A DNA stretch of 64,000 nucleotides from an uncultured Bacteroidota bacterium (GTDB lineage: Bacteria; Bacteroidota; Bacteroidia; 2-12-FULL-35-15): the NCBI GenBank assembly GCA_903847205.1, contig CAINDA010000008.1, forward strand, positions 62,001 to 126,000, in the 5' to 3' direction. Numbering within the stretch: the stretch's first letter is position 1; every line of letters starts with the position of its first letter. The notes under the pieces were generated by a model. It made no database searches. It had not been told where the DNA came from and was given only the letters and a program-made list of their open reading frames with translations. The position numbers and the translations under genes were made by a program. Of this stretch, positions 1 through 64,000 are shown in pieces.

Positions 1-3
1 TTG

Positions 4-39
4 AAAAAAAAAGCCGCCTTCAACGGAGGCGGCTTTTTT
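4..39. terminator. Rho-independent terminator
   Basis: GCCGCCT and AGGCGGC form a 7-bp GC stem with a short loop. It is flanked by A-runs and followed by T6, so it could work in both directions. It probably separates the leftward lipoprotein gene from a gene outside the window. Confidence 0.85.
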
Positions 40-59
40 GTAATTTAAATTATAGTAAT

Positions 60-1814
60 TTATTTTTTATCTTCTTTTTTTTCAGCTCCTGCCGGCGGAA
101 CTACACTTTTTAAATATACTTGAGAATAATCTCTTAGTCTCATAGGATTGGAGAAAAAGTTGCGGACATTTGATTTTATCAATCGGTAATTTTCACCATA
201 CCAAAGAATCATTATTGGTGCATCATCCATTAATAGCTGTTCAGCTTTCATAAAATCAGCATAGCTTTCTTCCTCTGTTTTAGCTGATTTACCAGCTTCA
301 TAAAGTTTATCAAATTCTTTGTTTACATAACGAGCCGTGTTCGGCCATGATGGTTTAGTGACATCATTTGGCACATTGGCACCATAGTGAATAAATAAAA
401 AGTTTTCAGGACTTGGGAAATCGGCAATCCATGAGGCGCGGAATATTTCTGCACGCGCATAAATTTCATCATCTAATTTTTGTTTCAGCGCAACAACTTC
501 AAAGTCCACATCAACATTTAAAACATCTTTCAATTGCTTTTGAATTTCCAATACAACATCTGCACTTTTTGAACCGCTGCCGTTTAATTCAATTTTTACT
601 TTCGGAAACCCTTTCCCGTTTGGAAAGCCGGCTTCGGCCAATAATTTTTTTGCTTCTTTAGCATCAAAATCATAACCTTTTATTTTAGTAATATCATAGC
701 CTTTAAACGACGGAGGAGAAATACCGTTGATTCCCGGTCCATATGCTTCGCCTTTTAATACATCTTCAATAATTTTATTTCTGTCAATAGCATAACTAAA
801 GGCTTTGCGTACTTTAACATTATCAAAAGGAGCTTTAGTAAGGTTGAAAGAGTAATACTGGCAGGCCATTTCGGTTGACCGTTCTAAGATATATTTTGGC
901 GGTTTGTTCTGAAAATCTGTGATTTCTTTCTCAACCATTTCTTTGATGGATTCAGAAGGAAGTCCAATAACCATGGCTAGGTCGCCATTTTTGAAATCAT
1001 CCAATTCTTGTTTTTTTGTCGGTAGAAAACTTACAACAACAGAATCAAGGAAAGGCAGCTGATTACCCAAAGAGTCAATATTGTGGTAATTATTATTCCG
1101 TTTCAAAACAATTTTATCTGCTCCGCTTTTCTCGTCAAAAACAAACGGACCGGTACCAGTTTTGATATTTATGCCGTATTTTTCAACTGCTTCCTTCGCT
1201 ATAATACTTGTTGCCGGCGATGCTAAAGCGTATAAAAAGGAAGCGCTCGGTGCCATCAAAGCAATTTTAATGGTATAATCATCAACTGCTTTAATTCCTT
1301 CGATTTCCCCGTTAGGCTTTCCTTTGCTGGCCTCAAAAAACTTGTCGGCACCCACAATTCGATCTTTAAAAGTTGACGTGAAATTTAAATTATCTTTACT
1401 GTCAACACATAATAACTCAAAAGAATATTTAACATCTGAAGCTTTTACTTCACGGCCTTTGCCGCCTGGAAAACATCCATTATCCTGGAACATTACACCT
1501 TTTTTTAAATGAAAAACATAGTTCGTTCCAGCCGGATCAATTTCCCATTTTTCAGCCAGACTTGGTATAATGGAAAGGTTTCTTGGGTTGAATTTTACAA
1601 GGCCTTCATAAATCTGGTTTGCAAGATGGTATGAAACAATATCTGTAATTGCTGCTGGGTAAAGAGTCTGATATTGTTCAGTCTCATTTATCCGTAGAAC
1701 GCCTCCGTAAACTCTATCGCCTTTGGCTGTTTTTGTCTCCGATCCGCCACGTCCTGAATTAGAGCATGATGTGTATAACAGCGCTAATGAAAGAAAAAGA
1801 AATAGTTTTTTCAT
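60..1814 (-). CDS. ABC transporter peptide-binding lipoprotein (SBP_bac_5 / OppA-DppA family)
   Basis: This 584-residue protein is a solute-binding protein for peptide or similar ABC import, anchored in the cell envelope as a lipoprotein. Residues 1-17 form a hydrophobic signal with a lipobox ending in Cys17 (LYTSC). The body has the family signature: an N-terminal region with QIYEGLVKFNP, the motif SYAIDRNKII near residue 340, and a C-terminal ligand-binding lobe. The length fits family 5, which is usually 500-600 residues. No permease or ATPase gene is adjacent, so the transporter partners lie elsewhere or this copy acts alone. Family identity is secure; the substrate is not known. Confidence 0.9.
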   Translation of the reverse strand: MKKLFLFLSLALLYTSCSNSGRGGSETKTAKGDRVYGGVLRINETEQYQTLYPAAITDIVSYHLANQIYEGLVKFNPRNLSIIPSLAEKWEIDPAGTNYVFHLKKGVMFQDNGCFPGGKGREVKASDVKYSFELLCVDSKDNLNFTSTFKDRIVGADKFFEASKGKPNGEIEGIKAVDDYTIKIALMAPSASFLYALASPATSIIAKEAVEKYGINIKTGTGPFVFDEKSGADKIVLKRNNNYHNIDSLGNQLPFLDSVVVSFLPTKKQELDDFKNGDLAMVIGLPSESIKEMVEKEITDFQNKPPKYILERSTEMACQYYSFNLTKAPFDNVKVRKAFSYAIDRNKIIEDVLKGEAYGPGINGISPPSFKGYDITKIKGYDFDAKEAKKLLAEAGFPNGKGFPKVKIELNGSGSKSADVVLEIQKQLKDVLNVDVDFEVVALKQKLDDEIYARAEIFRASWIADFPSPENFLFIHYGANVPNDVTKPSWPNTARYVNKEFDKLYEAGKSAKTEEESYADFMKAEQLLMDDAPIMILWYGENYRLIKSNVRNFFSNPMRLRDYSQVYLKSVVPPAGAEKKEDKK

Positions 1815-1955
1815 AACAAATTAAATATTTTTTTATATTAGGTGCAAGATTACTTCATCTTTTGGAGAAAACCAAATTAATTTTAAAATATGGCCCATTT
1901 GATATGAATTAATAAAAATAGTTTAAAAGATGTTTTTATATGAAACAAATTTGTT

Positions 1956-1963
1956 TAGTTTTG
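1956..1963 (+). promoter_or_regulatory. Bacteroidota -7 box (TAGTTTTG)
   Basis: This matches the TAnnTTTG -7 consensus about 113 bases upstream of the ATG at 2076. No clear -33 TTTG is visible, so the assignment is moderate. Confidence 0.45.
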
Positions 1964-2075
1964 CGAATAGTTTTTAAAAAATGATTTTTATTTTGAATTT
2001 GTTGAATAAGATTTTTAATATTGTATTCAAAAATATTAACCATTAAAAATAGGTATTGTTTTTAATTTAAAAGAA

Positions 2076-2882
2076 ATGATGAAAAAAACACTTTTCGCTG
2101 TAATTAATTTGTTCGTTTCAACCGCTGGTTTTGCTACCGGCGTAATTGTGTTGGAAGGAAACTACCAAGGAAAAAATCTTTACATACAAAATCCTTTTGC
2201 CAGTTCCGGCGTTGGTTATTGTGTTCAGGAGGTTACTGTTAATGGAAGTGTTACAACAGATGAAATTGCTTCCAGTGCATTTGAAATTGATTTCAGAAAT
2301 TTACAGTTAAAGGTAGGAGATAAAATAGAAGTGAAAATTACTCACAAAGATGACTGCAAGCCGAAAGTATTGAATCCAGAGGTGTTAAAGCCTAAAAGCA
2401 CTTTTGAAGTTGTGAATATGTCAGTTGATCCTGATTTAATTTTGAAATGGTCAACAAAAGGTGAAAGTGGAAAACTTGCTTATACAATTGAGCAGTTTCG
2501 TTGGAACAAATGGGTTAAAGTAGGCGATGTAGAAGGAGCAGGAACTGGTGAGGTGAATAATTATTCTTTTAAAATTGTTCCTCATTTCCGTAAAAATCAA
2601 TTCCGCGTAAAGCAGATAGATTATACCGGCCAGCCGAGATTTTCAAAAACAGTTGATTTTTCTTCTACTACCCCAGAAGTTACATTCAGCCCGGCCAAAG
2701 TTTCAAAATCAATTAATTTCCTTGCAGGTGAAACACCAGTAGAGACTATGTTTGAAATATATGACCAATATGGTAATATTGTAAAGCGCGGTTTTGCATC
2801 GGTGATTGATGCTTCTAACCTTCCAAAAGGTGCATATTATTTGAATTATGATAATAAAATGGGTGAGTTCATTAAAAAATAA
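2076..2882 (+). CDS. Exported protein with a T9SS-like C-terminal sorting domain
   Basis: This 268-residue protein has a signal peptide (residues 1-20, ending near GFA). The middle is beta-rich, and the tail (about 225-268: IYDQYGNIVKRG, then SNLPKGAYYLNY, ending FIKK) resembles a type A sorting domain of the type IX secretion system. This suggests export to the cell surface or medium. The function is unknown. Two consecutive ATGs (2076 and 2079) are possible starts. A terminator follows immediately, so it is probably a single-gene transcript. The sorting-domain call rests on pattern only. Confidence 0.75.
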   Translation: MMKKTLFAVINLFVSTAGFATGVIVLEGNYQGKNLYIQNPFASSGVGYCVQEVTVNGSVTTDEIASSAFEIDFRNLQLKVGDKIEVKITHKDDCKPKVLNPEVLKPKSTFEVVNMSVDPDLILKWSTKGESGKLAYTIEQFRWNKWVKVGDVEGAGTGEVNNYSFKIVPHFRKNQFRVKQIDYTGQPRFSKTVDFSSTTPEVTFSPAKVSKSINFLAGETPVETMFEIYDQYGNIVKRGFASVIDASNLPKGAYYLNYDNKMGEFIKK

Positions 2883-2900
2883 AAAATATTTATTCAATCA

Positions 2901-2937
2901 AAAAAAATCCCGATTTTATAATTCGGGATTTTTTTTG
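2901..2937 (+). terminator. Rho-independent terminator
   Basis: AATCCCGA and TTCGGGATT form a stem followed by T8, directly after the exported-protein gene. Confidence 0.85.
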
Positions 2938-2959
2938 TGCCGATTCAAAAACATTGTAT

Positions 2960-3361
2960 ATGTTAAAAATAGAGCATTTGGGCATAGCCGTAAAAAATTT
3001 AGAAAAGTCAAACGAACTGTTTACAAAGCTTTTCGGAAGTGCACCTTATAAGATGGAGAAAGTTGAAAGCGAAGGTGTATCCACTTCATTTTTCAGGATG
3101 GGAGAAAATAAAATTGAACTGCTTGAAGCATCTGCTGTCGAAAGCCCCATCGCTAAATTTATTGAAAAAAAAGGCGAAGGAATTCATCATATTGCTTTTG
3201 AAGTGCAGGATATCAATGCAGAGATGAAGCGCTTGCAAAACGAAGGATTTACGCTTCTTTCCCAAGAGCCCAAAAAAGGGGCAGATAATAAATTGATCTG
3301 CTTTTTGCATCCTAAAGACAGCAACGGTGTTTTGATTGAGCTCTGTCAGGAGATAAAATAA
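2960..3361 (+). CDS. mce: Methylmalonyl-CoA epimerase (VOC superfamily)
   Basis: This enzyme interconverts (2R)- and (2S)-methylmalonyl-CoA in propionate metabolism. The 133-residue protein is the usual length and has two VOC half-domains. Likely metal ligands are visible: His in KIEHLGIAV near the N-terminus, Glu in KIELLEA, His in GIHHIAFEV and Glu in GVLIELCQ. The frame opens with a TTG at 2954, but the ATG at 2960 gives the canonical MLKIEHLGIAV start and is preferred. No mutase gene is adjacent. Confidence 0.93.
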   Translation: MLKIEHLGIAVKNLEKSNELFTKLFGSAPYKMEKVESEGVSTSFFRMGENKIELLEASAVESPIAKFIEKKGEGIHHIAFEVQDINAEMKRLQNEGFTLLSQEPKKGADNKLICFLHPKDSNGVLIELCQEIK

Positions 3362-3463
3362 ACTTGCGGGGAGGCAATTTTTTTGCAGTTTTATTCTGAA
3401 TTTATTTCAAAATCCGAGCGAAGAAATTAGACGCTGAATAAGGTTGAGCATGACCAAAATTCA

Positions 3464-4099
3464 CTAGTCAATTACGAACAGATCATTAATAGATTCTTTT
3501 TTTACATCCAGCCAATAGGTTTGAATACCCAGCTTTTTAGCACTTTCTATGTGTTCTATGGAGTCATCAATAAATAATGTTTCGTTTGGATACAGATTAT
3601 TTTCGGACAAAACAAGTTCGAAAATTTCTGCGTCCGGTTTCCTCATTCCTACTTTATAGGATAAATACATCTTTTCGAAACAGCCCGATAAATCAGGTAT
3701 TCCAAAGTTCTTTTCTAAATAGACATTAAATGTTTCGATATGAATATCATTGGTGTTACTTAATAAAAAAGTACGATGCAAAGCTTTTGCCTTTTGAAGC
3801 AGCAACAGACGTTCTTTCGGCAGATCAAGCAGCATTGCATTCCAGGCTCTATCTACGGCAGCATCATCAATTTTATCACTGCAATGGTATTTAAACTGAT
3901 TTCTAAAGCCATCAGATGAAATCTCCCCTTTTTCATATAAATCAAACAATTGTTTTTGCTTTGAAGGAGAAAACAGTTCATTGGAATTACTTAGCCCTAA
4001 GTCCGAAAAGGCTTTAGCAGTAAGCAAAGGATCAATATTGAGGACGACTCCTCCTAAATCAAAAATGATGTTTTGATATTTATTTGAAATAATAGTCAT
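3464..4099 (-). CDS. HAD-superfamily phosphatase (YihX-like)
   Basis: This 211-residue haloacid-dehalogenase-fold hydrolase shows all four HAD motifs: IIFDLGGVVLNID (nucleophile Asp), LLSNTND (motif II Ser), KVGMRKPD (motif III Lys) and LFIDDSIEHIE (motif IV acidic pair). The alpha-helical cap between motifs I and II fits the subfamily that includes YihX-like sugar-phosphate phosphatases. It probably acts on a small phosphorylated metabolite in the cytoplasm. The substrate cannot be inferred, because the neighbours are an epimerase gene and a tRNA. Confidence 0.88.
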   Translation of the reverse strand: MTIISNKYQNIIFDLGGVVLNIDPLLTAKAFSDLGLSNSNELFSPSKQKQLFDLYEKGEISSDGFRNQFKYHCSDKIDDAAVDRAWNAMLLDLPKERLLLLQKAKALHRTFLLSNTNDIHIETFNVYLEKNFGIPDLSGCFEKMYLSYKVGMRKPDAEIFELVLSENNLYPNETLFIDDSIEHIESAKKLGIQTYWLDVKKESINDLFVID

Positions 4100-4176
4100 A
4101 ATAAAGGCCGAATACTTTTGTTAATTGATTGCAAATATATAATTTCGCAGTCCTATAATTGCAATAAAATGCAATT

Positions 4177-4250
4177 GGGCCTATAGCTCATTCGGTTAGA
4201 GCAACAGACTCATAATCTGTGGGTGCTTGGTTCGATTCCAAGTGGGCCCA
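4177..4250 (+). tRNA. tRNA with anticodon CAT (Met or Ile2)
   Basis: A 74-nt cloverleaf: the 7-bp acceptor stem (GGGCCTA with TGGGCCC, one G-T wobble), a D-arm, an anticodon stem ACAGA/TCTGT with loop CTCATAA (anticodon 4211-4213), and a T-arm with GGTTCGATTCC. CCA is not encoded. CAT may be elongator Met or lysidine-modified Ile2; the sequence alone does not decide. The 3' half is the integration target of the adjacent recombinase. Confidence 0.93.
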
Positions 4251-5772
4251 CTCGGAGGGAAGATTCTGAAAAATCAGATTTCTTCCCTCCTTTTTTTTTG
4301 CTAAAACCCTTGTCAATAGGGCAAATTAGTTCAACAGCTTCGTTCCTTTTTGTGGTTCGATATTGATTATTTTCAAAAACCAGCTTTTCAACGTAAATCG
4401 AACCAATTATCTTTTGTTTAACCTCCGTATCCTTTAAAACGTAGTAGTTGTCGATGTTTAAGAGTAAATCAAGGCAATCATCAATTTTAGAATCATAGTT
4501 TTCGATTCCTTCGCGAAATTGCATTTCTTCTCTATTCAGTTTCTCCAATTCGTTTTCAATTTCGATTTTCATCTCCTTGTATTCGCTTGTCGAAAATTCT
4601 CCGTCCAACATCATATCTTTTGCATTTTTCAATCGCAGTTTTAGTTTACCAATAGATTTAGCGATAGTTTCAGCTTCTTTCTTACCTGTGGTATTGTTTT
4701 GTTTTAGTTCAGCTTTTAATAAAGTTGCGTATAATCTCATAGCTGGAGGATTGACCCTATTCTCGGCTAAATGTGGAATAACTTTATCGTTAATGATTTC
4801 TGCTTTTTGTCTTTCTTTACAACCATAACTGCAATGGTAATAGAAAAAACGACCGCCGGCTCGTCCACGTGATGCAGAGGCGGTTAAATTCCTGTTGCAT
4901 TGCGGGCAAGTTAAATATCCTCTTAATGGAAACTCATCTCTAACGGTCTGAAATTTATTCGGTGATTTCTTTTTTCTGCCTTCCAAAATATCCTGAACTG
5001 TATAAAAAGTATTCTCGTCTATTAGTGCTTCGTGAATACCATCAACCCAATATGCGGGTTCAGCTTTATATGCAGGTACTAATACTTTTCCGATATATCC
5101 TTTGTTTCGCAATAGCATCCAAAATGAATTTCTACTGCTCTTTAATCCTTCTTTATTTAGTTTATGCCTTAACTCTTCAATGTTATATACGCCGGTAATA
5201 TATTCACTAAAGGCACGCTTAATCAGTTCTTCTTTTTTACCTCCTTCGGGCGCAATTATTGGTCGGTTATTTTCATCACGAGTGTTGATGTATCCTTTTA
5301 AACACGCACCTAACCAACGCCCCTCTTTTTTACCTCTGCGTATGCCGTGAAAAATATTTAAAGCTCTCCGGTCATTATCAACTTCGGGCGCAGCTAAATA
5401 AATAGCAAGCATAATTTTACTTTCAGGAATTTCAAAATCTAATGGCTGCTCAATAGATTGTGGCTCTACTCCCATTTTTTTTAAATCCCTTATTGTGATG
5501 TATGCTTCAGCTACATTGCGAGAAAACCTGTCCCATTTTAAAAATAGGATATTGTCAACATAACCGCTATTCTTTTTAATGAATTGCATTATGTTAATCC
5601 ATTCAGGACGATTAAATGATTTGCCACTTTCATCATCGTGATAAAAACCGACTATTTCAATGTTATTGTTTTCGCAATACTTGTAGAGTTTATCTTTTTG
5701 GTCTGAGGGACTGTATCCGTTATTTTGTTCGTCAGTGGATACACGGGTATAAATGATAGCTCTCCTTTTCAT
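4210..5772 (-). CDS. Large serine recombinase (element integrase)
   Basis: This 520-residue recombinase probably integrates and excises the island. It has an N-terminal resolvase catalytic domain with nucleophile Ser12 (YTRVSTDEQ), a 'Recombinase' domain around residues 160-270, a zinc ribbon around 285-325 (CPQCNRN and HYHCSYGCK) and a coiled coil around 355-430. The last 13 residues (VGPLGIEPSTHRL) are the tRNA 3' half read backwards, and the stop TGA overlaps the anticodon. So the present C-terminus was probably created by integration, replacing the native tail. A small gene (5785-6003) lies 12 bases upstream, probably in the same operon. Confidence 0.92.
   Translation of the reverse strand: MKRRAIIYTRVSTDEQNNGYSPSDQKDKLYKYCENNNIEIVGFYHDDESGKSFNRPEWINIMQFIKKNSGYVDNILFLKWDRFSRNVAEAYITIRDLKKMGVEPQSIEQPLDFEIPESKIMLAIYLAAPEVDNDRRALNIFHGIRRGKKEGRWLGACLKGYINTRDENNRPIIAPEGGKKEELIKRAFSEYITGVYNIEELRHKLNKEGLKSSRNSFWMLLRNKGYIGKVLVPAYKAEPAYWVDGIHEALIDENTFYTVQDILEGRKKKSPNKFQTVRDEFPLRGYLTCPQCNRNLTASASRGRAGGRFFYYHCSYGCKERQKAEIINDKVIPHLAENRVNPPAMRLYATLLKAELKQNNTTGKKEAETIAKSIGKLKLRLKNAKDMMLDGEFSTSEYKEMKIEIENELEKLNREEMQFREGIENYDSKIDDCLDLLLNIDNYYVLKDTEVKQKIIGSIYVEKLVFENNQYRTTKRNEAVELICPIDKGFSKKKGGKKSDFSESSLRVGPLGIEPSTHRL
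4246..4251. other. attL core candidate (GCCCAC) at the tRNA 3' end
   Basis: The serine recombinase frame crosses this point into tRNA DNA. The identical six bases recur at 41045-41050, where an orphan recombinase-type tail begins. That makes the pair the best candidate cores of element A. Serine integrases need only a very short identical core. Confidence 0.55.
4254..4299 (+). terminator. Terminator at the tRNA/element junction
   Basis: GGAGGGAAGA pairs with TCTTCCCTCC around an inner ATTCTGA/TCAGAT hairpin and is followed by T9. It can end tRNA transcription, and it also lies inside the recombinase coding sequence read from the other strand. Similar hairpins lie close to the other proposed attachment cores at 41058, 42268 and 61268. 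Confidence 0.8.
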
Positions 5773-5784
5773 AGTATTACAATT

Positions 5785-6003
5785 TTAGGGTTTTCCTTTA
5801 TTTTTTATTTTGTTTGTTGTTCCGGCAGGTGCAACAATTGTATTTGCATTTTTATCAATAGCATCTATCGCAATTTCTACCATGTGATACAACCAATCTC
5901 TTATTTTCAATACTTCTTCATCGGTATAACATAAGCCGTCCGTGTTGAGTATTTTCTTACACTCAATCATTGATAGTTTTCTATTTTCAGCAGCCGGTTT
6001 CAT
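5785..6003 (-). CDS. Small recombinase-associated protein, family 1 (copy 1)
   Basis: This 72-residue acidic, helical protein has no family name known to me. It shares the core ILNT(D/N)G, YT(D/N)EEV and RDWLYHM with the 67-residue protein at 16863-17066, so both are real and related. It sits 12 bases upstream of the serine recombinase in the same direction. A role as accessory or directionality factor is possible but is only inference. Confidence 0.7.
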   Translation of the reverse strand: MKPAAENRKLSMIECKKILNTDGLCYTDEEVLKIRDWLYHMVEIAIDAIDKNANTIVAPAGTTNKIKNKGKP

Positions 6004-6356
6004 ATAAAACAGCTTGCTGAAAATAAATTTTTTACCGAAAAAAAGAACGAATTTTGGAGTTCATTAGCACCTGCCGAACACAAAGTAAATATAATGATAA
6101 TCAACAGGTTACGAAACAATAAAGCAAAAACAGTACCAAAACATAACTGATTGGGAATCAGAATTTGTGTTGATTTTTGGAGGTAATATTTTTGCAGTTG
6201 ACTCATTGTTTGCTCTTATGGAGAACAAATATGAGTTAGGTATCAAAAAATATTTTTATAGAACGGGAAATTTCCCGATACCAATGATTAAAACTTGAAA
6301 ATTGTGTAATTGAGAAAAATCAAAAGGGATAAATATTTTATCGGATTATTATAAGG

Positions 6357-6364
6357 TATATTTG
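6357..6364 (+). promoter_or_regulatory. Bacteroidota -7 box (TATATTTG)
   Basis: Perfect TAnnTTTG match, about 206 bases upstream of the DUF3644 gene. It implies a long leader. Confidence 0.5.
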
Positions 6365-6522
6365 CAACAAACGCAATCCGCAAAAACAAAAACACGCACA
6401 AAAAAATCTTTCCTGCCCGCAAATGCTTCGTGAGCAGTTTTGTGGACACACCACCAAACCAAAGGACAGTTGACTTTTTCGCGCACTTTATAGATTAAAA
6501 ACGGCTATAAAAACTTAATTTA

Positions 6523-6539
6523 GCAACTTAATTAGTTGC
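6523..6539. promoter_or_regulatory. Inverted repeat, possible operator
   Basis: GCAACT-TAATT-AGTTGC is a perfect 6-bp-arm palindrome 31 bases before the ATG of the DUF3644 gene. It could be an operator or a leader hairpin. Confidence 0.4.
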
Positions 6540-6570
6540 AAGCTTAAACAAAAAAAATTAAGAATCTGAC

Positions 6571-7656
6571 ATGTCACGTAAATCAAAACATTCATATCTT
6601 TTAGAGAAATCAGTCCAAGCCGTTATTTCAGCAATTGAAATTTATAATAAACCTGACTTCAAATACAGAGAAGAAAGTTTTTCTATATTAATGGTCAATG
6701 CATGGGAATTACTACTTAAAGCTAAAATACTTAAAGATAATAAAAACGACCTGACTGCTTTGTATGTTATAGACAAAGTAAAAAGTTTAAAAAAAGACGG
6801 CACACCAAAAGTAAATTTATGTTACAAACAAAATCGGGCTAATAATTTTATGACTATTGACATTTATTCTGCCCTAAAAAAACTTCCGCTCGAAAATGTA
6901 TTAAGAGAAAATATTGATTTACTAATTGAAATTAGGGACAATGCAATTCACTTTTTCAATGACAGTAAATTGTTCGAGAAAAAGCTTTTGGAAATTGGAA
7001 CAGCAACTCTTAAAAGCTATGTTGACATCATAAATGATTGGTTTAATTATGACCTGACAAGGTTTAACTTTTTTCTTATGCCAATCGCTTTCTTTCATCC
7101 CGGAGACATAACAGCATTGAGTTTAAATAAGGAAGACAAGCACCATAAAAATTTATTAAAGTACATAGCAAAAAAGGAAAAAGAATTTCCAACAACAGAA
7201 ATTGGAAAGCATAATATCAGTTTGATTTTAGAAACAAAATTTGTTAGAGGAACGTCGACAGAGGCAATTCCTATGAAATATGACCCGACAAATCCGAAAG
7301 CCATTTCTGTTAAAATTGACAGCGAAGAACAATTTGCAAATAAATATCCTTGGTCATTCATTGACGACTTAATGCCTAAACTAAAGGAAAGATACAAGGA
7401 TTTTAAAGCGGATAAAAAGTATAACAAAATAAAACAAGCATTAGACAAAAATGTGGCATTTTGCGGAGAAAGATATTTAGACATTAAAAAGAAAAAAGGG
7501 GTTCCCAAGAAATATTACAACCCTGAAATACTTAAAGAATTTGACAAACATTATCAGAAAAAAAATAATAACGACAATTATAGCGAAAAAATAGTCCAGC
7601 CACAAACACCTTCAACTGTTGGACAACCCACAGGGAAAAACAATTATAGTCTTTAA
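6571..7656 (+). CDS. DUF3644 domain protein
   Basis: This 361-residue protein has an N-terminal region (YNKPDFKYREESF, then VNAWELLLKAKIL) that matches DUF3644 as I know it. The family is often found in defence islands and beside restriction systems, but its biochemical role is not established. The C-terminus is low-complexity and Asn/Gln-rich. It lies 152 bases upstream of the type III restriction operon, in the same direction. It may be a defence component or independent cargo. Confidence 0.75.
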   Translation: MSRKSKHSYLLEKSVQAVISAIEIYNKPDFKYREESFSILMVNAWELLLKAKILKDNKNDLTALYVIDKVKSLKKDGTPKVNLCYKQNRANNFMTIDIYSALKKLPLENVLRENIDLLIEIRDNAIHFFNDSKLFEKKLLEIGTATLKSYVDIINDWFNYDLTRFNFFLMPIAFFHPGDITALSLNKEDKHHKNLLKYIAKKEKEFPTTEIGKHNISLILETKFVRGTSTEAIPMKYDPTNPKAISVKIDSEEQFANKYPWSFIDDLMPKLKERYKDFKADKKYNKIKQALDKNVAFCGERYLDIKKKKGVPKKYYNPEILKEFDKHYQKKNNNDNYSEKIVQPQTPSTVGQPTGKNNYSL

Positions 7657-7771
7657 AAGATATAGACTTTATGACTATATTTTTGTATTACGAATACAGA
7701 GTTTTCCGACACACAATAAGTATGTTGATAATATTTTGAAAAGAAAAAGCACTTCGTAAAAGATTACATTT

Positions 7772-7792
7772 TATATTTGACACAATTGTCAA
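7772..7792 (+). promoter_or_regulatory. Promoter with overlapping palindromic operator
   Basis: TATATTTG (7772-7779) matches the -7 consensus. The palindrome TTGACA-CAAT-TGTCAA (7777-7792) overlaps it and the likely transcription start, 16 bases before the HTH gene's ATG. This is what a self-regulating restriction controller would use. Confidence 0.6.
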
Positions 7793-7807
7793 GAAAAATA
7801 AATCAAG

Positions 7808-8122
7808 ATGCAAACAGAAAGTTTAGGCGATTACATTAGACAGCTTAGGGAAAAGGCAGAAATGCCATTAAGAAAACTTGCCGCATTGTTGGACATAGAC
7901 CAAAGTACACTGAGCAAGCTGGAACGTGGAGAGCGCCCCGTAAACCGACAAATGCTTCCAATCATTGCAAAGACTTTCAAAGTTGATGAAAAAGAATTGG
8001 TAATAAAATTTATGAGCAAACAAGTGGCTTATCAATTAGTGGACGAGAAATATGCAAAAGATATTTTAATTGCTGCCGAAGAAGAAATAAAATACATCAC
8101 TAAAAAGAACGGCAAAAAATAA
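7808..8122 (+). CDS. XRE-family HTH regulator of the type III RM operon
   Basis: This 104-residue protein has an N-terminal Cro/C1-type helix-turn-helix (residues about 8-62: LRKLAALLDIDQSTLSKLERGER) and a short helical tail. Its stop overlaps the start of the restriction subunit by one base (TAATG), so the genes are translationally coupled. A palindrome overlaps its own promoter. By analogy with controller (C) proteins, it probably times restriction-modification expression, but the tail makes it longer than classic C proteins. Confidence 0.85.
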   Translation: MQTESLGDYIRQLREKAEMPLRKLAALLDIDQSTLSKLERGERPVNRQMLPIIAKTFKVDEKELVIKFMSKQVAYQLVDEKYAKDILIAAEEEIKYITKKNGKK

Positions 8123-10851
8123 TGGAATTAAAACTCGAAAGTCTAAAATATCAAGACACAGCAATCCAATCGGTTGTAAAAGTATTTGATGGAACTGAGA
8201 AAAACACTTTTGATAATGCCTGTTTTGAGGGCATTCGTTCTAATGTGTGCAAACTTTCAATTCAGCAAATTCAGGAAAATATGAAATCAATTGCCGAAGA
8301 AAACGGCATTGATATTGACACCATAAAACTCACAAATGAAAACGACATAAGTATTGAAATGGAAACAGGAACTGGTAAAACCCTTGTTTACATTAAAACT
8401 ATTTATGAATTATATAAGCACTACGGATTTACCAAGTTTATTATTCTAGTTCCTTCTGTTGCTATCAGACAAGGAGTTTTGGGAACTTTCAGGTCTTTTA
8501 ATAGTCAATTAGAAAGTATTTACGGTTTTAAACCGAATGCTTTTGAATACGACAGTAAAAAATTAAGTAAGGTCACAACTTTTATTGAAGACCAGCATCC
8601 GCAAGTAATGATTATGACTTTGGCTTCGTTCAACTCCGAAGACAAAATTTTAAATCAGGCACAGCGCGAAGATTTATTTGCAAACATTCCTTTCATTGAG
8701 GCAATTGGAAGAGCCAATCCAATTATTTTAATGGACGAACCGCAGGAAGGAATGGACACCGAAAATTCAGTTAAGCAAATTGCAAAATTAAATCCGCTTT
8801 ATAAAATTCGTTACTCTGCAACACATAAGGTTGTGAAAAATTTATTATACCGCTTAACACCCTATGACAGCTACAAACAAGGACTTGTAAAGAAAATTGA
8901 AGTGTTGACCGTAACGGAAAAAAATGATGAAGCAACTATAAAAATTGAATTAGCAGAAACGCAAAACGGGACAAGTGACCCAAAGTCAAAATTAAAAGTG
9001 TGGCATCAATCTAAATCGACTAATAAGTTTGAATTTAAATTAACTGGATGGCTGAAAGTTGGCGACAATTTAGGCGAAAAGACAAATAATCCAAGCTACT
9101 TAAATTATAAAATTGAACGAATTAATAAAAGTTTAAAAACTGGTAAATGGAGCATTACATTTTCAAATGGAGTTGAATTGTTGGAGAAGCAAGCTTCGGG
9201 AAACTTGGAAAATATTTGGGCTTTGCAACTGGAATGGCTTATACATCGCCATTTTTCTAAAACGCAAAAATTAGTACAAAGCGGAATTAAATGTTTGTCT
9301 CTTATTTTCATTGATAAAGTTGCGAACTATATGGGCGAAACTCCAATAATTAAAAACCTTTTCGTTGAAAAATATAAAGCAATTTATCCTGAATATAACG
9401 ATGGTAAAATACCAACAAACCAACACGTACAAGATTTACAAGGCTATTATTTTGCGCAAAAAGCAAGTGGCGAATATGCCGACAATGAAGGAGGCGTAAA
9501 AGAACAAGGTAAAATCTATGATGCAATCTTAAAGGACAAAGAAGAACTTCTTCAAAATGGAGAATCCGTTGCCAACAAGATACAATTTATTTTTTCACAC
9601 TCTGCATTGGGCGTTGGGTGGGATAATCCCAATGTTTTCAATATCGCTACATTGAACACAGCATATTCTGAAATTCGAAAACGACAAGAAATTGGTAGGG
9701 GCTTACGAATCTGCGTCAACCAAAATGGGCAAAGAATTTATGATGCTTTAAATGTGGAAGAGACTGAACGCATCAATCAATTAACGGTAATACCAAATGA
9801 AACCTACGAAACTTTTGTAACTCAGTATCAAGAGGAAATAAAAGCAGTTTATGGTAATGACAAAGCCGGTGCAGGTATGACACATACCCATAAAGGCAAA
9901 CCACAAGACGAAGTAAAATTCAAACGCAATGCTTCTGAAAACATTGATGCAGCATTTAAAAAATTCTGGAAATCTTTAGCACAGAAAACAGACTATACAA
10001 TTGCTTTTAATGAAGAAGGCTTAATTGAAAAAGCAACAGAAAGTATTAACGCAATTACTATTTCTGATTATGAAATTGAAGCAGCAAGTCATTTAATAAA
10101 TGAAATTACTAATGAAGGAAAAAAAGATACATTCGGAGGAACGCAAAGCATAAAACAAAAAGCAAGATTTACGCCTTTAGATTTAGTTGAAGAACTAAGC
10201 GAAAATACAGGATTGAGCTACACAACGCTTTTTAAAGTAGTAAATGGCATAACCAATTTCGCGAATATTATAAAAAACCCTCCGAAATATATTCACGAAG
10301 CAGCAGCGATAATACGCAACATAGAATTAGACGAAATGATTCGTGGTTTGGACTATCATTTAATTGGGGAAGAATTTCCTTTTAATTTTAATGATTATAT
10401 TAGAAATATTGACAAGAGCAATATTGTGGAAACACCAAACAAAGGAGTTTTTGACAAAATATATTGTGATAGCAATAGCACACCTGAAAGAAACTTTGCT
10501 TTAGCTGCCGACAAAGACCCTGAAATTGTTTGTTTTCTAAAATTGCCAAGTTGGTATTCAATAAAAACCCCAATCGGCATCTATGAGCCCGATTTTGGTT
10601 TAGTAATGAAACGAAAAAGTCTTAAAAATGGTAACGAGAGCGAATTTTATTTTGTTATTGAAACCAAAGGAACTAATAACCCAAATGATAAAAAATCATT
10701 AACCGAAAGCGAGATGTATAAAATAAAATGTGCAATGAAACACTTTACAACTTTAGGTATGGAAGTTCATTATAAAGCTCCAATTAAGGATTATACATTT
10801 TTTAAAACAGAAGCAGAAAAAACTATTAACAAAGTAACTGAACAAGCCTAA
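8122..10851 (+). CDS. res: Type III restriction enzyme, Res subunit
   Basis: This 909-residue ATP-dependent restriction subunit works with Mod. The SF2 helicase core has Walker A METGTGKT (residues 80-87), a DEAD-type box ILMDEPQ near 204, and motif VI-like RQEIGRGLR near 530. The C-terminal nuclease shows a PD-(D/E)xK arrangement: EPDFGLV, then FVIETKG, around residues 825-855. All motifs look intact. The gene order is Res before Mod, the reverse of the common mod-res order. The gap to mod is 4 bases. Confidence 0.92.
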   Translation: MELKLESLKYQDTAIQSVVKVFDGTEKNTFDNACFEGIRSNVCKLSIQQIQENMKSIAEENGIDIDTIKLTNENDISIEMETGTGKTLVYIKTIYELYKHYGFTKFIILVPSVAIRQGVLGTFRSFNSQLESIYGFKPNAFEYDSKKLSKVTTFIEDQHPQVMIMTLASFNSEDKILNQAQREDLFANIPFIEAIGRANPIILMDEPQEGMDTENSVKQIAKLNPLYKIRYSATHKVVKNLLYRLTPYDSYKQGLVKKIEVLTVTEKNDEATIKIELAETQNGTSDPKSKLKVWHQSKSTNKFEFKLTGWLKVGDNLGEKTNNPSYLNYKIERINKSLKTGKWSITFSNGVELLEKQASGNLENIWALQLEWLIHRHFSKTQKLVQSGIKCLSLIFIDKVANYMGETPIIKNLFVEKYKAIYPEYNDGKIPTNQHVQDLQGYYFAQKASGEYADNEGGVKEQGKIYDAILKDKEELLQNGESVANKIQFIFSHSALGVGWDNPNVFNIATLNTAYSEIRKRQEIGRGLRICVNQNGQRIYDALNVEETERINQLTVIPNETYETFVTQYQEEIKAVYGNDKAGAGMTHTHKGKPQDEVKFKRNASENIDAAFKKFWKSLAQKTDYTIAFNEEGLIEKATESINAITISDYEIEAASHLINEITNEGKKDTFGGTQSIKQKARFTPLDLVEELSENTGLSYTTLFKVVNGITNFANIIKNPPKYIHEAAAIIRNIELDEMIRGLDYHLIGEEFPFNFNDYIRNIDKSNIVETPNKGVFDKIYCDSNSTPERNFALAADKDPEIVCFLKLPSWYSIKTPIGIYEPDFGLVMKRKSLKNGNESEFYFVIETKGTNNPNDKKSLTESEMYKIKCAMKHFTTLGMEVHYKAPIKDYTFFKTEAEKTINKVTEQA

Positions 10852-10855
10852 TACA

Positions 10856-12895
10856 ATGGAAAATATAAATGATTTAATGCCTTTGAGTCCCGATTGGAAT
10901 AACAAACGTTTGGAAAAACTTAAAAAAGATTTTCCTGATTTATTTACAAATGAAGGCAACCTAAATATTGATGAACTTAAAAAAATAATTGACCCAAAAA
11001 GCGTAAGCGAAACAGAGCGTTATGAGTTTCGTTGGTTTGGTAAAAGTCAGGCGAAGCGTAATGCCTTTACTCCTAGCGATGCAACATTGATATATGACGA
11101 AGCAAGAAGTCTAAATCCAACTGACAGTGAAAACCTTATAATTGAAGGCGAAAATTTAGAGGTTTTGAAATTACTTAGTGGTAGTTACCATGAAAAAATA
11201 AAGTGCATTTATATCGACCCTCCTTATAACACAGGAAAGGATTTTGTTTACAACGATAATTTTTCTCAAGACAAAAAAGCCTATTGGGAAGAAGCTGGAG
11301 TAATAGAAAACGGATTTAAAATAGATACAAATACCGAGACTGATGGACGTTTCCATAGTAATTGGCTAAATATGATGTATAGCCGATTGCTTATAGCACG
11401 TTCATTATTAAGAAATGATGGAGTTGTTTTTATATCTATTGATGATAACGAAGCTTCTCATTTAAGAAAATTGTGTGATGAAGTTTTTGGTGAAGAAAAT
11501 TTTATTGAATGTATTACTTGGAATAAAAGAATTCCTAAAAACGACAAGGGTATTGGTAACATTCACGAATACATATTGGTTTATGTAAAGGATTTTTCTC
11601 TAAAGCACGAATTCACAATGAGGAAAGAGGGTTTAGAAGAAATTGAAGAGTTAATTTTAAAACTAAAGAATCAAAAGTTACCAATCCCAGAAGCAGAATG
11701 TGAAATTAAAAAACTTTATAAAAAAAGAGATTTTGATAGAGGCATTACTCTTTATAACTCATTAAACAGTGATTACAGGCTGTGGGGTAAAATTAATATG
11801 AGTTGGCCTAATTCAAATACTTTTGGGCCTACTTATGAAGTGAAGCATCCTAAAACAAAAAAAACTGTAAAAATTCCTGATAGAGGTTGGCGTTGGAAAG
11901 TTGAAACTTTCAATGATGCAGCTGGTATTGTTGACGGAAAATATCAAAATATTAAAGAGCTTCACGATGGGAGTTTTGTTTGTGGTAAAATTTGGTTTAG
12001 TAAGGATGAAAAAACACAGCCAAGTTCTATAACCTTTTTTGATGAAGTTGAAAGTTTTTTATTACGGTCTATTTTATCTTCTAAAAGTGATGGAGGAATA
12101 GAACTAGAAAAAATATTTGAAGGGAAAAGTTTTTTCTCATATCCTAAACCAAGCTCCTTACTTCAATTACTGTTTAATTCATTTCCAATTAGTAATGAAG
12201 ATATTTTTCTTGATTTCTTCGGAGGCTCTGGAACAACGGGACAAGCAGTTATCGAATTAAATAACAATGATAAAGGGAATAGAAAATTTATATTAATTCA
12301 ACTACCTGAAATCACTGACGAAAAAAGCGAAGCATATAAAGCAGGGTACAAAAAAATCAGCGATATTACCATTGAACGTAACAAACGAGTTATAGAAAAA
12401 CTTATTGAAGAAAAGAAAAAAAAACAGCCCGATTTATTTACAAATGGTCATAAAGAAGATGCAATAAAAGGTTTCGGGTTCAAAGTTTTTAAGTTGGCTA
12501 AATCAAATTTTCCAAGAGTTGAGTTTGCACCCGACCTTGAAAAAACAGATGAAGAAAATATTGAGTTGCTAAAAAAATATATCAGAGACAAAGAAGCCCA
12601 ATTGGTAACGGCATTCAATCGTGATGAATTAATGACTGAAATATTATTAAAAAACGGGTTCAATTTAAATTACACAACTGCAAAGCAAAAGCAATTCAAG
12701 AAAAATGAAATAGTTCTTGCCACAGACGGAGAAAAAGAAACTTTGATTTGCTTAGATGTTACTATTGAAATGGAAACAGTCGAGTATTTCAAAAAACATA
12801 TAGATAAAAAATTAATTTGCCTTGAACGTGCTTTAGACACTACAAAAAAATACAATCTAAAACACTATCTGGGAGATATGTTTAATGCGTTTTAA
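10856..12895 (+). CDS. mod: Type III DNA methyltransferase, Mod subunit
   Basis: This 679-residue N6-adenine methyltransferase both recognises the target and protects host DNA. The catalytic motif IV, YIDPPYNTG (near residue 120), precedes the SAM-binding motif FLDFFGGSGTTGQ (near 453). This is the beta-class order typical of Mod. The central part between them is the likely target recognition domain. It follows res by 4 bases and is followed 10 bases later by tcmP. No repeat tract that would make it phase-variable was seen. Confidence 0.92.
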   Translation: MENINDLMPLSPDWNNKRLEKLKKDFPDLFTNEGNLNIDELKKIIDPKSVSETERYEFRWFGKSQAKRNAFTPSDATLIYDEARSLNPTDSENLIIEGENLEVLKLLSGSYHEKIKCIYIDPPYNTGKDFVYNDNFSQDKKAYWEEAGVIENGFKIDTNTETDGRFHSNWLNMMYSRLLIARSLLRNDGVVFISIDDNEASHLRKLCDEVFGEENFIECITWNKRIPKNDKGIGNIHEYILVYVKDFSLKHEFTMRKEGLEEIEELILKLKNQKLPIPEAECEIKKLYKKRDFDRGITLYNSLNSDYRLWGKINMSWPNSNTFGPTYEVKHPKTKKTVKIPDRGWRWKVETFNDAAGIVDGKYQNIKELHDGSFVCGKIWFSKDEKTQPSSITFFDEVESFLLRSILSSKSDGGIELEKIFEGKSFFSYPKPSSLLQLLFNSFPISNEDIFLDFFGGSGTTGQAVIELNNNDKGNRKFILIQLPEITDEKSEAYKAGYKKISDITIERNKRVIEKLIEEKKKKQPDLFTNGHKEDAIKGFGFKVFKLAKSNFPRVEFAPDLEKTDEENIELLKKYIRDKEAQLVTAFNRDELMTEILLKNGFNLNYTTAKQKQFKKNEIVLATDGEKETLICLDVTIEMETVEYFKKHIDKKLICLERALDTTKKYNLKHYLGDMFNAF

Positions 12896-12905
12896 AAATT
12901 GAACA

Positions 12906-14051
12906 ATGAAAGAAAATAATTTTTTTGAAAAACAGACAGTTTCGTCTAAAATCAAGGCCAGCATAGTCTCTGAATATTTCCCAAGCTATTGTAAAATAAT
13001 TGTAAAAAAATATATGCCAAAAGAAATCAGATATATTGATTTGTTTGCAGGCCCCGGTATTTATGAAGATTCTAATGCCTCTACACCTATATTGATAGGC
13101 AGACATTGTAAAAATGATGAATTTCTCAAACAAAAAGTGAAGATGGTTTTTAATGATAATCAGCATTCAAATGCGTTAGAGCAAAATTTTTATGCTGAAT
13201 TTCCCGAAGGCACATTTTCTAAAAAACCTCATTTTGGGAAGAGTACAGTTGGCGATAATCAAGCTATTTCAGACTTTTTAACAACAAATACTCATATCGG
13301 AAAAAACAATGAATCTCCTTCATTACTTTTCATTGACCCTTTTGGTTATAAAGGAATAGAAACAAAAATACTTGCTGATTTTTTAAAGAATTGGGGTAAT
13401 GAAATTTTTTTGTTTGTAAACACAAAAAGAATTCATCCTGCTTTGGAAAATGAAAAATTTGAAAGCTTAATGAAAGATTTATTTCCAACAACCTTAGCAA
13501 AGATAAAAAAAGACCGAAGGTTTAAATCAACCGTTGCTGAAAGATTAAACCTCATAATTAATTGTCTTGGTGATGAGTATCAATCTTTATTGGGTGGTCA
13601 AATATTCTATACTGCTTTTAAATTTCAAGAAGAGGATATTGATGCAACAAGTCATTATATTTTACATCTTACCAAAGGTTCTAGAGGTTATGATTTAATA
13701 AAAACAACTTACAATGACTTTGCTAATGTAGGTACTCTATTTGATGGAGTTAACACTTACACATTTGATGCAAAGAAATTTGAAAATCCCGTTAATGAAT
13801 TGTTTGATTTAAAATCAATAAACATTGATAAATTGAAAGATGAATTGTATTCAACATTTCGCAATAAAACTATTTCAGCTAATGATTTATTTGAAAAGCA
13901 TCAAACAAGTGGGTTATACAGTCGTAACCATTATACCGAAGCACTTAGGAGAATGGCAGATGAAAAAAAACTAACGTCAACATTTACAGATAATAAAAAC
14001 CATGTAAAATCTGTTTTAATTTCAAAAGAATGTACTTTAAAATTTAATTAA
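12906..14051 (+). CDS. tcmP: Three-Cys-motif partner protein TcmP
   Basis: This 381-residue protein resembles TcmP, the partner always found beside a three-Cys-motif protein. Family features are [10 protein letters not shown] near residue 44 and [13 protein letters not shown] near residue 140, which look like a Rossmann methyltransferase-type fold. The stop overlaps the start of the DUF5131 gene by one base, so the pair is coupled. The function is unknown; the position after mod suggests defence or nucleic-acid modification. The family name is from memory of annotated homologues. Confidence 0.8.
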
Positions 14052-14770
14052 TGGCTAATTCAACAATAGAATGGACTGAACTTACTTGGAACCCGACTAC
14101 AGGTTGTTCTAAAATATCTGCTGGCTGTAAATTTTGTTATGCCGAAGTTATGACACGTAGATTAAAAGGCATGGGGCAAGAAAAATATAAAGATGGTTTC
14201 AAAGTAGTTAAACCCCATCTCGAATCTTTAAACATTCCTTACAGTTGGAAATCTTCAAAAGTCGTTTTTGTAAATTCAATGAGTGATTTGTTTCATAAGA
14301 ATATTCCACTTGACTTTATTAAACAGGTTTTTCACGTAATGAATGATAATCCGCAACACGTTTTTCAAGTTCTTACAAAAAGAGCAGAACGCCTTTTTGA
14401 ATTGCATAAAGAGTTAAAATGGACGCATAACATTTGGATGGGTGTTTCTGTGGAGAATGAAAAAGTAATTGACCGCATTGACTTTTTGAGAAAGACAAAA
14501 GCTAAAGTGAAATTCCTGTCACTCGAACCACTTATTGGCCCGTTGCCGAATTTAAATCTTAAAAAAATGGATTGGGTTATTGTAGGCGGAGAAAGCGGAC
14601 ATAAGCCCAGACCAATGAACCCAGACTGGGTTTTGGATATTCAAGAACAATGTGTAAAAGCCGATGCGGCTTTTTTCTTCAAACAATGGGGAGGACGAAA
14701 TAAAAAAGCAAGCGGCAGACTTTTAAACGGACGAACTTATGACGAAATGCCGGAAATAATGGAAATATAA
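14051..14770 (+). CDS. Three-Cys-motif protein (DUF5131, phage Gp37/Gp68 family)
   Basis: This 239-residue protein has a Cys cluster at residues 19, 26 and 29 (WNPTTGC, then GCKFCYAE). It resembles the iron-sulfur-binding site of radical SAM proteins but with a wider first spacing. Family hallmarks [17 protein letters not shown] and VIVGGESG are present, and the C-terminus has FFFKQWGG. It is coupled to tcmP by a one-base overlap and ends the type III operon. The substrate is not known. Confidence 0.85.
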
Positions 14771-14800
14771 AATGGAGAGAGATACAGGACGATACAGTAT

Positions 14801-14870
14801 CAATTAAGAACTATTTAAGAACCATTTAAGAAGTAATTGAAAAAGATTGAAAATAATTGAAAATAATTAT
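14801..14870 (+). repeat. Phased ~11-bp-unit repeat, copy R1
   Basis: Consecutive units of 11-12 bases, such as CAATTAAGAAC, TATTTAAGAAC and CATTTAAGAAG, grade into ATTGAAAATAA units. All six copies in the window (R1-R6) lie in intergenic DNA between 14.8 and 21.2 kb and on the same strand, whatever the direction of the flanking genes. This copy follows the DUF5131 gene by 31 bases. Confidence 0.8.
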
Positions 14871-14999
14871 GAATCAATCAGACATTCCCTAGTATGCACA
14901 TTTAACAGCTTTATTTATTGTTTTTTCTTCAATCTCAAAACAAACATCTTTTATTGCTTTAGTATCCATTTCTTTATTATTAATTTCCTTTTTATTTAC

Positions 15000-15332
15000 T
15001 TAATCAAACCATGGCACATCAGTTGAATCTTTAAATATCCGGGGTGTATTAAGTTTCCCTGTTTTTTCATCTGCAATTAAATCAAAATAAATGAAGGCAT
15101 CACTTAGTTTAATAGAAGCTTCGGGAATATCTTCTATATCTGCACCAATAAAATTAATAGTTACGGCAAGATTTTCGCATACTTTTATAAATCTATTTTT
15201 AAGAAGCATTAAGTTGATACGATTTTCAAAACTATCTATTTCAATGGATTTTAATTTTTCAAAAATATCTTTCATTTCGCAAACGCTGTAGCTTAATTCC
15301 TGCATATAATCTGCATTTGTTTTATTATACAT
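15000..15332 (-). CDS. Hypothetical protein, 110 residues
   Basis: I do not recognise the family. The protein is helical and acidic, with no membrane segment or signal peptide; it ends TDVPWFD. The gene lies 20 bases downstream of the 139-residue gene in the same direction, so the two probably form a small operon. The ATG at 15330-15332 is the only reasonable start. It belongs to the cargo zone with dispersed R repeats. Confidence 0.6.
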   Translation of the reverse strand: MYNKTNADYMQELSYSVCEMKDIFEKLKSIEIDSFENRINLMLLKNRFIKVCENLAVTINFIGADIEDIPEASIKLSDAFIYFDLIADEKTGKLNTPRIFKDSTDVPWFD

Positions 15333-15352
15333 TTTGTTTTGCTATTGAAATA

Positions 15353-15772
15353 TTATACAAAATAAAGCGGGCTTTTACTCTTTTTGTCCTCTTTTACTAT
15401 ATATCCCATCAGCCATTTTTTTGCTTCTATTTCATCCGTAAACATTTTGGTTGGTATAACAGGGTGGCTTGCTTTAATAAAAAAAGTAGCAATCATTTTA
15501 CTTACAGGTGAATTAATCAATATTGCAATTGCTATAAGACCCACACAGCCTTCTTTTGATGCTAAAAAATTTCTTGCTTCTTTTGTAGTATCTCTTACCG
15601 ATTTAATATCCGCCAGCATTGGATATGATTTTCCCCCTAAAATCTCTAACTGATATTTTTTCACCTTTCTAACCAGCGATATATCAATAAATTTAGATTT
15701 CCAAGCCGAAACTAATATCCCGTTTATAACATCAAAAGTTATTTCATCATTATCAAAAAGGAGTGTTTTCAA
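15353..15772 (-). CDS. STAS-like small protein (DUF7793-type, tentative)
   Basis: This 139-residue protein has the layout of a Bacteroidota family with a STAS/SpoIIAA-like fold: a beta-rich start, then GGKSYPMLADIKS, TKEARNFLAS, and IPTKMFTDEIEAKKWL near the end. The domain name is from memory and not certain. The best start is TTG (15770-15772), since no in-frame ATG precedes the conserved part. The role is unknown. It probably shares a transcript with the 110-residue gene downstream. Confidence 0.6.
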   Translation of the reverse strand: MKTLLFDNDEITFDVINGILVSAWKSKFIDISLVRKVKKYQLEILGGKSYPMLADIKSVRDTTKEARNFLASKEGCVGLIAIAILINSPVSKMIATFFIKASHPVIPTKMFTDEIEAKKWLMGYIVKEDKKSKSPLYFV

Positions 15773-15895
15773 AATATAATGTGAGAAATTATTTACATAA
15801 AACTATCAGCTTATAAAAGTAAAGAATATTAAAAGGTTATTTTAAATATTTAGCAAAATATTTTATGCCCTAAGTTTAAAACGATCTGTGTGTGC

Positions 15896-15973
15896 AATTA
15901 AGAATCATTTAAGAAGCAATTAAGAAGCAATTAAGAAGCATTTAAAAAGAATTGAAAATGATTAAAAACAATT
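15896..15973 (+). repeat. Phased ~11-bp-unit repeat, copy R2
   Basis: This is the longest copy. The unit CAATTAAGAAG appears in near-perfect tandem (11-bp period), then grades into AATTGAAAATG units. It lies between the leftward 139-residue gene and the promoter of the pRiA4b-type gene. Confidence 0.8.
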
Positions 15974-16004
15974 AGATTTTATATATGATGATTCCCATTT
16001 TTCC

Positions 16005-16012
16005 TACATTTG
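16005..16012 (+). promoter_or_regulatory. Bacteroidota -7 box (TACATTTG)
   Basis: Perfect TAnnTTTG match 18 bases before the ATG at 16031. It supports that ATG over the in-frame TTG at 16010, which lies inside the box. Confidence 0.65.
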
Positions 16013-16030
16013 ATAATTAAAATAACAGCC

Positions 16031-16609
16031 ATGAACAAAATATTTCAGTTTAAAATAACGTTGAACGAAAGTAAACCTCTTATTTGGCGGCGCATACAGG
16101 TAGAGAGCGACACAACGTTTTTAGAATTACACATAGCCATACAATTAGCGATGGGTTGGACAAACAGCCACCTGTTTGAGTTTATGGATAGAGAAAAAAC
16201 TTTTTGCTTACCAAATGAAGAAGATGCTTTGTTTGATAAAGAAAAATTGAACGCGTACGAAGAGCGGATTGAAAACTATTTTAAAGAAGCCGGTGATGAC
16301 ATTACTTATCTGTATGATTTTGGTGATAGCTGGGGGCATCAGATAGTATTAGAAAAAATCGCTCCGATGCAGAAAGATATGAAGTATCCTGTTTGTACAG
16401 CAGGGGCTATGAACTGCCCATGCGAAGATAGTGGTGGATTACATGGCTTTTATGAAAAATTAGAAATCATACAGGATGAACTCCATCCTGAATATAGAGA
16501 AACTATCACATGGCTCGGAAAGAAATACGACCCTTTTCTCTTTGACATAGACAAAGCCAATAAACAGCTTGCAAAAACCACAACCTACTTAAAGGAAATG
16601 TTTCAATAG
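16031..16609 (+). CDS. Plasmid pRiA4b ORF-3 family protein
   Basis: This 192-residue protein starts MNKIFQFKITL. It has the family features SKPLIWRRIQV, then LHIAIQLAMGW, YLYDFGDSWGH near residue 95, and a Cys-containing CPCEDSGGLHGF segment. The family is widespread on plasmids and in mobile cargo, with no firmly known function. The 3' end of this gene, with its downstream R3 repeat, is duplicated at 17115-17266. Confidence 0.85.
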   Translation: MNKIFQFKITLNESKPLIWRRIQVESDTTFLELHIAIQLAMGWTNSHLFEFMDREKTFCLPNEEDALFDKEKLNAYEERIENYFKEAGDDITYLYDFGDSWGHQIVLEKIAPMQKDMKYPVCTAGAMNCPCEDSGGLHGFYEKLEIIQDELHPEYRETITWLGKKYDPFLFDIDKANKQLAKTTTYLKEMFQ

Positions 16610-16630
16610 TTTTTACATTTGAAATGAAAA

Positions 16631-16694
16631 ACAATTGCGTAGGGATTAAGAACTATATAAGAAGCATTTGAAAAACATTGAAAATAATTGAAAA
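16631..16694 (+). repeat. Phased ~11-bp-unit repeat, copy R3
   Basis: It starts with the head ACAATTGCGTAG shared with R5 (R6 has ACAATTACGTAG), then units GGATTAAGAAC, TATATAAGAAG and CATTTGAAAAA. It lies 21 bases after the pRiA4b-type gene. Confidence 0.8.
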
Positions 16695-16822
16695 CGCTTT
16701 CATTTTTACTTTCACATCTCGGCTCAATGGGACTTTTACCATAACACCGTAAAAGCAAAATGGCACTATTCAGCAAGATTTAATTCCGAAATTCGCATAA
16801 TCGGGAACACTACGTTCTGATT

Positions 16823-16865
16823 TATGTAAGAAGTATTTGAAAAGCATTGGAAACAATGAAAATTA
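16823..16865 (+). repeat. Phased ~11-bp-unit repeat, copy R4 (short)
   Basis: Partial copy with TATGTAAGAAG, TATTTGAAAAG and CATTGGAAACA units. It abuts and overlaps the stop codon of the leftward 67-residue gene. Confidence 0.65.
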
Positions 16866-17066
16866 TGTGCTAATCTGATTAGCTCTTGTCATTTGTTTTT
16901 GTTGTTCTTCCCTATCCAAAACGTCAAAAGTAATTTCTGCCATGTGATAAAGCCAATCTCTCAACTCGATAACTTCTTCATTGGTATAAACCACACCATT
17001 GGTATTAAGAATTTTTTTGCACGCTGTTAACGAAATTCTTTTTTCTTTTTGTACGTAATTATCCAC
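16863..17066 (-). CDS. Small recombinase-associated protein, family 1 (copy 2)
   Basis: This 67-residue protein is homologous to the one at 5785-6003: both carry CKKILNT(D/N)G, YT(D/N)EEV and RDWLYHM. The best start is GTG at 17064-17066. No recombinase gene lies next to this copy, so it may be a relic of another element or an independent regulator. Function unknown. Confidence 0.65.
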   Translation of the reverse strand: MDNYVQKEKRISLTACKKILNTNGVVYTNEEVIELRDWLYHMAEITFDVLDREEQQKQMTRANQIST

Positions 17067-17082
17067 AAAGTAAAATTTTAAT

Positions 17083-17266
17083 AATCAAACATCGCCAGTT
17101 CAGGATACTCGAAATCAGATAGACAAAGCCAATAAACAACTTGCAAAAACTACAACCTACTTAAAGGAAATGTTTCAATAGTTTTTACATTTGAAATGAA
17201 AAACAATTGCGTAGGGATTAAGAACTATATAAGAAGTATTTGAAAAACATTGAAAATAATTGAAAG
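17083..17266. pseudogene. Chimeric gene-end remnants plus repeat copy R5
   Basis: 17083-17114 nearly matches the last codons of the SRAP gene (21191-21223, minus strand). 17115-17180 nearly matches the last ~65 bases of the pRiA4b-type gene. 17181-17266 matches its downstream spacer and R repeat (R5 at 17203-17266). The block holds two gene 3' ends in opposite directions fused together, with no gene bodies. It is debris from recombination involving R-flanked genes. The whole 317-bp gap 17067-17383 has no intact gene. Confidence 0.8.
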
Positions 17267-17383
17267 AGGCTTTCATTTTTTTTCAGAACAGTCTAGTGTA
17301 CTGTCGTAACACATAATTATAAAAACACAATGGTCATAATGCAATCACAGTCATAACATAAAGTTCTAAAAGCAACTAGTTTT

Positions 17384-18625
17384 TTATTCGCTAAATTTTT
17401 GCTCAAAATCAAAGTCGTCAAATGTTAATTTAATTGGATTTTCGTCAAAGGGATAGATTGAATGAATTGAAACTTCTTTGTCCTTTGTAACCGTTACTAA
17501 GTTTCTATATCTAATTGAACTTGGATATGTCCTCACATTGATACTCGGGTTTGTTTCAATTGTTTTTGCTTTTGAATTTTGATAAAGGACAACTTTGTCG
17601 AAGTACTCTACAACACAGCCTTTCGGAACAATTGAAGTAGAAATGGGTCGTTTAAATTTATTTACGGACTTGTCAAGATTAGGCAACGGATGTATTCTTG
17701 AAGTAAAATATAAATTTTCTTTATCCTCTTTATTAAGATTTATGTTAACAAATCTGCCACCTTTTGTAAAAAAGAAACCTGTTGTTGAGCTATTAAAGCA
17801 GTAACCTATTTCTTCTTGTTTTAATTCGGAATGTTCAAGAAGCTGAGACATTCCATATTTAGCAGTGCCGAATTCAGTTATTCGCCTTCTTTCTCTATGC
17901 TCATCAAATTTTGAATAAGTAGGTTTGGTTTCAAGGCCTTTGGTTTCATTTACAAAATATTCAAAGTTGTTTTGTTCTTCGTAGTTAATTACATCATAGC
18001 TTGACCAGCCTGTCCGTAATGATTTTTTAGCTACGGGTTTATTTATTACTTTAAGTTTATTTTGATCATTTAGAAAACTTCCGTGAAAAAGCCCTTCGCT
18101 ATTTGCGGATATTATTACTTCTCCTGATTTGGCATTTAGATGAGTTACTTTTGCGTCAAATCTTTTTTCAGGTTTCGATGGATTTAAATTGTATCGATTT
18201 TCGTGCGGATTTAGATTTATTTCATATAAACCTTCTTTGCATCCTAGGTACATTCTCATTGCATAAAGTTTCATATCAAGGACAGGCATCGATGGGATTT
18301 CTGATATAAGCTCGAAGTCTTCATCATCAAACTCAATTTCAAACTCAACTTCATTTGTCGCTCTTTCCCAAAGTTTAGATAGTACATTTTTCAATTCTCC
18401 TACCCCTAAAATCATTAAGCCTTGTCTATTGCTTAAATAGTCATTTCGTTGAAATGAAATTCGTATCAGGTTTTCAAAATCAGGATATCGGTCAACTAGT
18501 TTTCTTATAACCCTGCTAATAGCGGTGTAAACAATCCTTCCATCTTTGAGAATTAAAAACAAATGTCCGCCATAAATATAGCTGTCAATTGCTTTTACGT
18601 TTATTGAAAATTTAATTGTTTTCAT
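17384..18625 (-). CDS. Unknown 413-residue protein of a two-gene module
   Basis: I do not recognise the family. The protein has no signal peptide or membrane segment. Repeated short beta-type stretches (GGHLFLILKDGRIVY, GCKEGLYEINLN, SANSEGLFHGSF) suggest a beta-propeller or similar all-beta fold. Its ATG overlaps the stop of the 141-residue gene (ATGA), so the two are translated together. The island setting suggests cargo, possibly defence, but nothing in the sequence proves it. Confidence 0.65.
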   Translation of the reverse strand: MKTIKFSINVKAIDSYIYGGHLFLILKDGRIVYTAISRVIRKLVDRYPDFENLIRISFQRNDYLSNRQGLMILGVGELKNVLSKLWERATNEVEFEIEFDDEDFELISEIPSMPVLDMKLYAMRMYLGCKEGLYEINLNPHENRYNLNPSKPEKRFDAKVTHLNAKSGEVIISANSEGLFHGSFLNDQNKLKVINKPVAKKSLRTGWSSYDVINYEEQNNFEYFVNETKGLETKPTYSKFDEHRERRRITEFGTAKYGMSQLLEHSELKQEEIGYCFNSSTTGFFFTKGGRFVNINLNKEDKENLYFTSRIHPLPNLDKSVNKFKRPISTSIVPKGCVVEYFDKVVLYQNSKAKTIETNPSINVRTYPSSIRYRNLVTVTKDKEVSIHSIYPFDENPIKLTFDDFDFEQKFSE

Positions 18626-19047
18626 ATCTGACCCTTAAGAATTTTGTAATGGATTCTGTCGTCAATAATTTTGTCTTTTAGCCATTTGTCAACAAGGTCA
18701 ATACTTGGATCCTTTTCACCACTATCAATTGGGTATCCATGCCATGGATCAGTCTTGTTAACAGGGTTTGGAAAAAAAGAAATTCGTTCTTCATTTGTTC
18801 CCATGATTACGTTGCCATTGTCAAGAATTGAAAAAAGTCCTTTATTCTTAGCACAAATCCACGCTTTTTCATCAGAAATTCTGAATGGCTCATATTGTTC
18901 GTTTTGTTTTAATACCCATAATGTTTTATGCTTACTACTTTCGCCTGTTTTGTTATGATAACCAACGGGTTTGTAATAATGTTTTTTTAATGTCGGCCCA
19001 AATAGTCCGTCATCATTCAATTTTACCTTCGGAAATGTATAACTCAT
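18622..19047 (-). CDS. Unknown 141-residue protein, partner of the 413-residue protein
   Basis: I do not recognise the family. It is a soluble protein with Trp-rich motifs (KTLWVLKQN, EKAWICAKNKG, DPWHGYPIDSG) and a charged helical C-terminus. It is the first gene of a coupled pair with a 4-base overlap into the 413-residue gene. The strict coupling suggests that the two products act together. Confidence 0.65.
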   Translation of the reverse strand: MSYTFPKVKLNDDGLFGPTLKKHYYKPVGYHNKTGESSKHKTLWVLKQNEQYEPFRISDEKAWICAKNKGLFSILDNGNVIMGTNEERISFFPNPVNKTDPWHGYPIDSGEKDPSIDLVDKWLKDKIIDDRIHYKILKGQI

Positions 19048-19310
19048 AGTTTGTTTGTCTTACTTTTTTTTAACATCACCACTAACAACATTACAGTCGA
19101 AAGATACGGTATAATAAATTCAAAATTTGCTTTACAGAAATTATAATTGTTGAACGGAAAGTTCTTGTCCGTTCGTTTTTCTTTTTTTCTTGTTTTTTTC
19201 ATACAATGGCACACAACGACCAAATAGGCGCTGAAAGTGTTCGTAACGTATAGTTCGTAAAACAAACAACGGTCGTAATGTTTTTTTTATTTTAAAATTC
19301 ATCTATTGGT

Positions 19311-19856
19311 TCAATGTCTTTGCTTTTTGTCGAGGTTCTCTATTTCTTTTAAAAAGTCTGGCGTTATTCCGACCAGTTCGGGAACAGGGATGCTTTCAAA
19401 AGTATATTTTGCAGTATATCCCAAATATTGCCCACCCACCTCATGTACTTTCTTTTTTATACAATTAATCATGTAGTTAAATTCATTATGAAATTCTTGT
19501 GGTGTCATCCATACTTCAATTATTCCTGCATATTTCATATCCGTACTTGTGGTTTCTATTGGGTTAAGTAATTCCCTAAACCATTCAAGAGGAGAACCGA
19601 TTTTAAAAATTTTTCTAATTGGGTAGTATTTCTTTTGATATGCCCCTTCTTTACTATTATGTTCCTGTATTTGTTTTAAACTATCTGGATGGATTCCTTC
19701 GTAAACTTTCTCTGCCATTTGGCTCCTATACCAATTAAGCAGCTCTTCCTTAGAGAAACTGATTGCAACCAAAAACTTATCGCCTTTTGCCTTGGCTCTT
19801 TTTGGCATAAGTATAAGCTTAAATACTTTAATTTGCGTTACATCCCTTGTTTCCAT
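19311..19856 (-). CDS. Hypothetical protein, 181 residues
   Basis: No family recognised. It is a soluble protein with mixed alpha/beta character: a basic N-terminal part (LMPKRAKAKGDKF), a helix beginning KEELLNWYRSQMAEKVYEG, and a charged C-terminal helix. A 263-base spacer to the right contains a leftward frame that looks fortuitous. It is cargo of the repeat-rich zone. Confidence 0.55.
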   Translation of the reverse strand: METRDVTQIKVFKLILMPKRAKAKGDKFLVAISFSKEELLNWYRSQMAEKVYEGIHPDSLKQIQEHNSKEGAYQKKYYPIRKIFKIGSPLEWFRELLNPIETTSTDMKYAGIIEVWMTPQEFHNEFNYMINCIKKKVHEVGGQYLGYTAKYTFESIPVPELVGITPDFLKEIENLDKKQRH

Positions 19857-20033
19857 TATATTTTTCTTTCGTCAGATTGTTTCTAAATTTTCTAAAAGAT
19901 ATTCAATTGTACAACTGTTTGATTTATCATCCAGGTCTTTAGAAATATAATACAATAGTCTAAAAGTCCTTTAAACATAGGTGTTTACCCGCAATTCGTA
20001 AAACAGAGTTTGTCAGGTAATTGATTTTCATTT

Positions 20034-20411
20034 CTATTTATTTTCTTTAAAACCATCAAAAATCCAAAGATAAATTCTAATAAAAGTCCAATAAGAATAG
20101 TATAAGATTATACTTGAAGCTAAGAAATATGTCACATAAAGCATTATACCTCCGCTAGTCTCATCTGAGCTATAATTAAAAATTTCAAAAGGAATAAAAA
20201 ATAAATAGCCACTATAATGAATTGAAAAAGCGGAGCCGTGATAGTATGTATCAACTCTGTAGTCGTGAATACAAGCAATAAGTGGCACCAATTCCAATAA
20301 AAAAAATATCAATATTAAAACTCTTAATGCTCCTTTTGGACAATCATATATTCTGCTGTAATTAAAAGGGATTAATTTTCTTTCAATACTTTTCTTTTGC
20401 TGAATAGCCAT
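20034..20411 (-). CDS. Small membrane protein, 125 residues
   Basis: No family recognised. There are about three hydrophobic segments: near residues 28-47 (LRVLILIFFLLELVPLIA), 67-80 and 92-115. This predicts an inner-membrane protein with a charged N-terminus. It lies 40 bases downstream of the 157-residue gene in the same direction, probably co-transcribed. Pairing of a soluble and a membrane protein in island cargo is typical of toxin or defence modules, but that is inference. Confidence 0.55.
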   Translation of the reverse strand: MAIQQKKSIERKLIPFNYSRIYDCPKGALRVLILIFFLLELVPLIACIHDYRVDTYYHGSAFSIHYSGYLFFIPFEIFNYSSDETSGGIMLYVTYFLASSIILYYSYWTFIRIYLWIFDGFKENK

Positions 20412-20451
20412 AATATTATTTTTAGTTTTTTTGTCCAGCTAGCTGAAGTTT

Positions 20452-20925
20452 TTATTTAATACTATTAATCAAATCAATTTCATTCTGTTCAAACTTTTTC
20501 CATCTATTCTCTTTATTGTTCCATGAATGTTCAGTTCTCTTGATTGGGTTTTCATATTCTGCGGTCAGATTCCAAAACACTTTCTCAAGGCTTTTACCCA
20601 AGTCAGTGTTGTCACTAATAAATAGAATATTGTCGTTTGAGGAATTTTCAAACCTAACATATTTTCTAAATTGCTTATTACAGATTTCTTTGTCCTCTAT
20701 CATTATTACATGCTGTCCTATATCAGGACATTTTTGTATTACAGGATATTTATCAGTTTTAGAATCTAAAATTGTATTTACTAAGTGATTAATGTCTTTG
20801 AACGGCTGTCCGAGTATTTTATAAGCACCAAAAATATATGGAATGGTCAAACCTGTCGTAATTACTTTTTGGGATTTTAAAAGCTTAATTAGGCGATACC
20901 AATATGGTTTTTGTATTGAATTCAT
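20452..20925 (-). CDS. Hypothetical protein, 157 residues
   Basis: No family recognised. The N-terminal third has a weakly hydrophobic stretch (TTGLTIPYIFGAYKIL). The rest is soluble, with FISDNTDLGKSLEKVFWNL and a lysine-rich C-terminal helix. It is probably the first gene of a pair with the small membrane protein. Confidence 0.5.
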   Translation of the reverse strand: MNSIQKPYWYRLIKLLKSQKVITTGLTIPYIFGAYKILGQPFKDINHLVNTILDSKTDKYPVIQKCPDIGQHVIMIEDKEICNKQFRKYVRFENSSNDNILFISDNTDLGKSLEKVFWNLTAEYENPIKRTEHSWNNKENRWKKFEQNEIDLINSIK

Positions 20926-21125
20926 AATTTATTTCTCGTTCATGTATAATTCCTGTTAACATACAATGTACTTCCTTAAACTTGCCACCAACTCGTTTAT
21001 ATGTGAAACAAAGTAGCATATATCACCCCAATTTTTGGTAGATATAGGAATGTTTGCATCACTATTCAAATGTAATCATTTTCAATTCCTATGTCTTACT
21101 TTTTTGATACCCGAATGATTAAAAA

Positions 21126-21192
21126 ACAATTACGTAGCAATTAAGAACAATATAAGAAACAATTGAAAAAGATTGAAAATAATTGAATTTAA
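21126..21192 (+). repeat. Phased ~11-bp-unit repeat, copy R6
   Basis: Head ACAATTACGTAG, then CAATTAAGAAC, AATATAAGAAA and CAATTGAAAAAG units. It runs into the stop codon of the leftward SRAP gene. It is the most distant copy from R1 and confirms the same-strand orientation of the family. Confidence 0.8.
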
Positions 21193-21914
21193 TCAAACAT
21201 TGCCAGTTCAGGATACTCGAAATGGTCTTGTATTTCAGCCTTATCAGGATTTTCATTCCGGTTTGTGATGAGTTTTGAAATTGTATAACCTTCCATTTGG
21301 TTTTCATCCAATGGTTTCATCAACTCTGTAATTTCTTTCTCACTCAAGTTTGGGTTGAGCCAATCCCTTTCAATTTCTTGTGGCAGAATTAACGGCATAC
21401 GCAATTTTACATTGTGAATTTTCGCCATTAATGGATTTGCCTGTGTCGTAATAATGGAAAATGAATTTATTATTTCTCCGGTATCTTTATTTACCCAATC
21501 GTTATAGATACCGCCAAAAGCAAATGCTTCTTTACTTTTTAATTGAATAAAATAAGGGTATTTCAGTTTTCCGAGAGTTCTCCACTCATAAAAACCATCC
21601 GCTAAAACCATACAGCGTTTTTGCCGGATTGAATTTTTAAAAGATGGCAGTGCAAAAACTGTTTCGCTTTTTGCATTAAGTGTTTTAACCATCATTTCGT
21701 TTGCATCCTTAATTGTTTTGCAAAATGCAGGTATCAATCCCCAATTATAATTGTGAATTATATTAGGCTCAACGCCTGCAATTACTGACATTTTAGGGTG
21801 ATTGAAACCACTCAAATAATAATGCGCTGAAATTGTTTCCCCTTCTGCAACAGCAGCACCAAAGCGTATTTCAAATTCCTGCGGTTGTTTTTTCGCTGAT
21901 ATATTATAGCACAT
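21189..21914 (-). CDS. SRAP-domain protein (SOS response-associated, YedK/HMCES family)
   Basis: This 241-residue SRAP protein would crosslink to abasic sites in single-stranded DNA through its N-terminal cysteine. The catalytic Cys2 is present (MCYNIS), as are the conserved Asn (TLNAKSETV), Glu (DGFYEWR) and His (AKIHNVKLRMP). The length fits the family. It lies 4 bases after the 77-residue gene and shares the S24 repressor transcript, so damage-linked regulation is likely. A fragment of a related gene's 3' end sits at 17083. Confidence 0.9.
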   Translation of the reverse strand: MCYNISAKKQPQEFEIRFGAAVAEGETISAHYYLSGFNHPKMSVIAGVEPNIIHNYNWGLIPAFCKTIKDANEMMVKTLNAKSETVFALPSFKNSIRQKRCMVLADGFYEWRTLGKLKYPYFIQLKSKEAFAFGGIYNDWVNKDTGEIINSFSIITTQANPLMAKIHNVKLRMPLILPQEIERDWLNPNLSEKEITELMKPLDENQMEGYTISKLITNRNENPDKAEIQDHFEYPELAMFD

Positions 21915-21918
21915 AATT

Positions 21919-22152
21919 TTATAATATAGTTACTTTTTGGTTATCTATCTGGTCATTTGCAAAACGTATTAACTTGCGGAGCGAATCCTCTCTTATCATT
22001 GATTTTCTTAATGAATGATTATAATGCCCCAGCAATAACTTGTTCTTTAAAAATACACCTAAATCTTTTGCGCTCCACCCAAATTTTTGTTCTAATTCAG
22101 GGAACTTTTCTATAACCTGTGAAGGGGTTAAATACTCTGCTTTTTTGTTCAT
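21919..22152 (-). CDS. Small DNA-binding-like protein, family 2 (copy 1)
   Basis: This 77-residue protein is homologous to the one at 23237-23467 (shared: LTP(S/K), then EKFP/EKYP, F(G/N)W, LL.G.Y, and a final helix). Its pattern resembles a small helix-turn-helix adaptor, but no known family is assigned. It sits between the S24 repressor and SRAP genes on one leftward transcript. Confidence 0.65.
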   Translation of the reverse strand: MNKKAEYLTPSQVIEKFPELEQKFGWSAKDLGVFLKNKLLLGHYNHSLRKSMIREDSLRKLIRFANDQIDNQKVTIL

Positions 22153-22166
22153 TTCTGTTAAATTTT

Positions 22167-22958
22167 TTATTTGCGGAGATTACTCATATCTCTTTTTAAT
22201 TTCAATACGGTTGAAACCAATGTTTCATTATTCATCACAGGTTCGGGAATTTGAGAACTGATATAGTATGTAAATTTCCACACTTCTTTTACTTTGTTTA
22301 TTGTTAATTCATAGGGTTCATAAAGAGCATTTAACGATGATAGCAAGAGAGTTTTCCCTTTTTTTATATGGTTAGTGATAATTTTAAATACCACACCCTC
22401 ATCAATCGTAACAATAATGCAGGCTGTACCGTCTTTTATTTCCGTTAAGTTTTCGAGGTATTCACCGACTATATAAGATTTATCAGGTATCGGATACATC
22501 GAATCGCCGGTAATCTGAAAGGTTCGGTATTTGCGTTCTTTATGTAAAAAAGGTAAATGAACCATTGGCAATTTTTTAATAAAACTCTCATCGCTGAACC
22601 CGATTGTATAACCTGCCGATGCTTTTACATTTACCAACTCATTGTTTTCATTGTTCCTGCTGTCAACGGTTGTGCTTAGTACTCTGATTTTTGTCCCGGT
22701 TGTATAAACATCGTAACCTCTCGTTAAATCATCCAACTGCTTATCTGAAAACCTGCTTAAATCTGTTTTTAATAAAACATCAATTGATACATTGAAATAG
22801 GTGGAAATTGTAATCAATATTTCAGAAGTTGGATTAAGAACAATGGTGTTTTCATAGTTGTTAAGTGTTGAACGTGTAATGCCGAACTCATTCGCAGCGG
22901 CTTCTTGTGTTAAGCCGTTTCTATTACGCAGAATTTTGATGTTAGAGCCTAAAAACAT
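22167..22958 (-). CDS. Phage-type repressor with S24 autocleavage domain
   Basis: This 263-residue LexA/CI-like regulator has an N-terminal XRE helix-turn-helix (residues about 7-62: LTQEAAANEFGITRSTLNNYE) and a C-terminal S24 domain with Ser153 (TGDSMYP) and Lys192 (VVFKII). An Ala115-Gly116 dipeptide is a plausible self-cleavage site. RecA-stimulated cleavage after DNA damage would derepress the divergent operon starting at 23237. It heads a leftward transcript with the 77-residue and SRAP genes. This is the strongest prophage-like signal in element A. Confidence 0.9.
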   Translation of the reverse strand: MFLGSNIKILRNRNGLTQEAAANEFGITRSTLNNYENTIVLNPTSEILITISTYFNVSIDVLLKTDLSRFSDKQLDDLTRGYDVYTTGTKIRVLSTTVDSRNNENNELVNVKASAGYTIGFSDESFIKKLPMVHLPFLHKERKYRTFQITGDSMYPIPDKSYIVGEYLENLTEIKDGTACIIVTIDEGVVFKIITNHIKKGKTLLLSSLNALYEPYELTINKVKEVWKFTYYISSQIPEPVMNNETLVSTVLKLKRDMSNLRK

Positions 22959-23123
22959 AATAAATATTAGTTTACGTTAAAATCTAATTAATGACTGTTA
23001 TACAATCATAAAAATAAGAAAAAAAATGAAATAGAAATTATTTTTTTATTTTTTATAATTTTTATTTATTCTAAATAGCGCTTTAACTTATTGACTGTTT
23101 GGAGTTTGCTGACTTACAAACAA

Positions 23124-23151
23124 CCCTCCCATCACCCCCCTGCCACCCCCC
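23124..23151 (-). promoter_or_regulatory. G-rich tract with four G-runs, possible G-quadruplex
   Basis: The minus strand holds two G6 runs and two G3 runs separated by loops of 5, 4 and 1 bases. This is exceptional in such A+T-rich DNA. It lies in the switch region between the S24 repressor gene and the divergent operon. Folding is predicted only from the pattern. Confidence 0.55.
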
Positions 23152-23161
23152 ATTTTTACAG

Positions 23162-23177
23162 GTGACTACGGGGTCAC
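23162..23177. promoter_or_regulatory. Inverted repeat, candidate repressor operator
   Basis: GTGAC-TACGGG-GTCAC lies just upstream of the putative -33 element of the rightward operon, where the S24 repressor would be expected to bind. Confidence 0.45.
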
Positions 23178-23182
23178 TCATA

Positions 23183-23213
23183 TTGTTTTGCAATTAATCT
23201 AACCGTTGTTTTG
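23183..23213 (+). promoter_or_regulatory. Putative promoter of the 15.7-kb operon
   Basis: TTG (23183-23185) is spaced 20 bases from TTGTTTTG (23206-23213). The latter is one base from the TAnnTTTG consensus and 23 bases before the ATG at 23237. Confidence 0.5.
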
Positions 23214-23236
23214 TATCCGAATATTAATCAATCGAA

Positions 23237-23467
23237 ATGAGAAAAATTTATCTGACCCCAAAAGAAATAGTTGAAAAATATCCTGATTTGACATTCAAAT
23301 TCAACTGGACAGAAAGCGACATAGGCTTTTTTATGCGAACAAAATTACTGTCGGGCTATTACAGTAAAAATAAACGAGCAAGTATGATTGAGGAAAACTC
23401 ATTGCTTAATCTGATTAAGTATGTGAACTGCCTGCTTGAAGACCAGATTTTAATTCTGCAAATATAG
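23237..23467 (+). CDS. Small DNA-binding-like protein, family 2 (copy 2)
   Basis: This 76-residue paralogue of 21919-22152 is the first gene of the rightward operon. The two copies sit symmetrically on both sides of the S24 repressor. That layout recalls a pair of early regulators (cro- or cII-like), but no family supports a specific function. Confidence 0.65.
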   Translation: MRKIYLTPKEIVEKYPDLTFKFNWTESDIGFFMRTKLLSGYYSKNKRASMIEENSLLNLIKYVNCLLEDQILILQI

Positions 23468-23554
23468 AATAGAGGCATAACAATCCATGCAGCAGAAGGC
23501 TGTTTGAAAAAGAAAAAAAATAAAATATACAAACTCAAATTAAAAATAAATATC

Positions 23555-23749
23555 ATGAATTCAGGAATATTTTTAACGATTAAAGATTTGATGAAACTCT
23601 TAGGCAGTAATAATTACAGCAGCTGCGCCAATCAACACAAAGTCATAAGAGATTCCATCGCAACTGGCAAAACAAAACTCACGATAAAGGAATATTGTGA
23701 TTACGAAAAAATAGAATTTGATGTTGTATGGAAGTTTATCAGGGTATAA
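23555..23749 (+). CDS. Small HTH-like protein, 64 residues
   Basis: Starts MNSGIFLTIKDLMKLLG. The layout (IKDLMKLLGSNNY, then TIKEYCDYEKIEFD) resembles excisionase- or MerR-like small DNA-binding proteins seen on Bacteroidota elements. An upstream in-frame ATG at 23504 gives only a Lys-rich extension, so the ATG at 23555 is preferred. It is an early-operon protein and a possible regulator or excision factor. Confidence 0.55.
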   Translation: MNSGIFLTIKDLMKLLGSNNYSSCANQHKVIRDSIATGKTKLTIKEYCDYEKIEFDVVWKFIRV

Positions 23750-23877
23750 TCTCCATACATTATTTTCGAGAAATATCCTGAATAATCTATCCCTATCCAC
23801 TCCTTTAAAATAAATATTTTGAACCCATTGCACCTTTGCCCCATCAAATAATAATAACAACTAAAAAAAACAAACTC

Positions 23878-24144
23878 ATGCAAAAAACAGAATTATTACT
23901 CATCATCAACAGCGTCCTTTTAGGAATTATCAGTTTGATGTTTTTAGCGATAGGTTATTTTTTAAAAGACCTGCACAAAGATTTTAAAACACTTATCGAG
24001 CGGGTGAATAAAGTCTATTCCGATTTGTACTCGCACATCAATTCATTTGAAAACATTTCAAAAATGTTTCAAAAACAAATTGACACGCTTGAAAACAGAA
24101 TTGTGGTATTAGAAGGAAAAAAAACAAAAGGCAAAGATGAATAA
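23878..24144 (+). CDS. Small membrane-anchored coiled-coil protein
   Basis: This 88-residue protein has an N-terminal transmembrane helix (residues about 5-27: LLLIINSVLLGIISLMFLAIGYF), then a coiled-coil stretch. The ATG at 23878 is chosen over an upstream TTG. The stop overlaps the next gene by 8 bases. It is the first of a series of membrane proteins in the operon. Its size and topology would fit a small virion membrane protein or a spanin-like protein, which cannot be decided here. Confidence 0.55.
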   Translation: MQKTELLLIINSVLLGIISLMFLAIGYFLKDLHKDFKTLIERVNKVYSDLYSHINSFENISKMFQKQIDTLENRIVVLEGKKTKGKDE

Positions 24145-24607
24145 GCTGACCAAAATATTAATCGGGACTGGTGTTGTTTTGACCGGAGGTTATTTGTTCA
24201 AGATGAGCAGAACATCTGCAAATCTTGAAACAGAAATCAAAGCGATAATTCACAAGTTTGATTTAACCGGTATTACGATTCGTGTGGATGCTAAAATAAA
24301 AAATCCGACAGAAGGAAGTTTAAAAATAAAATATCCTTTTGTGAAACTCTCTTACAAAGGCGAAACGGTGGGCAGTTCACAGGTTGTTAATCAGGATATA
24401 ACCATACCGAAGTTCGGGGAAGCCAACATAGAAGCCATAATGATAAAGATTCCTTTAATGGGTTTATTGTCGGCAGGACTTGATTTATTGACATCCTTAA
24501 AATCAGGTGCAGGAGTAAAAATCGGAATAACAATTATCACAACGATATACACTGCAATCAGTTCTTTCCCCTACGAATATACACAAGAACAAATAGTGAA
24601 AAAATAA
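24137..24607 (+). CDS. Membrane-anchored LEA14-like beta-sandwich protein
   Basis: This 156-residue protein has an N-terminal hydrophobic anchor (residues 4-19), then a domain with DLTGITIRVDAKIKNPT and a later hydrophobic stretch (MGLLSAGLDLL). It recalls LEA14/WHy-type immunoglobulin-like domains. The next gene starts inside its stop codon (TAATG), so translation is coupled. The role is unknown; a structural or membrane-associated part of the putative particle is possible. Confidence 0.55.
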   Translation: MNKLTKILIGTGVVLTGGYLFKMSRTSANLETEIKAIIHKFDLTGITIRVDAKIKNPTEGSLKIKYPFVKLSYKGETVGSSQVVNQDITIPKFGEANIEAIMIKIPLMGLLSAGLDLLTSLKSGAGVKIGITIITTIYTAISSFPYEYTQEQIVKK

Positions 24608-26157
24608 TGGAAGCGAATCACAAACGACAAATCAAAAGCGGTGCAGAGTTTAATCACTTGTTTCCAAAACCCATCGGTGATGAGGTAGAAATTAAACATG
24701 ATGCAGATGTATCAGCAACGGTAGCTTTTATTCCGAAGGTAGTATTTGAAACATTAGGCGATACAAACAGAATAGCAAAACTTTTAAAAGGAAGTACAAT
24801 AAATGAAACGTGTGAGAATATATGGCATTTTGTATATGAGCATATACAGTATGCAAAAGACAAAGATGGTATTGAACAAATTAGAAGACCGGCTCGTGCT
24901 TGGCATGATAGAACACGAGGAGTTGATTGTGATTGTTATACAGTTTTTATCAGCAGCATATTGACCAACCTGCATATTCCGCACATCTACCGAATCACGA
25001 AATATAAAAACAGAGATTATTTCCAACACATTTACCCGATTGTGCCGACCAGTAAAGGAAATTACCTGACGATTGACTGCGTATTAAATGAATATAATCA
25101 AGAAGAACCATACACCGAAAAAAAAGACACACCAATGAAACTACATTATTTAAACGGTATAGATACCAACCAAAACCAATCACTAATGGCAACAGAAAAA
25201 AACGTAGATACCCTTGATTTAATGGGTACAGATGATTTTGACGGAATCGGAAAAATCAATTTAAGCAAACTAAAAGAAGGAGCTAAGAAAGCACTTCATG
25301 TTGTAAATCGTCTAAACCCTGCAACCGGCTTGCTTCGGTTAGGTGTATTAGCTTCGATGAAACTCAATTTGATGAAAATTGCAGGGAATATCCGATATGC
25401 CTATTTAACCGATGCACAGGCTAACGCCAAAGGGTTGGATATTGTTAAACTCAATAAACTGCGAAGCATCTTAACAAAACTGGAAAATGTTTTTTATGGC
25501 GGGGGCGGTTTAAAAGAGAACCTTAAAAAAGCAATCCTTACTGGAAAAGGAAACGCAGACCACGAAGTAAGCGGTTTGGGAATGACTACCGATTCCGAAC
25601 CTTATGATGAGAACACGCCTTTGAATGCTTTATTATCCGGCATTTACGAAGATGAGGCAGTAGAAGGATTGAACGGTTTGGGCTTTGTAACAGCAACAGC
25701 CATAGCAGCCGCTTCAAGTGCATTGGCAATAATTGCAGGGCTTATCAAACAAATCGGAGGTATGAAAAAAGATGGTAAAGATGTACCGGCAGGCGAAGAA
25801 GGTGCTGCATCCGACAGCGTGAATGTTGATGATGCGGGTAGTGCAGCAAGCGGAGGTTCAAAGAAACTAATGAAACTAAATCCGGCTGGAACAAGCGACA
25901 GTACGGATGCAGGAGGCGGAGCTGATACAGGCGGATTTTTAGAAAAAGCAAAAACATGGGTAACAGAGCATCCTATGCAGGCAGGAGCAGCAGCAATTGG
26001 TGTCGCAGTGGTCGGAGTGTTAGCAGTAAAGCACTTTAGTAAAAAGAAACAAAAACCAAAAGGTTTATCGGGTGTATATCACAAGAAACATAAAAAGAAA
26101 AAAGGCAAAAGCAAACCAAAAACAAAACATCACAAAGCTCCAATTGCCCTGCTATAA
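24607..26157 (+). CDS. Transglutaminase-like protein with membrane segments and basic tail
   Basis: This 516-residue protein has an N-terminal region around 75-160 with the Cys/His pattern of a transglutaminase-like cysteine peptidase: RTRGVDCDCYTVFISS (Cys nucleophile), FQHIYPIV (His) and LTIDCVL (Asp). Two hydrophobic segments follow (about 356-382 and 455-475). The last ~40 residues are strongly basic with runs of Lys, as in nucleic-acid-binding proteins. No such protein is known to me in tailed phages. It may process the cell wall or act in the particle interior. Coupled to the preceding gene. Confidence 0.55.
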   Translation: MEANHKRQIKSGAEFNHLFPKPIGDEVEIKHDADVSATVAFIPKVVFETLGDTNRIAKLLKGSTINETCENIWHFVYEHIQYAKDKDGIEQIRRPARAWHDRTRGVDCDCYTVFISSILTNLHIPHIYRITKYKNRDYFQHIYPIVPTSKGNYLTIDCVLNEYNQEEPYTEKKDTPMKLHYLNGIDTNQNQSLMATEKNVDTLDLMGTDDFDGIGKINLSKLKEGAKKALHVVNRLNPATGLLRLGVLASMKLNLMKIAGNIRYAYLTDAQANAKGLDIVKLNKLRSILTKLENVFYGGGGLKENLKKAILTGKGNADHEVSGLGMTTDSEPYDENTPLNALLSGIYEDEAVEGLNGLGFVTATAIAAASSALAIIAGLIKQIGGMKKDGKDVPAGEEGAASDSVNVDDAGSAASGGSKKLMKLNPAGTSDSTDAGGGADTGGFLEKAKTWVTEHPMQAGAAAIGVAVVGVLAVKHFSKKKQKPKGLSGVYHKKHKKKKGKSKPKTKHHKAPIALL

Positions 26158-26190
26158 TCAACGGAATAATAAAAATTAAAAATCAGCAAA

Positions 26191-26829
26191 ATGAAAAGAA
26201 AAAGTAAAAACAAAAGAAAACGTGCTTTGAACGGTACTGATACCGGACATAAAACGACAGCCGCAAAAGTAAAACACAGTGCAATAGAAACTGGCAAAGA
26301 TTTACTTATCGGTGTAATCGGGGGCGGAATTGCCGGAGCTGTTATCGGCAAACCGTCCCTGTTAATTGGTGCAGGTGTAACAGGATACGGACACTTCGCA
26401 AACAAACCAGCACTGACCACATTCGGAATCGGCATGATGGCATCAAGCGGATTCAGCACAGCCGCAGGCACTACTCAAGGGGTTGACGGTTTTAGTGCCG
26501 AAGATGTGAAAGCCCGTGTAATGGGCTTTAAAGACAGCATCACATCAAAATTGTTTTTGGATAAAATAATCAAAAAGAAAGATGCAGCCCCGAAAAAAGA
26601 AAGTACAAACGGTGTTGGTGCAATACAATATTTCACTTACCCCGACCAAAACAAAGAACTGGATTTTTCCGCCCTTGACCATTTAGAAAAACAAATTCAG
26701 CAAAGCGGTGCTGAATACCAAAAAAGTATTCAGGGAACAGAGGAAGAAGAAACAGTACAAGGAAATGATGAAGAAACAATAGAAGGAAATGATGATGAAC
26801 ACGATGATTTTTCAAGCACTTCTTATTAA
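26191..26829 (+). CDS. Glycine-rich membrane protein with acidic tail
   Basis: This 212-residue protein has a basic start (KRKSKNKRKRA), then two glycine-rich hydrophobic stretches (about 34-66 and 68-92: IGVIGGGIAGAVIG, GIGMMASSGFSTAAG). A Glu/Asp-rich tail follows, with repeats of the type (E)TVQGNDEE, TIEGNDDE. Gly-rich membrane proteins of this type occur in membrane-containing phages, but no homology is claimed. The preceding gene ends 33 bases upstream. Confidence 0.5.
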   Translation: MKRKSKNKRKRALNGTDTGHKTTAAKVKHSAIETGKDLLIGVIGGGIAGAVIGKPSLLIGAGVTGYGHFANKPALTTFGIGMMASSGFSTAAGTTQGVDGFSAEDVKARVMGFKDSITSKLFLDKIIKKKDAAPKKESTNGVGAIQYFTYPDQNKELDFSALDHLEKQIQQSGAEYQKSIQGTEEEETVQGNDEETIEGNDDEHDDFSSTSY

Positions 26830-26831
26830 AC

Positions 26832-26859
26832 AGTAAATAGTAAATAGCGAATAGTAAAC
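26832..26859 (+). repeat. Four 7-bp tandem units
   Basis: AGTAAAT, AGTAAAT, AGCGAAT and AGTAAAC lie in tandem in the spacer after the glycine-rich protein gene. They may be a slippage product or a binding site. Confidence 0.6.
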
Positions 26860-26898
26860 AGGAAACCAAATCAATAAAAACCAAATAATTATAAAAAA

Positions 26899-27291
26899 AT
26901 GAACGAAAAAGAACTTTTACCGGAAACAGACCTAACAAAAATGCTATGTGAAAAACTCTTTGGAGACCAAGGATACCTTAACAAAGAATTAGAAAAATAC
27001 AGTCTGAATGAAAAAAAAATACAAGACTGTAATGAGCGAAAAACTAAAGCATTTGAAAATATTGCTGAAAACATTGGAGAGCAGAACGAAGTGCTAAAGC
27101 GAAAAAATGATTTTATTGAGTTCTTTGAATATTTAGTAACAAAATCTACTGACCTCGAAAGCGCGAGAGAACAAAGGGATGCTGCAAGACACAAATTAGA
27201 ATATGCTGACAAAAAAATAAAGAGATTGGCAAGAAAAGTAAAAATAATAAGGAGAGAAAATTTTAAATTAAAAACTCCCTTAAAGGGATAA
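26899..27291 (+). CDS. Coiled-coil protein, 130 residues
   Basis: The protein is almost entirely helical and charged. A long coiled coil begins near residue 60 (NEVLKRKNDFIEFFEYL) and a basic tail ends at KTPLKG. It has no membrane segment and no recognised family. It lies directly before the candidate capsid-type gene; a scaffolding-like role would fit that position but is inference. Confidence 0.5.
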   Translation: MNEKELLPETDLTKMLCEKLFGDQGYLNKELEKYSLNEKKIQDCNERKTKAFENIAENIGEQNEVLKRKNDFIEFFEYLVTKSTDLESAREQRDAARHKLEYADKKIKRLARKVKIIRRENFKLKTPLKG

Positions 27292-27341
27292 GAACAAAAT
27301 CAAATCAATCAATTAATTAATAATCAAAAAAACAAAAAACT

Positions 27342-28067
27342 ATGTTCGGAGAAATCGAAACAATCGAAAACAGCGAGTTCAATAATATCGGAGCCTTATT
27401 AGGTCTTGACGGAGATATTAGCAATGAACTATTGGGAGCTTTAAAAGCATTGCCGCCCATTCGCAGACAAATGGCAATTAATAAAATTACAGCACCGCCA
27501 ATGAACAGCAAAGGTTCACGTGCGGAAATGGAAAAACATTTTCGTGAGTTACCTGCACACATCAAAGCTGAATTGTCGAAAGGCAACCTGCGTTTGGCAG
27601 ATGCGCTGATTTATTCCATCAAGCCGGTAACATCAAGAACAATTAAGATGTTTGAAACACAGGACGATAAAGAAATCGGCTTACGCAACATCTCAAATGC
27701 AAAACTGCCAAAGAACCAAGCATTGCTTGTCAGCGGTATTGTTTTACTGGCAGGTGTTTCATTTAGTGCTTCAAAAGACGATGTCATGGCAACCGCTTAT
27801 GCAAAATTAGAAGACTACCCTGCAATTGCCAACGGTGAAAGCAATTTGAAGGCAAACAAAAAATACATTATGCCGGAAACAAGCAACAACTTTTTTAAAA
27901 CGCTTGGTTTAAGTACCGTTCCGGTTGGTTATTACAAATTGTCAAACCCCCGCTTAATTCAGGATGATATTCAAATTGAGTTCACCGTTGAATTAGGAAC
28001 AATGGCAGGCATTGCAGCCAACACGCAATTGTTTGTCGGCTTACACGGAACTATTACAACACCCTAA
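27342..28067 (+). CDS. Candidate major structural (capsid-type) protein
   Basis: This 241-residue protein has a helical N-terminal third and a beta-rich remainder: NQALLVSGIVLLAGVSF, then YKLSNPRLIQDDIQIEF, and TQLFVGLHGTITTP at the end. No known capsid family is recognised by eye. The case is contextual: it lies in the middle of an operon with membrane proteins, small beta-rich proteins and a cell-wall hydrolase. It is followed by a hairpin that could set a separate high transcript level, as is common for major virion genes. A non-viral function remains possible. Confidence 0.4.
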   Translation: MFGEIETIENSEFNNIGALLGLDGDISNELLGALKALPPIRRQMAINKITAPPMNSKGSRAEMEKHFRELPAHIKAELSKGNLRLADALIYSIKPVTSRTIKMFETQDDKEIGLRNISNAKLPKNQALLVSGIVLLAGVSFSASKDDVMATAYAKLEDYPAIANGESNLKANKKYIMPETSNNFFKTLGLSTVPVGYYKLSNPRLIQDDIQIEFTVELGTMAGIAANTQLFVGLHGTITTP

Positions 28068-28090
28068 TTAAAAACAAATTCCTTTTAAAG

Positions 28091-28113
28091 CCTCCCCATT
28101 CGGGGAGGTTTTA
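28091..28113 (+). terminator. Hairpin after the candidate structural gene
   Basis: CCTCCCC-ATTC-GGGGAGG is a strong stem followed by TTTTA. The T-tract is short, so it may be a partial terminator or an mRNA-stabilising hairpin inside the operon. Confidence 0.65.
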
Positions 28114-28135
28114 CAGGATTTAAAAAATTAAAACA

Positions 28136-28510
28136 ATGGACACATTAGAAAAACGCATAGGAGATTTACAGATAACAGTCCAGGGACAAATCGCAAAAGG
28201 AAAATTCGAGCTGGATAAAACAGTAAAGATTATCAAAGGAATTAAACTTACTTCCGACCGTGAAGAACTGCTGTATTTTCGAGGAGCGCAGCGGATTGTC
28301 ATAAACGGTAAAGAACGTTATGAGGAAAATTACGAGAGCAAAAATTTTCAATCCACTACCAACGTGGATGTAAACACCCGCTATAAAGACATGCGCAATT
28401 TAGCTCCGGGAAATGGTATCATCGAAATTGATTATACGGATCACGCTCATCCCCTTACAACTTTTGCCCCTTACCTCGTAAGCCTTTATGTTGAATATGA
28501 AATTGAATAA
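28136..28510 (+). CDS. Small beta-rich protein, structural paralogue 1
   Basis: This 124-residue, nearly all-beta protein aligns with the next gene product: FELDKTVKIIKGIKL against FQIKLPRNAKKITGIL, then VINGKE against LIKDGKE, and similar last strands (YLVSLYVEYE against YQIKIYIRYE). The pair looks like a duplicated single beta-sandwich or jelly-roll domain. In this context the proteins could be minor capsid or spike proteins. No database family is assigned. Confidence 0.5.
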   Translation: MDTLEKRIGDLQITVQGQIAKGKFELDKTVKIIKGIKLTSDREELLYFRGAQRIVINGKERYEENYESKNFQSTTNVDVNTRYKDMRNLAPGNGIIEIDYTDHAHPLTTFAPYLVSLYVEYEIE

Positions 28511-28515
28511 TCAAG

Positions 28516-28989
28516 ATGAACGAAAATTATCACATACACACATTGGCGGTAAACAATTCCGGAGAGAAAAAACTCTTTCAGATTAAACTGCCGAGAAATG
28601 CAAAAAAAATTACAGGGATTTTAATTACAGAAACATCGGTTAATCCAAATTTCAGCCCTCCGAGTGTTTTAATAAAAGACGGCAAAGAATATTTTGCGCT
28701 CAAAGCAGGGAGCATCAGCCTTAAACTTCACAATCCAAAAGATATTTTTTTTGCGGAAGATGTAATTGCCTCTGAAATCATGCCGGACTATGAAACATTA
28801 ACCGGCATAAACAAAATTGGTTTCGATGGCGGAAGTTTTAATACAATGGGAAATCCAATGGAATACCGTAAAGTAAACATAGAGAGCAAAGAAACCATAA
28901 TTGAGGGATATTATGCGGACACCATGCTTGTTAATGAGCTTATACCTTATCAGATAAAAATTTACATACGCTACGAAACTGAACAATGA
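28516..28989 (+). CDS. Small beta-rich protein, structural paralogue 2
   Basis: This 157-residue protein is predicted mostly beta, with the alignment described for its neighbour plus a longer middle part (NKIGFDGGSFNTMG). It starts 5 bases after the preceding gene and its stop overlaps the next start (ATGA). Tight packing of three small beta-rich genes suggests that the products assemble in fixed ratio. Confidence 0.5.
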   Translation: MNENYHIHTLAVNNSGEKKLFQIKLPRNAKKITGILITETSVNPNFSPPSVLIKDGKEYFALKAGSISLKLHNPKDIFFAEDVIASEIMPDYETLTGINKIGFDGGSFNTMGNPMEYRKVNIESKETIIEGYYADTMLVNELIPYQIKIYIRYETEQ

Positions 28990-29306
28990 CACCTGAAATA
29001 GCCACCTTCCTGATACCACGCAATATGCGTGAATTAGGGTACGAAGAGAAAGATTATATCGCAAAGTACGATGATATTGTATGTAAGGCTTCAGCAAGCA
29101 TAGCCATTAAAGGAGATGCCGAGTTTTTTTATCTCATCGGAGAACCGCTTGGCGTAACCATATCCTCCGTCTTTGGTGTTTATGATTTAAGCGATACAGG
29201 TATCAACAAACAACAGCATATTCATCAGGGAAAAATAATCCTTCAAAATAATACACTGCAAACAATGCAGATTAAATTCATTCATGTAATACCTAAAAAT
29301 AAATAA
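28986..29306 (+). CDS. Small beta-rich protein, 106 residues
   Basis: Third small beta-type product, coupled to the previous gene by a 4-base overlap. Features are FLIPRNMRELG near the start, FFYLIGEPLGVTISSVFGVY in the middle, and a final amphipathic strand (TMQIKFIHVIPK). No family recognised. It may belong to the same structural set. Confidence 0.5.
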   Translation: MTPEIATFLIPRNMRELGYEEKDYIAKYDDIVCKASASIAIKGDAEFFYLIGEPLGVTISSVFGVYDLSDTGINKQQHIHQGKIILQNNTLQTMQIKFIHVIPKNK

Positions 29307-29308
29307 TC

Positions 29309-30136
29309 ATGCCGTACATCACCGAAAAATACAGCGAACAAAAAATTGAAAACCTGTACAATTTTTTACAGAGTGCCAAAGAACAAGGCGACCCCGAAGA
29401 CTATGAAATATTTGTAGATGCTTTTAAAGTGGTTAAACGAACCAACGATTTAACACGTTTTGAAGGCTACACTAATTTCATTCAGCCGGAAACAAAAGAG
29501 CTAAAAATCATTATTTACGATGGAACATCACCACGCAATACCAAACACGTTTTTACACTCAAAGAAGATAACAAGAATAGTTTAAGCGGTGTGGAAGTGG
29601 AAACACGCATTGATGAAAAACTTCGTGTAGAAAAAGAGAGATGGGAAACCGACCTTTTAAAAAAGGAAAATGAAAAGTTAAAAACTGAATTAGCCGATGC
29701 GGAAGCCTACATAGACCAATTGGAAGAAGATGCAGAGAAAGCCAAAGACAAAAAATTCAGATTGGGTGATGTGAATGTTGGTGAATTTGCATCAGTTATG
29801 CTTGAAGGTATCGTAAGAAGAAATCCGCAGATGTTAGCCAAGCTCCCCGGAGGTGTAGCATTAGCAGGTGCGATTGAACAAGATAATACTGAAAGAGAAA
29901 ATGCTCTTACCGAAAAAACACCTGAACCCGAAGTAAGTTTTAAAAAGAAAACAAGCTCAACCGAACCTGAATTAAGCGATGAAGATAAAAACTATTTGGC
30001 TTTTATCAAATCACTCAAAAATAAATTCGACCATGAACAAATGACAAGTATATTTCTGATTTTGGATTTACTTGTTAACCATCCTGCTGACATAGAGCCT
30101 GCCATCCAGTATTTAACCGACTTACATAAAAAATAA
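29309..30136 (+). CDS. Coiled-coil protein, 275 residues
   Basis: Acidic and helical, with a long coiled coil at about residues 105-155 (LLKKENEKLKTELADAEAYI). A glycine-containing short segment follows (LPGGVALAGAIEQ), then a helical C-terminal part (LAFIKSLKNKFD). No membrane segment. It begins 2 bases after the preceding stop, so it is in the same operon. Function unknown. Confidence 0.5.
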   Translation: MPYITEKYSEQKIENLYNFLQSAKEQGDPEDYEIFVDAFKVVKRTNDLTRFEGYTNFIQPETKELKIIIYDGTSPRNTKHVFTLKEDNKNSLSGVEVETRIDEKLRVEKERWETDLLKKENEKLKTELADAEAYIDQLEEDAEKAKDKKFRLGDVNVGEFASVMLEGIVRRNPQMLAKLPGGVALAGAIEQDNTERENALTEKTPEPEVSFKKKTSSTEPELSDEDKNYLAFIKSLKNKFDHEQMTSIFLILDLLVNHPADIEPAIQYLTDLHKK

Positions 30137-30142
30137 AACACC

Positions 30143-30319
30143 ATGAAAAAATACACTTACGATTTTACCATCCCAGCCTTCACAGAAGATGAAGCCGATG
30201 CAAAAGTAACTGCACTTAAAATGTTAGCAATAAAGCTAACGGCAACAGAGTTGACGAAGCTCGCACTCGTTGTAGAAAAAGACCCGATTAAAACAGCATT
30301 GGCAAAAAAACTGCTTTAG
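30143..30319 (+). CDS. Small protein, 58 residues
   Basis: Begins MKKYTYDFTIPAFTEDEADA and ends ALAKKLL. It starts 6 bases after the preceding stop and fits the operon's spacing. The sequence is balanced alpha/beta with no stop or compositional oddity, so it is likely expressed. No family recognised. Confidence 0.6.
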   Translation: MKKYTYDFTIPAFTEDEADAKVTALKMLAIKLTATELTKLALVVEKDPIKTALAKKLL

Positions 30320-30368
30320 GAGTATAGCGTTATAGACGCTTTTTATAACAAGCATTATTCAAACAACA

Positions 30369-31337
30369 ATGGAAAACAAAGACAGTATAAAAAATAAGCT
30401 ACTCGACTATGGAGTGAAAGCGGTATTGCTTGGAGGTGCGGTATATGGGCTTCATGCGCTCTATCAGCAATATCAAAAAGACCATACCGAGCAGCAGGTA
30501 GAACAAAAACCCGAAGTAGGTCAGGCGATGGCTCTTTATTCTGCAATGAATCCAAGCGGTATGGAATGGATGAGAAAATTTGACGGCACAAATACCGAAG
30601 CAGTTTTTGCTACTGCAAATGAAATCAGCGACCTGAATAAAGTAATGGCAGCTTACAAACAATTGTATAACTCCAGTTTACTCGATGATTTACGCCAAGA
30701 GTTAAGCCCTGATGATTATACCAAATTTTTAAACACGCTCAAATTCAGCCCGACTAATACGAATAAAGGCACGGATAATAAACCAAAAAATAATTTTATA
30801 AACGGTACGCCCCTTATCACCAAGCTGAAAAGCAATCTTCGCAGAACACCGCAGAACATCAGCCATTTCAGTTTAAACAGCAACATTATCAAATTAGCAG
30901 ATGCAGGAAAACTAATTGGTTTTGCTACCGGCAAATCACAATTTGACAATGGCAGCGGTACAGGAGTAGGAACATTGTTTATCGAAATAAAATCAATTGC
31001 ATTGGATACCAGTAAGCCGGTTACCTTTTGGATAGCAGCAAGCCAGTTACAAGCTATCAGCAAAGCTGATTATACGGCTCGTAAATACCCTTTCTTTTTT
31101 GTAAATGAGAAAGATACACTAAGCGGTATTGATGGTTATAACCAGCGTGTCATTGCTTTTCAATCCGCACCTGTAATGGATGAAAAATTTAAAATGATTG
31201 GCATTGCGGCTCCCCATCAAGTTTTGGGTTACTCCATAATGGAGCTGAATGACAAGAAAGGCAATGAATACATAAAATTCATTACCAATCAGAGGAAACA
31301 GCATTGGGTAAATAAAAAGTTTGTTAAAGTGATTTAA
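30369..31337 (+). CDS. Membrane-anchored protein with beta-rich domain, 322 residues
   Basis: An N-terminal transmembrane helix (about residues 14-30: GVKAVLLGGAVYGLHAL) is followed by a helical region, then a beta-rich domain from residue ~150 (LITKLKSNLRRTP, GTLFIEIKSIAL, VTFWIAASQL). The C-terminal part looks globular and soluble. The position before the hydrolase suggests a virion- or membrane-associated role. No family recognised. Confidence 0.5.
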   Translation: MENKDSIKNKLLDYGVKAVLLGGAVYGLHALYQQYQKDHTEQQVEQKPEVGQAMALYSAMNPSGMEWMRKFDGTNTEAVFATANEISDLNKVMAAYKQLYNSSLLDDLRQELSPDDYTKFLNTLKFSPTNTNKGTDNKPKNNFINGTPLITKLKSNLRRTPQNISHFSLNSNIIKLADAGKLIGFATGKSQFDNGSGTGVGTLFIEIKSIALDTSKPVTFWIAASQLQAISKADYTARKYPFFFVNEKDTLSGIDGYNQRVIAFQSAPVMDEKFKMIGIAAPHQVLGYSIMELNDKKGNEYIKFITNQRKQHWVNKKFVKVI

Positions 31338-31392
31338 CACACACGCAAAGCGTGTTTTTTAATGATGTACTAAACGGAAATAATTAAACAAA

Positions 31393-31950
31393 ATGACAAA
31401 AGAAGAATTTGTAAAAACCTACTATTCATTGGCAGAAAATGCAGGTAAAAAATTTAATCTTAATCCAACCGTGATACTTGCACAGGGAGCGCACGAATCA
31501 GGATGGGGTAGTTCGTATGCTGCAAGAATTCGGAAAAACTTTTTTGGAATCCTTGCGGCAGGCAGTCCAAATGTATATTGGGATGGTTCAAAAAGCGCAT
31601 CACAGACCAATCCGAATTTAGTGTTCAGGATTTACAAAACAGAACAAGACAGCTTTATGGACTTTGCCCGATTGATTAGTATGAATTACAAATCAGCAGC
31701 AGCCGTGAGTAATGACAGCACACAATATGCAAAAGCCATTGCATACAGTCCTTACATATCAGAACAAAATGGAGATAACCGCCCGCTTTACCAAAGTGCT
31801 ATTATCTCTAATTCCAGCTACATAGACAGTATGGCTGACCTGTTAAAAAAAAAGTGGTTGCACATAAAACAGGAATTGCAGGGGGCTTGGCTTCACTCGT
31901 CATTTCAGGCATTGCATACTATAACAGGGAAAAGATTATCAATTATTTAA
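31393..31950 (+). CDS. Glucosaminidase (glycoside hydrolase family 73 type), zero-frame product
   Basis: This 185-residue peptidoglycan hydrolase would cleave beta-N-acetylglucosaminyl bonds. The family pattern is clear: LNPTVILAQGAHESGWGSSYAARI carries the catalytic Glu (AHESGWG), then NFFGI, and YKTEQDSFMDFARLI. After residue ~153 the zero frame passes through A9 and continues with an unconvincing basic tail. The -1 frame from the same point encodes a good membrane helix (see 31848-31964). It is probably the lysis or cell-entry enzyme of the element. Confidence 0.85.
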   Translation: MTKEEFVKTYYSLAENAGKKFNLNPTVILAQGAHESGWGSSYAARIRKNFFGILAAGSPNVYWDGSKSASQTNPNLVFRIYKTEQDSFMDFARLISMNYKSAAAVSNDSTQYAKAIAYSPYISEQNGDNRPLYQSAIISNSSYIDSMADLLKKKWLHIKQELQGAWLHSSFQALHTITGKRLSII

Positions 31951-31964
31951 AAAAGAAGCTGTAA
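31848..31964 (+). promoter_or_regulatory. -1 programmed frameshift site with C-terminal membrane extension
   Basis: The slippery heptamer A-AAA-AAG lies at 31848-31854 within A9. A -1 slip opens a 36-codon frame ending at 31964 with a hydrophobic helix (GIAGGLASLVISGIAYY) and a basic end (KIINYLKKKL). The zero-frame tail has no such quality. So the hydrolase may exist in soluble and membrane-anchored forms. Transcriptional slippage or a one-base sequencing error would look the same. Confidence 0.6.
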
Positions 31965-31984
31965 TTAAAAAGAATAAAACGCAA

Positions 31985-34900
31985 ATGAAAACAATGGATA
32001 CTATTCAGCTTTTTGTTATGCGCATCGAAACCGATTTAATTGCAAAGATTAAGCATAACAAATTATCAGTTGAAAAATTAGCGGCTTCATTCGGCATCAC
32101 CGATAAGACGGAAGTAAAAGAATTTACCGAATTAGCAATTGTAAATCGTGCAAGAAAAATAGCGCATTCAGGAAACGATGTTTATACCAATTACTTTGAT
32201 ATTGTTGATTTGTATAACCACCAAGTAAATTTATCACACCGTACAAGTCAAAGTATTTTATTACAGCAATACTCAACACCTGCACCGATAGGCTATTTAG
32301 CAGGTATCTTTTGCGGTATAGATAAATTTGATAATGCAGAAAATGGTTATGTTGGTTTTGAACCAAGTGCAGGAAACGGTTTACTGACAATAGCTGCCAA
32401 GCCTGAAAATTTTATCGTGAATGAAATTGATGATACACGAAATATCAATCTGCAATCACAGGGATATAAAGCGGTTTACAAAGTGGATGCTACCGAAGCA
32501 TTTAATAAAAGCATCAGTTTTAAATTTCATAAAACTTTTAATGCAATTATCACTAACCCGCCCTTCGGCAATTTAGACAGAGCAATACCCTATGATAATT
32601 TTCAATTCAAAACACTCGACCATGTTATGGCTCTGCGTGCATTGGACACAATGGCAAACAATGGTAAAGCTGCAATCATAATAGGCGGTCATACGCAATG
32701 GGATGAGAAAGGCAGAATACAGGCAGGTAAAAACCGCATCTTCTTTAACTACCTGTACAGCCATTACAACGTAGTTGATGTTATCAATATTGACGGACAT
32801 AAATTATACTCAAGGCAAGGCACAGCATTTAATGTCCGCCTGATTTTAATTGATGGTAGAAAAATAAAAGTACAGGGAGCTGCACCAATATTTAATAATG
32901 AAGTTGATGTAATAGTAAAATCATTTGAAGAATTATACGAGCGAGTAACAGAAAATATTTTATCAGATACAGCCATGAGAAATAAAAATATAAACGAATA
33001 CGAATTAGAAGCACAGGCATTAGAATTGGAACTTGAATTAATGCAAGGGGACGGATTAGGCGCACCATATATGCCTGCATCGGAAAGCTGTGTTGTATTA
33101 GATACGGTTGTGCCGGATTCAATGGATTATGAAACGCACAGTGCAGTGAAACGGATTAAAGAAGCCGTAGGTGGTGATATAGATGCGTTTGTAAAACAGC
33201 GGTTAAAATACCGCACAAGTATAGAGTTGTGTAAGTCTTTATCTGCCGAACAAACAGATGCAGTTGCAATGGCAATCTATAACATTGAGGTACGCAAGCA
33301 GGGAATGATTATTGGCGACCAGACAGGAATCGGTAAAGGTCGTATTGCAGCCGCAATGATACGCTACGCAGTCAATCAGGGACATCAGCCGATTTTCATT
33401 ACAGAGAAAGCAAATTTATTTTCCGACCTGTACCGTGATTTAACTGCAATCGGCTCAAGTCATTTAGTGCCTTTCATTGTGAATGGCAAGGAAAGCAAAA
33501 CCGATATTAAAGATGAGCAGGGAAACATTATTTATCAGGCATTACCGCCAACGGAACAAAACGCAATTTTTAAAGATAAAAAAGTTCCTAAGAAATTCGA
33601 TTTTGTTTTAGCTACTTATTCCCAATTCAACTCTCCCGAAAAGAAACCTGAAAAGCCAAGTTTTATATCTGCCATTGCAAGCGATAACATTCTCATAATG
33701 GATGAAAGCCACAATTCAAGCGGTTCAAGCAATACAGGCGAATATATGCAGGCGGTGTTAGCAAAAACAAAAGGCGTTGTTTTCTTATCGGCAACATTTG
33801 CCAAGCGACCTGATAATATGCCGGTGTACGCAATGAAAACATCTATCAGCGATGCGAACATGAGCAAGGAAGAATTAGTTGAAGCGATAACCAAAGGCGG
33901 TGTTGCATTACAGGAAGTGTTGGCATCACAGCTTGTGGAAGAAGGACAGATGTTAAGACGTGAGCGTTCCTTTGAAGGTGTGGAAGTAAATTATATTACA
34001 CTCGATGCAAAAGAACAGGAACACAAAGCCATTGCCGATAACATCACCAGTATTTTAAGAGATGTAATTGGTTTTCAAAAAAACTTTGTAGATGAAGAAG
34101 TGGAAGAACTCGACAAGATAGCTGTTGCGGAAGGAAAAGAAACACAGGTACGCAAAGGCACATCAGAGGCAGGCGTGAGCAATCAACCGTATTTCTCGAA
34201 AGTATTTAATGTGATTAATCAAATGCTTTTCAGTATCAAAGCCGAAGCGGTAGCGGACAGAGCCATTGAACGATTGAAAGAAGGTAAGAAGCCGGTTATT
34301 GCATTTGCCTCCACAATGGGCAGTTTTATTGAGCAAATGGAAAACGAACACGGTATGCCTGTAAAAGATGGCGATACTATTAACGCAGATTTTTCAGAAG
34401 TGTTAATGCGTGGATTAGATGGTGTATTGCGCTATACCGAAAAAGATGTGAATGGAGAAAGTATCTACAAACAATTCAATATTGCGGAATTATCACCCGA
34501 AGCAAAAACGGAATATATCCGCATCACCGAAAAAATAAAATCCGTTTCCACCGGAATTACCATATCGCCAATAGATGTGATTATACAAAAATTAGAAAAG
34601 GCAGGTTACAGCGTAGCTGAAGTAACAGGCAGAAAATATGGTGTGCAGTTGAATTTAAAAACAAATCAGGGTTTGGTATTGGCGAGAAAAAAATTAAATA
34701 CAAACGATGCGTTCCGAAAATTTAATAACAACGAAGTAGATGTATTAATGATTAACCAATCAGGCAGTACAGGCGCATCGGCACACGCTATTGTAACGTC
34801 CAAAGTACCAAAGGAAGAAGTAAGGCAGCGTGTAATGATAGTATTACAAGCCGAGTTAGATATTAATACCGAAGTTCAAAAACGTGGTCGTATCAACCGT

Positions 34901-36700
34901 ACCGGACAAATATTAAAACCGATTTACGATTATGTAAACTCATCCATACCTGCCGAAAAGCGTTTGATGATGATGCTTCAAAAGAAATTAAAATCATTGG
35001 ATGCAAACACCAGTTCAAATCAAAAACAAAGCACCAAGATTTTAGATGTGCCGGATTTCCTGAATAAATACGGTGATAAAATCGTAACGGAATATCTTTC
35101 TGAAAATCCTGAAATAAATACTTTATTGAACGACCCATTGAAATTGGACGATACCAGTAATGAAGATGCGAACTCAACAGAGGATGCAGCGCATAAAGTA
35201 TCGGGGCGTGTAGCGGTGCTTTCAACCAAGATGCAGCAGGATTTTTACAATGAAATTGCCGAACGCTATATTGATTTTATTGATTACTTAAAACAATCAG
35301 GCGAATATGATTTAGAAGTGGAAGCAATGAATTTAGAAGCAGAGCTTATCAGTCATTCTGTTATCAAGGTTGGCAAAGGCGGTGAGAGCGCATTTGGTGA
35401 GGACAGCATTTTAGAAACTGTAAAAGCGAATGTATTAAAAAAGCCATTCACAAAAATTGAATTGGAAAATATTATTACTGAATCATTAAGCGGAAAAGAT
35501 TTTAAAATCCTGCAAGCTGAAAGTATTGCAGACTTTGAGAGCTTTGTTGCAAAGCGTTTAAAAGATGAGATTATAGAGAACGAAGAAAAATACGCTGCGC
35601 TGATTAAGAATGTACCGAATGAAAAGAAGGTTCTGAAAATATTGGAAAAAGAAGGAGAAGGCGCATACCAAGCTGAAATAAAAAAGCGTGAGAAAATATT
35701 AAAGGATGCTGAAATAGCCTCTATTGCTCAAATAGAAAAGGTAACGGCTAACCGCAATCAATACACGGAAGGCTTATTAAAATTCTTTCATGTAAGCAGG
35801 AAATTAAATTATCCGGTACAATCTTACGATGGCGGACATGAAACCGTATTGGGTGTGTTCGTGGGGTTTATCATTGATAAGAAAAAGAAAAATCCCTATG
35901 CGCCAAGTGCTATGAAATTGCGCTTCGCAATTGCCAATAGCAATAAATACATTGCTATACCTGCAAGTTACAACAAGGACGTGATGGCAATTAAAGGCGA
36001 GAGCGTAGGTATTAACGATAAGGGTTTAGCTGATACACTAAACCAATGGGAAACGGCAGTAAAAAATGGTACGGCAGACAGAAAAATACGCCACATCATT
36101 ACCGGAAATTTATTACAAGCCTTTAGTGATTACAAAGGGAAATTAGTCAGCTACACCACGATTGATGGAGCAACTAAAAAAGGTATTCTCATGCCGGATA
36201 ACTGGCTACCATCGGAAGAAACAAAAGGAAAAGTAAATGTGCCAATTGGTAAAGCATTAAAGATTATTTCTTCGTTAGGTATTGGCAGTTCTATTAATTC
36301 CAATAATGGTGTTGGCATTATCCGCCAGTCAAATAATTACAAAATTATTGTGCCTGCATCTCGTCAGCGTGGCGGTGCGTTTTATTTAGATACCGATATT
36401 TTACCGCTTGTAGAAAACAGAAAGTTTGAAAAATTAGCAGATAAAATGGTGGCGTTAATGGATTTAAAACACATCGACAAATTGGTGGAGGTACTGCAAA
36501 GCAAACACGGCAGCAATGTTACATTAAGCGCAACTCAATTTGACATTATTAAAAAAGATATACCGCAAGGGCAGGCAAGAGAGCGCAAACCTTTACAGAA
36601 AGCTATAATCATACACGAAGAAAATATCGAGCCGGATTACAAAGAACTGGAATTGGAAGCTATGGCACTTGAACTGGAATTAGAACTAATGGAATTTTGA
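31985..36700 (+). CDS. Methylase-helicase fusion (Strawberry-notch/DarB-like)
   Basis: This 1571-residue protein has an N-terminal N6-methylase-like domain with SAM motif VGFEPSAGNGLL (near residue 120) and catalytic motif TNPPFGN (near 184). An SF2 helicase of the Strawberry-notch type follows: Walker A DQTGIGKGR (near 445), MDESHNSSG (near 575) and QKRGRINRTGQ (near 965). Phage P1 DarB has a comparable methylase-helicase layout, travels in the virion and protects against type I restriction. A similar antirestriction role here is inference. A short Glu/Leu motif occurs three times. It is the largest gene of the operon. Confidence 0.8.
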   Translation: MKTMDTIQLFVMRIETDLIAKIKHNKLSVEKLAASFGITDKTEVKEFTELAIVNRARKIAHSGNDVYTNYFDIVDLYNHQVNLSHRTSQSILLQQYSTPAPIGYLAGIFCGIDKFDNAENGYVGFEPSAGNGLLTIAAKPENFIVNEIDDTRNINLQSQGYKAVYKVDATEAFNKSISFKFHKTFNAIITNPPFGNLDRAIPYDNFQFKTLDHVMALRALDTMANNGKAAIIIGGHTQWDEKGRIQAGKNRIFFNYLYSHYNVVDVINIDGHKLYSRQGTAFNVRLILIDGRKIKVQGAAPIFNNEVDVIVKSFEELYERVTENILSDTAMRNKNINEYELEAQALELELELMQGDGLGAPYMPASESCVVLDTVVPDSMDYETHSAVKRIKEAVGGDIDAFVKQRLKYRTSIELCKSLSAEQTDAVAMAIYNIEVRKQGMIIGDQTGIGKGRIAAAMIRYAVNQGHQPIFITEKANLFSDLYRDLTAIGSSHLVPFIVNGKESKTDIKDEQGNIIYQALPPTEQNAIFKDKKVPKKFDFVLATYSQFNSPEKKPEKPSFISAIASDNILIMDESHNSSGSSNTGEYMQAVLAKTKGVVFLSATFAKRPDNMPVYAMKTSISDANMSKEELVEAITKGGVALQEVLASQLVEEGQMLRRERSFEGVEVNYITLDAKEQEHKAIADNITSILRDVIGFQKNFVDEEVEELDKIAVAEGKETQVRKGTSEAGVSNQPYFSKVFNVINQMLFSIKAEAVADRAIERLKEGKKPVIAFASTMGSFIEQMENEHGMPVKDGDTINADFSEVLMRGLDGVLRYTEKDVNGESIYKQFNIAELSPEAKTEYIRITEKIKSVSTGITISPIDVIIQKLEKAGYSVAEVTGRKYGVQLNLKTNQGLVLARKKLNTNDAFRKFNNNEVDVLMINQSGSTGASAHAIVTSKVPKEEVRQRVMIVLQAELDINTEVQKRGRINRTGQILKPIYDYVNSSIPAEKRLMMMLQKKLKSLDANTSSNQKQSTKILDVPDFLNKYGDKIVTEYLSENPEINTLLNDPLKLDDTSNEDANSTEDAAHKVSGRVAVLSTKMQQDFYNEIAERYIDFIDYLKQSGEYDLEVEAMNLEAELISHSVIKVGKGGESAFGEDSILETVKANVLKKPFTKIELENIITESLSGKDFKILQAESIADFESFVAKRLKDEIIENEEKYAALIKNVPNEKKVLKILEKEGEGAYQAEIKKREKILKDAEIASIAQIEKVTANRNQYTEGLLKFFHVSRKLNYPVQSYDGGHETVLGVFVGFIIDKKKKNPYAPSAMKLRFAIANSNKYIAIPASYNKDVMAIKGESVGINDKGLADTLNQWETAVKNGTADRKIRHIITGNLLQAFSDYKGKLVSYTTIDGATKKGILMPDNWLPSEETKGKVNVPIGKALKIISSLGIGSSINSNNGVGIIRQSNNYKIIVPASRQRGGAFYLDTDILPLVENRKFEKLADKMVALMDLKHIDKLVEVLQSKHGSNVTLSATQFDIIKKDIPQGQARERKPLQKAIIIHEENIEPDYKELELEAMALELELELMEF

Positions 36701-36740
36701 GGCAGAGCCTCTTTTATTAAAACAAAAAAAATTTAAAACT

Positions 36741-38222
36741 ATGATAACCGCAAACAATTATTACAATCAAATCAACAGCATTGGCGCAAACCAATTACCG
36801 CCAACGCTTTTAAAGAGCCACGAGTTAGTAAACAAAGTAACTCAGGAAGGTGCAAGTTGGGAAACCTATAACGGTAATACTGCAATCAAACGCATGATTG
36901 ATTTGTATTTAACCAAGCTCAACGAGTATGTGGAGCAAAAGAAACCAAAACAAAAGGCGGTAAGTCCAGGAAACAGCGAAACTGTTAAACATGAAAAAAA
37001 ACAGCATTCGGCAAAACCTCACAAAGAGCCGAAAGTAAAGGCTGTGAAGCCAAAAAAAATTGATACGGCAACACAGGTAGAACATATTGAAGATGAATTA
37101 AAATTTATCAAACGCTTTATTTTGCTGAATGGAAAAACAAAATCTGCCGAGCAGGTATTAGGCTTTTTAAACAGCTTACAAAAAGCAATTATCGAAAAAC
37201 GTATTCGCAAATCTTCACCCTATGCCGATGAAATAAAAATCATTCAGGAAAAATTAGTGCAGACCTATAACGCAATGAATACAAGTATTCAAATCCAGTT
37301 AAAGCCTGAAACAATGGAGAAAATGATTAAGCTCGTTAAGAGTGAAAAAGTAATGCCCTCTGTAAAATTCATAAAACGCTATGTGAGTTTACAAGGCAAA
37401 ACAGGCATAAAAGATAAAGCAAAAAAATTATTTGATGATATGCAGAAAGCTGTTAAGCAAGGGCATTTAACAAAATCAGATAAGTATGCAGATAAAGTAA
37501 ACGTGATGTATTTGAGCTTACATAATTTGTTATTCAAGCCGAAACAAAACGATGCTCTTGCCATATCCAAACATGAATTAAATGGATTGTTAGGTATTCT
37601 TAACGGTTGTGGTTGTCATGGATTAGACGGTGTTGAGAATGAACAAGCACCAGTAGTAACAAAACAAAATAAAATTATGAATAGCGTTGATTTTGCAAAG
37701 ATGCAATTTGATAGCATCGGATTTTCCGGCAAATGGTTAGATTTTATCGGGGATCCGGCAAAAGGATTTACTGCTATGGTATTTGGTAAACCTAAAATGG
37801 GTAAATCTTATGTGTGTATTGATTTTGCCGGATACCTTGCACGCAATCATGGGAAAGTTTTGTACGTTGCCAAAGAGGAAAGGCTCGATGCTACACTTCA
37901 AAAAAAATTGAACGATACCAATGTAAAGCATCCTAATTTATTTGTGAGCGATTTTCTGCCGGAGAATTTATCAGAATATAATTTTGTATTCATTGACAGC
38001 GTGAATAAAATGGAGCTTCTGCCGAATGATTTAGATGCTTTAAAAACGAAGAATCCGGGTGTGTCATTCATTTATGTATTTCAAACCACCAAAGAGGGAA
38101 ATTTCAGAGGCTCTAACCATTTTCAGCATGATGTTGATGTGGTTATTGAAGTTCCTGAAAAGGGTAAGGCGGTTCAAAATGGCAGATTTAATCAGGGTGG
38201 GGAGATGCAGATTTTTGAGTAA
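36741..38222 (+). CDS. RecA/KaiC-like ATPase with duplicated N-terminal module
   Basis: This 493-residue protein has a C-terminal P-loop domain with Walker A FGKPKMGKSY (near residue 350), a likely Walker B FVFIDSVNKM (near 416) and a final beta region. It is like RecA/KaiC-fold ATPases. The N-terminal half holds two copies of a ~60-residue module (about 128-186 and 210-268) with FIKR, GKT, QKA, KS and YAD in the same order. It could be a replicative or packaging ATPase, but it lacks FtsK/HerA features that I can see. Confidence 0.65.
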   Translation: MITANNYYNQINSIGANQLPPTLLKSHELVNKVTQEGASWETYNGNTAIKRMIDLYLTKLNEYVEQKKPKQKAVSPGNSETVKHEKKQHSAKPHKEPKVKAVKPKKIDTATQVEHIEDELKFIKRFILLNGKTKSAEQVLGFLNSLQKAIIEKRIRKSSPYADEIKIIQEKLVQTYNAMNTSIQIQLKPETMEKMIKLVKSEKVMPSVKFIKRYVSLQGKTGIKDKAKKLFDDMQKAVKQGHLTKSDKYADKVNVMYLSLHNLLFKPKQNDALAISKHELNGLLGILNGCGCHGLDGVENEQAPVVTKQNKIMNSVDFAKMQFDSIGFSGKWLDFIGDPAKGFTAMVFGKPKMGKSYVCIDFAGYLARNHGKVLYVAKEERLDATLQKKLNDTNVKHPNLFVSDFLPENLSEYNFVFIDSVNKMELLPNDLDALKTKNPGVSFIYVFQTTKEGNFRGSNHFQHDVDVVIEVPEKGKAVQNGRFNQGGEMQIFE

Positions 38223-38270
38223 AAACAGAATAATTAATTTTTAAATAATAACGTCATATAAAAACAAAAA

Positions 38271-38873
38271 ATGGAAACCGAAAACATGAACACGCAAAAT
38301 TTGGAAAAAATAATTTTTCCGAGAAAGTTTGGCTATTCTGCCAAAGAGCAAAGAAAGAAAGATATTCTTTCAATTCTTTTTAGCCCAAATAATTTTTTAT
38401 TGGGCAGCAGGGACACAGATATAATTCGCATGATATTGATTGAAGATAAAAATTTGAAGGAGATTGGGGATAAATTTAATCTTACGCCTACAACAATAAG
38501 CCACATCTTTAACCGAGCTATCAGAAGAATAAATTTTCGTTACGCTACAATTAATGAACAGTTGGAGAATGCAGTTAATATGCAGGAAGAAATAAGGTTT
38601 CTCACAAAAAAATTGCGGCAATATGAAAATGAAAATATAATTGCCTCTTTGCCTTTGGAAACAAAAGAAATCTTATACAAGGGTATAAAAGAATTTAACT
38701 TTTCTGTCCGTGCGATAAACACTTTCAAGGCAGCCAGAATTGATACGCTTGCCGACCTCGTGAAATTTTCTAAGAGAGATTTATTAAGATTTAGGAACGT
38801 GGGGAAAGTAACCGTTATAGAAATAAACGAATTCTTAAAATCAAAAGGTCTGAGTTGGGAAATGAAAATGTAA
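38271..38873 (+). CDS. Sigma region 4-like / alpha-CTD-like transcription regulator
   Basis: This 200-residue protein has a helix-turn-helix of sigma-4 type (residues about 43-85: LKEIGDKFNLTPTTISHIFNRAIRRI), then a coiled linker. A C-terminal helix-hairpin-helix region follows (about 145-195: IDTLADLVKFSKRDLLRFRNVGK) resembling the RNA polymerase alpha C-terminal domain. Such a fusion could bridge polymerase to specific promoters, for example a late-gene activator. It ends the long operon and is followed by a strong terminator. Confidence 0.65.
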   Translation: METENMNTQNLEKIIFPRKFGYSAKEQRKKDILSILFSPNNFLLGSRDTDIIRMILIEDKNLKEIGDKFNLTPTTISHIFNRAIRRINFRYATINEQLENAVNMQEEIRFLTKKLRQYENENIIASLPLETKEILYKGIKEFNFSVRAINTFKAARIDTLADLVKFSKRDLLRFRNVGKVTVIEINEFLKSKGLSWEMKM

Positions 38874-38895
38874 GGCGATACAGATATTCTAAAAT

Positions 38896-38924
38896 AAAAA
38901 AGGTCGAAATTTTCGACCTTTTTT
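38896..38924 (+). terminator. Terminator of the 15.7-kb operon
   Basis: AGGTCGAAA and TTTTCGACCT form a perfect stem flanked by A6 and T6. A diverged copy of this hairpin and its surroundings lies at 43806-43880. Confidence 0.85.
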
Positions 38925-38985
38925 ATTTGCCATTAATTTTAAAATACGGATATTTACATAGACTACTGTGTAATAGGTAAAAATC

Positions 38986-39738
38986 ATGGAACATAAACAG
39001 ATAATAGGGCTTGAGAAAAAAGAAATTGAGAATATTTCGGGGAAGGGTATTTCTTTTAAAAACATTAGAATACCTAACGAGGATTGTTCATTTTTTATCA
39101 TACGCTATGAAATAGTAAATCAAGTAAACAATAGTAAATTTAGTAGTCCTATTAACCTATTTCCCAGTATCTATCAAAGGGATGTTTCGCAAGTTACTTT
39201 GTCTAAATCTATTCTGATACCTGATGATTGTAAAATATATATACAAATAGAGCCTATATTAAAAAAGGAATTTAAAGGAACAGTTTTTATAGATTATGAA
39301 GTTTTCATGCCGGATATTAAACTGAAAAATAAACCAGGAATGAAAGTTTTTATTAATGAATCTGATAGACAAAATGCTTATAGAATTGCCCTAACAAATT
39401 TAGCACGCTTTTTTGGTATTCCGAATTGGGAATATGAGGACAATAAAACACTTTATGGTAAAATAAAAGAGGTTAATGACCCAATTATAGATTTATTAAA
39501 AAAATATTTTAAAGCATATAATGAATGGTTTGGATTTTATGCAAGAATAAAAGAGGAAGAAACTAAAACAGGTCAGGAGCGTGATTTAACTAAGGAAGAA
39601 AGGAATGAACTTGCGGGGTTAATTAAAAATCGGGATAGTACTTTAAATGCGCTACAAACAAAATTTGATGAATTACAATTTGATAGATTCAAAAAATCAC
39701 ATGGTCTCGGCAATATTGATGGAATAATACAGGAATAA
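38986..39738 (+). CDS. Hypothetical protein, 250 residues
   Basis: The N-terminal half is beta-rich (FFIIRYEIVNQVN, KIYIQIEPIL). The C-terminal half is helical and highly charged (DLTKEERNELAGLIK). No signal peptide or recognised family. The next gene starts 5 bases downstream, so they are probably one two-gene unit placed after the operon terminator. Likely cargo. Confidence 0.55.
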   Translation: MEHKQIIGLEKKEIENISGKGISFKNIRIPNEDCSFFIIRYEIVNQVNNSKFSSPINLFPSIYQRDVSQVTLSKSILIPDDCKIYIQIEPILKKEFKGTVFIDYEVFMPDIKLKNKPGMKVFINESDRQNAYRIALTNLARFFGIPNWEYEDNKTLYGKIKEVNDPIIDLLKKYFKAYNEWFGFYARIKEEETKTGQERDLTKEERNELAGLIKNRDSTLNALQTKFDELQFDRFKKSHGLGNIDGIIQE

Positions 39739-39743
39739 TTATT

Positions 39744-40436
39744 ATGATTACAATTTGTTGCCACGAACATATTAAAATTATTGGCGAAACTCAAAAGGTT
39801 TGGTCAGATTGGTTGCTTGCAATTGCTACGTTAATTCTTGCATTAGCTACATTATATCTTTTAAGTGAAGCAAAAAAACAATTAAAAAAAGTTAAAGAAT
39901 TTATTGAAAAATACACAACATTTAATCAAGTACAGTCTGCGGAAAATATCATAATTAAGCAAATAGAATTTCATTATAAACTACTCGAAAGAATAGAAGC
40001 AATTGGGAAATATACATTTAAAGAAATGTATAACGATTTTGAGGGATATTATAGAATTGATACGAAAGAATATAATAATATAGCAGAAAAGATTGAAGGT
40101 GCGTATCAAAAATTATATGATTCTTCCGGTTATTTAATTGGGCATTATTACAGGCATCTATATAGAATTTTCAAAAATATTGACGAAACAAAAATTTTTT
40201 CTGATTCTGACAAAAATCGTTATGCTAAACTTGTTAGAGCGCAATTATCAGAATATGAAATTTTATTATTATTCTATAATTGTATATGGATAGCCAACGA
40301 CGATGAATCTAAGTTTAAAAATTTGGTTGAAACATATGAGCTTTTAAAGGGTATAAATGAATCTAAAATTTCAAATTTAGACGCATTGCATTTTTCATTA
40401 TATTCTTCTACTGCATTTGGAGGACATGGAAATTAA
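39744..40436 (+). CDS. Membrane protein with cytoplasmic helical domain, 230 residues
   Basis: An N-terminal transmembrane helix (about residues 21-42: WLLAIATLILALATLYLL) is followed by a helical domain with HYYRHLYRIFKNID. This layout resembles the 'putative phage abortive infection protein' type seen in defence islands, but the match is weak. It is paired with the 250-residue gene upstream. The 256 bases after it (40437-40692) hold only the next promoter. Confidence 0.55.
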   Translation: MITICCHEHIKIIGETQKVWSDWLLAIATLILALATLYLLSEAKKQLKKVKEFIEKYTTFNQVQSAENIIIKQIEFHYKLLERIEAIGKYTFKEMYNDFEGYYRIDTKEYNNIAEKIEGAYQKLYDSSGYLIGHYYRHLYRIFKNIDETKIFSDSDKNRYAKLVRAQLSEYEILLLFYNCIWIANDDESKFKNLVETYELLKGINESKISNLDALHFSLYSSTAFGGHGN

Positions 40437-40668
40437 TTTTTATTCTTACCAATTGCAAAAATTACAATTATAAAGTAGATACAATTAGGGATTCACTTTA
40501 ATGACTTTTAGAATATTTGTTTTACGACCTTGATTATAGGACTATTAAACAGTTGACTAATAACTTTAAAGAATTTGGATTTTCTTTAATTCGTAATTCG
40601 ACTTATATTATAAGGTTCAATTTGTTTTGGAAAAATAAAAAATGTAAAATTTGGTATAGCTTAATAAT

Positions 40669-40676
40669 TATTTTTG
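40669..40676 (+). promoter_or_regulatory. Bacteroidota -7 box (TATTTTTG)
   Basis: TAnnTTTG match 16 bases before the ATG at 40693. The same box with the same spacing is preserved in the decayed copy at 43761-43768. Confidence 0.55.
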
Positions 40677-40692
40677 AGTAAAAAATTTAAAC

Positions 40693-40923
40693 ATGGATAG
40701 CCATAAAAATACAGAAGAAAGAAAAGTGTTTCATTTAAAAGCCTATATGAAGAAACAGCTTATTGAAGAATTAAGCCTTGCTTCATCTTACGAGTTTGAC
40801 AAAATAGTTAAGCCCCATGCGGAAAAGGTAGGAAAACGAATGGGGAACTATTATACGCCAAAGCAAGTAAGGTTCATCTTTGACTTGATTCAGGCATATA
40901 AAAAAGATAAAGCAAAAGACTGA
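40693..40923 (+). CDS. Small basic protein, 76 residues
   Basis: Helical and Lys-rich, with LKAYMKKQLIEELSL and a C-terminal part (MGNYYTPKQVRFIFDLI) that looks like a small DNA-binding fold. It is the last gene of element A before the proposed attR. Its promoter and start region are also found, decayed, at 43756-43800. It could be an element-encoded regulator such as an excision factor, without direct evidence. Confidence 0.6.
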   Translation: MDSHKNTEERKVFHLKAYMKKQLIEELSLASSYEFDKIVKPHAEKVGKRMGNYYTPKQVRFIFDLIQAYKKDKAKD

Positions 40924-40966
40924 TGATTATGTGGGATTATAGTATTGGTGAAAAACTTTATATTTT

Positions 40967-41050
40967 TCAAATATTTAAATACGGCTCTAAATTGGCTAAT
41001 ACCTCGATGTCGTCTAATAATTGTTTCGATATTTCGTCAGTAGTGCCCAC
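40967..41050 (-). pseudogene. Orphan recombinase-type tail 1 / attR of element A
   Basis: A 27-residue frame with no gene body: it begins GTG at 41050 (VGTTDEIS), continues KQLLDDIEVL and stops at 40967. It is homologous to orphan tails 2-4. Its first bases (GTGGGC) equal those at the tRNA junction, where the recombinase now reads VGPLG instead. I read it as the displaced native C-terminus of the recombinase. A rightward 76-residue frame over the same DNA is rejected. Confidence 0.65.
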
Positions 41051-41057
41051 AAATGAG

Positions 41058-41090
41058 AAAAGTGTAGAAAAATGGTTTTTCTACACTTTT
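41058..41090. terminator. Perfect 15-bp-stem terminator next to the att core
   Basis: AAAAGTGTAGAAAAA pairs perfectly with its complement around TGG and is followed by further T's. It starts 8 bases beyond the proposed core, as at the tRNA junction. Confidence 0.85.
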
Positions 41091-41226
41091 TCTGTTTTTA
41101 TTCTTTTCTACTTTGTTTTTTTACTGTGGATAAATTTGAGCTTATCAAAATAAATTCCTTCTGAAAAATACATACTTTTAGGCTGGCAAATTCATAGTTA
41201 AAAATTGAAAAACAGTAGAAATAGAA

Positions 41227-42060
41227 ATGAGCAATATAAAACTTTTTGAAAGCAAACAAATACGAAGTGCTTGGAATGAGTCAGATCAGAAATGGTATTT
41301 TTCAATACAAGATGTAGTGCAATTGCTTACAGATGCATCAGATGTAAAGGATTATATCAAAAAAATGAAAAAGCGGGACACTCAGTTAAATTCCAACTGG
41401 GGGACAATTTGTCCCCTAGTTGAAATGCTGGCAGCTGATGGCAAAAAAAGAAAAGTTCAAGCGGCGAACACGCAGGGGCTTTTGAGAATTATTCAATCTA
41501 TTCCTTCTCCAAAGGCAGAGCCGTTTAAACTTTGGTTAGCTCAAGTAGGTTCGGAACGGTTGGAAGAAATTGAAAACCCTGAAATAGCATCGCAAAGAAT
41601 TAGGGAAATATATAAAGCGAAGGGTTATAGCGAGGAGTGGATTGAAAAGCGAATGAGAGGAATTGCTGTAAGGGATGAACTTACAGGCGAATGGAAAAAA
41701 CGAGGAGTAAAAGAAGGAATGGAATACTCGATTCTTACAGCAGAAATAAGTAAAGCCACATTTGGAATTGTTCCAAGTGATTATAAAAAGTTGAAAGGTC
41801 TTACAAAATCGAATGAAAATCTTCGCGACCACATGACCGACTTGGAATTAATCTTTACAATGCTTGGAGAAGCTTCAACAACTGAAATTGCTAAAAATAG
41901 AAACGTGAAAGGATTTATCGATAATAGAAAGGCCGCAATAGCGGGTGGGAAAGTTGCCGGGAAAGCCCGAATAGATCTGGAGAAAAAATCGGGAAAAAAA
42001 GTTGTTTCAAAAGAAAATTACAAACAACTTCCAGAAGGTGAAAAGAGAAGACTAAAATAA
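41227..42060 (+). CDS. BRO-N domain protein (phage antirepressor-like)
   Basis: This 277-residue protein begins with a BRO-N-type DNA-binding domain (IRSAWNESDQKWYFSIQDVVQLL, then VQAANTQGLLRIIQSIPSPKAEPFKLWLAQVG). A helical region with KATFGIVPSDYKKLKGL and a basic C-terminus follow. The family occurs in phage antirepressors and in mobile islands. It is the only gene of module B. No promoter box was found in the 77 bases upstream. Confidence 0.85.
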   Translation: MSNIKLFESKQIRSAWNESDQKWYFSIQDVVQLLTDASDVKDYIKKMKKRDTQLNSNWGTICPLVEMLAADGKKRKVQAANTQGLLRIIQSIPSPKAEPFKLWLAQVGSERLEEIENPEIASQRIREIYKAKGYSEEWIEKRMRGIAVRDELTGEWKKRGVKEGMEYSILTAEISKATFGIVPSDYKKLKGLTKSNENLRDHMTDLELIFTMLGEASTTEIAKNRNVKGFIDNRKAAIAGGKVAGKARIDLEKKSGKKVVSKENYKQLPEGEKRRLK

Positions 42061-42173
42061 AAATGTCGTAAGGATTTATATTGGGCAACGGGCAATTCCC
42101 TCTTTTACAATCTAATTTAATTTTGTTCACAAATATTCATCAACTGAAATCAAATACAAAATGCAGAATCAAT

Positions 42174-42260
42174 TCAATGGCTTGAAATGTACCGCTTTAA
42201 ACTCGATAGCACTTCAATATCCTTCAGTAGCTGGTTCGAGATTTTGTCCGTGAAGTCCAC
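42174..42260 (-). pseudogene. Orphan recombinase-type tail 2 / att scar
   Basis: A 28-residue frame (VDFTDKISNQLL at the start, KRYISSH at the end) with no body. It is almost identical to tail 4 and clearly related to tails 1 and 3. Differences between copies are mainly synonymous or conservative in this frame, which shows it was protein-coding. It marks the right edge of module B. Confidence 0.65.
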
Positions 42261-42267
42261 AGCCTCT

Positions 42268-42295
42268 AAAGCCCTTGATAATCAAGGGCTTTTTT
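42268..42295. terminator. Terminator next to the att core
   Basis: AAAGCCCTTGAT and ATCAAGGGCTTT pair around a single A, with further T's. It starts 8 bases beyond the core at 42260. Confidence 0.85.
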
Positions 42296-42344
42296 GTTGA
42301 ACTCCCTTTTGGGTCAAACTTTTTTATGATTAAAACGGAAATAC

Positions 42345-42391
42345 TATATGGAATTATTTGGAATCAGATTCCAAATAATTCCATATATTTG
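42345..42391 (+). promoter_or_regulatory. 43-bp perfect palindrome overlapping a -7 box
   Basis: Arms of 21 bases around a central A (42345-42387), including GGAATTATTTGGAATC and its complement. The box TATATTTG (42384-42391) overlaps the right edge. The ATG of the AAA gene follows 4 bases later, so the transcript would be nearly leaderless. The palindrome could be a repressor site or a recognition hairpin. Confidence 0.75.
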
Positions 42392-42395
42392 TTTC

Positions 42396-43556
42396 ATGAT
42401 TCAACGCATTGCAAAAGATAAATTAAAGGATTTAGCATCTAAATTCAAAGCTGTAGCAGTCACTGGTGCGAGGCAAACAGGTAAAACAACTCTGGTCAAA
42501 CAAGTATTTAAAAACAAACCATATCTTTCATTAGAAAACCCTGATACACGTAACTTTGCACTAGAAGACCCACGCGGCTTTTTAGAGTCATACCCCAAAG
42601 GAGCGATTTTAGATGAAGTACAACGTGCTCCACTCTTGTTTTCATATTTGCAGGAAATTTTAGACAATTCTAAAACAAAAGGTTTATTTATACTTTCAGG
42701 TTCAAACAATTTTTTATTGCAACAATCGATCTCCCAAACACTTGCTGGAAGAGTTGGCTATATAAATTTACTTCCATTTTCTATTGCTGAATTAACTAAA
42801 GCAAAATTATTACCGGCTGACGATGACAGCCTTATGCTTAAAGGGTTTTACCCACCAATTTATGATCAGGATATTCCTCCCGAAGATTGGTGCCCAAATT
42901 ATATTCGAACATATATTGAAAAGGATGTAAGACAAATAAAAAACATAACGGATCTTATTGTTTTTGAACGATTCATAAAATTGCTTGCCGGCCGATCAGG
43001 ACAGGAATTAAACAATAGTGCTCTATCCATAGAAACGGGAGTAGATGTTAAAACAATTCAGTCATGGATTGGAATCTTAGAAAGTAGTTTTATAATTTAT
43101 CTTCTGAAACCACATTTTAAAAATTTCAATAAAACAATTGTTAAAAGACCGAAAGTCTATTTTTATGATACTGCTCTGGTTTGTTTTCTGTTATCAATTC
43201 GGAATATTTCACAATTGAAAACTCATCCTTTGAGAGGTTCAATTTTTGAAGGCATGGTAGTAACGGAATTGATAAAAAAGAGAACAAATGCAGGTTTGCC
43301 GATTAATCTATATTATTGGAGGGATAAAACCGGCCATGAAATTGATGTCATCATTGATAATGGAAACAAATTGTTGCCAATAGAAATTAAATCGGGAAAG
43401 ACCGTTAATATGGAATTTTTTAAAAATATTGACTACTGGTGTAATATAAGTGGATATGAAAAATCCGTTTTACTATACGCTGGTGGACAAAATCAGAAAA
43501 GAAGCAATGCTAAAGAAATATTAAATTGGAAAAGTCTTATGACTTACAATTTTTAA
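42396..43556 (+). CDS. AAA_14 ATPase with DUF4143 (PD-(D/E)xK-like) domain
   Basis: This 386-residue protein has an N-terminal ATPase with Walker A AVTGARQTGKTTL (near residue 25), Walker B AILDEVQRAP and sensor FILSGSNNFLLQ. The C-terminal DUF4143 region has GHEIDVIIDNG and LPIEIKSGK, a nuclease-like D-ExK pattern. The family is common in bacterial accessory DNA; its role is unclear. The ATG at 42396 is chosen because the promoter overlaps the upstream in-frame ATG at 42348. It is the only gene of module C. Confidence 0.87.
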   Translation: MIQRIAKDKLKDLASKFKAVAVTGARQTGKTTLVKQVFKNKPYLSLENPDTRNFALEDPRGFLESYPKGAILDEVQRAPLLFSYLQEILDNSKTKGLFILSGSNNFLLQQSISQTLAGRVGYINLLPFSIAELTKAKLLPADDDSLMLKGFYPPIYDQDIPPEDWCPNYIRTYIEKDVRQIKNITDLIVFERFIKLLAGRSGQELNNSALSIETGVDVKTIQSWIGILESSFIIYLLKPHFKNFNKTIVKRPKVYFYDTALVCFLLSIRNISQLKTHPLRGSIFEGMVVTELIKKRTNAGLPINLYYWRDKTGHEIDVIIDNGNKLLPIEIKSGKTVNMEFFKNIDYWCNISGYEKSVLLYAGGQNQKRSNAKEILNWKSLMTYNF

Positions 43557-43575
43557 TTTTTTTATTATAAACCAG

Positions 43576-43662
43576 CTATGTTCTGGTTAAATAGTGTTTT
43601 AACTCTGACAATATTTGTAATTCCTGAATCAAAGAGTTTGAAAAATGGTCCGTGAAGTCCAA
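43576..43662 (-). pseudogene. Orphan recombinase-type tail 3 / att scar
   Basis: A 28-residue frame starting TTG at 43662 (LDFTDHFSNSLI) and ending HYLTRT. It shares the DFTD, SN and L-E-L-L pattern of tails 2 and 4 but is more diverged. It ends module C. No hairpin lies beyond this core, unlike the others. Confidence 0.6.
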
Positions 43663-43755
43663 ACATGGCAACAGTAGCAACGGAAACGAGAACAATTCCG
43701 TAAGATTAAGAACTTTTCCCAGTTAGACTCTACAAATAATTTATTTTAGAGCTTA

Positions 43756-43880
43756 GTAGTTATTTTTGATTAATGAATTTAATCATAGATAGCCAAAAAA
43801 ATGCAGATATTCTAAAAGCAAAAGGTCGGAAATTCCGACCTTTTTTATTGCTATTAATTTTAAAATATTGATATTTACCC
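43756..43880 (+). pseudogene. Mosaic remnant: decayed gene start plus terminator copy
   Basis: 43756-43800 matches the promoter and start of the 76-residue gene (40665-40705), with its ATGGATAGCC changed to ATAGATAGCC. 43801-43880 matches the terminator region at 38883-38960, including the hairpin (43819-43847). Both source regions lie at the right end of element A, so module D is a shrunken relative of that end. Confidence 0.7.
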
Positions 43881-43912
43881 GATGGAATTAAATTACAAAA
43901 TATCTAATCAAT

Positions 43913-43999
43913 CTAATGACTTGAAATGTATCGCTTTAAACTCGATAGCACTTCAATATCCTTTAGTAATTGGTTCGAGATTTTGTCTGTGAAGTCCAC
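43913..43999 (-). pseudogene. Orphan recombinase-type tail 4 / att scar
   Basis: A 28-residue frame, nearly the same protein as tail 2 (VDFTDKISNQLL, KRYISSH) with mostly synonymous differences. The DNA similarity to tail 2 extends over ~108 bases (42160-42260 against 43900-43999). It marks the right end of module D. Confidence 0.65.
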
Positions 44000-44313
44000 T
44001 CAGTCAAAAGGCAGTATTAGAAGGGGGTTTAGAGGTGATTAAGGGGTTTGTTTTTTAAAACCTTCAGTCTACCCTAAATCCCCGAAAACTGCGAAAAAAG
44101 CCTCATTTTTCAACATACGCTCTACCCTAAAGTCTACCCTCTTTTTTATGTCTACTTTTCTCCGTAGCTTCATATTCATTTCAAATCAAACCCGGCTTCT
44201 TCGTTGATTTAATGTGAATCATGTAACTTATTCCAAAATTTGTGTAATACTTATTGAAATTAAGCTGTTCACCTTTGTAGCGTAACAATTCAGTTGCATT
44301 AAATCTTAAAAAA

Positions 44314-44499
44314 ATGAATACTACGCAATTAAAAGGAAACTGGAATGAGCAAAAAGGTAAGCTCATGAAAAAGTTTGCAATCTTAACAGACAATGACATG
44401 ATGTTTAAAGAAGGTAAAAAAGATGAAATGCTTGGAAAACTTCAAATCAAGCTTGGTAAAACAAAAGAAGAGTTCCAAAAGATTATTTCAGAACTTTAA
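44314..44499 (+). CDS. CsbD-family stress-response protein
   Basis: This 61-residue protein has the CsbD pattern: LKGNWNEQKGKL, then FAILTDNDMMF, KDEMLGKLQ and KLGKTKEEFQ. These small, highly charged proteins are induced by general stress in many bacteria; the molecular role is not known. An opposite-strand frame over the same DNA is rejected. The 251 bases after it hold no gene that I can support. Confidence 0.88.
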   Translation: MNTTQLKGNWNEQKGKLMKKFAILTDNDMMFKEGKKDEMLGKLQIKLGKTKEEFQKIISEL

Positions 44500-44750
44500 T
44501 CGTGAAATTCTGTTTGGTAGGGTCTTTAACGATTTGTCAGGTTGGCTAAACGGCATCAGGAACATGGAAATTTCCCAATCTTCCTTCCATGACCAACGAA
44601 ATGGTACACGAGCCTGTTCTCCGTTAATCGTTCGTTTAGAAAAGGGATGCTACTGAACAGAATTTTTTTTATTGACGATATTTTATGATTACCTAAACTG
44701 CGAATTGCTCTAAACATTATCATTTTAAAAACATTCAACAAAGAAAAAAA

Positions 44751-44894
44751 ATGCCTTATAAAAGTCTGAAACAGGAAAGGTTTTTTAATGTTAACAGGAA
44801 GAAACTGGAAAAACAGGGAGTTGATGTGGACGAATGGAACAAAGCCAGTAAGGGTAAGAAATTACCACTTCGCGTACCAAAGAAAAATAAGTAG
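44751..44894 (+). CDS. Small basic protein, 47 residues
   Basis: Starts MPYKSLKQERFFNVNRKKLE and ends LRVPKKNK. Strongly basic, helical and without hydrophobic segments. The reading frame is clean, and the product looks like the short Lys-rich proteins that often accompany stress genes in Bacteroidota. No family name is known to me. Confidence 0.55.
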   Translation: MPYKSLKQERFFNVNRKKLEKQGVDVDEWNKASKGKKLPLRVPKKNK

Positions 44895-44946
44895 TTTCCG
44901 GTAATATTTTAAGTCTTAAATCCCCTCATCAAAATTTCATTTCTAA

Positions 44947-45240
44947 TCACATACTTCCCATCCAAAAACACGAATACCCTTTCAGCACACCCTTCATCAT
45001 ATCTTTTGAAACCACATCCTTATTTCGCTTCCTATAATGTGCCATCCACTTCGAGCAACACATACTCACAGTAATCTGTTCAATCCCTCCAACCAAATGT
45101 TGATTATACAAATAATCTATAAATTCATGAACAATTGAACAATGTGAGGTTGCAGAGGCAATGGATTTGACTTGTAAGAGATGAACGCGATACTCATAAA
45201 GATAAACTATCAATAAATTATGAAAACGCTGGGGAGTCAT
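44947..45240 (-). CDS. Hypothetical protein, 97 residues
   Basis: Chosen start is MTPQRFHNLLI; an upstream ATG at 45261 adds seven unlikely residues. The protein is helical and Cys-containing, with LYEYRVHLLQVKS and HEFIDYLYNQHLVGGIEQITV. No signal peptide or family that I can name. It looks like a genuine conserved small protein because of its even composition. Confidence 0.5.
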   Translation of the reverse strand: MTPQRFHNLLIVYLYEYRVHLLQVKSIASATSHCSIVHEFIDYLYNQHLVGGIEQITVSMCCSKWMAHYRKRNKDVVSKDMMKGVLKGYSCFWMGSM

Positions 45241-45333
45241 CGTTTGGGTGGTGAATTTCAATTAGGCATTGCAAACATAAAACATTTTAAATCAAACCAA
45301 CATCCCGCATTTCAAAGTAAGAATCCATATTTG

Positions 45334-47523
45334 TTACTGAACAATTATTTTTTTATTCACAACATTTTTATTTTCGTCAGTTATCTGAATAAAATAAATT
45401 CCATTACTCATTGTTCCTTTTTCTATTACACATTGTTTGCCTGTGAGGTTTAAGGATTTTATTGTTTTACCCAAAACATCCATTATTTTCACAGTTGTGT
45501 TTTTTTGTTCTTCAGTAAAGACTATTTTAGTTTGAGAAGTGAAAGGGTTTGGGTAAACTGAAATTGAAGAATTATTTTCTTTCAAATATTTTGTTGACAA
45601 AATAACCCCACCTTGTTTGTAAACCAAAACCCCAAATTGAGTTCCTAACCATTTATTTCCATATTTATCAATCGAAAGAGCAGTAGTGTTACTAAAATTG
45701 GGAATTGGTGAATTGCCGGCAGAAAATGTAGTCCAGTTTGTCCCATCAAAATGTATTAAATCTAAACCTGTGTTTTCCCAAATGCTACCATCAATGTCTT
45801 TTGCTAATTTTCCACCGGAACTGTTTAAAGATGGATATGGATAATTAGTAATGTTTGTCAAGTCAAATTTATATAAGCCTAATTGTCCATTTGAAAACCA
45901 AATATTGTTCAAGCTATCAATAACGAATGAATCAAAAAAGTTTGTCGGTAATGAAGAGTTGGATGTATCGAATATAGTCCAATTAACACCGTCAAATTTC
46001 AACAATCCGTTAGAGGTCCCAATCCAGACATGGTTATTGTTATCTATCTCTATATCATTGATTGGGGCATCGGGGAGTGGAGAATTTAAATTGCTAAATG
46101 TAGTCCAATTACTACCATCAAAATGGGCGAGCCCTTCGTGAGAAGTATAATAATAGGTGCCGTAAATTGAGTCATATACTGTAGTTTGCCATGCAAAATA
46201 ATCCATCCATATTCCGCCTGATAAATCTGTAACAATACAATTCAGTGCAAGACTACTTTGAATGCCTGTCATTAAAGCGGGGGTGTTGGGGATATTTGAC
46301 CAATTTGTTCCATCAAATTTATTTAATCCCAATTTAGTTTTAATATACAGATTTCCTATGTGGTCAACAGCTATTCCAAAAGCTCCATGACTATAAAAAG
46401 GCAATGATGACCAACTGTTCCAATCATATTTAACCAGACTGAAATTATATGAATCATTTCCCCCTAAGTATGCATTTCCGTTTATGTCATTTACTATTTG
46501 CCGGACATAACTATCAAGAAATAAGGAATTCGAGGGGTTGTAATTTGTGAATACGGCACCTGTTTTTCTGCCAACCAAACCGGTACTGTTTCCGGGTTCA
46601 AACCAAATATTATTTAAATTATCTGCGTATACAAGGTAAATACTGTTTACGGATATTGATGAATTCGTAGTATCAAATTTTGTCCAACTTGTTCCATCAA
46701 AAGACATTATGCCTCCAAGCGAAGAATGGCTATCGTTGCTACATCCTGTCCAAATAATATTGTTGTTGTCAATGGTCATAGATTGGTTATATAGGTTCAT
46801 AATATTTGTGTTGGTGTTATCAAAAACAGTAAATGTATTTCCATCAAATTTTTCTACACCATCATTATGCAATAGCCAAATATTTCCAATAGCATCTTTG
46901 TCAATTTTATTTATGGATTTAGTGGATATATTTGAATTTGTAGTATTAAAAGTAGTCCATATTGTCCCGTCAAACCTTACTAAAACACCAGAGCTTACGA
47001 ACCATATTTCATTGCCTTTGGAACAAAGTAAATCACAAAAGTTACTTGGAATTCCTGAATTAGAGGTAGTATAATTTGTCCAATTTGTTCCATCAAATTT
47101 AATTAAACCTCCTTCCCCCCTGGTAATCCAAAGATTGTTATTATTATCAATAGCCATAGAATGTATGGCGTGTCCATCAAGCGAAGTACCTGAAGTGTCA
47201 TAAATAGTCCAATTAACATTATCGAATTTTATAATGTAACCTTTGTCCCACGTACCAAACCACTTGTTACCATTATTATCCACTACTATCGAAGTAACCC
47301 AACTGTCAGGAATTGGTGAATTGGTTTTATCGAAAAAAACTCGTGTGCCCGTTGTCTTGTTTATTCTTACCACTCCAGCATGAGTACCCACCCATATATA
47401 ATTGGCTTCTCCTGCAATTACCTCGATATTTGGCACCTTTGAATGATAAACCCAGTCTGGATACTGTGCAAAAATATTAGGAGAACAAATGAAGAAAAAA
47501 ATAATAAGTATTTGCTTTTTCAT
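45334..47523 (-). CDS. Secreted two-component-regulator-type propeller protein with T9SS domain
   Basis: This 729-residue protein has a signal peptide (1-19, ending IFAQ), then about a dozen propeller repeats of the Reg_prop type (patterns IWVGTHAGVVRI, NKWFGTWDKG, LIKFDGTNWT). A type A T9SS sorting domain forms the last ~75 residues (SVYPNPFTSQT, then NGIYFIQI). It is probably a surface-exposed or secreted beta-propeller. The repeats end in (K/R)FDG.NWT, typical of Bacteroidota surface proteins. It is unusual within a mobile island and may have been carried as host-derived cargo. Confidence 0.85.
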   Translation of the reverse strand: MKKQILIIFFFICSPNIFAQYPDWVYHSKVPNIEVIAGEANYIWVGTHAGVVRINKTTGTRVFFDKTNSPIPDSWVTSIVVDNNGNKWFGTWDKGYIIKFDNVNWTIYDTSGTSLDGHAIHSMAIDNNNNLWITRGEGGLIKFDGTNWTNYTTSNSGIPSNFCDLLCSKGNEIWFVSSGVLVRFDGTIWTTFNTTNSNISTKSINKIDKDAIGNIWLLHNDGVEKFDGNTFTVFDNTNTNIMNLYNQSMTIDNNNIIWTGCSNDSHSSLGGIMSFDGTSWTKFDTTNSSISVNSIYLVYADNLNNIWFEPGNSTGLVGRKTGAVFTNYNPSNSLFLDSYVRQIVNDINGNAYLGGNDSYNFSLVKYDWNSWSSLPFYSHGAFGIAVDHIGNLYIKTKLGLNKFDGTNWSNIPNTPALMTGIQSSLALNCIVTDLSGGIWMDYFAWQTTVYDSIYGTYYYTSHEGLAHFDGSNWTTFSNLNSPLPDAPINDIEIDNNNHVWIGTSNGLLKFDGVNWTIFDTSNSSLPTNFFDSFVIDSLNNIWFSNGQLGLYKFDLTNITNYPYPSLNSSGGKLAKDIDGSIWENTGLDLIHFDGTNWTTFSAGNSPIPNFSNTTALSIDKYGNKWLGTQFGVLVYKQGGVILSTKYLKENNSSISVYPNPFTSQTKIVFTEEQKNTTVKIMDVLGKTIKSLNLTGKQCVIEKGTMSNGIYFIQITDENKNVVNKKIIVQ

Positions 47524-47684
47524 TTTTTATTGTTTGTGATTATATTCTCGCTGTCGCTATTAGTTAGCTTGGTCTTAATCTAAGTGGTTGATTTTGTTGA
47601 TTTATATTTTCTGGTCAAAAAGAGTATTTGCATCTTACGATGAAATCTCTTATAAGTTTAGTTTTTTTAGAGAAGCGATTCATT

Positions 47685-48302
47685 TCACATCAGCCCCGGA
47701 TTCTGAGTTGATATATAATAATCAATTTCGGCTTTCAAGCTATTAGCTATAAGTGTTTGGTCGTTTCGCAACATTTCATTTGATAAATAGGTGTTGCATA
47801 CCAATATGTTTTTTTTATTTCTAATACCAAGAACAACACCGGATTTTACTCTTCCAATAATTTCATACCCACCTCCTACCAACTCATCTCTATCCTCATA
47901 ACTAAGCATCGGGTTCAAGGTAAAGAATTCCTTCATTTTATCAATAGGACTTGCAATATCAAGTTTTCCTCTTTCAACAAATCTTTTGAAGAAGTGACCG
48001 GTGAAAAAAACAATTTCCTTATTGGTCATGACCAAGCCGGCTCTAATTCCTATAGAAGTATCATGGTAATTTACAAAAGTTTGGAAAATATCATTCTTTG
48101 TTTTTAATTCTATAATATAAATCCATTTGTTTTTGGTCTTGGGAGTAACATAATCATAGGCTTTAACAAAAGGATATTTTTTTGTTTTGCTAAGCTCGCT
48201 TATTTGGTCTTTGATTACGTATTCAGATTTTCGTTTCACCATATCAAAGTCAAAGAGAATTTCCTTGATTATTTCTTCTTTGGACATGGATGGGACTATC
48301 AT
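47685..48302 (-). CDS. Hypothetical protein, 205 residues
   Basis: Soluble alpha/beta protein. The middle part has GLVMTNKEIVFFTGHFFKRFVERG, a pattern often seen in DUFs with a toxin- or nuclease-like fold. No family is assigned. A second in-frame ATG gives a 200-residue form. It ends the left, leftward-transcribed part of element E. Confidence 0.5.
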   Translation of the reverse strand: MIVPSMSKEEIIKEILFDFDMVKRKSEYVIKDQISELSKTKKYPFVKAYDYVTPKTKNKWIYIIELKTKNDIFQTFVNYHDTSIGIRAGLVMTNKEIVFFTGHFFKRFVERGKLDIASPIDKMKEFFTLNPMLSYEDRDELVGGGYEIIGRVKSGVVLGIRNKKNILVCNTYLSNEMLRNDQTLIANSLKAEIDYYISTQNPGLM

Positions 48303-48477
48303 GTGGTCTTAAGATGTGAAATGTTTTTGGAATTTTTGGGTGGATTTTACAAGCGAAAATAAGATTTTTTTAATGCTTGTTAAAAACAGCTTGGGTTAAT
48401 TATGATAACGCGAAGTAAAGTGCAATTTTTTTCGGTTTCATGATAAATCCAAATTTCTTGAAGTGTTAGTTTTGACC

Positions 48478-49110
48478 CGGAGATTAGATAAATGGGGACA
48501 CGAAAAAGCAGCGCACGACAAGTATAATCGCCATTGGCGAGGTATTGCTCCAAAGAGTACAGGCGACTATGCTTTTATATCACACATGATTGAAACTACT
48601 ATACACAACTCAGGCAAAGTGGGTGTTGTTGTGCCACATGGAGTTTTGTTTAGAGGTGGTGCTGAAGGAAAAATACGACAACAATTTATCGAAGAAAATT
48701 TATTAGAAGCTGTAATTGGTTTACCTGCTAAATTATTTTATGGTACAGGTATTCCTGCAGCAATTTTAATTTTTAACAGAGGTAAAAAAACAAAAGATGT
48801 TTTGTTTATTGATGCCAGTAAAGAGTATCAGGATGGAAAAAACCAATACAAATTACGCGAAGAAGATTTAAATAAAATTTTCGGAACGTTTAAAAACTTC
48901 AAAGAAATTGAGAAGTATAGCAGTTTAGCGAGCTTCGATAAGATTAAAGAGAATGATTTTAACTTAAACATTCCTCGCTATGTTGATACGTTTGAAGAAG
49001 AAGAAACAATAGACATTGCTAAAGAACAAAAGGATATTGAAGTATTAGAAAAGAAATTAGTTGACGTAAAAAAACAAATGACAGCTTACTTAAAAGAATT
49101 AGGAATTTAA
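48478..49110 (+). pseudogene. hsdM: Type I DNA methyltransferase HsdM, C-terminal remnant
   Basis: About 210 residues of the C-terminal half of HsdM, from LDKWGHE to the end: GDYAFISHMIETT, VVPHGVLFRGGAEGKIR, GIPAAILIFNRG, FNLNIPRYVDTFEEE. The N-terminal half with the SAM-binding motif and the NPPF catalytic motif is missing. A GTG at 48463 extends the frame by non-homologous codons. So this type I system probably has no active modification subunit in this window. Confidence 0.85.
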
Positions 49111-49114
49111 AAAA

Positions 49115-49873
49115 ATGAAAATCCAATATTGCTCCGACCTGCATATCGAGTTTCCAGAAAATAAAAACTTTCTGAAACTAAACCCGCTCAAACCTATGGG
49201 TGATATATTATTGTTGGCAGGTGATGTTACGCTGTTTGCTATAATGGAAAAGCAAAAAGATTTTTTCAAATATATTTCCGATAATTTTAAAACTACATAT
49301 TGGATTCCGGGCAATCACGAATATTATAATTACGATGCCATTAATCGCAGCGGCTCATTTACAGAAAAAATTAAAGACAATATTTTTTTAGTAAACAACA
49401 CATCGGTAGTTCACGATGATGTAAAATTTATCTTCTCTACACTATGGTCTAAAATTAGCCCTGCTAATGAGTGGAACATCGAGCGAGGCATGAATGACTT
49501 TCACGTAATTAGATATAATAAATACAGATTCTCTGCATTACAATTCAATCAATTTCATACCGAGAGTATAAATTATTTACAAAACGAACTCGTACAAAAA
49601 CAAACAGGTAAAACCATTGTAGTAACGCATCACGTTCCTACTTTATTAAATTATCCGCAACATTACAAAGGCAGCATATTAAACGAGGGCTTTGCAGTAG
49701 AATTGTTTGATTTTATCGAACCATCTAATATTGATTATTGGATTTACGGACACCATCATGCAAATACACCTGATTTTAAAATAGGCAACACGCAAATGCT
49801 CACTAACCAGTTGGGGTATGTGGCTCACCAAGAACATATTAACTTTAAAACAAATCAAATATTTAACATATAA
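49115..49873 (+). CDS. Metallophosphoesterase
   Basis: This 252-residue calcineurin-like phosphoesterase has all metal-binding motifs: CSDLHIE (Asp8, His10), LLLAGDV, GNHEYY, VVTHHVP and GHHHAN. The substrate may be a nucleotide or nucleic acid. It starts 4 bases after hsdM within the defence locus, so it may be an added defence gene. Family identity is firm, target unknown. Confidence 0.9.
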   Translation: MKIQYCSDLHIEFPENKNFLKLNPLKPMGDILLLAGDVTLFAIMEKQKDFFKYISDNFKTTYWIPGNHEYYNYDAINRSGSFTEKIKDNIFLVNNTSVVHDDVKFIFSTLWSKISPANEWNIERGMNDFHVIRYNKYRFSALQFNQFHTESINYLQNELVQKQTGKTIVVTHHVPTLLNYPQHYKGSILNEGFAVELFDFIEPSNIDYWIYGHHHANTPDFKIGNTQMLTNQLGYVAHQEHINFKTNQIFNI

Positions 49874-49887
49874 TATGCAGTATTACA

Positions 49888-49950
49888 ATATAATAAACTT
49901 AATTAAATTATAATAAACCTTATTAGTTTATTATAAGTTTATTATCTTTG
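49888..49950 (+). promoter_or_regulatory. Promoter with iterated operator half-sites
   Basis: TATAATAAAC occurs twice and its complement GTTTATTA twice in 55 bases. They are followed by the -7 box TATCTTTG (49943-49950), 15 bases before the ATG at 49966. This suits autoregulation by the antitoxin-like product. Confidence 0.6.
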
Positions 49951-49965
49951 TATAAAGAATACCAA

Positions 49966-50976
49966 ATGAAAGTAGAAGAATATATACAAGAAATAACAGG
50001 TGCTAATGCCAATTTAACTCAACTTACAAAAGACGAGTTAGGTATAATGCCTTATTATTTAACAAGCACTTTTCGATTTTACCATCTTGATATTTTAGGC
50101 AAAAATTTTATAATGGTAGATATACAACATTATCCGTTTAATGTTGGACAAATACAGCAGCAATTACAAATAGTAAGTAGCAATTTTGGCAAAAAAGTAG
50201 TACTTCAATTAAATCAAATTGACAGCTTGTTGCGAAAACGACTAATAGAAGCACGCATAAATTTTATAGCCCCGGGTAAACAACTTTTTTTACCCGATTT
50301 GCTAATTAACCTGAGCGAGAGCAAACACAATTTTACTACTAAAGTAAAAAGCAAAAAACTGCTTCCTTCTGCACAGTTTATATTGCTGTATCATATTTTA
50401 TTCAAACGAAAAAACGATTTTAAAATAGAAGAAAAATCATTTAAGGAATTAGCTAAGTATTTTAACTATACGCAAATGGCTATTACCAAAGCGGTAGATA
50501 ACTTGCAAAGGCTCGAATTATGCACAGTAAAAGGCACAAAAGAAAAGTACATTCAATTCTGTACCAACGATAGGCATCAGTTGTGGGGCACAGCAAAAGA
50601 TTATTTAGTTAACCCTGTGCTGAAGCGTGTGTTTGTTGATACGCTTCCAAAAAAATTGCATTACAAAAGTAACGCATCTGCATTATGCGAATACACAGAC
50701 ATGAACCCTTTAAAGCAACAGTATTATGCAATCGACAAAACATATTATTTTGAGTTGCAAAAAGCGGGTAAGTTGCTTAACGAAAATGAATACGAAGGAA
50801 AGTACTGCTTAGAAGTTTATAAATATAACCCCGAAAAATTAACACACGATGCACCAGTTAAGCGTGAGGAAGAAGAGATAATAGATCCGCTTTCTCTTTA
50901 TTTAAGTTTAAAAGGCACACACGATGAACGTGTAGAAATGGCAATGGAACAATTAACAGATACAGTACAATGGTAA
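49966..50976 (+). CDS. AbiEi-like winged-helix protein (antitoxin candidate)
   Basis: This 336-residue protein has a central winged-helix domain (about 130-190: KSFKELAKYFNYTQMAITKAVDNLQRLEL). The ATG at 49966 is preferred over a TTG inside the promoter box. It overlaps the nucleotidyltransferase gene by 7 bases (50970-50976). Together they resemble AbiEi/AbiEii type IV toxin-antitoxin pairs, in which this protein would repress its own promoter through the iterated sites. Sequence similarity to AbiEi is inferred from layout only. Confidence 0.65.
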   Translation: MKVEEYIQEITGANANLTQLTKDELGIMPYYLTSTFRFYHLDILGKNFIMVDIQHYPFNVGQIQQQLQIVSSNFGKKVVLQLNQIDSLLRKRLIEARINFIAPGKQLFLPDLLINLSESKHNFTTKVKSKKLLPSAQFILLYHILFKRKNDFKIEEKSFKELAKYFNYTQMAITKAVDNLQRLELCTVKGTKEKYIQFCTNDRHQLWGTAKDYLVNPVLKRVFVDTLPKKLHYKSNASALCEYTDMNPLKQQYYAIDKTYYFELQKAGKLLNENEYEGKYCLEVYKYNPEKLTHDAPVKREEEEIIDPLSLYLSLKGTHDERVEMAMEQLTDTVQW

Positions 50977-51740
50977 TAGGCATACAAAAATTTAAAGAAT
51001 ATTTCAAAGAGTTTCCAAAACAATACATCATTATTGGCGGAACAGCTTGCGATATAATAATGGAAGAAAAAAACTTTGTTCCGCGCGGTACACAGGATAT
51101 TGATATGATTTTAATTGTAGAAGCGTTAAGCACCGATTTTGTAAAACAATTTTGGTTATTTATTAAAGACGCTGGTTACGAACTTCAACAAAAAAGCGCC
51201 GACCAACGTATTTTTTATCGCTTTCTAAAACCCGCTAACAAAGAATTTCCTAAACAAATAGAACTTTTTTCTCGCATACCTGATAGTGTTAATTTTGAAG
51301 GCGAAGGCAACTTTACTCCAATTCCGGTTGATGATGAATTATCGAACCTTTCTGCCATATTAATGGACGAAGATTATTACAATTATACATTACAACATTC
51401 TATACCGCAACAGGATTTACGTTTAGCTAATATTGAAGCATTGGTGTGTTTAAAGGCAAAAGCGTTCATCAATTTAACGGAGCAAAAAGAAAAAGGCGAA
51501 CAAATTGATGCTAAAAAAATAGCAAAGCACAAAACCGATGTTTTTAGATTGGCAGCAATGCTTGCGCCTAACAGCAATTTTGATTTACCGCAAAGTATTT
51601 TTAACGATTTACAAGCCTTTGCCGGAGTAATAAAAAATGATTTACCCAATAAACAAATGTTTGAAAACTTTGGTTTGCCAAACGCAAATGCAGAGGACAT
51701 TTTAAATCTATTAATTGCGAGTTTTATCATTAAGCAATAA
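50970..51740 (+). CDS. AbiEii-like nucleotidyltransferase (toxin candidate)
   Basis: This 256-residue protein has a nucleotidyltransferase core near the start: YIIIGGTACDIIM, then GTQDIDMILIVEAL with the Asp pair, and a third acidic strand (KQIELFSRI). This is the minimal fold of AbiEii-type toxins, which modify RNA. Overlap with the upstream gene supports a toxin-antitoxin unit. An alternative is a plain nucleotidyltransferase of unknown target. Confidence 0.7.
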   Translation: MVIGIQKFKEYFKEFPKQYIIIGGTACDIIMEEKNFVPRGTQDIDMILIVEALSTDFVKQFWLFIKDAGYELQQKSADQRIFYRFLKPANKEFPKQIELFSRIPDSVNFEGEGNFTPIPVDDELSNLSAILMDEDYYNYTLQHSIPQQDLRLANIEALVCLKAKAFINLTEQKEKGEQIDAKKIAKHKTDVFRLAAMLAPNSNFDLPQSIFNDLQAFAGVIKNDLPNKQMFENFGLPNANAEDILNLLIASFIIKQ

Positions 51741-51787
51741 CAATTAACAATTTTAAAACTGATGCATTAATTAATTTTTAAAAAAGA

Positions 51788-53026
51788 ATGGCAAAAGAAA
51801 ATAACAATAACACAAACAATCTAAATATCCCCAAAGGCTGGCAATACCTGCCCTTTGGCAATGTGTTTGAATTTATACCTACACTTTCTTTATCAAGGGA
51901 GCAACTAACAAAAGACGAAGAAACTGCCGAAAGTATTTACAACATACATTACGGAGATATACACTCAACGTATAATGCAAACGTTTTAGATTTTGATAGA
52001 GAGCTGAGAATACCAAAAATAAAAGATGTCGATGCCAACATAAAACTAAATACTTTAAAAGAAGGCGATTTAGCAATTGCCGATGCGAGCGAAGATTATG
52101 CTGGTGTTGCAGCCTGTATAGAATTAGTAAACATAAAAAAGAGAACCGTTACAGGTGGCTTACATACCTTTATTGCGCGCGACAATTCTGGTTTAACCGA
52201 GCAAGGTTTTAGAACGTATGTTTTAAAAAATCCTGTTGTTTCTATTGAGTTAAAAAAATTAGCAACTGGCAGTAAAGTATATGGTATTTCCAAAACAAAT
52301 CTTGCAACCTTAGAAATTCTTTTACCTCCAACAAAAGAACAAACCCAAATAGCGCAAATACTAAGCACTTGGGATGTTTCCATAGAAATCCTGCAACAAT
52401 TAATTGCAAAAAAATCAAAATGTAAAAAGGCATTAATGGTATTATTTTTTTCTCTAAATCCGAAATCTAAAAATGATGATAGAATACAATATACATTAGG
52501 CGATGTATGTGAGTTTTTAGATGGGAAAAGAAAGCCAATAAAGGAAGAAGATAGAGCTAAAATTAAAGGTATCTATCCATATTATGGAGCATCGGGAATA
52601 ATAGATTATGTTAATGATTATATTTTTGATGACGACATTATATTACTTGGTGAGGATGGCGAAAATATAATTTCAAGGGTATTACCATTGGCCTTTAAGG
52701 TATCTGGTAAATGTTGGATTAATAATCATGCACATGTTTTAAAGCCAAAAGCGATTGTAAACATTGATTACCTGACGAATTACCTTGAAAATCTTACGTA
52801 TGAAAAATACAATACTGGAACAGCGCAACCTAAATTAAATAAAAAAATATGCGAAGGAATTGTTGTTTTATTGCCTTCTATGGATAAACAAAACAAAATT
52901 GCTTCTGTATTATCAGCAGTCGACGAAGAAATACAAATATTAAAAACGCAGTTGACGCATTACAAGCAACAAAAACAAGGCTTAATGCAGGTATTGTTAA
53001 CAGGTAAAAAAAGAGTGAAAATATAA
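51788..53026 (+). CDS. hsdS: Type I restriction specificity subunit HsdS
   Basis: This 412-residue protein has two target recognition domains (about 15-190 and 225-390), each followed by a conserved helix (EQTQIAQILSTWDVSIEILQQLI and KQNKIASVLSAVDEEIQILKTQL). This is the classical half-subunit duplication. It is intact, unlike hsdM. The last ~34 bases (52981-53014), encoding LMQVLLTGKKR, are copied at 54428-54460. Confidence 0.9.
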   Translation: MAKENNNNTNNLNIPKGWQYLPFGNVFEFIPTLSLSREQLTKDEETAESIYNIHYGDIHSTYNANVLDFDRELRIPKIKDVDANIKLNTLKEGDLAIADASEDYAGVAACIELVNIKKRTVTGGLHTFIARDNSGLTEQGFRTYVLKNPVVSIELKKLATGSKVYGISKTNLATLEILLPPTKEQTQIAQILSTWDVSIEILQQLIAKKSKCKKALMVLFFSLNPKSKNDDRIQYTLGDVCEFLDGKRKPIKEEDRAKIKGIYPYYGASGIIDYVNDYIFDDDIILLGEDGENIISRVLPLAFKVSGKCWINNHAHVLKPKAIVNIDYLTNYLENLTYEKYNTGTAQPKLNKKICEGIVVLLPSMDKQNKIASVLSAVDEEIQILKTQLTHYKQQKQGLMQVLLTGKKRVKI

Positions 53027-53046
53027 GGACATTAAAATTTATTATT

Positions 53047-54432
53047 ATGGAAACAAATCAAAGAGACGCAATTTTAAAAATTTGCAATGAAATTGAACTG
53101 CTTCCTATCGAAGAAAATATTGCAGAAGCGTACGCAGCTCAAGGCGACATTAATCAAATTCATGTTACTGGTATCCCTGTGCCTTTATTGGTTTCGGATA
53201 TTAAACGTATTTGCTCGCAGTTTAAAATGGAACTACAAGATGATAATTATTATTATCTACCTTTTGAATATGTTCATCCGCAACACGGTTCTTCTAATAT
53301 TCAAGCGCAGCTTGCTCAAGTCAAGTCCGTTATTTCCACAAAACTTACGCTCGAGAATACAATTACACAAATTCTTTGGCTCATTGGTTACCAAATTATT
53401 TTTGGGTTATGGGATAAATCAAAAATGAAAATCCATGATGTAAAATCCATTGATATTAAAAACAAAGAAACTGAAATCAATCTATTAAAAGAAAAAATAA
53501 AAATTGAAACGTCTAAAACCGAAGCATTAATAGCAGTATTAGCAACTGAAAAAGAAGCGATTGAAACAGAAAAGAAAAATGTTCAAACATTTATTGAGCA
53601 AAAACAATTGGAAGTAAAATTAATTAGTGATGCAGTACCAATCGTAACAAATCAAAAAAATGAAATTGATACTCTGCAAAAGTCATCAACAAATTCTGAT
53701 ACAGAAATAAGAACCATACAAAAAAATCACACTGAACTTTTCGCCCAACTTAAACTTCAAAAAGAAACTCAAGAAAAAGATTTTAAACTTCAAATTGAAA
53801 AAATCGAGGAAGAAAATGTAAAGCTCAAATCTGCTATTGTTAGCGGAGAAGAAAAAATAAAATTCTTTGAATCCTTAGAAAAATTCATTAAAGACAAGCA
53901 AGCCGAAATTATTGAGTTAGGCGCTTTAGCTGCCGGTGCTGCATTAGGTGGTACGTTTGGTTTACGTGAGAAAAAACTTAGCGAAGGCATGACCTTTTGG
54001 AAATTTGGTGTCCCTATTATTACAGTATTGGCAATGGCTTGGGTTGTAATTGTTTTTACTTGCTTGGCTTCAAAAACAGGAGTAGTTTGGGTAGATATAA
54101 TATTAAATCTTGCTAAAACACTTCCTGCATTTATTTTAATGGGGTTTGTTTTTAAACAATATAATAAAGAAAGGAATCTACAAGAAGAATATGCTTTTAA
54201 AGCTGCTGTGGCAAACACTATCAAAGCATACTCAGATTTATTAAAAGGAGAAGACACTGCGGTAAATGTATCACGACAAGAAATGTTAAAGGATGCTGTT
54301 AAACAAGTTCAAACAGCACCAAAGCTATATACCGATGATGGTGGAAAGGTGTTTTCTTTCAGCACAAAATATCTGGCAGATTCATTAAAAAATTTGAATG
54401 ATACAGTTAAAACATTGAATCCGAAGCCTTAA
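53047..54432 (+). CDS. Coiled-coil membrane protein inside the RM locus
   Basis: This 461-residue protein has a soluble N-terminal part, then a long coiled coil (about 140-285). Two or three hydrophobic segments follow (ALAAGAALGGTFGL near 297; IITVLAMAWVVIVFTCLA near 325; LPAFILMGFVF near 360), then a cytoplasmic helical tail. No family recognised. It is flanked by two copies of the hsdS 3' end, which suggests insertion. The architecture would suit a membrane-acting defence protein. Confidence 0.6.
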   Translation: METNQRDAILKICNEIELLPIEENIAEAYAAQGDINQIHVTGIPVPLLVSDIKRICSQFKMELQDDNYYYLPFEYVHPQHGSSNIQAQLAQVKSVISTKLTLENTITQILWLIGYQIIFGLWDKSKMKIHDVKSIDIKNKETEINLLKEKIKIETSKTEALIAVLATEKEAIETEKKNVQTFIEQKQLEVKLISDAVPIVTNQKNEIDTLQKSSTNSDTEIRTIQKNHTELFAQLKLQKETQEKDFKLQIEKIEEENVKLKSAIVSGEEKIKFFESLEKFIKDKQAEIIELGALAAGAALGGTFGLREKKLSEGMTFWKFGVPIITVLAMAWVVIVFTCLASKTGVVWVDIILNLAKTLPAFILMGFVFKQYNKERNLQEEYAFKAAVANTIKAYSDLLKGEDTAVNVSRQEMLKDAVKQVQTAPKLYTDDGGKVFSFSTKYLADSLKNLNDTVKTLNPKP

Positions 54433-54460
54433 TGCAAGCTTGCTAACAGGTAAAAAAAGA
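54428..54460 (+). repeat. Duplicate of the hsdS 3' end
   Basis: CTTAATGCA and CTAACAGGTAAAAAAAGA here correspond to CTTAATGCA and TTAACAGGTAAAAAAAGA at 52981-53014. The copies flank the coiled-coil membrane protein gene as direct repeats. Confidence 0.75.
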
Positions 54461-54473
54461 AAAACAATTAACA

Positions 54474-55535
54474 ATGAGCGAAAAAAGAGAATTTAAAATA
54501 TTATCAATTGATGGGGGTGGAATAAGGGGATTATATCCTACTCAGTATTTAGCGTGTATAGAAAATGGACTAAAAGATAGAAGAATTGAAGGCAATCTAA
54601 ATGAATACTTCGATTTAATTTGTGGCACTTCAACAGGTGGTATTATTGCGATTGGTCTTGGTCTCGGAATGACTGCAACTGAACTCAATAAATTTTATTT
54701 AGACGAAGCAAAAAAAATATTCGGGTGGAAATTTATTCCATTATTTAGGTCGAAGTACAACAACAAAAGATTGGAGAGTTTACTCAAAGCAAATTTTAAG
54801 CAAAAGGATAGTCTAAAAAAAGAAGGTGAAGAAAAAGAAGATGCTAAAATTTGGCATTCAGCAACTCGCTTGTGTATTCCGGCATATAATGCATACAATG
54901 GGAAAGTAAATGTTTACAAAACGTGCCATGATACAAAATTACACATCGACCATAAAATACCTGCTTATCAGGTAGCAATGGCAACAGCAGCAGCACCAAC
55001 TTATTTTAATCCATACTCCATAAATTATATGGATGGAACAAATAACATTAATATGCCCTATAATTTAGATGGTGGGATTTTAGCGAACAATCCAACAATG
55101 ATAGGGATATTAGAAGCAGTTGCTTTAGGGTATAGTCTTTCCGAAATTAAAGTATTGTCAATAGGAACATGCACAAGAGTTTATAAAGAATTGGAGGGAA
55201 GATCAAGGTGGGGCGCTATGAATTATTGGCTACACCCTTGGAATATGAGATTGCTTGATATGATTTTTCAGGCTCAATCTATTGCAATTGAACATCAGGT
55301 TAAAATACTTAACGAAGGTTTGGGAATGGGTAGTGGTGGACTTTTTAAGTATCAAAGAATCCAACACGAATTTCATTCTGATGAACAGGCAGTAAAGCTT
55401 GATGAAGGAAAGACGAAGAAGTTAAATCAACTAAATCAAATTGCACAAGAAGATTACAAGGAAAAAGGAGAAAGAACCATCGAGTTATTTTTTAACAAAA
55501 AAGTTACTCCTTACACCAAACATTATACACTTTAA
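54474..55535 (+). CDS. CBASS patatin-like phospholipase effector (CapV type)
   Basis: This 353-residue patatin-like phospholipase has oxyanion motif SIDGGGIRG (residues 11-19), nucleophile Ser53 in GTSTGG and catalytic Asp in LDGGILANNP. Next to a CD-NTase it is expected to be the effector that degrades membrane lipid when bound by a cyclic nucleotide, causing abortive infection. It starts an operon of three tightly spaced genes. Motifs all look intact. Confidence 0.9.
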   Translation: MSEKREFKILSIDGGGIRGLYPTQYLACIENGLKDRRIEGNLNEYFDLICGTSTGGIIAIGLGLGMTATELNKFYLDEAKKIFGWKFIPLFRSKYNNKRLESLLKANFKQKDSLKKEGEEKEDAKIWHSATRLCIPAYNAYNGKVNVYKTCHDTKLHIDHKIPAYQVAMATAAAPTYFNPYSINYMDGTNNINMPYNLDGGILANNPTMIGILEAVALGYSLSEIKVLSIGTCTRVYKELEGRSRWGAMNYWLHPWNMRLLDMIFQAQSIAIEHQVKILNEGLGMGSGGLFKYQRIQHEFHSDEQAVKLDEGKTKKLNQLNQIAQEDYKEKGERTIELFFNKKVTPYTKHYTL

Positions 55536-55547
55536 AAACAAAATAGG

Positions 55548-56576
55548 ATGGCAAATTGCAACAAATTATTTTTAAAATTCAACAACGAGTTGAATATTAC
55601 TACAACAAAAAAAACTGCTTTATTGGGCTCTGCTAAAGCAGTTAAAACACAAATCACAAATTACTTTAAAGCCAATCACTCCGAATATACTCCTATGTAT
55701 GCTTATCAGGGCTCTTATAAACTTAAAACAATGATTCGCACAAAAAAAGATACTTGCGATATTGATATTGGCGTTTATCTTAGAGAAAAGCCCGATGTAG
55801 TTGCAAGTACTATTCAGGGCTATGTTTGGGATGCATTAGAAAACCATTCGGGCTCAACACCATCTCATAAGAACAAGTGTATTCGTATTGATTATGCTTC
55901 CCAATACAATATTGATGTCCCTGTCTATTATAAAGCTGACCTTGCAGATAATTCAGTATCTCCTAAATTGGCTACTAAAAATGATGGTTGGCTCGATAGC
56001 GACCCTTTAAGATTTTATGAATGGGTAACAACACACGCAAATTATTGCGAACAATTAGTTAGAATTATCCGTTATCTAAAAAGTTGGTCGGATACCGCAG
56101 ATAAAAAACTTCCTCCTGGCGTTGCGCTGACAGTAATAGCAACTAATCATTTTTCAAAAAAAGATGACCGCGATGATTTGTCGCTTTTAGAAACTGCAAA
56201 AAACATACGAGCATCTTTAAGAACTTATTATGCAATAAAAATGAAGGTGTCGCCTTATGATGATTTGTTAGCTGATTTTATAACTCCCGAAAGAAAAGAT
56301 TATTTGTTTGAGCAATTAGATAAATTAATTACTGAAGGAGACAAAGCCGCTAATTCTGAAAAGAATCAATTAACTGCAAGCAAAATATGGTATAAACTTT
56401 TAGGAGAGAGATTTCCAGCAGGAGCAGATGAAGATGTTGACGCAAAAGAAAAAGCACTTTTAGAAAAAGCTAAAATAATTTTGAGCTCCACAGCATACAC
56501 CGATAAGAAAGCTAATGTTACAGAGAACTCAAATAATGGATTAAAGAATCCACCTCACAAGAATTTTGGCGGATGA
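55548..56576 (+). CDS. CBASS cyclic-oligonucleotide synthase (CD-NTase, DncV-like)
   Basis: This 342-residue nucleotidyltransferase has the activation motif YQGSYKLKT (Gly55-Ser56) and Asp residues in CDIDIGVYL (Asp71, Asp73). A third Asp lies in NIDVPVYY near residue 125. This pattern is typical of DncV-clade synthases, which produce cyclic dinucleotides on phage infection. It follows the patatin gene by 12 bases and its stop overlaps the E2-like gene (ATGA). Confidence 0.9.
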   Translation: MANCNKLFLKFNNELNITTTKKTALLGSAKAVKTQITNYFKANHSEYTPMYAYQGSYKLKTMIRTKKDTCDIDIGVYLREKPDVVASTIQGYVWDALENHSGSTPSHKNKCIRIDYASQYNIDVPVYYKADLADNSVSPKLATKNDGWLDSDPLRFYEWVTTHANYCEQLVRIIRYLKSWSDTADKKLPPGVALTVIATNHFSKKDDRDDLSLLETAKNIRASLRTYYAIKMKVSPYDDLLADFITPERKDYLFEQLDKLITEGDKAANSEKNQLTASKIWYKLLGERFPAGADEDVDAKEKALLEKAKIILSSTAYTDKKANVTENSNNGLKNPPHKNFGG

Positions 56577-57001
56577 AATATTTTAAACAAAATAAACATT
56601 TGTACGAGATAGCATTCAGAGAAAAAACTTTGATAGGTAGGCATTACGATTGTTTTACAAATGTCAGTATCGCTAATAATACTCTCACTTGTACAGGATG
56701 GATTCAGCCAACGGAACTTTCTATAAAATATAAAATTAAAATTATTTATAAGCCCGATTCTAAGCCAAAAGTTTTTGTAAAAGAACCGGATATAGAGCAT
56801 AATGACGAAATACATATGTATCCGGATAAATCGTTATGCCTATACTATCCAAAAGAAATGCCTTGGCATAACTCAATGCATCTGACACATACAATTATTC
56901 CTTGGACGGTAGAATGGCTTATTTTTTATGAACTATATCAAATACAAGGTGTTTGGAGACACCCATCAGTACCACATAAAATTGGAGAAAAGAAAGAATA
57001 A
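56573..57001 (+). CDS. CBASS E2-like regulatory protein (short type II)
   Basis: This 142-residue protein has an E2-conjugase-like core: HMYPDKSLCLYYP carries a likely catalytic Cys89, followed by WTVEWLIFYELYQIQGVW. No E1 or JAB-domain gene is present. This matches the short type II CBASS layout, in which an E2-only protein acts on the synthase. It is coupled to the CD-NTase gene by a 4-base overlap and shares one base with the hsdR start. Confidence 0.82.
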   Translation: MKYFKQNKHLYEIAFREKTLIGRHYDCFTNVSIANNTLTCTGWIQPTELSIKYKIKIIYKPDSKPKVFVKEPDIEHNDEIHMYPDKSLCLYYPKEMPWHNSMHLTHTIIPWTVEWLIFYELYQIQGVWRHPSVPHKIGEKKE

Positions 57002-60000
57002 TGGAAACACCATCATTTAAAGAAGACCACATATCACAAATACCCGCTTTGCAGCTATTGCAAAACATGGGATATACGTATCTTACTCCAAAAGAAGTTG
57101 ACGAACAACGCAACAGCAAGCAGAGTAATGTAATTTTAGAAAACATTTTAGAAACTCAATTACGAAAACAAAACAACATTGATTTTCGTGGGCAAAATTA
57201 TAAGTTTAGCAATGCCAACATTAGTAAGGCTATTCAAGCGTTAAAAGAGTTTTCGTTAAAAGATGGTTTAGTTATTACTAACGAAAAAGTGTATGATACT
57301 CTTTCATTGGGCAAGAGCTTTGAAGAAAACATACAAGGCGATATAAAATCATTCACGCTACATTATATTGATTGGCACAACTGGGGCAATAATGTTTTTC
57401 ATGTTACTGAAGAAATGAGCATAGAACGTATAGGCAAAGCAGAAACCTACCGTCCCGATATTGTTTTGTTTGTAAATGGTATTCCATTTGGAGTAATAGA
57501 ATGTAAACGCCCCGATTTAGTGGCAGCCGATGGTCGTAAACCTGTGGAGCAAGCAATTTCACAACACCTGCGCAATCAACTAATAGAAGATGGTATTCCG
57601 CAATTATTTATTTACGGTCAAGTATTATTGAGTCTTGCAACAAACGATGCACGTTATGCTACCGTTGGTAGCAATGCTGAATTTTGGTCATCTTGGAAGG
57701 AACAATTTGTAAATACAGATGAAAAAGAAGAATATAATCGTTCACTGTATGCCTTTAAAAATCGTCCGTTAAGCAATGAGTTTAAAAATAAATTATTTTC
57801 AGAGCGTTACAATTATGTACGCAACTATTTTGATGAATTAGAAAAACAACCCATCCAAATAACCGAGCAAGACCAACTATTATACAGTATTTGTAAGCCT
57901 GACCGTTTAATAGAAATGGTTTACAAATTTATTGTGTACGATGCAGGAGTTAAAAAATTACCCCGCTATCAGCAATACTTTGGGGTAAAAAAAACATTGC
58001 AGCGAGTAAAGCAAATTGAAAATGGCAAGCGTAATGGTGGTGTTATATGGCATACGCAAGGAAGTGGTAAATCTTTGACAATGGTTATGTTGGGTAAATG
58101 TTTGTCAATAGAATCAGGCATTCAAAATCCAAAAATTATTTTAGTAACCGATAGAATAGATTTAGATGACCAAATTTATAAAACCTTTCACAACTGTGGC
58201 AAAGAAGTTACACAAGCCAAAACAGGAAAACACTTAGTAGAATTATTAAGCGATAGCAAAGACCAAATTATTACTACCGTCATCAATAAGTTTGAAGCAG
58301 CTGTTAAAGCGGGCGTAGATAATATCCCTCAGCGTGATATTTTTATTTTGGTAGATGAAAGCCATCGCAGTCAATACGGTAGAGCAAATGTAAATATGCG
58401 TACCATTATTAAAATGGGTTGCTACATTGGTTTTACCGGAACACCATTAATGAAGAAAGAAAAAAATACCGCAAATAAATTCGGTGGTATCATTGATAAA
58501 TATACCATAGACCAAGCAGTACAGGATAGAGCAGTAGTGCCATTGCTCTACGAAGGAAGACAAGTAATACAAAATGTAAATCAAAAACCAATAGATACTT
58601 TTTTCGATTTTGTAAGCGAACCTTTAACAGAATATCAAAAAGCAGATTTAAAAAAGAAGTTCGCAAAAGCAGAACCACTAAACGAAGCCGACCAACGCAT
58701 ACATCGTTGTGCTTGGGATATAAGTTTACATTATAACAGAAACTGGCGAGGGACTGGCTTTAAGGGGCAATTAGCCTGTAACTCAAAAGTAGCAGCGATA
58801 AAATACAAAGAGTTTTTTGATGAAATTGGTTTAGTAAAAACCGAAGTAATTATTTCCCCCCCCCGATACAAGAGAAGGCAACGACAGCATTTATAAAGAA
58901 ACAGACAGCAGAGTTTTAAAATTCTGGAAAATGAAAATGCAACAGTTCGCCAACGAAAAAGAATACAACACACAAATAATAAATGGTTTTAAAAATGGTG
59001 ATGAACCTGAAATAATTATTGTAGTAGATAAATTATTGACAGGTTTTGATGCGCCTCGCAATACCATTTTGTATTTAGACAAGCAATTAAAAGAACACAG
59101 CTTATTACAAGCCATTGCGCGTGTTAATCGTGTTTTTGAAGGCAAAGACTTTGGTTACATTATAGATTATTACGGCAACTTAGGTAACCTTGATAATGCA
59201 TTAAGTACTTACAGTGGCTTGGATGAATTTGATGATGAAGATTTAGTAGGGACACTAACAAATGTAAAAGAAGAAATAGAAAAACTTGCCGAGCGCCATA
59301 CCCAACTGTGGGATATTTTTAAAGGCATTACAAATAAATTAGACTTAGAACCATACGAACGATTACTAAGACCAAAAGATATAAGAGATTCGTTTTATGA
59401 AAGATTATCGGTTTATGTAAGAACATTAAAAATTGCATTGTCAACAGTTGATTATGTGGAAAAAACCGAAAAAGAAATCATTGACAGATACACCGAAGAT
59501 GCTCGTTTCTTTTTAAAGTTAAGAGTATCAGTAAAATCACGCTACAGCGATGGGATTGATTATAGACAATACGAAACACAAATTCAGAAATTAATAAATA
59601 CACACGTAACAAGTGATGAAGTAATACAACTTACCAATCAGGTAAATATTTTTGATAAAGATGCTTTTGCACAGGAAGTTGAACAACACGCAAGCCCTGC
59701 TGCAAGAGCAGATTTAATTGCTTCGCGCACAGCTAAAACCATTAACGAAAAAATGGGCGAAGATGTAATCTATAAAAAGTTTAGCAAAATGTTAGAAGAG
59801 GTTATTGAGCAATACACAAATCGCAGAATAACGGATGCAGAATATTTAAAAAGGGTAACTGATATAATGGAAGTCGTGCGCGATAAAAAATATGATGGTA
59901 CACCAACAGAATTAGTAAACAACGAAAATGCACAAGCATTTTACAGACAATCAAAAGAAATTTTAAAAGAGTTTGTTACAGAAAAATTAGCGCAAGTTCC

Positions 60001-60211
60001 GGTAGAGTTAGGTTTAAATATCGAAAAAATAATAAAAGCAAATATTGTTGTTGATTGGAAAATGAAGCAGGATACCATCAATAAAATGAAGCAAGAAATT
60101 GATGATATGATTTACGACCTGCAAGACAAGTACGACATACAAATTGAATCCAAGCAGCTAAACGATATTATAGATAAATCAATAGAAATAGCAAAAAACC
60201 GTTATGAGTGA
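57001..60211 (+). pseudogene. hsdR: Type I restriction subunit HsdR, split by a frameshift in a C9 tract
   Basis: Part 1 (57001-58896) holds the nuclease domain (YRPDIVLF, GVIECKRP) and ATPase (HTQGSGKSL near residue 350, LVDESHRS near 450). Part 2 (58931-60211) continues with VDKLLTGFDAPRN and IARVNRVFEGKDFG plus a helical C-terminus. One C fewer in the tract restores SPPDTREGND and a ~1070-residue protein. As given the enzyme would be truncated; slippage could switch it on. The start ATG immediately follows the E2 gene's stop. Confidence 0.87.
58856..58864 (+). repeat. C9 homopolymer in hsdR
   Basis: Nine consecutive C in A+T-rich coding DNA, exactly at the frame break between the two hsdR parts. 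Eight C restore the frame. It is a contingency-locus candidate or a sequencing error. Confidence 0.85.
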
Positions 60212-60923
60212 TTTAGTAAACACACACACTATTCAATACGGCACTACAACTATTGATTTCTCCTTGACCTTTAGTTCCCGTAAATCATTAGGCATTAGCG
60301 TAACACCAGAACTTGATGTTAAGGTGATTGCACCCTATGATTCAATCTTAGAAAAAATAATTGAGAAAGTTGAGAACAAAGCCCGATGGATAGTAAAGCA
60401 AAAAGAATATTTCGGGGAATACCTGCCTAAAACACCAACGAGAGAATATGTAAATGGAGAAACACATTTATACATTGGTCGCCAGTATCGTTTAAAAATA
60501 ACACAAAGCAAAAAGAACGAAGTAAAATTAAATGGGGGAAGCTTAACTGTTTATACTTCAAAGAAAGAGAATAAGAACTATACAAAATTATTGCTCGATA
60601 ATTGGTATAGAGAACACGCCATCAGGTTGTTTCAATGGCGGATAGAGCAAAACATTTCAAAGTTCAGCAAATATAAATTAGAATTTCCCAAACTTGTTGT
60701 AAGAAGAATGGAAAAGCGTTGGGGGAGTTGCACACCAAACAAAAAAATAATTCTCAACCCCGAAATAATCAAAGCACCGATAAAATGTATTGATTATGTA
60801 ATGATTCATGAACTCTGCCATTTAGTACAGCACAACCACAGCCCTGAATTTTACAAGCTTCAAACTAAAATGATGCTTGATAATGAAAAATGGAAAAAAA
60901 AATTAGAGATGTTTTTAATCTAA
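60204..60923 (+). CDS. YgjP-like zinc metallopeptidase (DUF45/M48-type)
   Basis: This 239-residue protein has the zinc motif HELCH in YVMIHELCHLVQHNHSPEF near residue 200, preceded by RRMEKRWGSCTPNKKI, the family hallmark. Such genes are frequent partners of type I restriction operons, with unknown function. Its start lies 7 bases inside the hsdR stop region (60204-60211), so translation is coupled. Confidence 0.88.
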   Translation: MSDLVNTHTIQYGTTTIDFSLTFSSRKSLGISVTPELDVKVIAPYDSILEKIIEKVENKARWIVKQKEYFGEYLPKTPTREYVNGETHLYIGRQYRLKITQSKKNEVKLNGGSLTVYTSKKENKNYTKLLLDNWYREHAIRLFQWRIEQNISKFSKYKLEFPKLVVRRMEKRWGSCTPNKKIILNPEIIKAPIKCIDYVMIHELCHLVQHNHSPEFYKLQTKMMLDNEKWKKKLEMFLI

Positions 60924-61179
60924 TTTCCCGCCACTAAAATCCGCATGTTTTTTTGTTAAAATATTCTGCTCGATAATCTTTAAGGAGAATTTTGGGATAA
61001 AAAAGATATGATGAGAAAAAAAGGTCAGATTAAAAAAGAAACAATACCGGAAACACAAAGCAAGTCAAAGTAAAATGGAATGCTTATTTTTGCAGAACAT
61101 CTTTTCAACTCCTCTTTTTTTGAAACAGAGGAGTTGAAAGGACTATTTGAAGGGATAGGTTTTACCGTCAATAACGTTA
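60924..61179. other. Gene-free right margin of element E
   Basis: Contains short A-rich frames (longest about 21 codons from 61008) but no convincing gene. Bases 61080-61140 contain a loose inverted repeat (TCAACTCCTC and GAGGAGTTGA) that could end the hsdR/YgjP transcript. Confidence 0.5.
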
Positions 61180-61263
61180 TTAACGATTATGATTTTTCAT
61201 GAATGCTTCTAATCTTAAAAAATCTTCATTAACTTTGTTCGACACTAAGCCGAAATGTTCCAC
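61180..61263 (-). pseudogene. Orphan recombinase-type tail 5 / right end of the island
   Basis: A 27-residue frame starting GTG at 61263 (VEHFGLVSNKVN) and ending KNHNR. It has the same length, the same starting codon and a similar hydrophobic pattern (V1, S8, D14, L18) as tail 1, but is much more diverged. It lies directly before a terminator and chromosomal genes, so it is the likely outermost attR. Confidence 0.45.
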
Positions 61264-61267
61264 CCCT

Positions 61268-61295
61268 AAAAAACGGATGTTTATATCCGTTTTTT
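61268..61295 (+). terminator. Terminator, probably the original tRNA terminator
   Basis: ACGGAT and ATCCGT pair around GTTTAT, within A5 and T5 flanks. It lies 5 bases beyond the outermost core. If the island is removed, this hairpin falls directly behind the tRNA. Confidence 0.75.
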
Positions 61296-61399
61296 CTTTT
61301 TTAGAATTATCTGAATAGGTTTAAACAAAGCTCTTTGAGAGTAAATTTTAAATTTAGGATTCTCACTATCTTTAGAGAACTCTTAACTCATAAAATAAA

Positions 61400-61759
61400 T
61401 TACTGATTGATAGCTTTAAGCAGGTGTTCAAATTCGATAGGTTTGCTTAGTACCTTCGAGTTGCCTATGTCATTTATTAGCAGCATTATGTTATCATAAG
61501 AGTATCCGGTAGTAAAAATTATAGGCGTATCAATGCCGGCTTCACGTATTTTTCTTCCTGCTTCTATGCCCGATGTTTTGTTTTTTAAATGCACATCCAA
61601 AATAATTACATCAGGCTTCATTTGTTTAACTTTATTGAAAGTTTCATCTGCATCAGTAACATTTTCGACCCAGAATCCCAGCTTTTCGAACTGCATCCTC
61701 AGGACTTTTGCAATCAATAATTCATCTTCGGCAATAAGAATTTTGTTAATGATTTTCAT
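61400..61759 (-). CDS. Response regulator, receiver domain only
   Basis: This 119-residue CheY-like receiver has phosphorylation site Asp55 (VIILDVHL), acidic pocket AEDE near residue 10, a Thr in FTTGYS and Lys in KVLSKPIE. There is no output domain, so it may relay phosphate or act through protein contacts. It overlaps the kinase gene by 14 bases and is probably its partner. Confidence 0.9.
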   Translation of the reverse strand: MKIINKILIAEDELLIAKVLRMQFEKLGFWVENVTDADETFNKVKQMKPDVIILDVHLKNKTSGIEAGRKIREAGIDTPIIFTTGYSYDNIMLLINDIGNSKVLSKPIEFEHLLKAINQ

Positions 61760-63179
61760 TTAATGGTATCTGGATTTTGTATTTAGGAGGGGTTTTGCTT
61801 ATCATTTCTACACTGCCGTTTAATTGTTCGGCAAAGGTATGAATTAGAGTTAAGCCGGTTGTGCCGGCGCTGTTGAAATTAATTGAATCAGGGAAAGTTC
61901 CCTCAAAATCGATGTAATCAATTGTTAATATTTTTTTTTCTTTTGCAATGCAAATCTCTATAAATCCTTTGCTGTGGCCATTATACGAATGTTTAAATGA
62001 ATTTAACATAATTTCATTAAGCATTAATCCCAGAGGCATGGCTGTATCCAGATCTAGTGTTACATCGTCCCCTTGAAGCAGCAGTTGGATATTTTCGTTC
62101 ATTTTTAAATGATAAAATAATTCTGTTAAATAATCATTCAAATAAATATTCTCAAATGATTTGCTCTTATATAAAAGTTCATGGATTAAGGCGGTTGATT
62201 TAATTCGTTTCCGGCTTATTGTAAGAGCTTCTTTAACCTCGATATTGTTAATATTCATTTCTTGCAGCTGCAATAAACTGGAAACCATTGCAAGGTTGTT
62301 TTTTATCCGATGGTGAATTTCAGCAAGCAGGGCTTCTTTTTCCTTTAAGGCGCTTTTTATTTTTTGCTCACTTTTTACACGGTCGGTAATGTCTTTTGAA
62401 AATATAGAAATGCCGCTAATTTTATTTTCAGAGTTATAGATAGGGTTGTAATTGGTTTCATGAAAAACGGTGTGATTGCTGGGGCCGCTATAACTTTCGA
62501 TATCGCTGTAAACTTCTCCGTTTAGAATTCTTTTGTAAATTGTTTTTAATTTATCGTGTTTAGTAGGATCGATGAATTTAAGGACTGGTAACCCTGGCTG
62601 TAATTCAATGCCAAAGGCTATTTTCGCTATGCCCGCAAATGTGGAGTTAAATTCCATTAAATTATAATCGTTATCAATTGAACAGATAATGTCGCTCGTA
62701 TTATTTATAATGGCTTTTATTCTTTCACTCTTATTAATATTTTCGAACTCCTGAAGTTTACCTTCAGTAATATCTTCTACTAAAAAAATTAAACTTTTTA
62801 TTGAATTGTCATAATTGGTAACTATTGAAATTTGTACCCGGTACCAGGCCTTACCATCAGGATAGCTGGACGAAGTTCCCAATAATTCATTGATAAAAGT
62901 TTTTCTTGTGATTTTTATTTCGTCTAATTTTTGCTTAAATAACACCGCATATTCAGGCCATACAAAATCAAACATACTGGCACCAATAACACTTTCGAGT
63001 GTAACATTCGGCCTTAATCTATTGATGAATTGTACTTGGTAATCTTCAGGATCTACAATTAAAATAAAATGCGGGATAACTTCCGCGAGACTTCTAAAAT
63101 AAATGTCAGCTTTCGAATTAGTTATTTCATTTTTAAAATTTTCGTATTTATTTTCGGGCATTTTGAATGGGTAAAGCAA
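61746..63179 (-). CDS. PAS-domain sensor histidine kinase (HisKA_2 type)
   Basis: This 477-residue kinase has two PAS domains (about 20-140 and 150-265), then the HisKA_2 phosphoacceptor segment LLAEIHHRIKNNLAMVSSLLQLQ (His near residue 295). A HATPase domain follows (N-box LMLNEIMLNSFKH, then GTTGLTLI). No membrane segment, so it is a cytoplasmic sensor. Translationally coupled to the receiver gene downstream. Confidence 0.9.
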   Translation of the reverse strand: MLYPFKMPENKYENFKNEITNSKADIYFRSLAEVIPHFILIVDPEDYQVQFINRLRPNVTLESVIGASMFDFVWPEYAVLFKQKLDEIKITRKTFINELLGTSSSYPDGKAWYRVQISIVTNYDNSIKSLIFLVEDITEGKLQEFENINKSERIKAIINNTSDIICSIDNDYNLMEFNSTFAGIAKIAFGIELQPGLPVLKFIDPTKHDKLKTIYKRILNGEVYSDIESYSGPSNHTVFHETNYNPIYNSENKISGISIFSKDITDRVKSEQKIKSALKEKEALLAEIHHRIKNNLAMVSSLLQLQEMNINNIEVKEALTISRKRIKSTALIHELLYKSKSFENIYLNDYLTELFYHLKMNENIQLLLQGDDVTLDLDTAMPLGLMLNEIMLNSFKHSYNGHSKGFIEICIAKEKKILTIDYIDFEGTFPDSINFNSAGTTGLTLIHTFAEQLNGSVEMISKTPPKYKIQIPLNENH

Positions 63180-63260
63180 ATAATTATAAAACCTACTGCT
63201 TATTTAATGTGACTGACCAGCTGTTATGAATTGAATTCATTTGTGCCGCATCCTTTTTCA

Positions 63261-63872
63261 TTAATAAAAAAGCATTAGAAAAAGTTCTATTAAAAAACCA
63301 AGAATAAAGCCGGAATAAACTTGTGCCGGTGAATGCGTATTGAGTTTTAAACGTGCAAAGCCTACAATGCCTGAAAATAGGATAGTAAGCATAAAAATAA
63401 AATGCATGTCAGCCTGCAAACGGCAGGCAATGCCGAGTACAGCACCTGCAATGCCGCCTATGCCGGTTGTATGGGCGCTTATTTTCCACCAAAAATTAAT
63501 GAGGAGAGTAATTAAAATAGATATGCCGGCGCCTAAAATGAGTATTTTAAAAATGGTTGGAAATGCGGCATTATAAAACAAATAATAGAGTGCGAAATAA
63601 TACAATGCAGTGCTGATATATGGGATCACGCGTTCACTGCTGCTCTCCATTTCGAGGCTTTTGATACGTCCCATCTTAAGTAAAATAAGGGTATTCAGAA
63701 CCGGCAGTAAAAAAGTGAAAATAAAAGTAATGCTCAGAATAATTAATTTTAAATTGCCTGATGTGAATGTGGATATATAGTTTTTTGTAAAAAAAATTAA
63801 GGCAAAGCCGCAGGTTGGCATCAGCAATGGATGAAATAAGTAGGAAATCAGTTTAGCAATGCGATTTTCCAA
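63261..63872 (-). CDS. PAP2-superfamily membrane protein
   Basis: This 203-residue protein has about six hydrophobic segments and the PAP2 C-terminal pattern GFARLKLNTHSPAQVYSGFILG. The first PAP2 motif (KxxxxxxRP) is not visible, so activity is uncertain. Probably an inner-membrane lipid phosphatase-like protein. It lies upstream of the kinase and downstream of rpoN, all leftward. Confidence 0.75.
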   Translation of the reverse strand: MENRIAKLISYLFHPLLMPTCGFALIFFTKNYISTFTSGNLKLIILSITFIFTFLLPVLNTLILLKMGRIKSLEMESSSERVIPYISTALYYFALYYLFYNAAFPTIFKILILGAGISILITLLINFWWKISAHTTGIGGIAGAVLGIACRLQADMHFIFMLTILFSGIVGFARLKLNTHSPAQVYSGFILGFLIELFLMLFY

Positions 63873-63912
63873 AATAAATAAGTATAATTTAGGAATTTAA
63901 ATTTGAATTTAA

Positions 63913-64000
63913 TTACAGCTCTTTTCTTAAACGTGCAACGGGAATGTCAAGCTGTTCGCGGTATTTTGCGATTGTTCTGCGGGCAATGTTATAACCTTTT
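63913..64000 (-). CDS. rpoN: RNA polymerase sigma-54 factor RpoN, C-terminus (partial)
   Basis: The last 29 codons include the RpoN box ARRTIAKYRE, which reads the -24 promoter element, followed by QLDIPVARLRKEL and a stop at 63913. The gene runs off the right edge of the window. Confidence 0.92.
   Translation of the reverse strand, partial: KGYNIARRTIAKYREQLDIPVARLRKEL

Follow-up and report, generated by a model that had tools for sequence, protein, structure and literature searches.

A glucosaminidase gene in a putative tailless virus-like element of Bacteroidota is probably recoded at an A9 run to give soluble and membrane-anchored lysins

Introduction

Polymerase, transposase and phage tail-assembly genes are familiar cases of recoding. 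In dnaX, it proceeds by ribosomal -1 frameshifting in E. coli and by RNA-polymerase slippage in Thermus, and the shift yields a shorter polymerase subunit. PMC5009743 describes dnaX-type recoding as taking place at an A-rich slip site with two products arising from one gene, and slippage in the GP gene of Ebola virus as selecting a soluble or a transmembrane glycoprotein. Among lytic enzymes, the closest described system is P14 (CDS14) of the Flavobacterium phage FLiP, a structural lytic protein of the virion that is predicted to assist entry (PMC7654751).

Here we analyse a glucosaminidase gene in a 64,000-nucleotide stretch of DNA (the window) from an uncultured Bacteroidota bacterium. Like FLiP P14, the product predicted from this gene carries a hydrophobic segment and a basic end on the C-terminal side of its muralytic domain. 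However, the domain is SLT in P14 and PF01832 in the window lysin, and the tail of P14 is encoded in frame. Unlike in dnaX, the shift here would add a membrane anchor to a lytic enzyme. The Ebola GP gene is the nearest logical parallel only, its virus, gene and polymerase being unrelated.

Among the matches listed in the literature on recoding and lytic enzymes, there was neither a recoded phage lytic enzyme with a membrane tail nor a case in which recoding sets how much of the lytic enzyme of a phage-like element is soluble and how much is membrane-anchored. Each part of this arrangement has precedents, namely recoding, slippage-made pairs of soluble and membrane proteins, and virion lysins that end in a hydrophobic segment. 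Their combination appears to be new. We propose, with a probability of roughly 0.8, that the glucosaminidase gene is purposefully recoded at its A9 run to give both a soluble and an anchored lysin. Normal expression would stop in the zero frame to give the soluble enzyme, and a fraction of expression would shift to the -1 frame inside the run to give the same enzyme with a C-terminal membrane anchor. If this is true, a single gene serves a virus for both of its passages through peptidoglycan. Annotation carried out frame by frame misses the anchor, and hence a probable virion protein.

The lysin gene and its -1-frame tail

The features of the window gene are as follows (loci and genomes are referred to below by L and G numbers where they have to be told apart).

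31393..31950, + strand: zero-frame ORF of 185 aa with a glucosaminidase domain, then 31 unconserved codons past the A run; predicted soluble product
31845..31853, + strand: A9 run, the candidate slip site, followed by G31854
31854..31964, + strand: -1-frame tail, comprising a hydrophobic helix and a Lys-rich end in 36 codons, and then the stop

PF01832 covers residues 13-138 of the 31393-31950 product (E 2.6e-17; 64.1 bits against a curated cut-off of 30.2) and is the sole Pfam family in the window lysin, the SLT domain of FLiP P14-like enzymes being absent. The heptamer A_AAA_AAG occupies 31848-31854 in the zero-frame register (TTA AAA AAA AAG TGG), and the window gene therefore carries an in-register X_XXY_YYZ heptamer of the kind by which -1 ribosomal frameshifting is recognized. 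Past the run, the zero frame ends at TAA 31948-31950. The -1 frame extends from GTG at 31854 to CTG at 31959-31961, with its stop, TAA, at 31962-31964. The sequence of this tail is VVAHKTGIAGGLASLVISGIAYYNREKIINYLKKKL; its hydrophobicity is 1.5 on the Kyte-Doolittle scale (17-residue window), and a transmembrane helix is throughout this work a call from hydrophobicity, made with no dedicated predictor. A lytic domain with a C-terminal hydrophobic anchor is obtained from the window lysin only after the shift.

The coordinates, the 36-codon length and the Lys-rich end of the tail, as given in the original prediction, agree with the sequence. Its reading that the zero frame loses quality at the run was also borne out: PF01832 ends at residue 138, and in L004, the nearest homologue (84% identical in the domain), the zero frame stops directly past the run. 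The A9 run alone is unremarkable, as five further ORFs in the window with a length of 100 aa or more have one on the coding strand. Coding-strand runs of nine or more A number 24 in the relatives L009-L034, and 23 of these fall in the lysin gene. The close relatives L010 and L011 have no coding run of this length outside the lysin, and in the window another ORF of the element region (26899-27291) has an A9 run, near 27011.

Conservation of the -1 frame among homologues

The search covered the window's own genome, a genome-contig collection (39 loci) and viral contigs. Matches were present in 4 of 36 genomes of the window's order at E<=1e-6 and in 13 of 395 genomes of its class at E<=1e-20, the window's own genome being included in both counts; scans of viral contigs gave few close relatives. 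A profile search over all collected loci at E<=1e-15 yielded 48 distinct homologous domains, including that of the window, with the distant homologues L002, L003 and L006 falling below the cut. A tail was called hydrophobic when its Kyte-Doolittle value over 17 residues was at least 1.1. By this measure, 29 of the 48 have a hydrophobic -1-frame tail at the run, three carry it in frame (L110, L112, L045), one is cut by the contig end (L111, A9G) and 15 have neither form. These last comprise eight from Tannerellaceae, one from Porphyromonadaceae, three from Succinivibrionaceae and three others, with L042 counted as tail-less despite an A8 run and a hydrophobic zero-frame end (1.89).

The 29 are a count of genes, not of events, and near copies are included (L021, L022, L026, L027). 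The run and its next base read A9G in 21 of them, A10T in six, A10G in one and A6G in one. The hydrophobic tail lies in the -1 frame in 29/29 (range 1.14-2.79), whereas a hydrophobic tail is found in the zero frame in only one (L007) and in the +1 frame in none. Past the run, the zero frame ends after a median of 9 codons (range 0-31). In 14/29, the -1 frame is blocked by a stop that overlaps the run at its 5' edge, and can thus be entered only within the run. It is the conservation in 29 genes, not the A9 run in itself, that takes the arrangement beyond chance.

The tail evolves under coding constraint in the -1 frame. Between the window and L004 there are 25 differences in the 108-base tail, distributed 4/1/20 over the three -1-frame codon positions (p 2.3e-6), and this pattern arises although the L004 zero frame is closed directly past the run. 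A sum over three sequences, by which L007 was assessed, gives 23/9/59. Pairwise tests by codon position covered 14 pairs, of which the two with L007 are left out as being out of register; 8 of the 12 in-register pairs reach p<0.05 (uncorrected, and the pairs overlap), and the four that are not significant mostly have few differences. The proposal that a -1 frameshift adds a membrane tail to the glucosaminidase is hence strongly supported by the comparison, from which the -1 recoding is very probably real and selected.

Homologues that encode the tail in frame had been named in the original prediction as evidence that would tell against it. Such forms were found only in a few divergent relatives that have no long A run (L110, L112, L045 and the viral contig L009, which is too distant for the E<=1e-15 cut and stands outside the 48). 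These forms show an enzyme whose C-terminus is hydrophobic to be a real product, and they leave the need for a shift in the window gene untouched.

The anchor across relatives

On the tree, the virus-type group, which is drawn open and has support 82/99, is made up of the 29 frameshifted genes, the three in-frame genes and the one cut row. L110 and L112, an in-frame pair, adjoin a frameshifted clade (96/86), and the placement of L045, on a long branch, is unsure. L112 lies within the same capsid block (L160); for L110 (L159), only a homologue of the 30369 gene was found. L005 pairs with L007 (98/85); its tail, though also encoded in the -1 frame, is of a quite different sequence. In L192 the position of the lysin is taken by an SLT enzyme whose hydrophobic C-terminus is encoded in frame. 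By contrast, in L198 (GH108) and its look-alike L199 no frame gives an anchor close to the end of the gene, and the Persicobacter amidase also lacks one. Judged from the sequences, and with these cases against it, the anchor is the constant across the relatives.

Other observations concern lytic genes at the margin of this group. In L042 (Tannerellaceae), which has A8 runs, the hydrophobic zero-frame end may represent the small hydrophobic ORF that its relatives have, here fused to the enzyme; by eye, a separate ORF of this kind follows or overlaps the homologues L020, L040, L041 and L120, outside the virus-type group. In L197, which is related to the element, an amidase gene (PF01510, 26.1 bits against a cut-off of 26) lies at 12292-12798. 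Elsewhere in L197, at 7559-7954 on the - strand, a small protein is encoded that is hydrophobic in an N-terminal segment, lysozyme-like by eye and without a Pfam family above cut-off.

Slippage by RNA polymerase or by the ribosome

The length of the run is A9-A10 in 28/29 genes, the exception being L008 (A6G). Its start falls at codon position 1 in 19 genes and at codon position 3 in 10, and this register differs even between rows paired on the tree (L018/L034 and L005/L007, both 98/85). A long homopolymer kept regardless of codon register is the mark of transcriptional slippage, and the conservation of run length while the register changed favours slippage by RNA polymerase, without proving it. 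In all nine of the position-3 genes with A9-A10, the first A is the third base of a codon (TTA, ATA, GTA, GCA). This base exceeds the need of the heptamer and so counts for polymerase slippage, with the caveat that A-ending codons are common in such AT-rich genes. The A_AAA_AAG heptamer, which the original prediction had taken as the canonical slip signal, is indeed present and in register, but it may not be the selected feature, since a length of 9-10 is kept in both registers. Judging from these patterns, we lean toward RNA-polymerase slippage as the main route; the polymerase would most likely slip on the A9/A10 tract, adding one A or dropping two.

Ribosomal -1 frameshifting on A_AAA_AAG or A_AAA_AAA as the main route, as in E. 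coli dnaX, is the strongest of the competing explanations, although we regard it as rather unlikely. Every run length retains one of these heptamers in register, so that ribosomal shifting could occur at each of them, and that of the window is of the strong E. coli type according to PMC5009743. However, 19/29 genes are in the register that gives the weaker A_AAA_AAA, and in 28/29 the run is longer than the heptamer needs.

When 24 of the 29 genes were folded singly against mononucleotide shuffles, six had z <=-2 (L004, L008, L108, L014, L017, L025), but no stem shared among the 24 was seen by eye. Of six stretches refolded against dinucleotide shuffles, the window's among them, only L008 (z -2.60, 2/200 shuffles as good) and L004 (z -2.14 for the fold after the run, 5/200) stood out; for L014, L034 and L018, the refolded sequence did not start at the run but some bases further downstream. 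The 60 bases after the run in the window have no downstream stem (z 0.66, 149/200 shuffles as good). In L008 the hairpin lies a few bases downstream of A6G, and here the ribosomal route looks the likelier one. Among the six refolded stretches, that of L008 / L033 has the lowest z-score, and in this lineage ribosomal slippage may have replaced slippage by the polymerase.

The tRNA complement of the host was also considered. By the argument in PMC5009743, the presence of a Lys-CUU tRNA would weaken ribosomal shifting, and the window's host carries both Lys tRNAs, UUU and CUU. A close-range DNA search with the CUU gene in 12 other genomes recovered CUU from one of them, G139, a genome that lacks a frameshift copy, and elsewhere returned Lys-UUU and unrelated tRNAs. 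As the absence of CUU from the other genomes cannot be read off such a close-range search, the tRNA argument does not decide between the two routes. With polymerase slippage preferred as the main route, ribosomal -1 slippage on A_AAA_AAG/A may still contribute, most of all in the A6G homologue. If the recoding is true, the 29 natural variants, with several run lengths, two registers and an A6G form, together with the in-frame forms make up a test set that would tell polymerase slippage from ribosomal shifting in Bacteroidota.

Alternatives to a recoded pair of lysins

A different question is whether both products matter. It could be that only the anchored form does, with the A run a tolerated lesion that slippage rescues and the soluble form a by-product. 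This is consistent with the zero-frame ends, which are short and mutually dissimilar, and with the three to four relatives that have an in-frame anchor without a long run. However, a tolerated lesion should often be repaired, whereas 29 genes keep the run and in-frame forms are few on the tree; in most of them the zero frame also stops soon past the run, as if termination were wanted. We consider this reading improbable and infer that both proteins are made.

It is far less likely that the -1 ORF encodes a separate small membrane protein, such as a holin, started inside the run region. Some ATG, GTG or TTG is present in the -1 ORF of 13/29 genes, including the GTG directly past the run in the window, and the small ORFs seen after L020, L040, L041 and L120 would be in keeping with such a protein. 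However, several of the 13 have a start only inside the hydrophobic stretch, and in the other 16 there is no ATG, GTG or TTG anywhere in the -1 ORF, which makes a separate protein unlikely there; furthermore, relatives without the run carry the helix fused in frame. Phase variation at the DNA level, with a contingency run that toggles the tail, is similarly hard to credit. A9 runs are mutable, but all 29 genes, from many assemblies, share the same -1 state, and A10 occurs only where the neighbouring bases hold the tail in the -1 frame. A sequencing or assembly error hiding a true A10 is very unlikely: homopolymers are error-prone, but the 29 genes are distinct, come from many assemblies and differ in run length, in register (two) and in tail sequence (several dissimilar ones), and the same state recurs in all of them. 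The preferred reading thus stays that of a gene recoded to give a soluble and an anchored lysin.

Gene context of the lysin

The lysin is the last gene of a conserved block with the order 24607, 27342, 28136, 28516, 28986, 29309, 30369 and lysin (start coordinates in the window). Its main members and the next gene downstream are given below.

24607..26157, + strand: conserved gene with a weak transglutaminase-like match (PF04473, E 4.7e-4, 20.1 bits, below the cut-off of 20.5)
27342..28067, + strand: putative capsid protein, modelled as a single jelly roll (AlphaFold2 pLDDT 71)
28136..28510, + strand: second putative jelly-roll protein (model pLDDT 84)
30369..31337, + strand: conserved gene with a hydrophobic N-terminus, directly upstream of the lysin, likewise in relatives
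31985..36700, + strand: strawberry-notch-type helicase (PF13872, PF13871), the next gene downstream of the lysin

Homologues of the 24607..26157 gene are present in 18 of the 26 loci L009-L034 and those of the helicase in L009, L010, L011, L158 and L197. The model of the 27342 protein has its best VIA match in SPV1 (6oj0_A, Z 9.2, 149 aligned, rmsd 3.5), and that of the 28136 protein in SPV1 (Z 8.2) and HHIV-2 (Z 8.1). The 28136-28510 protein also shares a profile with the 28516-28989 family. The other capsid rows among the VIA matches are mostly at Z 6.5-8, and non-viral folds there reach 7.3 and 7.7. Because the capsid Z values lie only just above those of unrelated folds and the models are of middling confidence, we infer, rather than assert, that the element is a tailless virus-like element of Bacteroidota. 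In fold, the two modelled capsid-like proteins resemble those of the membrane-containing, single jelly-roll viruses SPV1, HHIV-2, SH1 and P23-77, but this likeness is a weak structural match from fold models, and those viruses have other hosts. In comparison with Finnlakeviridae, for which a double jelly-roll capsid or similarity to FLiP proteins would be expected, the capsid model of the element is a single jelly roll (of the pLDDT given above), and none of the 16 FLiP proteins had a match at E<=1 to the forward-strand ORFs of the window, L013, L158 and L020.

The 27342 protein is encoded upstream in 25 of the 29 frameshift genes, the window included. Of the other four, L028 and L031 are short contigs with a 30369 homologue, L019 has almost no upstream sequence, and L005 (= L013) belongs to another element. 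None of the 12 tail-less homologues examined, out of 15, showed the capsid block (10 also by profile; L044 and L046 have only 1.0-1.5 kb upstream), with L118, L120 and L121 outside the count. In a further sample of 395 genomes of the phylum, the capsid-like protein is present in three. One of these is the genome of the window, and the lytic enzymes of G142 and G049, the remaining two, are of other kinds. Phage records gave no match to the lysin, to the 27342 and 30369 proteins or to the 250-aa protein of L013. Two plasmid records of Persicobacter psychrovividus match the 27342 protein; one of the plasmids, pPP10, carries an amidase, and a lysin match was not found on 16.7 kb of it.

The element would span about 23836-40436, mainly 24607-38222, and also has an ATPase (phrog_6891). 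Other genomes and MAGs of Bacteroidota carry the block as well, and part of it is present on pPP10 (53 kb). L020 and L035 share the sigma-like 38271 gene with it.

Possible roles of the two products

The anchored form would most likely be located in the viral or the host membrane and act as an entry enzyme, as is thought of FLiP P14, and the soluble form would most likely serve lysis. The virion lytic protein of FLiP, with its in-frame C-terminal hydrophobic end, backs such a division into two roles. We put a soluble enzyme for exit and an anchored one for entry at about even odds.

A wider scenario is offered more tentatively, and we hold it to be somewhat less than an even chance. Widespread and so far undescribed tailless viruses of Bacteroidota with single jelly-roll capsids may make both an exit enzyme (soluble) and an entry enzyme (in the virion membrane) from one lysin gene by RNA-polymerase slippage. 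The slip module would have passed to the unrelated small replicon L005/L013, where the tail was replaced while the run, the -1 frame and the helix were kept, and the L008 lineage would have changed to a ribosomal signal.

Some minor observations were made on these loci. L013 (G001:C81, about 115-8500) is a small element with a frameshifted lysin copy and a different tail; it also has a replication-initiator-like protein (phrog_20614), a single-strand-binding protein (phrog_44) and a weak terminase-like match. In L161 (8444-9357), two frames that overlap each encode a part of the 30369 homologue, which may reflect an error or another recoding site. In the window, positions 14785-21188 hold a family of 66-base AT-rich repeats, some of them 11 bases apart, which lie near a short repeat of the end of the SRAP gene (17082 and 21190).
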